Part shown: piece by piece, positions 1 to 37,642 of the stretch | How positions within the stretch are numbered: position 1 is the stretch's first letter | How the letters are laid out: each line of letters opens with the position of its first letter | Assembly: GCA_001799485.1 (NCBI GenBank) | Contig: MGTO01000021.1 | Span: 1-37,642, forward strand | Source: Desulfuromonadales bacterium GWC2_61_20 | Lineage (GTDB): Bacteria; Desulfobacterota; Desulfuromonadia; Desulfuromonadales; UBA2197 | Length of the DNA: 37,642 nucleotides | Direction: 5' to 3' | Notes under the pieces: generated by a model | Databases searched by the model: none | What the model saw: the letters and a program-made list of their open reading frames with translations, nothing else | Told to the model about the DNA's origin: nothing | Translations under genes and position numbers: made by a program

Positions 1-106
1 GCCTCCTTGTTTGCATGGAGACCAGCTTAACCCGCCTCAGCGACAGAATATGTCACAGCTGGAGCGGAGTGGATAACCAGATTCCAAAATAGCCAAGGAG
101 GGGAAA

Positions 107-133
107 ATGCCGAACCGCTGCGGTTCTGAATGA
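107..133 (+). other. Possible 8-codon leader mini-ORF with palindrome
   Basis: A strong Shine-Dalgarno-like AAGGAGGGG (95-103) precedes an ATG at 107, and the reading frame stops at a TGA at 131-133 after 8 codons (MPNRCGSE). Inside it lies a perfect 7-bp inverted repeat, GAACCGC-T-GCGGTTC (112-126). This could be a translated leader, an operator, or chance. It sits 36 bases before the first complete gene. Confidence 0.2.
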
Positions 134-169
134 CATTGATACACTCAACAACCGAGGAGGTAACAGACC

Positions 170-628
170 ATGGAAAAAACTTTACCGGTTCGCCCCATCG
201 ATATTCTGCTGGTCGAGGACAACCCCGGCGATGTCGATCTGGCGCGGGAGGCGTTGGGGATGGGCAAGCTGCACAATATGCTGCATGTCGCGCCGGACGG
301 CGTCGCCGCCATGGCCTTCCTGCGCCAGAGCGGCAAATATGCCGAGGTGCCGCGCCCGGATCTGATCATCCTCGATTTGAACCTGCCGAAAAAGGACGGT
401 CGCGAGGTCCTGGGCGAAATCAAGGGGGACGAGAGCCTCAAGCGTATCCCCGTCGTCATCCTGACGACCTCACGGGCCGAGACAGACATCCTCAAATCCT
501 ACAACCTCCACGCCAACTGCTACATCACCAAACCCCTCGACATGAAGCAGTTTCTCCAGGTGGTGCAATCTATCGAGGACTTCTGGCTGAGCATCGTCGT
601 TCTGCCCAATGGAGCGAAAAAAAAATGA
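170..628 (+). CDS. Stand-alone response regulator (Rcp1-like)
   Basis: This is a single-domain receiver protein of 152 residues with no output domain. The acidic pocket is E16-D17, the predicted phospho-acceptor is D69 in the LIILDLNLP strand, and the conserved lysine is K121 in ITKPLD. The insert between helix 2 and the acceptor strand resembles the Rcp1 group, which usually accepts phosphate from phytochrome or PAS-type kinases. The start is set by GAGGAGG at 154-160, nine bases upstream of the ATG. Its stop overlaps the next start (ATGA), so it is probably translationally coupled to the REC-kinase that follows. The partner kinase is inferred from position only. Confidence 0.9.
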
Positions 629-1755
629 ACTATTCACTGCGCATTCTCCATATCGAAGATAATGCCGGGGATGTCGACCTGATTCGGGAAATGCTGACGG
701 GGACAGGACGGGAGAGCTTCAGCTTCGCGTCGGAACCCAGACTCGCGACGGCACTGAACCAGGTCCGGGGCAACAGCATCGACCTGGCGCTCCTCGATCT
801 CGGCCTGCCGGACAGCAGCGGCCTCGACAGTTTCATCAGGTTGCGCGACACGGCGCCCGAGCTGCCGGTCATCATCCTGACCGGCAATAACGATCAGGAA
901 GCCGCCGTCGCCGCCGTCAAGGAAGGGGCCCAGGATTTTCTCGTCAAGGGGGAGATCACCGCCAACCTGCTGGTGCGTGCCATCCGTTATGCCATCGAGC
1001 GCAAGCGAGCAAAATCCGAACTGCATAAACTCAATGCCGAACTGGAGCAGCGCGTCGCCTCCCGCACCTCCGAACTCGCGGTGGCGAACAGGGAACTCGA
1101 AGCCTTTGCCTACAGCGTCTCCCACGACCTGCGCGCACCCCTGCGGGCCATTGACGGTTTCAGCCGGATTCTGCTGGAGGATTATGCCCCTCAGCTCGAT
1201 GCCGAGGGACAGCGGATTTGCACTGTCATCAGCGACAGCACCCGGCGCATGAACGAGCTCATGAATGCCCTCCTCGCCTTCTCCCGTCTCGGCCGGGCGG
1301 AGCTTCGCCTCGCCCCGGTCGAGATGACCGCCCTGGCCGAAGCGGTCTTTGGCGAATTGACGACGCAAGCAGAGCGCGCCCGCATCGACTTCCGCCTCCA
1401 TCCCCTCCCCCGGGTCGCCGGCGACCCGGCGCTATTGCGCCAGGTGTGGGTCAACCTTCTCGCCAACGCCATCAAGTTCTCGGCGAAAAAGGAGCGGGCG
1501 ACCATCAGCGTCGACGCCCGCAGCGAAGGGACCGAGTACATCTTTTCGGTGCAGGACAACGGCGCCGGCTTCGACATGCGCTACGCCGACAAACTCTTCG
1601 GCATCTTCCAACGCCTGCACAGCGACAAGGAGTTCGCCGGCACCGGTATCGGCCTCTCCATCGTCCAGCGCATCGTCCAGCGTCACGGCGGCCGGGTCTG
1701 GGGCGAGAGCGCGCCCGAGGCCGGAGCCATCTTTTACTTCACGTTGAAACAATGA
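625..1755 (+). CDS. REC-histidine kinase (receiver at N-terminus)
   Basis: The protein has 376 residues. Residues 1-125 are a receiver domain with predicted acceptor D58 and the acidic pair E11-D12. A short coiled coil (about 130-155) follows, then a HisKA domain with H167 in [13 protein letters not shown], and a HATPase_c domain with N-box ([12 protein letters not shown]), DNGAGF and GTGIGLS motifs. There is no membrane segment, so it should be cytoplasmic and take its input through the receiver. The start at 625 is chosen because the ATG overlaps the upstream TGA. The reading frame is open further upstream to 130, but that extension overlaps gene 170-628 and has no domain. Its own stop overlaps the next ATG in the same way. 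Confidence 0.88.
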
Positions 1756-2795
1756 ACGATTTTTACCGCGGAGAGCGGAGACTAGCAGTCGCAATGCTTG
1801 TGAAAATGCACCCGGGGCTGCCACCTCCAGACAAGCGCTCTCTTCCGGCGGCATTGTTCGCCATCTTCCTGATGACAACTCTACTGCTGGCAACCTCCTG
1901 CACACCGGAGCCGCAACCGGTCCTGCGTATCGGCACCAACGTCCGGCCCGGATACGAGCCCCTCTACCTCGCCCGCGAACTGGGCTATTTCGGCGGCGAC
2001 TCCACCATCAAGCTGGTCGAGTACACCTCCTCCAGCGAGACGCAACGCGCCTTCCAGAACAACATGATCGACGGAGCGGCGCTCACCCTCGACGAAACAT
2101 TGCAGCTCCTCGCCCTCGGCGCCGACCTCGATGTGGTGCTGGTCATGGATGTCTCTCACGGTGCCGATGTCATCCTGGCCCGCCCCGGCACAGATAACTT
2201 CAAACAACTGCGCAACCGCCGCGTCGGCTACGAAGCAACGGCTCTGGGCGCCTATATGCTGGCTCGCGCCCTGCAGCTCGCCGACATGACTCCGTCCGAC
2301 ATCGAACCGGTCGCCCTCGAATCGGCCAAGCACGAGTCCGCCTTGACCTCCGGTCGCGTCGATGCCGTCATCACCTTTGAGCCGACGAGAACCCGACTGT
2401 TGCGGGCGGGGACTCGCCAGGTCTTCGACAGCAGCCAGATCCCCGGCGAAATCGTCGATGTCCTCGTCGTCCGGGGAACCTTTGCCGAAAACCATCCCGC
2501 ATTGGTGGAACAGGTGCGGGAAAGCTGGTTCCAGGCTCTCGGCTATATGAAACAATCCGCGCTCCCCGCCGCGGCAATCATGGCGGAGCGAGAAAAGATC
2601 GGCACCGAAGAATTTCTCCTCGCCCTGGAGGGAATCCTCTTCCCCGACCGGGCGCAAAACCATCGCATGCTGGACGGCCCAGCGCCGACCCTGCTCGGGC
2701 CGGCCCAGCGCCTGGCGACGCTCATGGTCGAAAACAGGCTGATCGACCGGCTCCCGCCGATCGGGCCGCGGTTGAACCGCGCGAACGGACACTGA
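1752..2795 (+). CDS. Periplasmic substrate-binding lipoprotein, NMT1/SsuA-like
   Basis: The protein has 347 residues. A hydrophobic stretch ending in the lipobox LLATSC (about residues 45-50) predicts a lipoprotein signal peptide; the 25-residue lead before it makes a later start (ATG at 1794) possible. The mature part starts RIGTNVRPGYEPLYLARELGYF, typical of NMT1/THI5 and SsuA/TauA binding proteins, and continues with the DGAALTLDETLQLLA and VDAVITFEPT segments of that fold. No permease or ATPase gene is nearby. Because it lies between kinase genes (ATGA overlap with the upstream one), it is more likely a sensory binding protein that presents a ligand to the following membrane sensor than part of an ABC importer. 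The ligand is unknown. Confidence 0.85.
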   Translation: MNDFYRGERRLAVAMLVKMHPGLPPPDKRSLPAALFAIFLMTTLLLATSCTPEPQPVLRIGTNVRPGYEPLYLARELGYFGGDSTIKLVEYTSSSETQRAFQNNMIDGAALTLDETLQLLALGADLDVVLVMDVSHGADVILARPGTDNFKQLRNRRVGYEATALGAYMLARALQLADMTPSDIEPVALESAKHESALTSGRVDAVITFEPTRTRLLRAGTRQVFDSSQIPGEIVDVLVVRGTFAENHPALVEQVRESWFQALGYMKQSALPAAAIMAEREKIGTEEFLLALEGILFPDRAQNHRMLDGPAPTLLGPAQRLATLMVENRLIDRLPPIGPRLNRANGH

Positions 2796-2852
2796 CGGCA
2801 AACGGCATTGCCTGCCCTGGCGGCAAGAGCAGCCCGACTAAAGGATCGCATC

Positions 2853-4211
2853 ATGAAGTTTTTCATCCAGTTCCCGCTGCGCCTCACCATCCCCCTTTTT
2901 CTGTTGCTTTGCCTGTGCGTCCTCAGTCTCTACACCCTGACCCTCGGCAAGAGGCAGGCGGATGCCAGCGTCGAAAAGTTCGTCCTGGCGATGGTGGCGC
3001 AGGACATGTCGCGGCTGCAGGGCCGCATCAACGCGCATCGCCCCGATTACGACGACGACGATATCAAGATCGCCATTGCCAGCCGTGGCTCCGACCCCGA
3101 CGTCAAGGTGGTCCTGCTCTCCGACGAAGGGGACGTTGTCCTTAATGCGACCAATCTCAAATTGCCCGGGCGATCATTGTGGCAGGCCGTCCCCGAAGTC
3201 TCGGCGGAGCTGGTCAGCCAGGCAAAAAGAACGAGAACGGGCGCGGTTCTCCTCGCCGACGACCACCAGAGCATCAGTGCCTACTATCCGGTCGTTCTCG
3301 CGGCCGACACCAGGGAACTGCGGCCAACGCGGGTCGGCCTGCTTTTCATGAAATACGATCTGCGGAGTCTCAAGCTGGCCGGGCACTATCAGGTCGAGCA
3401 GCAGCTCTGGCGCAGCGTGCTGGTCTATGCCCTGGTCCTGATCGTCCTCGGCGGCCTGCTCCACAATTCCCTGACCCAGCGGATGCGGCGGCTGATTGCC
3501 ACGACCAAAAGCTTTGCCGCTGGCGACACCTCGGCCCGCGCCAGCCTGCCGGGGCGGGACGAGATCGCCCGCATCGGCGGCGCCGTGGACAAAATGTTGC
3601 TGACGATCGGAAACGATCGCGAGCTGCTGGCGGAGAACGCGCGCCGCTACCGCCTGCTGACCGAAAATATCAAGGATGTGGTGTGGGTTCTCGATGCCGC
3701 AACCCTGGCCTTCCGTTACGTCAGTCCGTCGGTCGAACGGTTGCGCGGCTACACTCCCGCCGAGATCATGGCCGCCCCCCTGACCGCCGCACTCACCCCC
3801 GAAGCAGCCGACGCCGCCACCCGGCTCATGCGCCGCCGGACCGAGGACTTTCTCGCGGGCAAGATCGCGACTGAGCATTTTTACACCGATGAGGTCGAAC
3901 AGCCGTGCAAGGATGGCTCGACCGTCTGGACGGAAGTCATTACCAGCTACTACTTGAATCCCGCCAACAACCGGGTGGAAATACGCGGCGTCACTCGCGA
4001 CATCGGCGAGCGCAGAACCTGGGAGGAGCAGCTCCGGCAAAGGCTGGACGAACTTCAGCGCTGGCAGGATGTCATGCTCGACCGCGAGGACCGGGTGCAG
4101 GAACTCAAAGGCGAGGTCAACGCCCTCTGCCGCACCCTCGGCCAATCGTTGCGTTACGCGAGCCAGCAAACCGACCCGACCGGATTGGAGAGAGAGGCGC
4201 CACCGGCATGA
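2853..4211 (+). CDS. Membrane HAMP-PAS sensor without kinase domain
   Basis: The protein has 452 residues. A first membrane helix (about 10-32), an extracytoplasmic domain (about 33-185), a second helix (about 187-207), a HAMP linker (about 208-262) and a PAS domain with PAC motif (about 268-390) are followed by a coiled coil, and the protein then ends. No HisKA, GGDEF or other output domain follows, so it must act through a partner. The start is chosen at 2853 because AAGGA lies seven bases upstream; an in-frame ATG at 2808 would add 15 residues with no better ribosome site. Its stop overlaps the start of the REC-kinase downstream (ATGA), which is the obvious output candidate. Confidence 0.82.
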   Translation: MKFFIQFPLRLTIPLFLLLCLCVLSLYTLTLGKRQADASVEKFVLAMVAQDMSRLQGRINAHRPDYDDDDIKIAIASRGSDPDVKVVLLSDEGDVVLNATNLKLPGRSLWQAVPEVSAELVSQAKRTRTGAVLLADDHQSISAYYPVVLAADTRELRPTRVGLLFMKYDLRSLKLAGHYQVEQQLWRSVLVYALVLIVLGGLLHNSLTQRMRRLIATTKSFAAGDTSARASLPGRDEIARIGGAVDKMLLTIGNDRELLAENARRYRLLTENIKDVVWVLDAATLAFRYVSPSVERLRGYTPAEIMAAPLTAALTPEAADAATRLMRRRTEDFLAGKIATEHFYTDEVEQPCKDGSTVWTEVITSYYLNPANNRVEIRGVTRDIGERRTWEEQLRQRLDELQRWQDVMLDREDRVQELKGEVNALCRTLGQSLRYASQQTDPTGLEREAPPA

Positions 4212-6979
4212 ACCCGAAACCCATCATCCTGGCTGTCGACGACACTCCGGCACATCTGGAGCTACTGGAAGCCTTGCTGACTCCAGCCGGCTACCTGGTT
4301 CGTCGGGCCGCCGGCGGTGAAACGGCCCTGGCCGCCGTCGCCGCCGACCCCCCGGACTTGATCCTGCTGGACCTGCGCATGCCCGATATGGACGGATTCG
4401 AGGTCTGCCGGCGGCTCAAGGCGGGCGAGAAAACCACCCATATTCCCATCATCCTTCTCAGCGCCTCCGCCGACAGCAAGGAATGGGTCGCCGGGCTGCA
4501 ACTCGGGGCGGTGGATTTTATCGCCAAACCGTTCCAGCGCGAAGAACTCCTGGCTCGCGTCAGCACACATCTGACACTGAGCCGCGCAAATCTTTCCCTT
4601 AAGGAGCAGGCCGAAACCCTCGCCCGGACCAACCGGCAACTTCAAGCCGAGAGCGTTATCCGCCACGACGCCGAGGACGAGGTACGGCTCAGTCTCGCGC
4701 GCGCCGAGCGCTCGCGCCGGGCCCTCCTCAGCGCCCTGGAGGATCAGAAAAAAGCCGAAGCGAAGATTCGCCGCAACGAGAGTCGCCTGCAAAGTCTTGT
4801 CCATATCCTGCAATATCGCGCCAAGTCCAGACAGGAGTTCCTCGACCATGCCCTGGCCGAGGTCATCCGCATCACCGAGAGCCGCTTCGGCTATATCTAT
4901 TTTTACAACGAAGAGCGCCAGGAGTTCATCCTCAACTCCTGGTCCAAGGACGTCATGGCCACATGCTCGGTGGTTGATCCGCAAAGCTGCTATGCCCTGG
5001 ACAAGACCGGCTTCTGGGGCGAAGTCGTGCGCCAGCGCAAAGCGATCGTGCTCAATGACTTTCCGTCCGCCCATCCCCTCAAAAAAGGCTATCCCGAGGG
5101 ACACCTCCCCCTCACCCGTTTCCTGACGGTGCCGGTCTTCGCGGAGGAAAAGATCGTCGCCGTCGTCGGCGTCGCCAACAAGATCCGCGACTACGACGAC
5201 ATCGATGTCCTGCAACTCACCCTGCTCATGGATGCCGTCTGGAAGACCCTCTCCATCAAAGATTCCGAAGAGGCACTGCGCCAGCATACCGACGAAATGG
5301 CGACCATCCTCGACATCCTTCCGGCGGTGGTCTGGGTCGGTCTCGATCCCGATTGCCGGGTCATCCTCGGCAACCGTGCCGCCAACGAACTCGCCGGGAT
5401 TACGGCGGGGACGAATATTTCCCAGTCGGCGGTGGCGACCGGCCATGCCGTCCCCCTGACCCCGCTGAAGGAGGACGGCAGCCTGTTCATGCCCGAGGAA
5501 CTGCCGATGCAGCGCGCCGTCGCCCTGGCGCAACCGGTGGAGGAGGTCGAGCTCCGCCTCGGCTTCGCCGATGGGCGACTGGTCGATCTCCTCGGCTCGG
5601 CCGCGCCCCTCTTCGACGCCGAGGGCCAGGTGCGCGGCTCCGTCGCCGCCTTTACCGACATCACCGAGCGCAAAGCCGCCGAAGCACGCCTGCGCAAGCT
5701 CAACCGCACCTATGCCCTGCTCAGCAGCCTGAGCCAGACCATCGTCCGCGTGCATGAACCCGACGCCTTGTTCGCGGCGGCATGTCGCATCGCCGTCGAA
5801 CAAGGCGGTTTTCGCATGGCCTGGGTCGCCCGCCTTGACGGGCAAACCCGCCGGGTGCGGGTGGCGATATACGCCGGCACCAATGACGGTTATCTGGAAA
5901 AACTCGATATCTGCCTCGACGACCGCACGCGCGGTCACGGCCCCACCGCAACCGCCCTGCAGGATGGCCAGAGGGTCGTGATTAACGACATCGCCAGCGA
6001 TCCGCGCATGGACCCCTGGCGTGACGCCGCCCTGCAACGGGGCTATCGCTCGGCGATCTTTTTGCCCCTCATGGTCGCGGGTGCGGTCTACGGTACTCTC
6101 AATCTCTACGCCCCCGACGCGCATTTTTTCGACGACATGGAGGTGCAGCTCCTGACCGAACTGGCCTCGACCCTCTCCTTCGCCCTCGAATTTGCCACAC
6201 GGGAGGCGCAGCGACGCGAGGCGGAGGCGGAAATACGTTCATTGAACGCCACCCTCGAAGAACGGGTGCAGCAGCGCACCACCGAACTGCTCGCGACGAA
6301 CAAGGAACTCGAAACCTTTTCCTACAGCGTTTCCCACGACCTGCGGGCGCCGCTGCGGGCCATCGATGGCTTTACCAAAATTCTCCTGGAGGACTATGCG
6401 CCGCGCCTTGACGACGAGGGACTGCGGATTTGCGGCGTCATCAGCTACAACACGCGGCGCATGGGCGAACTCATCGACGCTCTTCTCGCCTTCTCCCGTC
6501 TGGGGAGGACGGAGATCAGGTCCGTCGGCGTCGACATGACTGCCCTGGCCGCCGAGGTCTTTGCCGAATTGACGACGCCGCAGGAGCGCGAGCGTATCGA
6601 TTTTTCTCTCGCTACCCTCCCCCGGGCCTCCGGCGACCCGGCCCTGCTGCGGCAGGTCTGGGTCAACCTCCTGGCCAACGCCGTCAAATTCTCGGCCAAA
6701 CAGCCCCGGGCGAGCATCGCCGTGACAGCTCGTCACGAGGGCAATGAGGGCATCTACACGGTGCGCGATAATGGCGTCGGCTTCAACATGGATTATGCCA
6801 AGAAGCTCTTCGGCGTCTTCCAGCGTCTGCACAGCGACAAGGAGTTCAGCGGAACCGGACTCGGTCTGGCCCTCGTCCAGCGCATTGTCCAGCGTCACGG
6901 CGGGCGCATCTGGGCCGAGGGGGCGCCGGGCCAGGGGGCGACCTTTTACTTCACGATCAGCCCGAAGAAAATGGCCTGA
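4208..6979 (+). CDS. REC-GAF-PAS-GAF histidine kinase
   Basis: The protein has 923 residues. Domains in order are: receiver (5-120, acceptor D55 in LILLDLRMPD), coiled coil (about 130-200), a GAF domain (about 195-350) with the NDFPSAHPLKKGYPEGH signature of a recurrent bacterial GAF subtype, PAS (about 357-488), a second GAF (about 498-661), HisKA with H710 in [13 protein letters not shown], and HATPase_c with intact N, G1 and G2 boxes. No membrane segment is present. Translational overlap with the upstream membrane PAS protein suggests they form one sensing unit with the binding lipoprotein. The last ~430 bases are nearly identical to the kinase fragment at 7897-8364. Confidence 0.9.
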   Translation: MNPKPIILAVDDTPAHLELLEALLTPAGYLVRRAAGGETALAAVAADPPDLILLDLRMPDMDGFEVCRRLKAGEKTTHIPIILLSASADSKEWVAGLQLGAVDFIAKPFQREELLARVSTHLTLSRANLSLKEQAETLARTNRQLQAESVIRHDAEDEVRLSLARAERSRRALLSALEDQKKAEAKIRRNESRLQSLVHILQYRAKSRQEFLDHALAEVIRITESRFGYIYFYNEERQEFILNSWSKDVMATCSVVDPQSCYALDKTGFWGEVVRQRKAIVLNDFPSAHPLKKGYPEGHLPLTRFLTVPVFAEEKIVAVVGVANKIRDYDDIDVLQLTLLMDAVWKTLSIKDSEEALRQHTDEMATILDILPAVVWVGLDPDCRVILGNRAANELAGITAGTNISQSAVATGHAVPLTPLKEDGSLFMPEELPMQRAVALAQPVEEVELRLGFADGRLVDLLGSAAPLFDAEGQVRGSVAAFTDITERKAAEARLRKLNRTYALLSSLSQTIVRVHEPDALFAAACRIAVEQGGFRMAWVARLDGQTRRVRVAIYAGTNDGYLEKLDICLDDRTRGHGPTATALQDGQRVVINDIASDPRMDPWRDAALQRGYRSAIFLPLMVAGAVYGTLNLYAPDAHFFDDMEVQLLTELASTLSFALEFATREAQRREAEAEIRSLNATLEERVQQRTTELLATNKELETFSYSVSHDLRAPLRAIDGFTKILLEDYAPRLDDEGLRICGVISYNTRRMGELIDALLAFSRLGRTEIRSVGVDMTALAAEVFAELTTPQERERIDFSLATLPRASGDPALLRQVWVNLLANAVKFSAKQPRASIAVTARHEGNEGIYTVRDNGVGFNMDYAKKLFGVFQRLHSDKEFSGTGLGLALVQRIVQRHGGRIWAEGAPGQGATFYFTISPKKMA

Positions 6980-6982
6980 CCC

Positions 6983-7900
6983 ATGACGACTCGCAGCCCG
7001 CTGCCGCAACATTCCCCTCTTGGTGAACGATCCGTTTGCCCCGTGCCGCTTTCACGCTTTTTACGCGCCAAGGCTACGCCACTCGATGTTTTCCTCTCCC
7101 GCATGGTCTGGTTAAACGTTCTGCCGCTTGTTCTTCTTGCAATTTATTTGGCCGGCCACCACCTCCACACCTTGTACGCCCAGCAGAACCGGGAAGCCGG
7201 GGACCAGGCGCGCAATGTTGCCACGGCCATCGACAAAACACTGCATAGCCAGATCGCCGCGCTGCAACTGCTGGCAGCGTCACCACTTCTTGACGATCCG
7301 CTGCGGCTGCCGGAGTGCTACAAAGAAGCGTTAGCTTTTCACGAAAATTTTGGCGGGCATGTCATTTTCGCCGACCTGTCCATGCAAATGCTCTTCAACA
7401 CGCGCGTCCCGTTCGGGTCGACCTTACCGAAATTACCCAGACCCCAAGGGCACGCGGCCGCCCCGGCGGCGCTGGCAACGAAACAACCCGCGGTGGGGGA
7501 CATGTTTCTCGGCCCCATCGCCAATGAAACTCTCGTCGCCGTGGCGGTACCTGTCCTGCGCGACGGCCATTTTCGCGGGCTGCTGCTGAGCATCCTGGAA
7601 ACCCGTCAATTGCAACTGCGCCTCGATGCGGTGGCCCTCCCGGAAGACTGGTCACTGACCCTCATCGACGGCAAGAATGCTGTCATGGCGCGCCGCGCCT
7701 CCTCGGCTGCGAGCGATCGGCCCTTCGGCCGTTCGCAGACACGCTCCCATGTCGCCCAGCTGACGACTTCGGCCTGGTCGGTGGTTCTGGAGATGCCCGG
7801 CCGTACCTACTACTCGCCACTGGTCATAACCTCGGCAGCTCTGGCCGTGGCAATTTTCGCAACCGCCCTGATCGGCATCGTCAACGGCCGCAGGGCGTGA
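6983..7900 (+). CDS. Truncated membrane sensor, Cache-like
   Basis: The protein has 305 residues. It has a membrane helix near residues 41-58, an extracytoplasmic domain that looks like a double-Cache sensor (about 65-265), and a second helix near 275-298. It stops six residues after the second helix. A Cache receptor normally continues into HAMP, kinase or cyclase domains, so the cytoplasmic half appears to be missing. The start is three bases after the previous stop. Its TGA (7898-7900) overlaps a GTG (7897-7899) that opens the frame of a kinase ATPase fragment. I read this as a sensor kinase that lost its middle by deletion and now survives as two frames; a functional split sensor cannot be excluded. 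Confidence 0.7.
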   Translation: MTTRSPLPQHSPLGERSVCPVPLSRFLRAKATPLDVFLSRMVWLNVLPLVLLAIYLAGHHLHTLYAQQNREAGDQARNVATAIDKTLHSQIAALQLLAASPLLDDPLRLPECYKEALAFHENFGGHVIFADLSMQMLFNTRVPFGSTLPKLPRPQGHAAAPAALATKQPAVGDMFLGPIANETLVAVAVPVLRDGHFRGLLLSILETRQLQLRLDAVALPEDWSLTLIDGKNAVMARRASSAASDRPFGRSQTRSHVAQLTTSAWSVVLEMPGRTYYSPLVITSAALAVAIFATALIGIVNGRRA

Positions 7901-8364
7901 CAACCGTCGACATGACTGCCCTGGCCGCCGAGGTCTTTGCCGAATTGACGACGCCGCAGGAGCGCGAGCGTATCGATTTTTCTCTCGCGCCCCTCCCCCG
8001 GGCCTCCGGCGACCCGGCCCTGCTGCGGCAGGTCTGGGTCAACCTCCTGGCCAACGCCGTCAAGTTCTCGGCCAAACAGCCCCGGGCGAACATCGCCGTG
8101 ACTGCCCGTCATGAGAGGGATGACTGCATCTACACGGTGTGCGACAATGGCGCCGGCTTCAACATGGACTATGCCAGGAAGCTCTTCGGCGTCTTCCAGC
8201 GTCTGCACAACGACAAGGAGTTCAGCGGCACCGGACTCGGTCTGGCCCTCGTCCAGCGCATTGTCCAGCGTCACGGCGGGCGCATCTGGGCCGAGGGGGA
8301 GCCGGGCAAGGGGGCGAAATTTTATTTCACCCTGAACGACATCGGCACAAGCAACCCAGCCTGA
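7897..8364 (+). pseudogene. Histidine-kinase HATPase_c fragment without H-box
   Basis: This frame of 155 codons carries only the end of the dimerisation region and the HATPase_c domain: [13 protein letters not shown] (N-box), DNGAGFNMDYA (G1) and GTGLGLALVQ (G2). The phospho-accepting SHDLRAP segment present in the three complete kinases of this window is absent. Its DNA closely matches the 3' end of the kinase at 6532-6950, while its first ~20 bases match the fusion kinase at about 12169-12190 instead. Those features suggest a deletion or recombination remnant. The GTG start overlaps the upstream TGA, so it could still be translated as an ATPase-only protein. Confidence 0.65.
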
Positions 8365-8371
8365 GGAGACG

Positions 8372-11300
8372 ATGCCCCAATCCAGGCACGCCATCATGCC
8401 CATCACCGGTCTGACCTGCGCCAATTGCGCCCTGCGCGTCGAAGAACGGGTGCGCACGTTGCCGGGAGTGCAGGAGGCCAATGTCGATTTTGCCGGCGAA
8501 CGGCTGCGCGTCGGCTTTGCTCCGGACCTCCTTGACGAAAGAGCCATCATCGCCGCTATCCGTGACCTCGGTTACGGTGTTGCCATCGGCAAGATCGCCT
8601 GGCCGGTCACCGGGCTGCAGGATCAGACCGACGCCGCCACCCTGGAGAAAATCCTTGACCGGGAGGACGGGGTCCTCACGGTCAACGTCAGTTACGGCAC
8701 CGAACGGGTGACCCTCGAATTCATCCCGGGGATGACGACCATCGGCGAACTGGCCGGAACGATCCGCCGGGCAGGTTTCGATATCGTGCCGGTGCGCGAT
8801 TCGGAAGCGCTGGAGGACATTGAGGCAACTCTCCGGTCGGCAGAGCTGGACAGGCAGAGGCAGCTGCTGACGATCGGCCTCCTCTTGACGATACCCCTCA
8901 TCCTTTTCAGCATGGCCCGCGACTTTCGCGGTGTGACCTACCCATACGACGAACTGGCCATGCTCGTCGCGGCGACTCTTGTCCAGTTTGTCGTCGGCTG
9001 GCAATTTCATGTCGGCGCCTGGAAAAGTCTGCGGTCGGGGAGCGCCAACATGGATGTCCTCATCGTCCTCGGCTCTTCCGCCGCCTATTTCTCCAGTCTC
9101 GGCGTCACCCTCGGCCTGATCGACAGCCCGAATGTCTATTTTGAAACCGGGGCCGCCATCATCACCCTGATCCGCCTCGGCAAGTATCTCGAGTCCCGGG
9201 CCAAGGGACAGGCTTCCTCGGCGCTTAAAGGGTTGATGGGACTGCGCGCGACGACGGCGGCGGTGCTGCGCGACGGCCGGGAAAAGGAGATCGGCGTCGA
9301 CGAGGTTGTCGTTGGCGACACCATCGTCGTCCGCCCCGGCGGCAAGGTGCCGGTCGACGGCATCATCAGCGAGGGACGCTCGGCCTTCGACGAAGGGATG
9401 CTGACCGGCGAATCGATGCCGGTGAGCAAAGGCCCCGGCGACGAAGTCATCGGCGCCACCGTCAACCGCGAAGGGCTGATCAGATTCGAGGCGACCAAGG
9501 TCGGCAAGAATACGGCCTTGGCCCAAATCGCCCGACTGGTCCAGGAGGCCCAGGGGAGCAAGGCGCCGATCCAGAAACTGACCGACGAAATCGGCCGTTA
9601 TTTTGTCCCCTTCGTCATCGGCATTGCTCTCTGTACTTTTTTCGGCTGGATCTACGTCGCCCACATCGCCTGGACCGGGGCGATGCTCAACGCCATCGCC
9701 GTCCTCGTCATCGCCTGCCCCTGCGCCATCGGCCTGGCGACACCGACCGCGATCATGGTCGGCACGTCGCGCGGCGCCGAGCTCGGCATCCTCTTCAAAA
9801 ACAGTGAAATCCTCGAACGCGCCGGACGCGTCGACATCGTCGTCTTCGACAAGACCGGAACCCTGACCAGGGGCGAACCGGAAGTAACCGATATCGTCGC
9901 CGTCGGCGAGCGGACCGCCGCCGCCATCCTGCGCCTGGCGGCGAGCGCCGAACGCGGCTCGGAACACCCTCTGGGCCGCGCCATCGTCAAGGCGGCGCAG
10001 AACAAAGGTTTGGTCCTGGCCGATCCCGAGCAATTCCGTGCTTTCGGCGGTTTTGGCATCGGGGCGGTGGTTGAGGGACACCAGGTCGCGGTCGGCAACC
10101 TGCGGATGATGGAGAATGCAGGCCTTGCCCTGGAAGAGTTGCCGGAGGAGGTCCTGCGCCTGCAAAACGAAGGCAAGACCGTCATGATCGTCGCCAGCGG
10201 CCCGGTCGACGCCCTTGCGCCGGCCCGGCCGCTCGGTTTGATCGCCGTAGCCGATACGCTCAAGCCGGGAGCGCGGGAGACGATCGCCGAACTGCGTCTT
10301 CTGGGTCTCGATATCGTCATGATGACCGGCGACAACCAGTGCACCGCCGACGCCATCGCCCGCCAGGTCGGCATCGAGAGGGTGGTGGCGGACGTGCTGC
10401 CGGGGGACAAGGCCGCAGCCATCAGGCGCATGCAGTCCGCCGGCACTCTCGGCAATTTCGCCCACCCGCGGGTGGCGATGGTCGGCGACGGCATCAACGA
10501 CGCCCCGGCCCTGGCCCAGGCCGATGTCGGGATCGCCATCGGCACCGGCACCGATATCGCCATGGCCGCCGCCGGCATAACCCTCATCAGCGGCGACCTC
10601 GCCGGAGTCGGCCGGGCCATTTCCCTCTCCCGCGGGACCGCCCAGACCATCGTGCAGAATCTGATCTGGGCCCTTTTCTACAACGTCGCCTTGATCCCCA
10701 TCGCCGCCTACGGTCTCCTCATCCCCATGTTCGCCGCCGGCGCCATGGCTTTCAGTTCGATCTTCGTCGTCACCAACAGCCTGCGTCTGCGCGGTTACAC
10801 AGGAGCGACCTTCGCCCCGCAGAAAACGTGCTTGCGGCAAGGACTGGAGCTCATCCCGCAAACTGTCGTCCCGGCCATCGCCCTGGCCATTCTCATCGTC
10901 GTGCCGCTGCTGATCATGCCGGGGACGATGGAGATCGCGGGGACGCTCCCCGGCACCATGACCCCGTTGCTCATGATGACGATGGCGATTGCCAATGCCT
11001 TGATCGCCATCTCCTACGCTTCGATCCCCTTCTTCCTCATCGTCTTTGTCAAAAAGCGCAAGGACATGCCTTTCACCTGGATCATCTTCCTCTTCGGCAT
11101 GTTCATTCTCGCCTGCGGCACCACCCATCTGGTCCATGTCATCGGCCTGTGGTGGCCGGTCGACTGGTGGCAGGCGATCGTCGACACCCTCTGTGCCGCC
11201 GCCTCCCTGGCGACGGCCATCGTCCTCTGGCCGGTCTTGCCCAAATTGCTCGCCATCCCCAGCCCGCAACAGCTGCGGCAGGTGAACAGGGCACTGCAAG

Positions 11301-12607
11301 TGGAGAAGGACAAACTTGAGTACACCCAGGGAGAGTTGCGCAAGGCCTATACCGAGGTGGAGCAGCGGGTCAAGGAACGCACCGAGGATTTGCTGATTGC
11401 CAACAAGGCGCTGCAGGGCGAAATCGCCGAGCGCAAGGACGCGGAGCATAAACTCAAGGCGAGCGAGGAATCGCTCAAACGACAAATCAGCCTCTTCACT
11501 TCGCTGCTTAAAATCCTCCCCAACGGCGTGTTCATGGTCGAGGCTCCGTCCGGGAAACCGTTGCTGGCCAACGATGCGGCCTTGACCCTCCTGGGACGGG
11601 GGATTCTCCCCGATGCGACCAGAAAAAATCTCGCGGAAGTCTACCAGGCCTTCAAGGAGGGGAGCCACGCCCCCTATCCGCCGGACGAGATGCCTATTCT
11701 GCGCGGGATGTGGGGCCAGACCTCGCACATCGACGACATGGTGGTGGTCCGGCCGGACGGCATGACGACCCAGCTGGAGATATTCGGCACCCCGGTGAAG
11801 GACGAGGGCGGGGAGATTTGGGCCAGCCTCGTGAGTTTCATGGATATTACCGACCGCAAACGGGCTGAAGCAAAAATCCACCGGCTCAACAGCGAACTGG
11901 AACAACGGGTTATCGCACGCACCGCCGAACTGGAAGCCGCCAACAAAGAGCTCGAAGCCTTTACCTACAGCGTCTCCCACGACCTGCGCGCGCCGCTGCG
12001 GGCCATCGACGGCTTTAGCAAAATTCTCCTCGAGGACCACACGTCGCATCTTGAGGCCGAGGGAATCCGCCTCTGCGGCGTCATCAGCGACAGTGCGCGG
12101 CGCATGGGGCGACTCATCGACGACCTCCTTGCTTTCTCCCGTCTCGGGAAAACCGAGATCAACCTGACAACCGTCGACATGACTGCCCTGGCCGCCGAGG
12201 TCTTTGCCGAATTGACGACGCCGCAGGAGCGCGAGCGCATCGATTTTCGTCTCGCGTCCCTCCCCGAGGTCAAGGGCGACCCGGCGCTGTTGCGGCAAGT
12301 CTGGGCCAACCTCCTCGGCAATGCCCTCAAGTTCTCGGCCAACAAGGAGGAGGCGATCATCACCGTCGACGCCACCCGGCAGGACGAGCAGAATGTCTAT
12401 GTTGTCCGGGACAATGGCGCCGGCTTCGACATGCGCTACGCGAACAAACTCTTCGGCGTCTTCCAGCGCTTGCATCACGAAAGGGAATTCGCCGGCACCG
12501 GTCTCGGTCTCGCCATCGTCCAGCGCATCGTCGAGCGCCATGGCGGCCAGGTCTGGGCGAAGTCCGCCATGAACCGGGGGGCGACCTTTTTCTTCACCCT
12601 GGGGTGA
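8372..12607 (+). CDS. Cu(I) P-type ATPase / ethylene-receptor-like domain / PAS / histidine kinase fusion
   Basis: One uninterrupted frame of 1411 residues. Residues 1-70 are a heavy-metal-associated domain with C16-x-x-C19; 80-145 resemble a second such domain that lacks the CxxC. Residues ~165-805 are a complete P1B-1 Cu(I) pump: TGES (345-348), CPC (449-451), DKTGT (D493), SEHP (H532), TGDN (652), GDGINDAP (705-712), YN (770-771) and M792-x-x-SS. An extra membrane helix and a Met-rich loop (849-871) lead into three helices (about 872-965) that align without gaps to the ETR1 ethylene-binding domain: Y882, I885, P886, I912, C915 and H919 match ETR1 Y32, I35, P36, I62 and the copper ligands C65 and H69, while N875 replaces D25. 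Then come a coiled coil, PAS (about 1035-1165), HisKA (H1203) and HATPase_c (N1317, DNGAGF, GTGLGLA). AGGAG at 8364-8368 precedes the ATG. Copper export or loading, and ethylene or copper sensing, are inferred. Confidence 0.93.
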
Positions 12608-12654
12608 AAAAGGCCGTTGCCGCCGCGGGGACGCGGAGAGGGCTAAAAATATAT

Positions 12655-12741
12655 AGGTGCCAAGTGTTTAATCCTAAGTTACTATTCGTTGGGCTCAGGT
12701 GTTGTCCGCACCTGAAACGCATGGCAATGTTTTCGGCACCT
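12655..12741 (+). promoter_or_regulatory. Nested inverted repeats in the gap before the response regulator
   Basis: The 171-base gap between the fusion kinase and the next response regulator contains an outer pair, AGGTGCC (12655-12661) with GGCACCT (12735-12741), enclosing an inner perfect hairpin, TCAGGTG (12695-12701) with CACCTGA (12709-12715). The arrangement could be a structured leader or an operator. It has no U-run, so it is not a simple terminator, and I could not match it to a known riboswitch. Confidence 0.3.
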
Positions 12742-12778
12742 AAGCGGGCATCCTTTTTTACCTGAAAGGAAAAAGGTA

Positions 12779-13228
12779 ATGACCATGGACGCTGCGCAAA
12801 ACGTCAACATCCTGCTGGTCGAGGACAATCCCCAGGACGCCGAGCTGGCCATCCGCTCCCTGCGCAAGGGCGGCCTGGGCAACGGCCTCTTTCACGTCGA
12901 AGACGGCGCCGAGGCACTCGACTTCCTCTTCTGCCGCGGGGCCTACCAGGACCGGACGATGGCGCAGCAGCCAAAAACCATCCTCCTCGATCTGAAGTTG
13001 CCCAAGGTGGACGGCCTCGATGTCTTGCGCGCACTCAAGAGCGACGAACGGACACGCGCGATTCCGGTTGTCATCGTCACCTCCTCACGCGAAGATCCGG
13101 ACATCAAGACCGCCTACAACCTTGGGGCGAACAGTTATGTCGTCAAACCGGTCAACTGTGAGGATTTTTCTGCGGCGATGCTGCAACTCGGCTTATACTG
13201 GCTCCTGCTTAACCAGCCGCCACAGTAA
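12779..13228 (+). CDS. Stand-alone response regulator (Rcp1-like)
   Basis: This is a receiver-only protein of 149 residues with the acidic pair E15-D16, predicted acceptor D71 in TILLDLKLP, and lysine K123 in SYVVKPVN. It is of the same type as the regulator at 170-628. It is the first gene after the copper pump/ethylene-receptor-like kinase and is a likely phosphate acceptor for it, by position. AAGGA (12766-12770) lies eight bases before the ATG; an ATG two codons later is also possible. With no output domain it would act by protein contact or by passing phosphate on. Confidence 0.9.
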   Translation: MTMDAAQNVNILLVEDNPQDAELAIRSLRKGGLGNGLFHVEDGAEALDFLFCRGAYQDRTMAQQPKTILLDLKLPKVDGLDVLRALKSDERTRAIPVVIVTSSREDPDIKTAYNLGANSYVVKPVNCEDFSAAMLQLGLYWLLLNQPPQ

Positions 13229-13267
13229 CAGCGCCGCCCGCAACTGCTATTCAATCAGGGAGATGTC

Positions 13268-16200
13268 ATGGATTATCGTCTGCGCTTTCTCCTCGTCGAA
13301 GACACACCGACCGATGCCGAGCTGGTCCAGCGCGAGGTGCGCAAGAGCTATCCCAACGCCGAATTCCTCCTGGTCGATACCCGCCCCGATTTTCTCGCGG
13401 CCCTCGACTCCTTTCGCCCCGACGTCATCCTCTCCGACTACAGTCTCCCCGAATTCGACGGCATGACCGCCCTGCAGCTGGCCAGGGAACGCTTGCCGGA
13501 TATTCCCTTCATCCTCGTCACCGGCTCGATCAACGAAGAGACCGCTGTCGCCTGCATGCATGCCGGCGCCTGGAACTACATCCTCAAGGATCACCTGCGG
13601 CGTCTCTGCCCGGCCATCGAAAACAGCCTGGAACAGTGCCTGCGCATCGCCGAGCATCACCGCACCGATCGGGAACTGGCGAAAAACGAGGAGCGCCTGC
13701 GCCTGGCGCTGCGGGCCGCCAACCAGGGACTGTTCGACATCGACCTGGAGAGCGGCGAGATGGTGGTGTCGCCGGAGTATGCCCTCATGCTCGGCTACGA
13801 TCCCTTTACCTTTCACAACTCCATGGCGCTGACCCGTGAGCGCATGCATCCGGACGACGTAGAATCCGCCCAGCGGGCTTATGACGAATACGTCGGCGGC
13901 CAGCGCGACGAATACCGCGTCGAATATCGTCAGCGCACCAAAGACGGCGACTGGATCTGGGTCCTCTCCCGCGGCAAAATCGTCGCCCGTGCCACCGACG
14001 GCACGCCGCGGCGCATGCTCGGCATCCTCGCCAACGTCAGCGAACGCAAGAAGAACGAAGCCGAACTGATACAGCTCAACCGCACCCTGCGCGTCCTCTC
14101 GCTCTGCAACGAAACCCTGGTACGGGCAACCAGCGAAGCCGAACTTCTCGACAACATCTGCCGCAATCTGGTCGAGGTCGGCGGGTATCAGTTGGCCTGG
14201 GTCGGTTTTGTCGGAGAGACATCGCCTCTCATCGTACCGGCGGGACAGGTCGGCAGCGATCTCGGCGTGCTTGGCTGTCTGCGCGAGCACCTCCTCGACT
14301 GCGACAATCCCTGCCCGACGGCGCGCGCCGTATCGCAACACCGCCCGGTCCTGGAAAAGCGTACGAACGGCCCCGATCACCCGCATCTGCGCCACCTGGG
14401 GGAAACCCTCGGGGTCCGTGCCATCATCGCCCTCCCCCTAGTCAATGCCGGGAATGTCTTCGGCGCCCTGACCATCTACAGTCGCGACATCGACGCCTTC
14501 GACCCCGAGGAGATCCGCCTCCTCGGCGAACTGACCGACGATCTGGCCTTCGGTATCAGCGGGTTGCGCAACCAGGCGGCACGCCAGAGCGCCGAGGCGG
14601 CACTGAAGCTCTATCAGCTCGCCATCGAGGCGAGCAGCAACGGCATCCTCATCGCCGACGCCGCCGCCGACATCTCCGATCCGCCGCTCCTTCACGCCAA
14701 CCCGGCCTTCGCGCGCATGACCGGCTACAGCGAGGTCGAAGCCCGGGGCCAGGGACTCTTCTTTTTCGTCCACAACGACGATCCCCTCGCCCTGCGGGAT
14801 CTCGACGCCTCGTTGCGGAATAAGCAGACAGGGATGGGGTTACTCCACTGCCGACGCAAGAACGGCGAGTTCTTCTGGTGCGAAATGGCCATCTCCCCTT
14901 TGCGTAACGCCCAAGGGCGTCTGACGCACTTTGTCGCCGTCCTCACCGACGTGACCGAACACAAGCGCTACGAGGAGGAACTCGAACATCAGGCGACCCA
15001 CGACGCCCTGACCGGACTGGCCAACCGCAACCTGCTCATCGACCGCATGGGGCAGAGCACGGTCTTTGCCGACCGCTCGCAGCGGGTGGTGGCGGTCTTG
15101 CTTCTCGATCTCGACCGCTTCAAGGTCATCAACGACAGCCTCGGCCACCTTGCCGGTGACGAGTTGCTCCTCCATGTGGCGCAACGCCTCACGGCCCATG
15201 TGCGCGCCGGCGACACGGTGGCCCGTCTGGGGGGAGACGAATTCGTCGTCACCCTGGCTGAAGTCGCCGATGCCGCCGATGTCGTCATGGTGACGAAAAA
15301 ATTGATGGCCATCTTCAATGCGGCCTTTTCCGTGGCCGGACGGGACCTGCACATCCATCCGAGTATCGGCATCAGCCTCTATCCGAAGGACGGAACGGAC
15401 CCGGGCAGCTTGCTCCGCTGTGCCGATATCGCCATGTATCAGGCGAAGAACGAGGGGGGGAATGCCTTTCGCTTCTTCGCTCCGGAGATGAATCTGCGCG
15501 TCACCGAAACCCTGGAGCTGGAGTCCGAACTGCGCAAGGCGGTGGCAAACGCCGCCCTCAAGATCTTCTACCAGCCCAAAGTCGACCTCGTCACCGGCAG
15601 GATTTGCGGCGCCGAGGCGTTGTTGCGCTGGCCCCATGCCAGCCGCGGGATGATCTCGCCGATGGCCTTCATCCCCCTGGCCGAGGAGACCGGGCTGATC
15701 CTCCCCATCGGCAAATGGGTCATCGATTCCGTCTGCGCCGCCATCAAGGCCTGGCAGAAGGCCGGGTTGCCGGAGGTCAGTGTCGCGGTCAACCTCTCGG
15801 CGCGGCAGTTTAACGAACAAGATCTCGAAGCGACGGTGCGGCAGGCGCTGGCGAACAATCGTCTCGATCCATGTTGGCTCGAACTGGAGCTGACCGAGAG
15901 CATGCTGATGCGCAAACCGGAAGCGGCGATCAAGACCATGCAGCAGCTCAAGACCATCGGCGTCTCCCTCTCCCTCGACGATTTCGGCACCGGCTTTTCC
16001 AGTCTCAACTACCTGCGGCGATTCCCCGTCGACATCCTCAAAATCGACCGTTCGTTCATCACGGATGTTGCCACCGACAGCAGCGCCGCGGCGGTGGCGA
16101 CAAGCATCATCGCCATCGCCCACACCCTCGGCATGCGCTCCATCGCCGAGGGGGTAGAGAATATCGATCAGCTGCAATTCCTCTGTGAGCACGGCTGCGA

Positions 16201-16324
16201 AGAGATGCAGGGTTTCTACTTCAGCCGGCCCCTGCCGGAGGAAGAATTTTTGACGTTGCTCCGTTCGGGCAAATGCCTCGAAATACCCCAGAGCGCCGTC
16301 GTGCCAGGGCAAAAGGAATCGTGA
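13268..16324 (+). CDS. REC-PAS-GAF-PAS-GGDEF-EAL c-di-GMP protein
   Basis: The protein has 1018 residues: receiver (acceptor D57 in VILSDYSLP), PAS (about 150-265), GAF (about 275-435), PAS (about 450-580), GGDEF (about 585-745) and EAL (about 755-1000). The cyclase signature GGDEF is intact at 655-659, with an RxxD product-inhibition site at 646-649. The phosphodiesterase motif EALL is at 783-786 and DDFGTG at 904-909, so both catalytic domains look competent; which one dominates cannot be told. No membrane segment is present. AGGGAG five bases upstream supports the start. Its place after a receiver-only regulator suggests that kinase signals here feed into cyclic di-GMP. Confidence 0.92.
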   Translation: MDYRLRFLLVEDTPTDAELVQREVRKSYPNAEFLLVDTRPDFLAALDSFRPDVILSDYSLPEFDGMTALQLARERLPDIPFILVTGSINEETAVACMHAGAWNYILKDHLRRLCPAIENSLEQCLRIAEHHRTDRELAKNEERLRLALRAANQGLFDIDLESGEMVVSPEYALMLGYDPFTFHNSMALTRERMHPDDVESAQRAYDEYVGGQRDEYRVEYRQRTKDGDWIWVLSRGKIVARATDGTPRRMLGILANVSERKKNEAELIQLNRTLRVLSLCNETLVRATSEAELLDNICRNLVEVGGYQLAWVGFVGETSPLIVPAGQVGSDLGVLGCLREHLLDCDNPCPTARAVSQHRPVLEKRTNGPDHPHLRHLGETLGVRAIIALPLVNAGNVFGALTIYSRDIDAFDPEEIRLLGELTDDLAFGISGLRNQAARQSAEAALKLYQLAIEASSNGILIADAAADISDPPLLHANPAFARMTGYSEVEARGQGLFFFVHNDDPLALRDLDASLRNKQTGMGLLHCRRKNGEFFWCEMAISPLRNAQGRLTHFVAVLTDVTEHKRYEEELEHQATHDALTGLANRNLLIDRMGQSTVFADRSQRVVAVLLLDLDRFKVINDSLGHLAGDELLLHVAQRLTAHVRAGDTVARLGGDEFVVTLAEVADAADVVMVTKKLMAIFNAAFSVAGRDLHIHPSIGISLYPKDGTDPGSLLRCADIAMYQAKNEGGNAFRFFAPEMNLRVTETLELESELRKAVANAALKIFYQPKVDLVTGRICGAEALLRWPHASRGMISPMAFIPLAEETGLILPIGKWVIDSVCAAIKAWQKAGLPEVSVAVNLSARQFNEQDLEATVRQALANNRLDPCWLELELTESMLMRKPEAAIKTMQQLKTIGVSLSLDDFGTGFSSLNYLRRFPVDILKIDRSFITDVATDSSAAAVATSIIAIAHTLGMRSIAEGVENIDQLQFLCEHGCEEMQGFYFSRPLPEEEFLTLLRSGKCLEIPQSAVVPGQKES

Positions 16325-16334
16325 GCAAGGCCCT

Positions 16335-17732
16335 ATGCCGAACATTCTGAAGGAAATCACCCTCCTCCTGGTCGAGGACGAGGCGCTGCTGCGCCGGGCC
16401 ACCGTCGACTTTCTCTCCGGTTACTGTGGCCGCGTCGTCTTTGCCGGCAACGGAAGCGAAGCGCTGGAAGTCTTTGCCCGCGAGAAACCCGACCTGGTTC
16501 TGACCGACATCATCATGCCGGAAATGGACGGCATCGCTCTCACCGAACGCCTGCACGAGCTCAGCCCCGAAACCCCCGTCGTCTTCTTTAGCGCCTTTTC
16601 CGATGTCCCTTACCTGCTGCGCGGCATCGAGCTCGGCGTCGCCGGCTTCATCCCCAAGCCAGCAGCGGACACACAGCTTCTCGCCGTCCTCGAAAAGGCC
16701 GCCCTGCCGGTCCTCCAGCGCAAGCAGCTGACGGGGCTCGAGAGAGAGCTGCTGCACTCGGTAGAATTGCGTCTCGGCAAGAGCCCCAGGATGAAGGAGA
16801 TTGCGGCGCAGGTGACACGCCTCGCCCGCACCGACTACTCCCTCCTCATCCAGGGCGAGACCGGCACCGGCAAGTCGCGCCTCGCCGCCCTCATTCACGA
16901 CCTCAGCCCGCGCGCGGAAAAACCTTTTGTCTCGGTGCAACTCAGCACCCTGCCGGAATCTCTTGTTGCCTCCAACCTCTTCGGTCACGAAAAAGGCGCC
17001 TTCACCGGCGCCGAACAGAAACGCGAAGGGCTGGTCGCCGCCGCGCGGGGCGGGACCCTCTTCATTGACGACATCGACGCCGCGTCCCCGATGGTGCAGG
17101 CCCTCCTCTTGCAACTGGTCGACGAAAAGAGTTTTACCCCCCTCGGCAGCAATCGCCAGCAAAAGGCCGAGGTGCGGATCATCGCCGCCAGCAACAGCGA
17201 TCTTGCCACGGCTTCGGCCACCGGCCAGTTTCGCCAGGACCTCTATTACCGCCTCGCCGGACTGGTCATCGAATTACCACCGCTGCGCACCATCTCCGAA
17301 GAAATTCCCCAACTGGCGACGACATTCCTGCGCGAGGTGGCCCAGGGCCTGCACTGCAAGGCGCCCCTTATCACCGCCGAGGCCATGGCCCTGCTGCGCG
17401 CCCATCCCTGGCCGGGCAACATTCGCGAACTGCAGAATGTCCTCAAGCGGGCAACGATTCTGGTGACCGATGAAATCGACGCCGGACTCATCCATGACAC
17501 CCTTGGCCACGCAGAAAACGGCAATGGCGCCTCCGCCGCCTCGCCGGCGCCGGCAAACCCGGCGGCCGAGGCCCTCCCCCTGACCATGGCGGCGGTGGAA
17601 GAATGGGCGCTGAAGCGGGCACTGGCGGCGGCCGAGGGAAAAAAAATGCTCGCCGCCCGTCTCCTCGACTTGAACTACTACACCTTCCGCCGCCGCCTGG
17701 CGCGTTACGGTTTGGACGGTGGCGAGGACTGA
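16335..17732 (+). CDS. Sigma-54-dependent response regulator (NtrC family)
   Basis: The protein has 465 residues: receiver (acceptor D58 in LVLTDIIMPEMDG, lysine in FIPKP), AAA+ sigma-54 activator domain and a C-terminal Fis-type helix-turn-helix (about 425-460). Walker A is GETGTGKS (from residue 174), the sigma-54 contact loop is an intact GAFTGA (221-226), and Walker B is FIDDID. It should bind upstream of -24/-12 promoters and drive open-complex formation when phosphorylated. It starts ten bases after the preceding gene. A good sigma-54 promoter lies 128 bases downstream of its stop, ahead of the surface-protein cluster, which is its likely target by position. Confidence 0.92.
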   Translation: MPNILKEITLLLVEDEALLRRATVDFLSGYCGRVVFAGNGSEALEVFAREKPDLVLTDIIMPEMDGIALTERLHELSPETPVVFFSAFSDVPYLLRGIELGVAGFIPKPAADTQLLAVLEKAALPVLQRKQLTGLERELLHSVELRLGKSPRMKEIAAQVTRLARTDYSLLIQGETGTGKSRLAALIHDLSPRAEKPFVSVQLSTLPESLVASNLFGHEKGAFTGAEQKREGLVAAARGGTLFIDDIDAASPMVQALLLQLVDEKSFTPLGSNRQQKAEVRIIAASNSDLATASATGQFRQDLYYRLAGLVIELPPLRTISEEIPQLATTFLREVAQGLHCKAPLITAEAMALLRAHPWPGNIRELQNVLKRATILVTDEIDAGLIHDTLGHAENGNGASAASPAPANPAAEALPLTMAAVEEWALKRALAAAEGKKMLAARLLDLNYYTFRRRLARYGLDGGED

Positions 17733-17860
17733 TCCTGTCGATTGCCGCCCACACTATATATCCATTCCGACTAGCCAAAATAGATACCCCCCGTGTTTTG
17801 CCCACCCTGCCCGCCCCATCGCGTCACCATAACTACCCGTAATCACATCGTTACCTCTTC

Positions 17861-17876
17861 TGGCACAACTTCTGCT
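17861..17876 (+). promoter_or_regulatory. Candidate sigma-54 (-24/-12) promoter
   Basis: TGGCACAACTTCTGCT fits the -24/-12 consensus: GG at 17862-17863 and GC at 17874-17875 are separated by exactly 10 bases, and only the first T of the TTGC element differs. Transcription would start near 17887 and run into the gene at 18074 and possibly the exported-protein cluster. It lies directly behind the gene for a sigma-54 activator. Confidence 0.6.
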
Positions 17877-17927
17877 TAACTCTCATTAGAGCTTTACGCC
17901 TGCGTCATTCGTAACGAACGTCAATTT

Positions 17928-18053
17928 AAACCGCAGAGCCGCAGAGTCACGGAGAAAGTCGGGTGCTCGGCTGGCTGCAAACTGATCGATGGCTTTTGCC
18001 GGTGAAGTTGGCGCTTTACTCTGCGTCTCAGCGCCTCAGCGCCTTAGCGGTTC
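17928..18053. repeat. Imperfect inverted repeat of the CCGCAGAG / CTCTGCGG type
   Basis: The left arm (17928-17958) reads AACCGCAGAGCCGCAGAG and onwards; the right arm (about 18019-18053) reads CTCTGCGTCTCAGCGC and on to TAGCGGTT, roughly its reverse complement. Such GC-rich inverted repeats occur dispersed between genes in many environmental bacteria. It sits between the sigma-54 promoter and the next gene, so it would be transcribed as part of the leader. Confidence 0.5.
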
Positions 18054-18073
18054 GGTTGTTTTTGGAGGTTGTC

Positions 18074-18430
18074 ATGGAAAACAAGAATTACATACCACCT
18101 TACAGCGCCGGGTCGACAGCCGCCCCTGCCGACCCGGCCATTATCGTTCTCGAGACGATGGCCCGACTGCGGGTTCTGGAGTGCCTGCTGCAGCGTGCCG
18201 TCGTTGCCGAAATCGCGACAGGCGAACACCGCGCTCTTCTGATCCGCTACAACCGGCAACGCCAGGAAATCTTCGACCGGCTCGATGGGACACCGGCGCG
18301 CATGTTGCCGACTCCGGCGCAACTGCAAGAGTTGCTGGTCGGACCGCTGGCGCCGGACAGCGCGGGCCCAGCCCTCGCCAGCGCCATTGTCAACGTCCGC
18401 CGGATGATGGAGCTGCTGACGATCGACTGA
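18074..18430 (+). CDS. Small protein of unknown function
   Basis: The protein has 118 residues and I do not recognise it. It has no signal peptide, membrane segment or cysteine pair of note apart from one mid-protein Cys; the N-terminal ~25 residues are Pro/Ala/Tyr-rich and the rest is predicted helical, with a basic stretch around RYNRQRQEIFDR. The start is chosen at 18074 because GGAGG (18064-18068) lies five bases upstream; the frame is open back to an ATG at 17963, but that would run through the inverted repeat. It is the first gene after the candidate sigma-54 promoter. Confidence 0.6.
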   Translation: MENKNYIPPYSAGSTAAPADPAIIVLETMARLRVLECLLQRAVVAEIATGEHRALLIRYNRQRQEIFDRLDGTPARMLPTPAQLQELLVGPLAPDSAGPALASAIVNVRRMMELLTID

Positions 18431-18561
18431 TTGCCCCAGCGTTTCAGTTCCAAAGGATTGGCACTGTCTCTAATTTCGCTATTTATTTTATCGCGCTATT
18501 CAAATGCAACTGATTAAGTTATCATTCCGGACATTTTAACCCCAGACGGAATAGTTTACCG

Positions 18562-21500
18562 ATGCCGACAATATCCACAACATTGTCCCTGATTCGCATC
18601 CGCGTTCCGATCGTCGCGACGCTTCTGCTTGCCCTCGGTCTCGCCGCACCGGCCCAGGCCTTGATTCTCGATCAGCCGATGACCGGGGCAACGGCGCCGG
18701 GCTGGGTCATTGGCGGCGCCGCCTACCTCACCGCCAGCACCGGCGCCGACACCCCCGGCAACGGCTGGCTGCGCCTGACCGAACCATTTAACGACCAGTC
18801 CGGGTTTGCCATGTACGACAGCGCCTTCGACATCTCGCAAGGGGTTGTCATCCAGTTCGACTATGCCACCTGGGGGGGGACCGGTGCCGACGGTTACAGC
18901 ATCTACCTCTTTGATGGCGCCTATAATGCGGCGACCTTCCAGGTCGGCGCCTCCGGCGGCTCTCTCGGCTACGACAAGAAGACCGTCGCCCCCGTGGCGC
19001 CCGGCGTCACCGGCGGCTACATCGGCGTCGGCATCGACGAATACGGCAATTTTTCCAACCCGACGGAAGGTCGGCTCGGCGGTCCGGGACTCCGGCAAAA
19101 TTCGGTGGCGGTGCGCGGTCCCTTCGACCATCCGAGTGGCGCCTACTACTACATCGGCGGCACCGCCGCCAACGTCGGCACCCTCTGGTTCAATCAGGCC
19201 TTCCGCCCCGGCCAGTTAGGTACCCAATACCGCAAGGTCGTCATCTACCTGACCCCGGTGTCTGCACCCGAGTACATGCGGGTCGACGTCTTCATGCAGT
19301 TCGGCTACAACCAGCCGCTGACCTACCTGATCAACACCCTCTACACCATGCGACCGATCCCGAGTACGGTCAAAGTCGGCTATGCCGCCAGCACCGGCGG
19401 CTCGACCAATTACCACGAGATCAGGAATCTGGCCATCGACAACTTGCCGACGGACATCAACCTGGCCATCGCCAAGAGCGCCTCGGCCCCCATCGTCGCC
19501 CCCGGCGGGGCGCTGACCTACACCGTCACCGCCCGCAACTACGGGCCGAACCTGGTCACCATCGCCAACAACGTGCCGATCGTCGACACCCTGCCGGCAG
19601 AGCTGACCGGCGCCACCTGGACCTGCGCCGGTTCCGGCGGCGGCAACTGCGATGCCGCCTCGGGAAGCGGCAACCTCAACACCACCGCCGACTTGCCCTT
19701 CAACGGCGCCGCCACCTACACCATCACCGGCACCGTCGCCGGCGCCCTCGGCACGGTCTTCACCAACACCGCTACCCTTTCGGCTCCGGCCGGAATCACC
19801 GATTACAACCCGGCCGACGACAGCGCCAGCGTCGCCACCACCATCAGCAACGGCAACATCACCATCTCCGGCACCGTCTACAACGACAGCGGCGCCGGCG
19901 GTGGCATTGCCCACAACGGCGTGCGCGACGGCACCGAGGGGGGAGTCAACGTCGGCTTGACCTACTACGCCAAGCTCTTCCGCCCCACCGACTTGACCAC
20001 AACAGTCGTCGCGCCGGTGACGGTCAACGCCGCCACTGGCATCTACACCATGAACAACGTCCCGGGCTACGGCGACTACGTCGTCATCCTCAGCTCGACC
20101 AACACCGCCAACGTCTACGATCCGAGCTTCCCGAGCGCCAACTGGATCTATGTCGCCCCCCTCAACTACACCCTGACCGGGCTGGTCGCCAACGGCGTCA
20201 ACTTGACCAATCAGAACTTCTTCGTCTACAACGGCAGCCGCATCAGCGGCAAGGTGATCAAGGACGACGGCTTCAACGGCAGCATCAGCACCGCCTACGA
20301 CGGCATCCTCAACGCTGCCGAAACCGGTATCGCCGGGGTAACGGTCCGTCTCGCCAACAACACCGGCGGTACCACCTACGACACCACAACCACCGATAGT
20401 AACGGCACTTTCGTCCTCTTCACCAATACCGCCAGCGCCAATCTGCGCATCTACGAGACCAATCTCCCCGCTTACACCTCGGTGAGCTGGAACGACGGCA
20501 GCACCAACGGCGCCTACACCATCGGCGGCGAATACATTCAATTCGCCTATACCCTTTATACCGACTATGTCAACGTCCTTTTCGGTGATATTCCGCCGCC
20601 AGTCACCATCTCCTTTACTCCGACCCCGCAGAGCGCCAGCGGCACCCCGGCGGCACCGGTCTATCTCCCCCACACCTTCACTTCCACCGCCCGCGGCAGC
20701 GTCAGCTTCGCCATGAACAACCGCACTCAGGGAACTTGGCCGGCCGTCTCCTTCGTCCGCGACCTCGACTGCGACGGCAACTTCGATGTGGGCGAACCGG
20801 ACATAATCGCCGCCATCAACATCGAGACGGCGGAGAACCTCTGCATCCTGGTACGCGAGACGATCCCGGCCGGAGCGACGCCGGGGACAACGGATGCGAT
20901 CACGACGCGGGCGACCTTCACCTACGGTCTGGCAACCCTGACGGCCGATGTCGTCGACACCACCACCGTCGCCAACTACCCCGCCGTGTCCGCGACCAAA
21001 ACCTGGATCGACACCAATAACGGCGACCATGACCCCGGGGACACGATCCGCTACACCATCACTCTGACCGAGACCAACAACAGCGCCGCCAGCAATGTTT
21101 CGGTCACCGACACCATCAATGCCAACTACGACACCTTTACCATCGTCAGCATTCCGTCGGGCGCCGTCGACAGTTCCACCCCCGGTTCCGGCCCCCTCGA
21201 TGTCACCAACATCAGTATCCCGGCCGGAGGCTCGGTCAGCATCGTCTACACCGTCAAGATCGTGACCGGCACGTCCGCGGGAACTTCGATTCCCAACACC
21301 GCCAATTTCGTCAACCCCGGCGGGATGTCCAACGGCACTGCGGTCGCAACCAACGTTATCGTCTCGGCCTCATCGATACCCGGCAGCGGCAACAAACAAC
21401 TGTATCTTCATGACGCCACCTCGACCCCGGCCTACAAACTTTCACGTACACCGATGACGGTCAATGCCGCCAACTACGTCGCCATTTTGCGCGGACCCAC

Positions 21501-22668
21501 CACCCGTGCCTGGGTTCTGAGTCCGGCATTGGCATCGCCGGTGACGATAGACAACGGCATCATCCCGGTGCGCCTCTGGCTGGCCAGCAATACTACCCGC
21601 ACCTACACCATCCCGGTCGAGCTTTACTGCGGCGCGACCAGGGTCGCCTTTCTGAACACGGGCACAGCCGCGCTGGTCGCCGGAGCCCTGGCGGCACCAT
21701 TCAACTTCAACCTCCCCCTGGGCGCCGATTACACCTGTCCGACCGGCAGCGCCTGGGAACTCAGAGTCACCAACAGTGAAGGGGGCACGGGTACCGCGCG
21801 CCAGGTTCGAGTTTTTCCGGCGCCGTCGGCCAATAATTATTCCAACGTTTCGCTATCGTCGCAGAACGTCATCAACGTCGACAGCGTCATCCCCTACAGT
21901 GCCCCCTATAACGACATGACCTCGCCGGCCAGTTATGCCGCCGGCAGCACCGTCCACCTGCGCGCCGTGGTCAGCGATCCCTTCGGCAGCGACGACATCA
22001 ACGTCAACAACGACGCAACGACCCTGCCGCGCATCACCATCACCGACCGCGACGGCAACGCCACTACCGTCACCAACCTCGCCATGACCGAGGTCAACAA
22101 CTCAGGGGCAGCGACCAAGACCTTCGAATTCGACTATGCCATCCCGGGCGGAGGCCTGGCCGGTTACTGGACCGCCAGCGTTACCGCACCGGAAGGGACG
22201 GAAGGGACCGTCGCCGACACCGGCGTCGGCACCTTCCTCGTCACTGTCCCGGCCCCGAACCTGACTGTCGTCAAGTACATGACGAGCGACCCCACCACCC
22301 CCTACAACATCCCCGGCGGCCTGGTGACCTACACCATCGACGTCACCAACTCGGGGGACGGCGCTACCGATGACGATTCGGTCATCATCATCGATCCGAT
22401 CCCAACCAACACGGCGCTGATCGTGACTCCTCCGGCAGTGACCTACAACCCGGTGGTCGCAAACGGCTTGACCTTCACCTACGCCAGCGACGTCACCTTT
22501 TCTCAATTCACGACCGGACTCGATTTCACCTATGTGCCGACGGCCGATGCCAACGGTACCGATGTCAATGTCAAGCGTCTGCGCATCAACCCGCAAGGGC
22601 CATTGAACGGGGCGGCCAGCGCCCCCTACCCGCGCTTCACCGTCAGTTTCAAGATACGGATTAATTAG
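18562..22668 (+). CDS. Large exported protein with lectin-like and DUF11/SdrD-B-like repeats
   Basis: The protein has 1368 residues. A signal peptide (about 1-34, ending APAQA) is followed by a domain that looks like an L-type lectin jelly roll (about 35-290; GADGYSIYLFDG segment). A DUF11 repeat follows (about 299-425, with GGALTYTVTARNYGPN), then two SdrD-B/Cna-B-like units (about 432-552 and 557-675; ISGTVYNDSG and ISGKVIKDDG), another DUF11 (about 807-935), an unassigned region, and a final DUF11-like repeat (about 1233-1368). There is no LPXTG or obvious membrane anchor. Composition is rich in Thr, Asn, Ala and Gly, typical of surface adhesins. No clear ribosome site precedes the ATG. 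Confidence 0.8.
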   Translation: MPTISTTLSLIRIRVPIVATLLLALGLAAPAQALILDQPMTGATAPGWVIGGAAYLTASTGADTPGNGWLRLTEPFNDQSGFAMYDSAFDISQGVVIQFDYATWGGTGADGYSIYLFDGAYNAATFQVGASGGSLGYDKKTVAPVAPGVTGGYIGVGIDEYGNFSNPTEGRLGGPGLRQNSVAVRGPFDHPSGAYYYIGGTAANVGTLWFNQAFRPGQLGTQYRKVVIYLTPVSAPEYMRVDVFMQFGYNQPLTYLINTLYTMRPIPSTVKVGYAASTGGSTNYHEIRNLAIDNLPTDINLAIAKSASAPIVAPGGALTYTVTARNYGPNLVTIANNVPIVDTLPAELTGATWTCAGSGGGNCDAASGSGNLNTTADLPFNGAATYTITGTVAGALGTVFTNTATLSAPAGITDYNPADDSASVATTISNGNITISGTVYNDSGAGGGIAHNGVRDGTEGGVNVGLTYYAKLFRPTDLTTTVVAPVTVNAATGIYTMNNVPGYGDYVVILSSTNTANVYDPSFPSANWIYVAPLNYTLTGLVANGVNLTNQNFFVYNGSRISGKVIKDDGFNGSISTAYDGILNAAETGIAGVTVRLANNTGGTTYDTTTTDSNGTFVLFTNTASANLRIYETNLPAYTSVSWNDGSTNGAYTIGGEYIQFAYTLYTDYVNVLFGDIPPPVTISFTPTPQSASGTPAAPVYLPHTFTSTARGSVSFAMNNRTQGTWPAVSFVRDLDCDGNFDVGEPDIIAAINIETAENLCILVRETIPAGATPGTTDAITTRATFTYGLATLTADVVDTTTVANYPAVSATKTWIDTNNGDHDPGDTIRYTITLTETNNSAASNVSVTDTINANYDTFTIVSIPSGAVDSSTPGSGPLDVTNISIPAGGSVSIVYTVKIVTGTSAGTSIPNTANFVNPGGMSNGTAVATNVIVSASSIPGSGNKQLYLHDATSTPAYKLSRTPMTVNAANYVAILRGPTTRAWVLSPALASPVTIDNGIIPVRLWLASNTTRTYTIPVELYCGATRVAFLNTGTAALVAGALAAPFNFNLPLGADYTCPTGSAWELRVTNSEGGTGTARQVRVFPAPSANNYSNVSLSSQNVINVDSVIPYSAPYNDMTSPASYAAGSTVHLRAVVSDPFGSDDINVNNDATTLPRITITDRDGNATTVTNLAMTEVNNSGAATKTFEFDYAIPGGGLAGYWTASVTAPEGTEGTVADTGVGTFLVTVPAPNLTVVKYMTSDPTTPYNIPGGLVTYTIDVTNSGDGATDDDSVIIIDPIPTNTALIVTPPAVTYNPVVANGLTFTYASDVTFSQFTTGLDFTYVPTADANGTDVNVKRLRINPQGPLNGAASAPYPRFTVSFKIRIN

Positions 22669-22708
22669 CCGTTGCAAGGTCCACCACCCTCAGAAAGGGG
22701 ATAACACC

Positions 22709-23698
22709 ATGAAGAAGAGAAACATCCTCCTCCCGCTCCTGGCCGGCCTGGCCCTCGCCTTGCCGGCCCAGGTCCTCGCCCTCGGCACGCCGGCGGAGAC
22801 CGCCATCGTCAACACGGCGAGCATCAGTTATGACATCGGCGTCACCCCGGTGACCCAGACCAGTAATACGGTCACCATCACCGTCGGCGAGATTCTCGAT
22901 GTGACCCTGACCTGGCTGGACGTCCCCAACGTCCTGGTCAAACCGGGGGATGTGGGGCAGATGCTGACCTTTCAGCTGTCCAACACCGGCAACTACAGTG
23001 AAATCTTCAATCTCAGCCTCAACAATACCGTCGGTGGCGACCAGTTCGATCCCATCGCCCCGACGACAATCTATCTCGACAGCAACGGCAACAACACTTA
23101 CGACGCCGGAGTCGATACCCTTCACGTCGCCGGGACCAACGATCCGACCCTGACCGCCGACGGTGCCATCACCCTCTTTGTCTTCAACGCCATCCCCGGC
23201 GATCCCGGCGGGCCTCTCGATGGCGACACCGCCATCAGCCGCCTCTCCGCCACCGCCGCCACCGGCAGCGGCGCTCCCGGCAGCGCCTTCCCCGGCGCCG
23301 GCGGCAGCGGCACCGTCGCCGCCGTGGTCGGCCTCAGCGGCGGCAGCGCCACGGACGACGGCATCTACGAAGTCAGCCGCTTCGACTTGGTCATCACCAA
23401 GTCGGCCGTCATCAACGATACCTTTGGCGGCAACGAGCCTCTTCCCGGCGCGACCATCAGCTACACCATCGACGTCGTCGTCACCGGTACCGGGAGTGGC
23501 ACCAACCTGGCCATTACCGACACCATCGACGCCGACGTTGTCTATGCCGCCGGCACCCTCGCCCTCGACACCGTGCCCCTGAGCGACACCCCGCTCAACG
23601 ATGCCGGGGAAGTCGTGGCCGGGGTCGTCACCGTGCGCCTCGGCAATGTGACCGCACCGGCCACTCATGCCGTCACCTTTGACGTCACCATCCCGTAA
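22709..23698 (+). CDS. Exported DUF11-domain protein
   Basis: The protein has 329 residues, with a signal peptide of about 26 residues. The mature N-terminus (NTASISYDIGVTPVTQTSN) belongs to a module also found at the start of the proteins at 24365 and 25449. A DUF11-like beta-sandwich occupies about 225-329. GAAAGGGG before the ATG supports the start, 40 bases after the previous stop. It is Gly/Ala/Asn/Thr-rich with no cysteines visible in the mature part. It is presumably a periplasmic or surface subunit working with the large outer-membrane protein downstream. Confidence 0.78.
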   Translation: MKKRNILLPLLAGLALALPAQVLALGTPAETAIVNTASISYDIGVTPVTQTSNTVTITVGEILDVTLTWLDVPNVLVKPGDVGQMLTFQLSNTGNYSEIFNLSLNNTVGGDQFDPIAPTTIYLDSNGNNTYDAGVDTLHVAGTNDPTLTADGAITLFVFNAIPGDPGGPLDGDTAISRLSATAATGSGAPGSAFPGAGGSGTVAAVVGLSGGSATDDGIYEVSRFDLVITKSAVINDTFGGNEPLPGATISYTIDVVVTGTGSGTNLAITDTIDADVVYAAGTLALDTVPLSDTPLNDAGEVVAGVVTVRLGNVTAPATHAVTFDVTIP

Positions 23699-23712
23699 AG
23701 GAGAAGAGAGTC

Positions 23713-24207
23713 ATGTTACTCATTGTTTTCCACCGCAGCCTCCTCGCCCTCCTGGTCGCCCTGGCCGTGAGCACCGCCGCCTTCGCCGCCGACCCGGTCA
23801 CCCTGACCACCGTCGGACTGGTCGAGGTCGAGACCCTGAACGCCAAGGGGGAGAAGGAGATCGCCCGCGTTCCGGCGGGGAAACTCATCCCCGGCATGAC
23901 GGCGATCTTCGTCAATACCGCCGTCAACAACGGCAGCACCGCCACCGACAACGTCGCCGTCAATAACCCCATCCCCGAGCACACGACCTATGTCGACGGT
24001 TCGGCCAAGGGGGAAGGAGTCGCCATCGTCTTCTCCGTCGACGGGGGCAAGAGCTATAACCAGCCGGCGCAGCTCAAGGTCAAGGGCGCCGACGGCAAAC
24101 TGCGTCCCGCCGCGGCCGCCGATTACACCCATATCCGCTGGCAACTACAGAAACCGCTGCCGCCCAAAGGGACGGTCACAGTCGAATACAGTGCCAAGGT
24201 CAAGTAA
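23713..24207 (+). CDS. Small exported protein with single DUF11-like fold
   Basis: The protein has 164 residues, with a signal peptide (about 1-25, ending AAFA). The mature part is one beta-sandwich of the DUF11 kind: PGMTAIFVNTAVNNGSTATD then VAVNNPIPEHTTYVDGSAKG, and an ending (GTVTVEYSAKVK) typical of the last strand of these repeats. GGAGAAGAGAG lies just before the ATG. It begins 14 bases after the previous gene, which points to one transcript. It is likely periplasmic or surface-exposed. Confidence 0.75.
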   Translation: MLLIVFHRSLLALLVALAVSTAAFAADPVTLTTVGLVEVETLNAKGEKEIARVPAGKLIPGMTAIFVNTAVNNGSTATDNVAVNNPIPEHTTYVDGSAKGEGVAIVFSVDGGKSYNQPAQLKVKGADGKLRPAAAADYTHIRWQLQKPLPPKGTVTVEYSAKVK

Positions 24208-24364
24208 CCATTTTTTCGTCTGCAATGTATTGCCTTCAACCCTTTAACCGTACGGCAATGAGGAGTCCACCATGCAGAGATTCGATCCGTCGCACATCCC
24301 CCGGTTAACATCGTCAACGACCCTTAACCCCATAGCCCTCCCACCAACGAAAGGAGCACCAACA

Positions 24365-25414
24365 ATGAAACGCATGTTACGCACCACCCTGGCGACCTTT
24401 GCGGCCGCCGCCCTGGTCCTGACCGCCGGTCAGGCCTTCGCCGCCGGCACCGAAGCCGGTCAGTCGATCTCCAATACCGCCAGTGTCGACTACACCATCG
24501 GCGGGACCCCGACAACAACCCCGAGTAATCCCACCTCTTTCCTCGTCGATCGCATGATCAATCCGGTCGTCGTCTACACCGGCGCCGCCACCGTGACCGT
24601 CGTCGCCGGCGCGACCAACTATGTCCTTCCCTTCACCATTCAGAATCTGAGCAACACCCCGTTGGCGACCAACGAATATTTCAACCTTACCACCAGTGAA
24701 GTGACCGCCAACATCATGCAGAACGTCGAAATTTACCGCGACGTCAATGGGGACGGCTTGCTTGACGGCGGCGATACCCTGGTCCTCGCCCCGGTTCTTC
24801 TCGTGCGCGACGCCGCTCCTCTGGAGTATTTGATCGTCGCCGACGTTCTCGCCGCCGGCGGAGCCCCGGACACCGCGACCCCGGGCCTCACCGCCCCCTA
24901 CGACCTGGTTGCCACCGCCTGGGCCGGCGCATTGGTCGGTGACGGCGCCCTGGCCGCCGACGGTGACGGCAATGATGCGGCCGCCTCCGAAATCGTCTTC
25001 GCCGACGCGCAGGGGACTGCTTCAGTCGAAGTCGCCGCTCCTGACGGTATCCACTCGGCCCGCGGCACCTACATCACCGCCGCCACCCTTGGTGTCGCCA
25101 AGTCCGTCAGCAACGGCGTCTCGGGCTACCAGATTCCCGGCGATGTTGTCACCTACACCATCGCGGTGACCAATTCCGACTCCGTCAATGCTGCCACCGC
25201 CGTCACCATCAGCGACGCCATCCCCGGGTTCACGCTGTACTCCCTCGGGACCCTGACTTGCACCGGCGCCGGCTTCACCGCCGAATACGATCACGGCGCC
25301 GGTTTTTCCACCACCGAGGCACCCGCCAATACGGTCACAGCGGTACGTTGTTCCGGCGGCAGCATCGCCGCCAGTGGCAACGCCAGCATGGCCTTTGGCG
25401 CGGCGATTCAATAA
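24365..25414 (+). CDS. Exported DUF11-domain protein
   Basis: The protein has 349 residues. A signal peptide (about 1-23, ending QAFA) precedes the shared N-terminal module (SISNTASVDYTIGGTPTTT); a DUF11 repeat lies at about 243-349 (IPGDVVTYTIAVTNSDSVN). It looks like a paralogue of the protein at 22709-23698 in layout. The start at 24365 is preferred because AAGGAG (24351-24356) is eight bases upstream and the signal peptide begins there. An in-frame ATG at 24272, also with a GAGGAG, would add 31 polar residues before the signal. Confidence 0.78.
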   Translation: MKRMLRTTLATFAAAALVLTAGQAFAAGTEAGQSISNTASVDYTIGGTPTTTPSNPTSFLVDRMINPVVVYTGAATVTVVAGATNYVLPFTIQNLSNTPLATNEYFNLTTSEVTANIMQNVEIYRDVNGDGLLDGGDTLVLAPVLLVRDAAPLEYLIVADVLAAGGAPDTATPGLTAPYDLVATAWAGALVGDGALAADGDGNDAAASEIVFADAQGTASVEVAAPDGIHSARGTYITAATLGVAKSVSNGVSGYQIPGDVVTYTIAVTNSDSVNAATAVTISDAIPGFTLYSLGTLTCTGAGFTAEYDHGAGFSTTEAPANTVTAVRCSGGSIAASGNASMAFGAAIQ

Positions 25415-25448
25415 CCCCTAACCAGACCCGCGGACGAAACGCATAACC

Positions 25449-28400
25449 ATGCAGAGACACCTCCTCACCCGATCGGCCCTGGGGCCGCTGACCGCTTCCG
25501 GCACCATTGCCGGCAAGAGGGAGGGGTGTCTTTTATCCGCAGGGTCTGTTGCCAACCACAGTCAGGCGGACCGCCCGTTGCGGCGGTCCGCCCGTCTGCC
25601 GCAGATGATGACCACCCTCGGTCGCCATTTGCGGCAGGCGATGTGGAGTCTTCTCCTCTCCTGCTCTCTGGCAACGGTCGCCTTTGCCGCCACAGCACCG
25701 GGAACGTTCATCGACAACACTGCCCGTATCGATTATGACGTCGTCGGCAGCCCGGTGAGCCGCCTGTCGAACCTGGTGCGCATCATCACTGTTGTCAACC
25801 GCACCCCCTCGACCCTCGACTTCTTGCGCTACGCCCCGACCACCCCCGGTGCCGTCCCGACCATGGTGCGCCCCACCGATGGCGGCACTCCCCTGGCGCC
25901 CCTGCCCGATCCGACCGCCCTCGGCGGCGGCGCCATCGCCACCGGCGTCAATCAGCCGCTGATTCCGGCCACGACCTATCATGTCGGCGAGCCCTTCTTC
26001 CTGCAACTGACCGACCTCGACCAGAACGTTAATGCCGCCGTCATCGAGACAATTCTCCTCACCGTCTCCTCGCCCGAGAGCGGCGACAGCGAAGTCATCC
26101 GCCTCTACGAAACCGGCGTCAACACCGGCATTTTTGTCGGCTACCTGGCCAGCACCGCCGGCGCCGCCACCCCCAACAACGGCATCCTCTCCAGCGCCGT
26201 CGGCGGCAACGTCAACGCTCAGTATGTCGATGCCTTCGACGGCAGTGACAGCAACTTCGACGCCGCCCTCATCGACCCCTTCGGGCGGGTTTTCGACAGC
26301 CGCACCGGCGCGGCGATCGACGGCGCCGTCGTCACCCTCATCGACACCACCACCGGTTTGCCGGCCACGGTCTTTGCCGACGATGGGATCAGCCCCTTCC
26401 CTTCGACCGTCACCAGCGGCGACAGTAGCTTACTCTTCCCCGCCGGCGGCTTCCGTTTCCCCTTCGTCGCCCCCGGCAGCTACCGCCTCGACATCGTTAC
26501 GCCGGTCGGCTACAGCGCTCCTTCCGTCGTCGCGACCAGCGTACTGCAAGCCCTCCCTGGCGCCCCTTTTGCCGTTGTCGGTGGTTCGCGCGGCGAGATC
26601 TTTGTCGTTAACCCCGGCCCCAACCTCGAAATCGACATCCCCCTCGACCGCCCCGCCACCGCCCTCTGGCTGCAGAAGAGTTCGGCCAAGGTCATCGGCG
26701 GCATCGGCGATTTCATCCCTTACGATCTCGTTGTCGAGAACGGCAACCCCACCCTGGTCGCCCCGTCGGTAACAGTGGTCGACCGTCTCCCCGCCGGCTT
26801 TCGCTACCGCCCCGGCACCACCCGCGTCGACGGCGTTGTCGCCGCCGACCCAACCGTCGCGCCCGATGGCCGCACCCTGACCTTCGCCCTCGGCGACCTC
26901 GCCGCCCTGGCCTCGCGCCGTATCGGCTACGTCGCCACGGTCGGGGCCAATGTCCGCCCCGGACTGGCGATCAACACAGCGACGGCGACCGATCTCGCCG
27001 GCGGCGTTTCCAACAGCGCCAGCGCCACCATCGCCATCCGCGAAGAGCTCATCCACCGCCGCTCCTTCCTCGCCGGCCGCGTCATTATCGGCCCCTGCGC
27101 CGAAGACGAGAAGCAGCTCGAAGGTCTGAAAGGGGTGCGCATCTTCCTCGAAGACGGCACCTACGCCGTCACCGACGAGGATGGACGCTACCACTTCGAG
27201 GGACTATCCCCCGAGCGCCATGTCGTCCAGCTCGACGTCGATTCGATCCCGGCGATGTACGAGATGCTCCCCTGCGACGACAACACCCGCTTCGCCGGAC
27301 GCAACTTTTCCCAGTTTGTCGATATCCAGCCCGGCACCTTGTGGCGCGCCGATTTCCACGTCGGTCTGCGCCCCCGCGCCAGCGGTGACGTCACCCTCGA
27401 ACTTAACGGCAGCATTAGCAACGACGAGGCGACTTTTGCTCTTCCCCTGGCCATCGGCGGTGTCGATTTAAGCAACCTGCGCCTCACCGTCATCTTCCCC
27501 GAAGGGTTGACCTATCTGCCGGGAACCAGCACCCTTGACGGTGCCGCCATCGCCGACCCGGGCGCAGCAGGGCAGACCGTGACCTACCGCCTCGGCGACC
27601 AGCCGGCCGGCTGGATGGGGGATGTCCGCCTGAACGCCCGCGCCAGCGGCGAGCGCAACGGCGAAGTCGTCACCCGCGCCATCCTCACCTTCGATGCATT
27701 CGAGAAGAAGAACCAACGCACCCCCATGGTCGAGAATGTGCTGCTGGTGACATCAACGGAGAGCCAGGAGACGATCCCGTCCTTCACCGTGCGGCCGCGC
27801 TTCCCCTCCTTTATCGCCGAGCTCTCCGCCGCCGATCGCATCACCCTCGACCAGATCGCAGTCGAACTCGCGCCCTACCACATCACCCGTCTCGTCGCCA
27901 CCGGCCACACCGACAACATGCCCATATCGACCCGCGGCCGGACGATCTTTGCCGATAACTTCATCCTCGCCAAGGCCCGGGCCAAGGCTGTCGCCGACTA
28001 CCTCGGCGCCGTCCTTAAACTGACGCCGGAGCAGCTTGAAACCGTCGGCCGCGCCGATGCCGAGCCGATTGCCGACAACAGCAGCGAGGACGGGCGCGCC
28101 CGCAACCGCCGGGTCGAGGTCAAGGTCGAGGGGGGGAGAATCAACCGCACCATCGACCTCGAACTGCTCAAGGACAAGAGCGGCCCGGCCCGCAGCGAAA
28201 CCCTCGGTCTGCGCCCTGGCGAAAAACCGGCGGTCGCTGAAGAATTGACCGCCGTCGATCCCGACGCCATGCCTGAATTCGATGCCGTCTGGCTCGAACA
28301 AGCCGCCCCCGGTGTCGAATGGCTGTGGCCGCGCCCCGGCAAGGTCCCGGCCATCCCCAGCATCAAGGTCGCCATCAAGCACCTCCCCGAACAAACCCCG

Positions 28401-31358
28401 ACTCTCTTCCTCGACGGTCAGCCGGTGAGTTCCCTGGCCTATGACGGCACCGTACGCAATGCCGCCGGAACCTTTATCGTCACCCTCTGGCGCGGCGTCG
28501 GCATCGCCCGCGGTGACAACAATTTCGAGGTTGTGTTGAAGGATACCGCCGGCAACGAAATCCGCCGTCTGAGCCAGGTCGTCCATCACTCCTTCGCCCC
28601 GGTCCGCGCTGAACTGGTGGAGAAAGAATCCGTGCTGGTCGCCGATGGTGTGACGCCGCCGGTCCTCGCCGTGCAGCTCCTCGACAAGGACGGTTACCCC
28701 GCCTGCGAAGGGGTTCTCGGCGAGATGCAGGTCGCCCCGCCCCACCGCCCGTGGATTGCCGACGACAGCGAAACCGATTCGCTGGCCCGGAAAAACACCA
28801 AATTCCGCGTCGGCGCCGACGGCATCGCCCGCATCGCCCTCGAACCGACAACCCGGTCCGGCGACGCCATCCTCAGCCTCGCCCTCGACGAGGGGAGCAG
28901 CGAGATCCGCGCCTGGCTGCAACCGCAGGCGCGCGAGTGGATCCTCGTCGGCCTCGCCGAAGGGACCGCCGGCTACAACACCGCCTCGGGAAACATGGAA
29001 GCCCTGACCGAGCAGGATCAGGATGAGGACTTCTATAGCGACGGTCGCCTCGCCTTCTTCGCCAAGGGGAGGATCAAGGGCTCGTGGCTTTTGACCATGG
29101 CCTATGACAGTGACAAGCCGCGCCAGGAAAGTCTGTATCAGACCATCGACCCCGACAGCTACTACACCCTTTACGGTGACGGCACCACCCAGCAGTACGA
29201 AGCCAGCAGCGCCCGCAAGCTCTACGTCAAGCTTGAGCGCGGCCAGTTCTATGCCCTCTTTGGCGATTACGACAGCGGCCTCACCATCACCGAACTCTCC
29301 CGCTACAGCCGCAGCCTCAACGGCTTCAAGTCCGAATACCGCAACCGCCGCGGCGGCTGGAACGTCTTTGCCGCCGACAGCCATCAGGCTTTCGTCAAGG
29401 ACGAGATCCCCGGCGACGGCACCTCGGGACTCTACCGCCTGACTCGCAGCAACATCGTCCTCAACTCGGAAAAGATCGTCATCGAGACGCGGGATCGCTT
29501 CCACAGCGACGTCGTCCTGACCACGCGGATCTTGAGCCGGCACCTCGACTACAACATCGACTACGCCCTCGGCACCCTCTACTTCAAGGAGCCGATCTTC
29601 ACCCGCGACAGCAGCTTCAATCCCAACATCATCGTCGTCGACTACGAAGCTGCGGATAGCGGCGACAACAGCATGACCTACGGCGGTCGCGGCATGGTCA
29701 AGCCTTTCGGCGAAACTCTCGAACTCGGCGCCAGCGCCATCCACGAAGGGACGACCGGGGCCGAAGGAAATCTGTACGGCGCCGACGTGACGGTAAAGTT
29801 CGACCCGCGCACCACCCTCAAGGGGGAGTACGCCACCAGCAAGGTTGACACCCTCGCCGGCGACGGCAAGGGGAGTGCCTGGCTCGCCGAATTGACCCAT
29901 CAGGGTTCGGCCCTGAACTCGCGCGCCTACATGCGCGAAGAGGAACCGGGCTTCGGTCTCGGCCAGCAGGCGGCGAGCGAAGCGGGGATGCGCAAGGCCG
30001 GCGTCGATGCCGCCTACCGGGTGACCCCGCAGGTCACCGTCAACGGCGCCCTGGCCCGGCAAACTAACCTGACCACCGACGCCGAAGGGGATCTGGCCGA
30101 AGCCGCCATCGAATATCAGGACAAGAGCTACAATCTGCGCAGCGGCCTGCGTCAGGCGGTCGATCGCTTCAGCGACGGAACTCGTAACGAGTCGACCCAG
30201 GCTCTCTTTGGCGCCGGCTGGCAGGCGAACTCGCGGCTCGCCTTCCGTCTCAACCACGACCAGTCTCTCGGCAGCAGCGACGGCGCCGCCGACTATCCGA
30301 CCCGCACCCTCCTCGGCGCCGACTATCGCCTGAGCGAGGCGGTGACCCTCTTCGGCGAGCAGGAATGGACCAAAGGCGCCGCCGAGGATAGCGAAGGGAC
30401 CCGCCTCGGCCTGAAAACGACCCCGTGGAGCGGTGCCCAGGCCAACTCCTCCGTCGAACAGCAGATCAGCGAAGCCGGCACCCGCGTCTTCGCCAACCTC
30501 GGACTCAAGCAGACCTGGCAGCTGAGCAAGCGCTTGAGCCTCGACGCCGGCCTCGACCGCAGTCAGACCTTGCGCCATCCCGGCAATACCCGGGTCAACC
30601 CCGATGCGCCCATGGTCTCCGGCAGCACCAGCGACTACACCGCCGTCACCGCCGGAGCCAACTGGACCGAAGAAAAGTGGTCGTGGTTCAACCGGGCCGA
30701 GTACCGCACCTCGGATAGCGATGACAAATGGGGGATCGCCGCCGGGGCCATGGGCGAAGTCAGTCGCGGGGTCGGGCTCTCGGCTTCAGCCCAGTTCTTT
30801 TACACCGACGCCGCCGCCGGGACCGAGTCGACCAACGTCAACCTCCGCCTCGGCTACGCCTGGCGTCCGCGCGCCAGCCGCTGGATCATCTTCGACCGTC
30901 TCGACTTCCTTAACGACCGCCAGAGCGGCTTGCTGACCGACTTCGACAGCTGGCGGATCATCAACAACCTGCACGCCAACCTCAAGGCTTCGCGCCGCAC
31001 CCAGATCGCCCTGCAGTACGCCTGCAAATATGTGCAGGAATCGATTGCCAACCAGGAATTCAGCGGCTACACCGACCTCATGGGGATCGAGACCCGCTAC
31101 GATGTCAGCAAAAACTGGGATGTCGGCCTGCGCGGCAGCGTCCTCCACGCCTGGGAACTCGGACATTTCGATTACAGCAGCGGCGTCTCCGTCGGCTACA
31201 AGGTCATGACCAATGCCTGGCTCTCCGTCGGCTACAACTTCACCGGTTTCGCGGACAAGGATTTCTCCGCCGCCGATTACACCGCCCAGGGCCCCTTCGT
31301 CCGCTTCCGCTTCAAGTTCGACCAGAACAGCATCAAGGAAGCCCTCGCCCGCTTCTGA
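25449..31358 (+). CDS. Giant outer-membrane protein: DUF11, Cna-B-like, OmpA domain, beta barrel
   Basis: The protein has up to 1969 residues. The signal peptide appears to begin at the MMTTLGRHLRQ segment (ATG at 25605), so the first 52 codons may be leader sequence. The mature N-terminus repeats the NTARIDYDVVGSPVSRLSN module of its neighbours. Then follow DUF11 (about 405-530), a Cna-B-like carboxypeptidase-regulatory fold (about 538-620), an OmpA/MotB peptidoglycan-binding domain (about 797-892; TGHTDNMP, ARNRRVEV) and a long strand-rich region (about 1190-1969) that ends in phenylalanine, as barrel proteins do for BAM recognition. It is likely the outer-membrane anchor or exporter for the smaller DUF11 proteins upstream. 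Confidence 0.82.
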   Translation: MQRHLLTRSALGPLTASGTIAGKREGCLLSAGSVANHSQADRPLRRSARLPQMMTTLGRHLRQAMWSLLLSCSLATVAFAATAPGTFIDNTARIDYDVVGSPVSRLSNLVRIITVVNRTPSTLDFLRYAPTTPGAVPTMVRPTDGGTPLAPLPDPTALGGGAIATGVNQPLIPATTYHVGEPFFLQLTDLDQNVNAAVIETILLTVSSPESGDSEVIRLYETGVNTGIFVGYLASTAGAATPNNGILSSAVGGNVNAQYVDAFDGSDSNFDAALIDPFGRVFDSRTGAAIDGAVVTLIDTTTGLPATVFADDGISPFPSTVTSGDSSLLFPAGGFRFPFVAPGSYRLDIVTPVGYSAPSVVATSVLQALPGAPFAVVGGSRGEIFVVNPGPNLEIDIPLDRPATALWLQKSSAKVIGGIGDFIPYDLVVENGNPTLVAPSVTVVDRLPAGFRYRPGTTRVDGVVAADPTVAPDGRTLTFALGDLAALASRRIGYVATVGANVRPGLAINTATATDLAGGVSNSASATIAIREELIHRRSFLAGRVIIGPCAEDEKQLEGLKGVRIFLEDGTYAVTDEDGRYHFEGLSPERHVVQLDVDSIPAMYEMLPCDDNTRFAGRNFSQFVDIQPGTLWRADFHVGLRPRASGDVTLELNGSISNDEATFALPLAIGGVDLSNLRLTVIFPEGLTYLPGTSTLDGAAIADPGAAGQTVTYRLGDQPAGWMGDVRLNARASGERNGEVVTRAILTFDAFEKKNQRTPMVENVLLVTSTESQETIPSFTVRPRFPSFIAELSAADRITLDQIAVELAPYHITRLVATGHTDNMPISTRGRTIFADNFILAKARAKAVADYLGAVLKLTPEQLETVGRADAEPIADNSSEDGRARNRRVEVKVEGGRINRTIDLELLKDKSGPARSETLGLRPGEKPAVAEELTAVDPDAMPEFDAVWLEQAAPGVEWLWPRPGKVPAIPSIKVAIKHLPEQTPTLFLDGQPVSSLAYDGTVRNAAGTFIVTLWRGVGIARGDNNFEVVLKDTAGNEIRRLSQVVHHSFAPVRAELVEKESVLVADGVTPPVLAVQLLDKDGYPACEGVLGEMQVAPPHRPWIADDSETDSLARKNTKFRVGADGIARIALEPTTRSGDAILSLALDEGSSEIRAWLQPQAREWILVGLAEGTAGYNTASGNMEALTEQDQDEDFYSDGRLAFFAKGRIKGSWLLTMAYDSDKPRQESLYQTIDPDSYYTLYGDGTTQQYEASSARKLYVKLERGQFYALFGDYDSGLTITELSRYSRSLNGFKSEYRNRRGGWNVFAADSHQAFVKDEIPGDGTSGLYRLTRSNIVLNSEKIVIETRDRFHSDVVLTTRILSRHLDYNIDYALGTLYFKEPIFTRDSSFNPNIIVVDYEAADSGDNSMTYGGRGMVKPFGETLELGASAIHEGTTGAEGNLYGADVTVKFDPRTTLKGEYATSKVDTLAGDGKGSAWLAELTHQGSALNSRAYMREEEPGFGLGQQAASEAGMRKAGVDAAYRVTPQVTVNGALARQTNLTTDAEGDLAEAAIEYQDKSYNLRSGLRQAVDRFSDGTRNESTQALFGAGWQANSRLAFRLNHDQSLGSSDGAADYPTRTLLGADYRLSEAVTLFGEQEWTKGAAEDSEGTRLGLKTTPWSGAQANSSVEQQISEAGTRVFANLGLKQTWQLSKRLSLDAGLDRSQTLRHPGNTRVNPDAPMVSGSTSDYTAVTAGANWTEEKWSWFNRAEYRTSDSDDKWGIAAGAMGEVSRGVGLSASAQFFYTDAAAGTESTNVNLRLGYAWRPRASRWIIFDRLDFLNDRQSGLLTDFDSWRIINNLHANLKASRRTQIALQYACKYVQESIANQEFSGYTDLMGIETRYDVSKNWDVGLRGSVLHAWELGHFDYSSGVSVGYKVMTNAWLSVGYNFTGFADKDFSAADYTAQGPFVRFRFKFDQNSIKEALARF
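25565..25592 (+). other. Strong GC hairpin ahead of the internal start
   Basis: GGCGGACCGCC (25565-25575) and GGCGGTCCGCC (25582-25592) are perfect 11-bp reverse complements separated by six bases. The hairpin lies 12 bases before the ATG at 25605, where the signal peptide starts. If that ATG is the real start, this structure is in the 5' leader and could limit translation. No T-run follows, so it is not a typical terminator. Confidence 0.4.
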
Positions 31359-31397
31359 CTCCCGCCTTTTCATCCTTTTTGTGTTATCCTTCCAGCC

Positions 31398-32228
31398 ATG
31401 ATCCGTCTGCTTGTCAGCGCCGACGACTTCGGCAGCGGCCCCGGCCGCAATCGCGGCATTATCGAGGCCTTCCTGCACGGCATCGTCACCGGCGCCTCCC
31501 TCCTCGCCAACGGTCCGGCCTTCGCCGATGCCGTCGCTCTCGCCCGCGCGCACGCCCTCCCCGTCGGCGTCCATCTCAACCTCTCCGAGGGGAGGGCCGT
31601 GAGCGGGCCGATTGCCGGCATCACCGATGGAAGCGGGCACTTTGCCGGCAAGGGGGAACTGCGCCAACGCCTCCTCGCCGGTGACTTCGATGCCGCCGCC
31701 GTGGCGACGGAGCTGAGAGCCCAGATCGCCCGCATCCGCGCCGCCGGGCTCGACCCCGACCATCTCGACACCCACCAGCACTGCCTCCTCTTCCCCGCCC
31801 TGACCGCCATCGTCGCCGCCGTCGCCAAGAGCAGCGGCATCAAGACCCTGCGCCTCCCCCTCCCGCTGGAGCCGGCCGCGGCCGACCCGGACGGTCCCCT
31901 GGGCGCCGAACTGGCGCTCTACCGCGCTCTCGCGCCGGCTTGCGCCGCGACCTTGCATGCCGCCGGCTGCGTCACCCCCGACGGTCTCTGCGGCATGCCC
32001 CTTCTCGACCGCCTGGAGGAAGAGCACCTTTTGCGCACCCTGACCGACCTCCCGGCCGGGACCTGGGAACTCATGACCCACCCCGGCCACGTCGATCGCG
32101 GACACCCCTTTTCCGGCCCTGAGCGGGTCACCGAACTTGCCGCCCTCACCGCCCCCGCCGTGCACGCGGAGATCGTCCGGCGCGGCATCGCCCTCGTCTC
32201 CTTTTGCGAGCTGCCATGCGCGTCCTGA
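31398..32228 (+). CDS. ChbG/HpnK (YdjC) family carbohydrate deacetylase
   Basis: The protein has 276 residues. The N-terminal LVSADDFGSGPGRNRGI carries the metal-binding DD pair, GVHLNLSEG carries the conserved HLN segment, and DHLDTHQH gives the second metal-ligand cluster; this set is typical of YdjC-type metal-dependent deacetylases acting on acetylated sugars, including ChbG (chitooligosaccharides) and HpnK (hopanoid-linked). No hopanoid genes are in view, so the substrate is open. No clear ribosome site is seen. It overlaps the downstream glycosyltransferase by 13 bases, suggesting that the two act on one glycan or glycolipid. Confidence 0.85.
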   Translation: MIRLLVSADDFGSGPGRNRGIIEAFLHGIVTGASLLANGPAFADAVALARAHALPVGVHLNLSEGRAVSGPIAGITDGSGHFAGKGELRQRLLAGDFDAAAVATELRAQIARIRAAGLDPDHLDTHQHCLLFPALTAIVAAVAKSSGIKTLRLPLPLEPAAADPDGPLGAELALYRALAPACAATLHAAGCVTPDGLCGMPLLDRLEEEHLLRTLTDLPAGTWELMTHPGHVDRGHPFSGPERVTELAALTAPAVHAEIVRRGIALVSFCELPCAS

Positions 32229-33256
32229 TCGTCATCCCCAGGCAACCGGCGGCCACCGGCAACCGGGTCACCGCCGAACGCCAGAAGCGCGGTCTCGCGG
32301 CCCTCGGGCACAAGGTCGCCCTGGTCGAAGTCGAGGTCGGGCAAACCCGGGTCCTGGCCGTCGCCCTCGCCGCCTTCCGCCCCGACGCGGCGCTCCTCCT
32401 CCACGCCTGGCGCTCGGGCGAACCGTGGCTGCAGGTCAAGAAGAGCGCGGCGATCCCCTGCGTCGTTTGCCTCACCGGCACCGATCTGCACGAAGATCTC
32501 GTCGCTCCCGAACGCGCCCCTATAGTGCAGACGGTCCTTGCCCGCGCCGCCGCCATCGTCACCCAGAACCCCTTCACCACCACCGACTTGCGCCGCGCGG
32601 GGGCGGAGTGGACCGAGCGCCTCCATTACCTTCCTCCCGCCGTCGTTCTCGGCGACGAGCCTTATCCCTTGCGCGAGATCCTCGGCGTCGATGCCGAGAC
32701 CCTCGTCCTGCTGCACCCCGCCGGCATCCGTCCGGTCAAGGGGAACCGCGAGCTCCTCACCCTCCTCGGCCCGGTGGCTAAGGCATACGACAACTTTGTC
32801 GTCGCCTTCTGCGGCCCCGATCTCGATCCCGACTACGCCGCCGAGTTCCACACCGCCCTGCGTTCCCGCCCCTGGGCCCGCGCCCTCGGCGTCATCCCCC
32901 ATGCGGCCATGGCCGCCGCCCTGCGCGCGGCCGACCTCGTCCTCAACAACTCGGCCAGCGAAGGCCTCCCCAACGCCCTCCTCGAAGCCGCCGTCCTCGG
33001 CCGGCCGATGCTGGTGCGTAACATCCCCGGCAACGCCGCCGTCGTCAGCGACGACGTCAACGGCCACCTCTACGACGATGCCGCCACCTTCCGCCGCCAC
33101 CTCGGCGCCCTCCTCGACGACCCGGCCCTGCGCCGACGGCTCGCCGTCCCCGACCCCGAGCGCTACCGCCCCGAACACGAAGCCCATGAGTTGGAGTCGC
33201 TGCTGCGCACGGTCTGCGACAAAAAGCACACCGGGCTCGTGCCCGGTCCAGCATGA
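32216..33256 (+). CDS. GT4-family glycosyltransferase (SenB-like N-terminus)
   Basis: The protein has 346 residues. It starts MRVLIVIPRQPAATGNRVTA and has LTGTDLHEDL in the first Rossmann half; the second half has LHPAGIRPVKGN, and the nucleotide-sugar-binding NNSASEGLPNALLEAAVLG of GT-B retaining family 4 enzymes. The first half recalls SenB, the selenosugar synthase of selenoneine biosynthesis, but no senA, senC or selD gene is visible, so a general sugar transferase is just as possible. The ATG at 32216 is used; a TTG at 32204 would add four residues. It overlaps the deacetylase gene upstream. Confidence 0.8.
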   Translation: MRVLIVIPRQPAATGNRVTAERQKRGLAALGHKVALVEVEVGQTRVLAVALAAFRPDAALLLHAWRSGEPWLQVKKSAAIPCVVCLTGTDLHEDLVAPERAPIVQTVLARAAAIVTQNPFTTTDLRRAGAEWTERLHYLPPAVVLGDEPYPLREILGVDAETLVLLHPAGIRPVKGNRELLTLLGPVAKAYDNFVVAFCGPDLDPDYAAEFHTALRSRPWARALGVIPHAAMAAALRAADLVLNNSASEGLPNALLEAAVLGRPMLVRNIPGNAAVVSDDVNGHLYDDAATFRRHLGALLDDPALRRRLAVPDPERYRPEHEAHELESLLRTVCDKKHTGLVPGPA

Positions 33257-33268
33257 AATTGACCTGAC

Positions 33269-33787
33269 ATGACCCCGGACGCCCCCATCACCTTTCGCCC
33301 CATCGGCATCCTCTCCTCCCCCTATGCCCGCCGCATCGATGCCCCCCATCAAGGGACGGTGGTGGAAGGGACGGCAAGCGGGGATTTCGCCCTCGCCACC
33401 CTGGAACTGGCGGCGTGGCTGGACCAGACGGTCCTCCAGGATCTGGGCGGCTTCGAGCGGCTGTGGCTGATCTACGCCTTCCATCGCAGCGAGGGCTGGA
33501 CGAGCCGGGTCAAGCCGCCGCGGGGGGGACCGAAGCGGGGCGTGCTCGCCACCCGCTCCCCGCACCGCCCCAACGCCATCGGCCTGTCGGCGGTGGAACT
33601 GGTCAAGGTCGAAGGGAGGACCTTGCACCTGCGCGGGGTTGACCTCCTCGACGGCACCCCGGTCCTCGACATCAAACCCTACATCCCTTACGCCGATGCC
33701 TTTCCCGCAGCAAAAGCCGGCTGGGTCGACGAACTGGATGCCCGGCTCGGGCGTAATTTCGCGCCGGGACCACGCCGGCCGCGCTGA
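33269..33787 (+). CDS. trmO: tRNA (N6-threonylcarbamoyladenosine37-N6)-methyltransferase
   Basis: The protein has 172 residues and is of the TsaA/TrmO (UPF0066) family. It shows the family signatures FRPIGILSSPY at the N-terminus, GVLATRSPHRPNAIGLS in the SAM-binding region, and LLDGTPVLDIKPYIPYAD near the end. The enzyme methylates t6A at position 37 of certain tRNAs using S-adenosylmethionine. It is at the short end for bacterial TrmO proteins, which often have a C-terminal extension. It follows the glycosyltransferase by 12 bases and is closed by the terminator at 33874. Confidence 0.92.
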   Translation: MTPDAPITFRPIGILSSPYARRIDAPHQGTVVEGTASGDFALATLELAAWLDQTVLQDLGGFERLWLIYAFHRSEGWTSRVKPPRGGPKRGVLATRSPHRPNAIGLSAVELVKVEGRTLHLRGVDLLDGTPVLDIKPYIPYADAFPAAKAGWVDELDARLGRNFAPGPRRPR

Positions 33788-33873
33788 TTGCACAGCAATA
33801 CACGCAGAATAACAATAGCCACCAACGTCCCTTTGGCCTTTCTGAGCAGAAATTGCCGAGATAGCGGTCACAC

Positions 33874-33908
33874 AAAAAGCCGCCCCCGATGTCGGGGGCG
33901 GCTTTTTT
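33874..33908. terminator. Bidirectional intrinsic terminator
   Basis: The stem GCCGCCCCCGA (33879-33889) pairs perfectly with TCGGGGGCGGC (33892-33902) across a TG loop, with AAAAA on the left and TTTTTT on the right. It can stop transcripts from both the trmO side (+) and the convergent cytochrome gene (-). Confidence 0.92.
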
Positions 33909-33932
33909 GTGCGTGCCTGCTGCCGGTAAAAC

Positions 33933-34799
33933 TTACTGCGCCTTGGGCGCCGGTACCGCGGCCTTCTTCGCCGGGGCGAATTTGTAGAGGTCGTGGGCGA
34001 CGGAGTGACAGGCGCCGCAGGTCCCGAACTTGGCCAGCAGCGGCTGCGGATGCGGCTCGCCGTGGCAGTTCTGACAAGTCGGCACCGCCTTGTGTTTGTC
34101 GGCGTGACAGAAGGTGCAGCTCTTGCTCTGGTGCTTGAAGGTGCTGGCCGAGAGCTGGGTGAGGGCCTGCTTGTGGCAGGCGCCGCAGTCGGCGTTCTTG
34201 ACCTGATCGTTGACGTAGGCGACCGCTTTCGGCATATGCGCCTTGTGGCACTTCTTGCAGTCGCCGGCGGTCATCTCCGGCGCGTGCGGCTTGTGGCACT
34301 GGGTGCAGGCCGGAATCTTGCCGTGCTGGTCGTGGCAGCTGCTGCAGAAGAGCTTGCTGTGCTTGCTCGGCGCTTCACGCAGCTGCTTGATCTGGCTGTC
34401 GTGGCAGGTCAGGCACGGTTCGGTGACTTCCTTGCCGTAGGTGATGACCTTCGGCGTGTGGGGATTGCGGTGACACTCGAGGCAGTTCTTCAGGGCAAAG
34501 TGCGGCGTCCCTTCGTGGCACTGGCTGCACAGGGGGATGATCTTGCGCACCACCGGCGGGTGGCCGTTGTGGCAATCCTGGCAACCGACGGCGGTTTTGT
34601 GCGCCAGCCCCTTGGCCTCGATGTCGGCCGGCGGCTGGGCGTGGCACTTGATACAGTCGGTGTTCAGCAGGGTGGCCGGCAAGGTAGCCGGCTTGGTCGC
34701 CGGCAGAGTAGCGGCGTGGCCCACGACGGGGAGGAGGAAGAGTCCCAGCAGCAGGAGCACTCCGGTTCCGTTCGACAGAAACTTCACAAACACTTTCAT
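33933..34799 (-). CDS. Dodecaheme c-type cytochrome
   Basis: The protein has 288 residues, with a signal peptide (hydrophobic core VLLLLGLFLLPVV, cleavage near GHA-AT). A short low-complexity TLPAT/KPATLPAT linker follows, then twelve CXXCH heme-binding motifs (DCIKCH, GCQDCH, LCSQCH, NCLECH, PCLTCH, FCSSCH, ACTQCH, DCKKCH, DCGACH, SCTFCH, TCQNCH, TCGACH). About 21 residues per heme indicates tight packing, as in periplasmic electron-transfer cytochromes. There is no obvious lipobox. The start is placed at MKVFVKF; the frame extends 36 codons upstream, but that stretch has no signal features and AAGGAG lies just ahead of the chosen ATG. It is the only minus-strand gene in the window. Confidence 0.92.
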   Translation of the reverse strand: MKVFVKFLSNGTGVLLLLGLFLLPVVGHAATLPATKPATLPATLLNTDCIKCHAQPPADIEAKGLAHKTAVGCQDCHNGHPPVVRKIIPLCSQCHEGTPHFALKNCLECHRNPHTPKVITYGKEVTEPCLTCHDSQIKQLREAPSKHSKLFCSSCHDQHGKIPACTQCHKPHAPEMTAGDCKKCHKAHMPKAVAYVNDQVKNADCGACHKQALTQLSASTFKHQSKSCTFCHADKHKAVPTCQNCHGEPHPQPLLAKFGTCGACHSVAHDLYKFAPAKKAAVPAPKAQ

Positions 34800-34901
34800 C
34801 CTTTTGTTCTCTCCTTGGCATGATGCGGACAGCGACCGTTCACTGCCTCCCGCGGCCCTCCCGCGGCAGCCGATCGCAGCCGCTGTTTTTGCCAAAATGA
34901 G

Positions 34902-34913
34902 TGACATTTGTCA
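34902..34913. promoter_or_regulatory. Perfect 12-bp palindrome upstream of the cytochrome gene
   Basis: TGACATTTGTCA reads as two TGACA half-sites around an AA/TT centre. It lies about 103 bases upstream of the cytochrome start on an AT-rich stretch; on the minus strand a TTGACA-like -35 hexamer overlaps it. It could be an operator for a dimeric regulator; which one is unknown. Confidence 0.35.
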
Positions 34914-35066
34914 ATAAAAAACAATGCAAATTAATCCGCCACATGAAGTCGCATGGCCGGAGTGGATGCCAACTTCCCCGGCCGCAAAGAGACCCGACCC
35001 TGCTTCCGCAAGGGGACAGGAGACAGAACCCGGCGAACGCGTTTGCTGGTGATTTGGCTAGGGAAC
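34914..35066. other. Intergenic stretch without recognisable feature
   Basis: This stretch lies between the cytochrome upstream region and the first long direct repeat. Open frames here are short and on both strands; none has a convincing ribosome site or resembles a known family. The G/C content is uneven and falls towards the cytochrome side. Confidence 0.4.
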
Positions 35067-35203
35067 AAAAGACAATTGCCCTGCGAGGAGAAAGGGGTAA
35101 CAATCGGGAGCGTTTTTTTTGGAGGGGAAAAGATGCCCGGATCAACGCTGCGATAACCAGAAACCGCCCGCCCGGATTCATTTTCGGCGGGCGGTTTTAT
35201 TGT
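35067..35203 (+). repeat. Long direct repeat, copy A, with mini-ORF and terminator
   Basis: This copy aligns along its length with 35983-36118 (most positions identical). It contains GGAGGGG, then a seven-codon frame ATG...TAA reading MPGSTLR, and ends with a 12-bp perfect hairpin, AAACCGCCCGCC (35161-35172) with GGCGGGCGGTTT (35186-35197), running into TTTT, a good intrinsic terminator. The two copies flank the toxin-antitoxin genes. Confidence 0.75.
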
Positions 35204-35328
35204 CGGCTGGGCGGGGCTGAAATTGAGGTTCTCTGCTCTTGGAATGCTGGAAGGACAAGCGCGAAGAACTGCGGCATTGGACAAAATATTCCGATGACAA
35301 AAGGCACACTTCAAGATATGCTTGAGCC

Positions 35329-35619
35329 ATGAAGCCGATCAATTGGAACAGCGCAAAAAACATCCGCCTCAAATCGGAGCGAGGCGTGTCTTTCGAGGAA
35401 GTGCTGGCGGCCATGGCGCATGGCGCGCTGCTCGATGTCGTTGCACACCCGAACGCCGAGCTGTATCCGAACCAGCGTATTTTTGTCGTTCGAATTCGCG
35501 GTTACGCCTACCTGGTTCCTTTTGTCGAGACGGACCAGGAGATATTTCTGAAGACGATCATACCGAGCCGGGTGGCCAGCAAAAAATATCTGGCAGAGGG
35601 AGCCAACCATGAAAGCTAA
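35329..35619 (+). CDS. Putative toxin, BrnT-like
   Basis: The protein has 96 residues. NWNSAKNIRLKSERGVSFEE matches the opening of BrnT-type RNase toxins (a W-D/N-x-x-K-N start and GVSFEEV helix), and RIFVVRIRGYAYLVPFVETD then IFLKTIIPSRVASKKYL match their later strands and C-terminal helix. It would be a small ribosome-independent RNase, if the assignment holds. It overlaps the next gene by 11 bases, the usual layout of a toxin-antitoxin pair with toxin first. No strong ribosome site precedes it, which is common for toxins. The whole pair is bracketed by a long direct repeat. Confidence 0.7.
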   Translation: MKPINWNSAKNIRLKSERGVSFEEVLAAMAHGALLDVVAHPNAELYPNQRIFVVRIRGYAYLVPFVETDQEIFLKTIIPSRVASKKYLAEGANHES

Positions 35620-35932
35620 AGTCGAAAAATACGAAGGGGACATCCTGACTTCCTTCGAAAGGGGAGAATGGCAGTCCGTGCCCGACCTCAAGGACGAGAT
35701 CGCCCGTTACGCGGCAAGTGCCGCCACAACCCTGACCAAAGACAAACGTATCAACATCCGTCTTTCCTCCCGCGACCTGGAGGACGTGCAGACGCGAGCG
35801 GCGGAGGAGGGGATGCCCTACCAGACCCTGATCGCCAGCGTGCTCCACAAATACGTCAGCGGTCGACTCGTTGAAGCACCGTCCCGACCGACGCGCGCAA
35901 CCGGCCGCGCCAAAAAACTGCGCACAGGTTAG
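35609..35932 (+). CDS. Putative antitoxin, CopG/ribbon-helix-helix type
   Basis: The protein has 107 residues. The core KDKRINIRLSSRDLEDVQTR followed by AAEEGMPYQTLIASVLHKYVSGRL is a ribbon-helix-helix DNA-binding fold of the CopG-antitoxin kind; the N-terminal 45 residues would contact the toxin, and the basic tail (RPTRATGRAKK) is probably disordered. GAGGGAG lies shortly before the ATG, so it should be translated more strongly than the toxin. It likely represses its own operon by binding near the upstream repeat or palindromic DNA; that is inferred from the family. Confidence 0.75.
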   Translation: MKAKVEKYEGDILTSFERGEWQSVPDLKDEIARYAASAATTLTKDKRINIRLSSRDLEDVQTRAAEEGMPYQTLIASVLHKYVSGRLVEAPSRPTRATGRAKKLRTG

Positions 35933-35982
35933 CGCCTGACCGGGAGTCTCTGCGCGCTCGGTGTTCGAGAGTCCGGTGGCAG

Positions 35983-36118
35983 AAAAGACGATTGACCTGC
36001 GGTGAGAAAGGGGTAACAATCAGGGGCGATTTTGAGGAGGGGGAATGATGCCCGGATCACCGTTGCGATAACCAGTAACCGCCCGACCGGAATCATTTTC
36101 GGCGGGCGGTTTTGTTGT
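35983..36118 (+). repeat. Long direct repeat, copy B, with mini-ORF and terminator
   Basis: This is the second copy of 35067-35203. It keeps the GGAGGGGG ribosome-like site, a seven-codon frame MPGSPLR with stop TAA, and a terminator-like hairpin (AACCGCCCG at 36077-36085 with CGGGCGGTT at 36103-36111, followed by TT). Between the copies, the mini-ORF changes one residue (Thr to Pro) and one silent Leu codon. Confidence 0.75.
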
Positions 36119-36144
36119 TATTGCTCCGGAGGTTAACATTGCAT

Positions 36145-36195
36145 GTAGGAGCAGACTCCAGTCTGCGATTATCGCGAGCAGGAGCTCGCTCCTAC
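36145..36195. repeat. REP-like palindromic repeat
   Basis: GTAGGAGC (36145-36152) and GCTCCTAC (36188-36195) bracket smaller inverted parts, including GCAGACT/AGTCTGC and GCGAGC/GCTCGC. The sequence closely recalls the GTAGGAGCGAGCTTGCTCGCGA-type REP elements moved by REP-associated transposases. No transposase gene is present here. Confidence 0.6.
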
Positions 36196-36238
36196 GAAGA
36201 GCGGTTTTGGCTATTTAGCCACACAGAGGGAGGAAAGC

Positions 36239-36466
36239 ATGAATCCAGTGACCGTAGGTCTGGGTGTCGCCGCATTGTTGTTCGGTTTCTACAGCTTGTA
36301 CGTGCGCCTGTCCAACCCGACGAAATTCGCAAAGCTGGCGGCGATGAAACAATTTTGGGGAGAAAAACTGGGCGGCGCGATTCATTTTGTGGCGTACACG
36401 CTGGTTCCGCTCGGTGTCGGTGTCGTGCTGATCTTCGCGGGCTTGCGCGGCATTAACGTGTTTTGA
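36239..36466 (+). CDS. Small two-helix membrane protein, unknown function
   Basis: The protein has 75 residues, with a hydrophobic helix at about 3-22 (VTVGLGVAALLFGFYSLYV) and another at about 48-70, joined by a basic loop containing KFAKLAAMKQFWGEKLGG. I do not recognise the family. GGGAGGAAAGC directly before the ATG is a strong ribosome site. It stands between the REP-like repeat and an AT-richer orphan gene. The basic loop and short tail suggest both ends lie outside the cytoplasm. Confidence 0.7.
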   Translation: MNPVTVGLGVAALLFGFYSLYVRLSNPTKFAKLAAMKQFWGEKLGGAIHFVAYTLVPLGVGVVLIFAGLRGINVF

Positions 36467-36504
36467 ACTTATGGTTGGCCATGGCATAAAATCGGAGAGG
36501 GAAA

Positions 36505-36963
36505 ATGACTGAAAAACTAATGGCGACGGAGATTCAAATAGTTGGATTTTATAAAATTTTGCCGACCGAGGAATCAATTGTAGAAGCTGCAAGGTATCAC
36601 GAATATGATTGGCTTCTTGATGAAGATGGGAATTACACAGATGAAATCAATTGGGATAATCATGAAAATCTGGGATTAGTTGAACTACAGGTTTTCGGCA
36701 ACATATCCCCCCCCGAGTTTTATTCCAGCATCTCCCAAGAAGACCAGGTTCCCTATATGGAGTTTTGGCTCGACACTGAAGGTAGTTGCCTACTTACGGA
36801 GGATGAAGCCATTACGAAGCAAGGGCGCAGAGTTTGTTTTTTCCTTCATTTTATCGATCACTCGAAACCGCTAGCAGTCTCTGGGAAAAAACTTACATGC
36901 CCATCTTGTTCAACATTGCCAGAACGGCTTTCCCCATTCACGCATTACATCCCAGTTGACTGA
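36505..36963 (+). CDS. Hypothetical protein, AT-richer than its neighbours
   Basis: The protein has 152 residues and I do not recognise it. It is acidic, has no signal peptide or membrane helix, and contains a Trp/Asp/Asn-rich stretch (about 25-50) and a C-terminal LTCPSCS Cys pair. GGAGAGGG seven bases before the ATG supports the start. Base composition and codon use (many AAT, GAA, TTT, ATT) differ sharply from the GC-rich genes elsewhere in the window, which points to recent transfer. It lies among repeats at the accessory end. Confidence 0.65.
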   Translation: MTEKLMATEIQIVGFYKILPTEESIVEAARYHEYDWLLDEDGNYTDEINWDNHENLGLVELQVFGNISPPEFYSSISQEDQVPYMEFWLDTEGSCLLTEDEAITKQGRRVCFFLHFIDHSKPLAVSGKKLTCPSCSTLPERLSPFTHYIPVD

Positions 36964-37153
36964 GCTGCCCTTTGCGGAGCAGCGCACTGATAAATAGAAA
37001 AAACTCAGCCAACTGGGAAAATGCTCCTGAACAAAAACCGTCAAGTGATTTTCCGAACCGTTGGAAGATTAGGAGGAAAGGTCGAACAGGTTATGACGTT
37101 ATCACTTTTCGGTATGCTTTATTCTGCTGCCTTTATAATCATAGGAGGGCCTA
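36964..37153. other. Gap before the hairpin repeat
   Basis: No gene with a family match or clear ribosome site is seen. A 60-codon frame (36972-37154) is open but unsupported. The right edge (37144-37163) carries two tandem copies of AGGAGGGCCT leading into the hairpin element. Confidence 0.4.
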
Positions 37154-37258
37154 GGAGGGCCTAGGGGGACGCTGCTTGTTATTTTTCTACCGTAATAATT
37201 AGCAACATAGCAAGCAGCGTCCCCCACCAGGATCAGCAGCGTCCCCCACCAGGATCAG
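37154..37258. mobile_element. Hairpin repeat element with tandem 22-bp units
   Basis: GGGGGACGCTGCTTG (37164-37178) and CAAGCAGCGTCCCCC (37211-37225) are perfect 15-bp inverted repeats around a 32-base AT-rich loop. The right arm is followed by a tandem duplication of a 22-bp unit (37215-37236 and 37237-37258) that repeats the CAGCGTCCCCC arm. The first 46 bases (37154-37199) recur exactly at the window end. No transposase is present, so this looks like a non-autonomous element or transposon end. Confidence 0.6.
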
Positions 37259-37353
37259 CGGAAGCGGGCTTCGATACGCACGCCGCTGCGCCTTGATGAC
37301 GTTATGCGTGTTAAAATGAAGCCGCAACACGTCTCTAGACCAGGAGGTGTGAT

Positions 37354-37596
37354 ATGACCAAGCCAGCAAAGAATACGATTTGCCTTTGGTACGATGGCGA
37401 CGCCGAGGAGGCGGCGCGATTTTATGCCCGGACCTTTCCCGATTCATCCGTCGGCGCGGTACTTCGCGCGCCGGGCGACTATCCGTCCGGAAAAAAAGGC
37501 GATGTGCTGACGGTCGAGTTTACGGTGATGGGCATTCCCTGCCTCGGGCTCAATGGCGGCCCCGAGTTCAAGCACAACGAAGCCTTCTCATTTCAG
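37354..37596 (+). pseudogene. VOC/PhnB-like protein, 3' end replaced by repeat
   Basis: About 81 codons match the start of a PhnB-like glyoxalase/dioxygenase-superfamily (3-demethylubiquinone methyltransferase-type) protein: ICLWYDGDAEEAARFYARTF, then VEFTVMGIPCLGLNGGPEF and KHNEAFSFQ. Members of this family run on for roughly 70 further residues with a second half-domain, which is absent. From 37597 the DNA is identical to the repeat at 37154, and the frame continues only as repeat sequence. GGAGGTG (37342-37348) is a good ribosome site. Either the element inserted here or the window ends inside a repeat-caused assembly break. Confidence 0.75.
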
Positions 37597-37642
37597 GGAG
37601 GGCCTAGGGGGACGCTGCTTGTTATTTTTCTACCGTAATAAT
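37597..37642. repeat. Second copy of the 46-base repeat, at the window edge
   Basis: These 46 bases are identical to 37154-37199, including the GGGGGACGCTGCTTG arm and the AT-rich loop start. The copy runs off the end of the window, so its full extent is unknown. It replaces the expected 3' part of the VOC/PhnB-like gene. Confidence 0.85.

Follow-up and report, generated by a model that had tools for sequence, protein, structure and literature searches.

A candidate surface fibre with split DUF11/CLIPPER domains encoded in Desulfuromonadales and other Gram-negative bacteria

Gene set, surroundings and conservation of the locus

The window, i.e., the whole stretch of DNA that was analysed, comprises positions 1–37,642 of the forward strand of contig MGTO01000021.1 from Desulfuromonadales bacterium GWC2_61_20 (assembly GCA_001799485.1). 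Five consecutive open reading frames, here called A to E, occupy positions 18562–31358 on the + strand, to which all coordinates below refer unless noted, and all of them have signal-peptide-like N-termini. Gene A (18562–22668; 1368 aa) encodes an L-type-lectin-like head, a stalk of DUF11, SdrD_B and MG2 domains, and a truncated DUF11 domain at the C-terminus. The products of genes B (22709–23698; 329 aa) and D (24272–25414; 380 aa as the longest reading frame, with a probable start at 24365) share one layout, an N-terminal module (donor), a middle domain, which is Ig-like in B, and a C-terminal truncated domain (acceptor), while gene C (23713–24207; 164 aa) encodes an exported single acceptor-like domain without a donor. 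The largest product, that of gene E (25449–31358; 1969 aa as the longest reading frame, with a probable start at 25605), is composed of a donor, carboxypeptidase-regulatory-like domains, an intact DUF11 domain, an OmpA domain, an Ig-like domain, and a predicted giant beta-barrel, in that order. DUF11/B_ant_repeat matches were found in all five proteins with Pfam and/or NCBIfam, several of them under the curated cut-off: with the Pfam DUF11 model (PF01345) A and E scored over the cut-off and C and D just under it, and with the NCBIfam repeat model D scored over the cut-off and B just under it. Thus, the preliminary description of five exported proteins with common repeats at these positions was borne out.

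The same description took E for an anchor or exporter with a peptidoglycan-binding domain and a predicted barrel, and both parts received support. The domain of the OmpA peptidoglycan-binding type (27810–28109; residues 788–887) matched PF00691 over the cut-off (E 6e-13) and has solved relatives by sequence. In an AF2 model of residues 900–1969 (54 sequences; mean pLDDT 77.5, pTM 0.67), an Ig-like domain precedes a run of long strands, at least 30 in succession, which places the barrel, predicted with moderate confidence, at about residues 1202–1969 (29052–31355). Foldseek matched the barrel to Deinococcus SlpA (E 6e-9), the type 9 translocon SprA and LptD with E values below 1e-5 and TM scores of about 0.2; the C-terminal part of E is therefore likely a large outer-membrane barrel, with no specific relationship to SlpA, SprA or LptD implied. 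As the OmpA domain precedes the barrel, the donor of E may lie in the periplasm. The lectin-like head proposed for A fared less clearly: a match to PF18483 was found (E 4e-7), but at 30 bits it stayed below the curated cut-off of 78, and orthologs of A bear other heads, such as choice-of-anchor L. Attachment to glycans through this head, as well as export through the barrel of E, would fit these domains.

Upstream of the operon, a sigma-54-type -24/-12 site, TGGCAC-N6-TGC, lies at 17861–17875. Shuffling the window as a whole 100 times yielded at least one such match in 34 cases, but similar sites recur at several orthologous loci, about 315–465 bases before A. The sigma-54-dependent response regulator encoded at 16335–17732, which adjoins the operon in several Desulfuromonadales, is likely its regulator. 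A 118-aa reading frame (18074–18430), helical by eye, separates this regulator from A; in some relatives its place is taken by a reading frame of 165–184 aa in which a similar R-L-R-V motif occurs, although BLAST gave no match. The regulator gene closes a dense signalling cluster (130–17732) of histidine kinases, an NMT1-type binding protein, dCache, response regulator and GGDEF-EAL proteins, and the sigma-54 activator. Within it, a 1411-aa reading frame (8372–12607) fuses a copper-type P-type ATPase (two HMA domains, CPC motif) with an ETR1_N-PAS-histidine kinase part, the ethylene-receptor-like N-terminal domain ETR1_N carrying CGTTH; ETR1_N was detected in only 2 of 134 genomes of the order. 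In plants, the copper transporter and the ethylene receptor are separate proteins. After the operon, a YdjC-like protein and a glycosyltransferase are encoded (31398–33256), a pair that adjoins the operon in L024 and L034 as well and possibly serves glycosylation, and a multihaem cytochrome c is encoded on the opposite strand (33933–34907, - strand).

Orthologs of E, mostly 41–54% identical, were found in many families of the order, and a scan of named genomes recorded them in Desulfuromonadales (Geobacter, Geomonas), Desulfobacterota, Nitrospirota, Gammaproteobacteria, Zixibacteria and Krumholzibacteriia, many of the records being metagenome bins. In most loci with long enough contigs the genes follow the order A-(B)-C-D-E, with a second D-like gene replacing B in some lineages. 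Judged from these sequences, A to E appear to be an operon whose gene order is kept across several phyla; conservation of the genes together had been set beforehand as a check, and what was found is the opposite of genes that occur apart. Among the genome of the window and 57 relatives, C and E occurred together in 16, E alone in 2, C alone in none, and neither in 40, so that C was present in 16 of the 18 genomes with E versus 0 of the 40 without it (P = 2e-12, which is indicative at most, because the relatives are non-independent). In both genomes with E only, the contigs end near or within E.

Two other arrangements were noticed. In the related genomes L037–L040 a very large DUF11 protein adjoins an E-like barrel protein, the two being one fused reading frame in L038; with neither a donor nor a truncated end visible by eye, these two-gene systems were set aside. 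In a Deltaproteobacteria genome bin (L071, 16667–23043), a second, divergent set of C, B-like and E-like genes follows the first by a few kilobases.

Division of DUF11/CLIPPER domains between subunits

In a 2025 study, DUF11 was renamed CLIPPER and one domain was solved (9IFR) (PMC12617251). Isopeptide bonds between Lys and Asn form in DUF11 domains with the help of an Asp; in 9IFR the bond joins Lys715 to Asn806, with Asp748 close by, and a final strand 9 comes after the Asn strand (PMC12617251). The presence of the Lys-Asp-Asn triad within one domain is not universal in the DUF11/CLIPPER family. Our DUF11 profile matched 9IFR weakly (E 0.3, profile positions 3–100 to chain positions 7–106), and arithmetic on these alignment ranges would put residue 715 at the conserved Lys and residue 806 at the Asn of N-T-A. 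Designed armadillo repeats, which also appeared among the PDB matches of the profile, were rejected as spurious. A complete template is present in the window itself: the intact internal DUF11 domain of E (26658–27056; residues 404–536) has Lys410, Asp445 and Asn509 in cis.

Compared with this template, the C-termini of A to D are cut short. The terminal DUF11 domains of A (22255–22665) and D (25082–25411) are devoid of strands 8–9, that of B (23378–23695) consists of strands 1–7, and orthologs of A to D overwhelmingly end one residue past strand 7, in the form x-F-x-V-x-I. When only the E-internal model was used in local HMM searches, the matches to the C-termini ended raggedly, and profile-profile alignment replaced these searches. 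Aligned in this way to the intact domain of E, the C-termini of B, C and D (P = 1e-11, 4e-10 and 2e-9, respectively) stopped at model position 95–96 of 133, and the C-terminal domain of A aligned over its first half. The part missing from the terminal domains is the N-T-A strand and what comes after it. In an AF2 model of an ortholog of the D acceptor domain, 7 strands were confident, and Foldseek matched it to generic Ig-like folds.

A counterpart of the missing part was found at the other end of the proteins. Orthologs of B, D and E carry the module G-T-x-I-x-N-T-A-x-V-x-Y ... SN at a median of 13–16 residues past the signal-peptide core; in the window it occupies 22787–22885 in B (residues 27–59), 24449–24547 in D (residues 60–92) and 25692–25793 in E (residues 82–115). 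We derived a position matrix from other proteins (the stalks of A and the large proteins of L036–L040), using the N-T-A strands in their internal DUF11 repeats, and scored with it the N-terminal 150 aa of the orthologs, with A and C as built-in controls. The mean best scores were 10.8 bits for B, 9.1 for D, 9.3 for the second D-like protein and 10.0 for E, versus -2.3 for C and -0.6 for A. As the matrix finds the module in the former proteins but in neither A nor C, its sharing by B, D and E goes beyond chance, and the common N-terminal module that the preliminary description had pointed out is real. Profile-profile alignment of these modules by themselves gave no significant match, so that their identification with a DUF11 end rests on the matrix and on shared residues. 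By these, the module appears to be the end of a DUF11/CLIPPER domain, namely strand 8 and, by position, the 8–9 hairpin. The halves are distributed accordingly: A and C have an acceptor without a donor, B and D have both, and E, which has a donor, lacks a terminal acceptor.

The residues of the triad follow the same division. Lys and Asp are retained in the truncated domains, in the window as Lys1238 (22273–22275) and Asp1278 (22393–22395) in A, Lys231 (23399–23401) and Asp271 (23519–23521) in B, and Lys277 (25100–25102) and Asp315 (25214–25216) in D. Both were present in 36/36 sequences of B, 69/70 of D and the D-like protein, and 30/31 of A; the sole A exception was an unrelated reading frame gathered by position, and once it is left out the count for A is 30/30 and the total 135/136, at low overall identity. 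The C orthologs differ, with Lys in 4/58, Asp in 12/58, and Asn at the Asp position in 43, the C protein of the window having Glu40 and Asn85 at the two positions. In A, B and D, the terminal domain has no strand-8 Asn in cis; this residue is found on the donors, as Asn35 (22811–22813) in B, Asn68 (24473–24475) in D and Asn90 (25716–25718) in E, and it was present in at least 32/37 donors of B, 48/51 of D, 22/26 of the D-like protein and 63/75 of E. Several of the exceptions are mislocated motifs, and those in the B proteins of L025, L093, L094 and L066 look real. In 107 full internal domains, the Asn occurred in 97 of the 100 that have Lys and Asp versus 2 of the 7 that do not. The triad thus appears to be conserved in two portions, one at the C-terminus of one protein and the other at the N-terminus of another. 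Since it would be complete only when two such ends join, covalently locked joints are predicted. The docking or polymerising role suggested earlier for the module gains support from its match to the DUF11 part absent from the C-termini of A to D and from the triad Asn it carries; its probable identity as a DUF11/CLIPPER domain end, which goes beyond that suggestion, supplies a concrete mechanism of docking.

Proposed assembly and alternative explanations

The presence of donors on B, D and E, and of ends lacking exactly that part on A to D, suggests donor-strand assembly between subunits. As A and C are acceptors without donors and E is a donor without a terminal acceptor, some pairing would have to occur in trans if these halves are used at all. 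We consider strand donation in trans likely and, once it is granted, covalent sealing of the joints hardly less so. That both hold together, i.e., that the operon encodes a surface fibre whose split isopeptide domains are joined through strand donation and sealed autocatalytically, is in our judgement reasonably probable. After removal of the signal peptide, B, D and E would start with a donor equivalent to the missing strands 8–9, and the N-terminal donor of one subunit would fill the C-terminal acceptor of the next. The Lys and Asp of the acceptor would then promote the formation of an isopeptide bond with the donor Asn, sealing the joint without a sortase. The parity of donors and acceptors would also give the fibre a direction: E, with its donor, OmpA domain and barrel, as the base and putative outer-membrane anchor, D and B, with a donor and an acceptor each, as the shaft (D as shaft or adaptor), and A, with an acceptor and a variable head, as the tip and putative adhesin. 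This is the simplest chain, and both the subunit order and the export route are putative. C, which is acceptor-like, would bind donors without a covalent bond; having neither a donor of its own nor the Lys and Asp, which are replaced, it is tentatively, and with some doubt, assigned the role of a cap or chaperone that holds donors non-covalently.

One modelling result went the other way. AF2 was run on the D acceptor of an ortholog, linked to the donor of E through gene read-through, and the donor was left without a strand position (pLDDT about 56–72). The construct had the signal peptide of E in between and contained donor strand 8 only, omitting the likely second donor strand, and D need not be the natural partner of E; we nevertheless treat the run as a failed test and count it against strand donation.

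The alternative that fares best retains strand donation, as in chaperone-usher polymerisation, but takes the joints as non-covalent, with Lys, Asp and Asn being inherited core residues that are unreactive between chains. The lack of Asn in some donors (e.g., in B of L025, L093 and L094) counts against sealing and is in line with this alternative, as is C, which complements donors, if at all, without Lys and Asp. Against it stand the retention of Lys and Asp in 135/136 of the truncated A, B and D domains at low overall identity, their loss in C, and the joint occurrence of Lys and Asp with Asn in intact domains, and we consider this alternative unlikely. Less probable still is that B and D, which have both halves in one chain and could close on themselves, are self-complemented monomers, i.e., circularly permuted DUF11 domains, and that the proteins surround E as a patch or coat instead of building a fibre: the donor and the acceptor lie at opposite ends of the middle domain in both proteins, and the unpaired halves of E on the one hand and of A and C on the other call for at least some pairing between chains if they are used. 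That the N-terminal motif is just the first strands of the next domain or a leftover of the fission of a tandem array, in a surface cluster without strand exchange, would agree with the same motif at domain borders within tandem DUF11 arrays and with the donor left unplaced by AF2, but is quite improbable given its presence in B, D and E and not in A or C, the uniform truncation of the C-termini, and the agreement of the donor residues with intact DUF11.

The sealed, strand-donating fibre can be carried one step further, to a hitherto undescribed kind of Gram-negative pili in which covalent polymerisation proceeds without a sortase via naturally split CLIPPER domains, the giant outer-membrane barrel forms the base and possibly also exports the subunits, and C, a dedicated acceptor devoid of the reactive residues, caps the donors up to the time of assembly. 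Taken with all these parts, the proposal is plausible, though somewhat less likely than not.

Comparison with known systems

In chaperone-usher pili (FimA/FimH, PapD/PapC), incomplete Ig-like subunits are completed by the N-terminal strand of a neighbour, the lectin-headed tip is an acceptor without a donor, and an outer-membrane barrel stands at the base. By its sequence anatomy the A–E system would resemble them in its proposed donor strands, putative lectin-like tip and predicted barrel base, but its subunits belong to DUF11, its joints are possibly covalent, and its base has an OmpA domain and a donor of its own. The genome, at 79% completeness, gave no match to the usher (PF00577), for which the E. 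coli control was positive; neither C nor E matched an usher or a pilus chaperone, and C gave only weak DUF11 matches (Pfam/NCBIfam). Sortase-dependent pili are covalently linked, adhesive, and contain Ig-like domains with isopeptide bonds. The A–E joints, in contrast, would be autocatalytic, and no sortase (PF04203) was matched in the same 79% complete genome. Filing the locus under chaperone-usher, sortase or S-layer systems (the last on a weak match to Kustd1514) was considered and not adopted.

Isopeptide domains split between two chains are known from engineering. In SpyTag/SpyCatcher, a Lys reacts with Asn/Asp between the two chains of such a domain, and DogTag is part of another tag/catcher pair made in the same way (PMC8878318). 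Unlike in these engineered pairs, the split in A to E is apparently natural and is repeated along the chain. In the archaeal thread (Saci_0406), donor-strand complementation is accompanied by a proposed intermolecular isopeptide bond from the N-terminal amino group of Asp24 to Asn57 two subunits away (PMC9715654). The thread differs from A to E in that it has a single major subunit and no outer-membrane anchor, and its bond is not a Lys-Asn bond in a split DUF11 domain. Fibrillar adhesins with CLIPPER/DUF11 domains (9IFR) share with A to E the family, the Lys-Asp-Asn triad and, in an OmpA-anchored Gram-negative adhesin, the anchor, but their domains are whole and the bond is intramolecular, within one long chain (PMC12617251). 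The DUF11 grappling hooks GhpA and GhlA likewise form a beads-on-a-string surface filament of DUF11 domains, which for A to E is a prediction, but they are single giant polypeptides that form oligomers and not short subunits with split ends (PMC13319060).

The open-access literature, with subscription papers and preprints largely outside the search, yielded no description of this set of DUF11 proteins. If the proposed assembly is true, it would represent a widespread class of fibres in environmental Gram-negatives (Geobacter relatives, Nitrospirota, Gammaproteobacteria) and would unite, within a single split domain, donor-strand assembly and a covalent seal that forms autocatalytically, a union of which we likewise found no description. 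It would also account for the function of a DUF11 operon with a giant barrel, and provide a source of natural tag/catcher pairs. Among the known systems, chaperone-usher pili and the archaeal thread are the closest in behaviour, and CLIPPER adhesins and DUF11 grappling hooks are the closest in parts.
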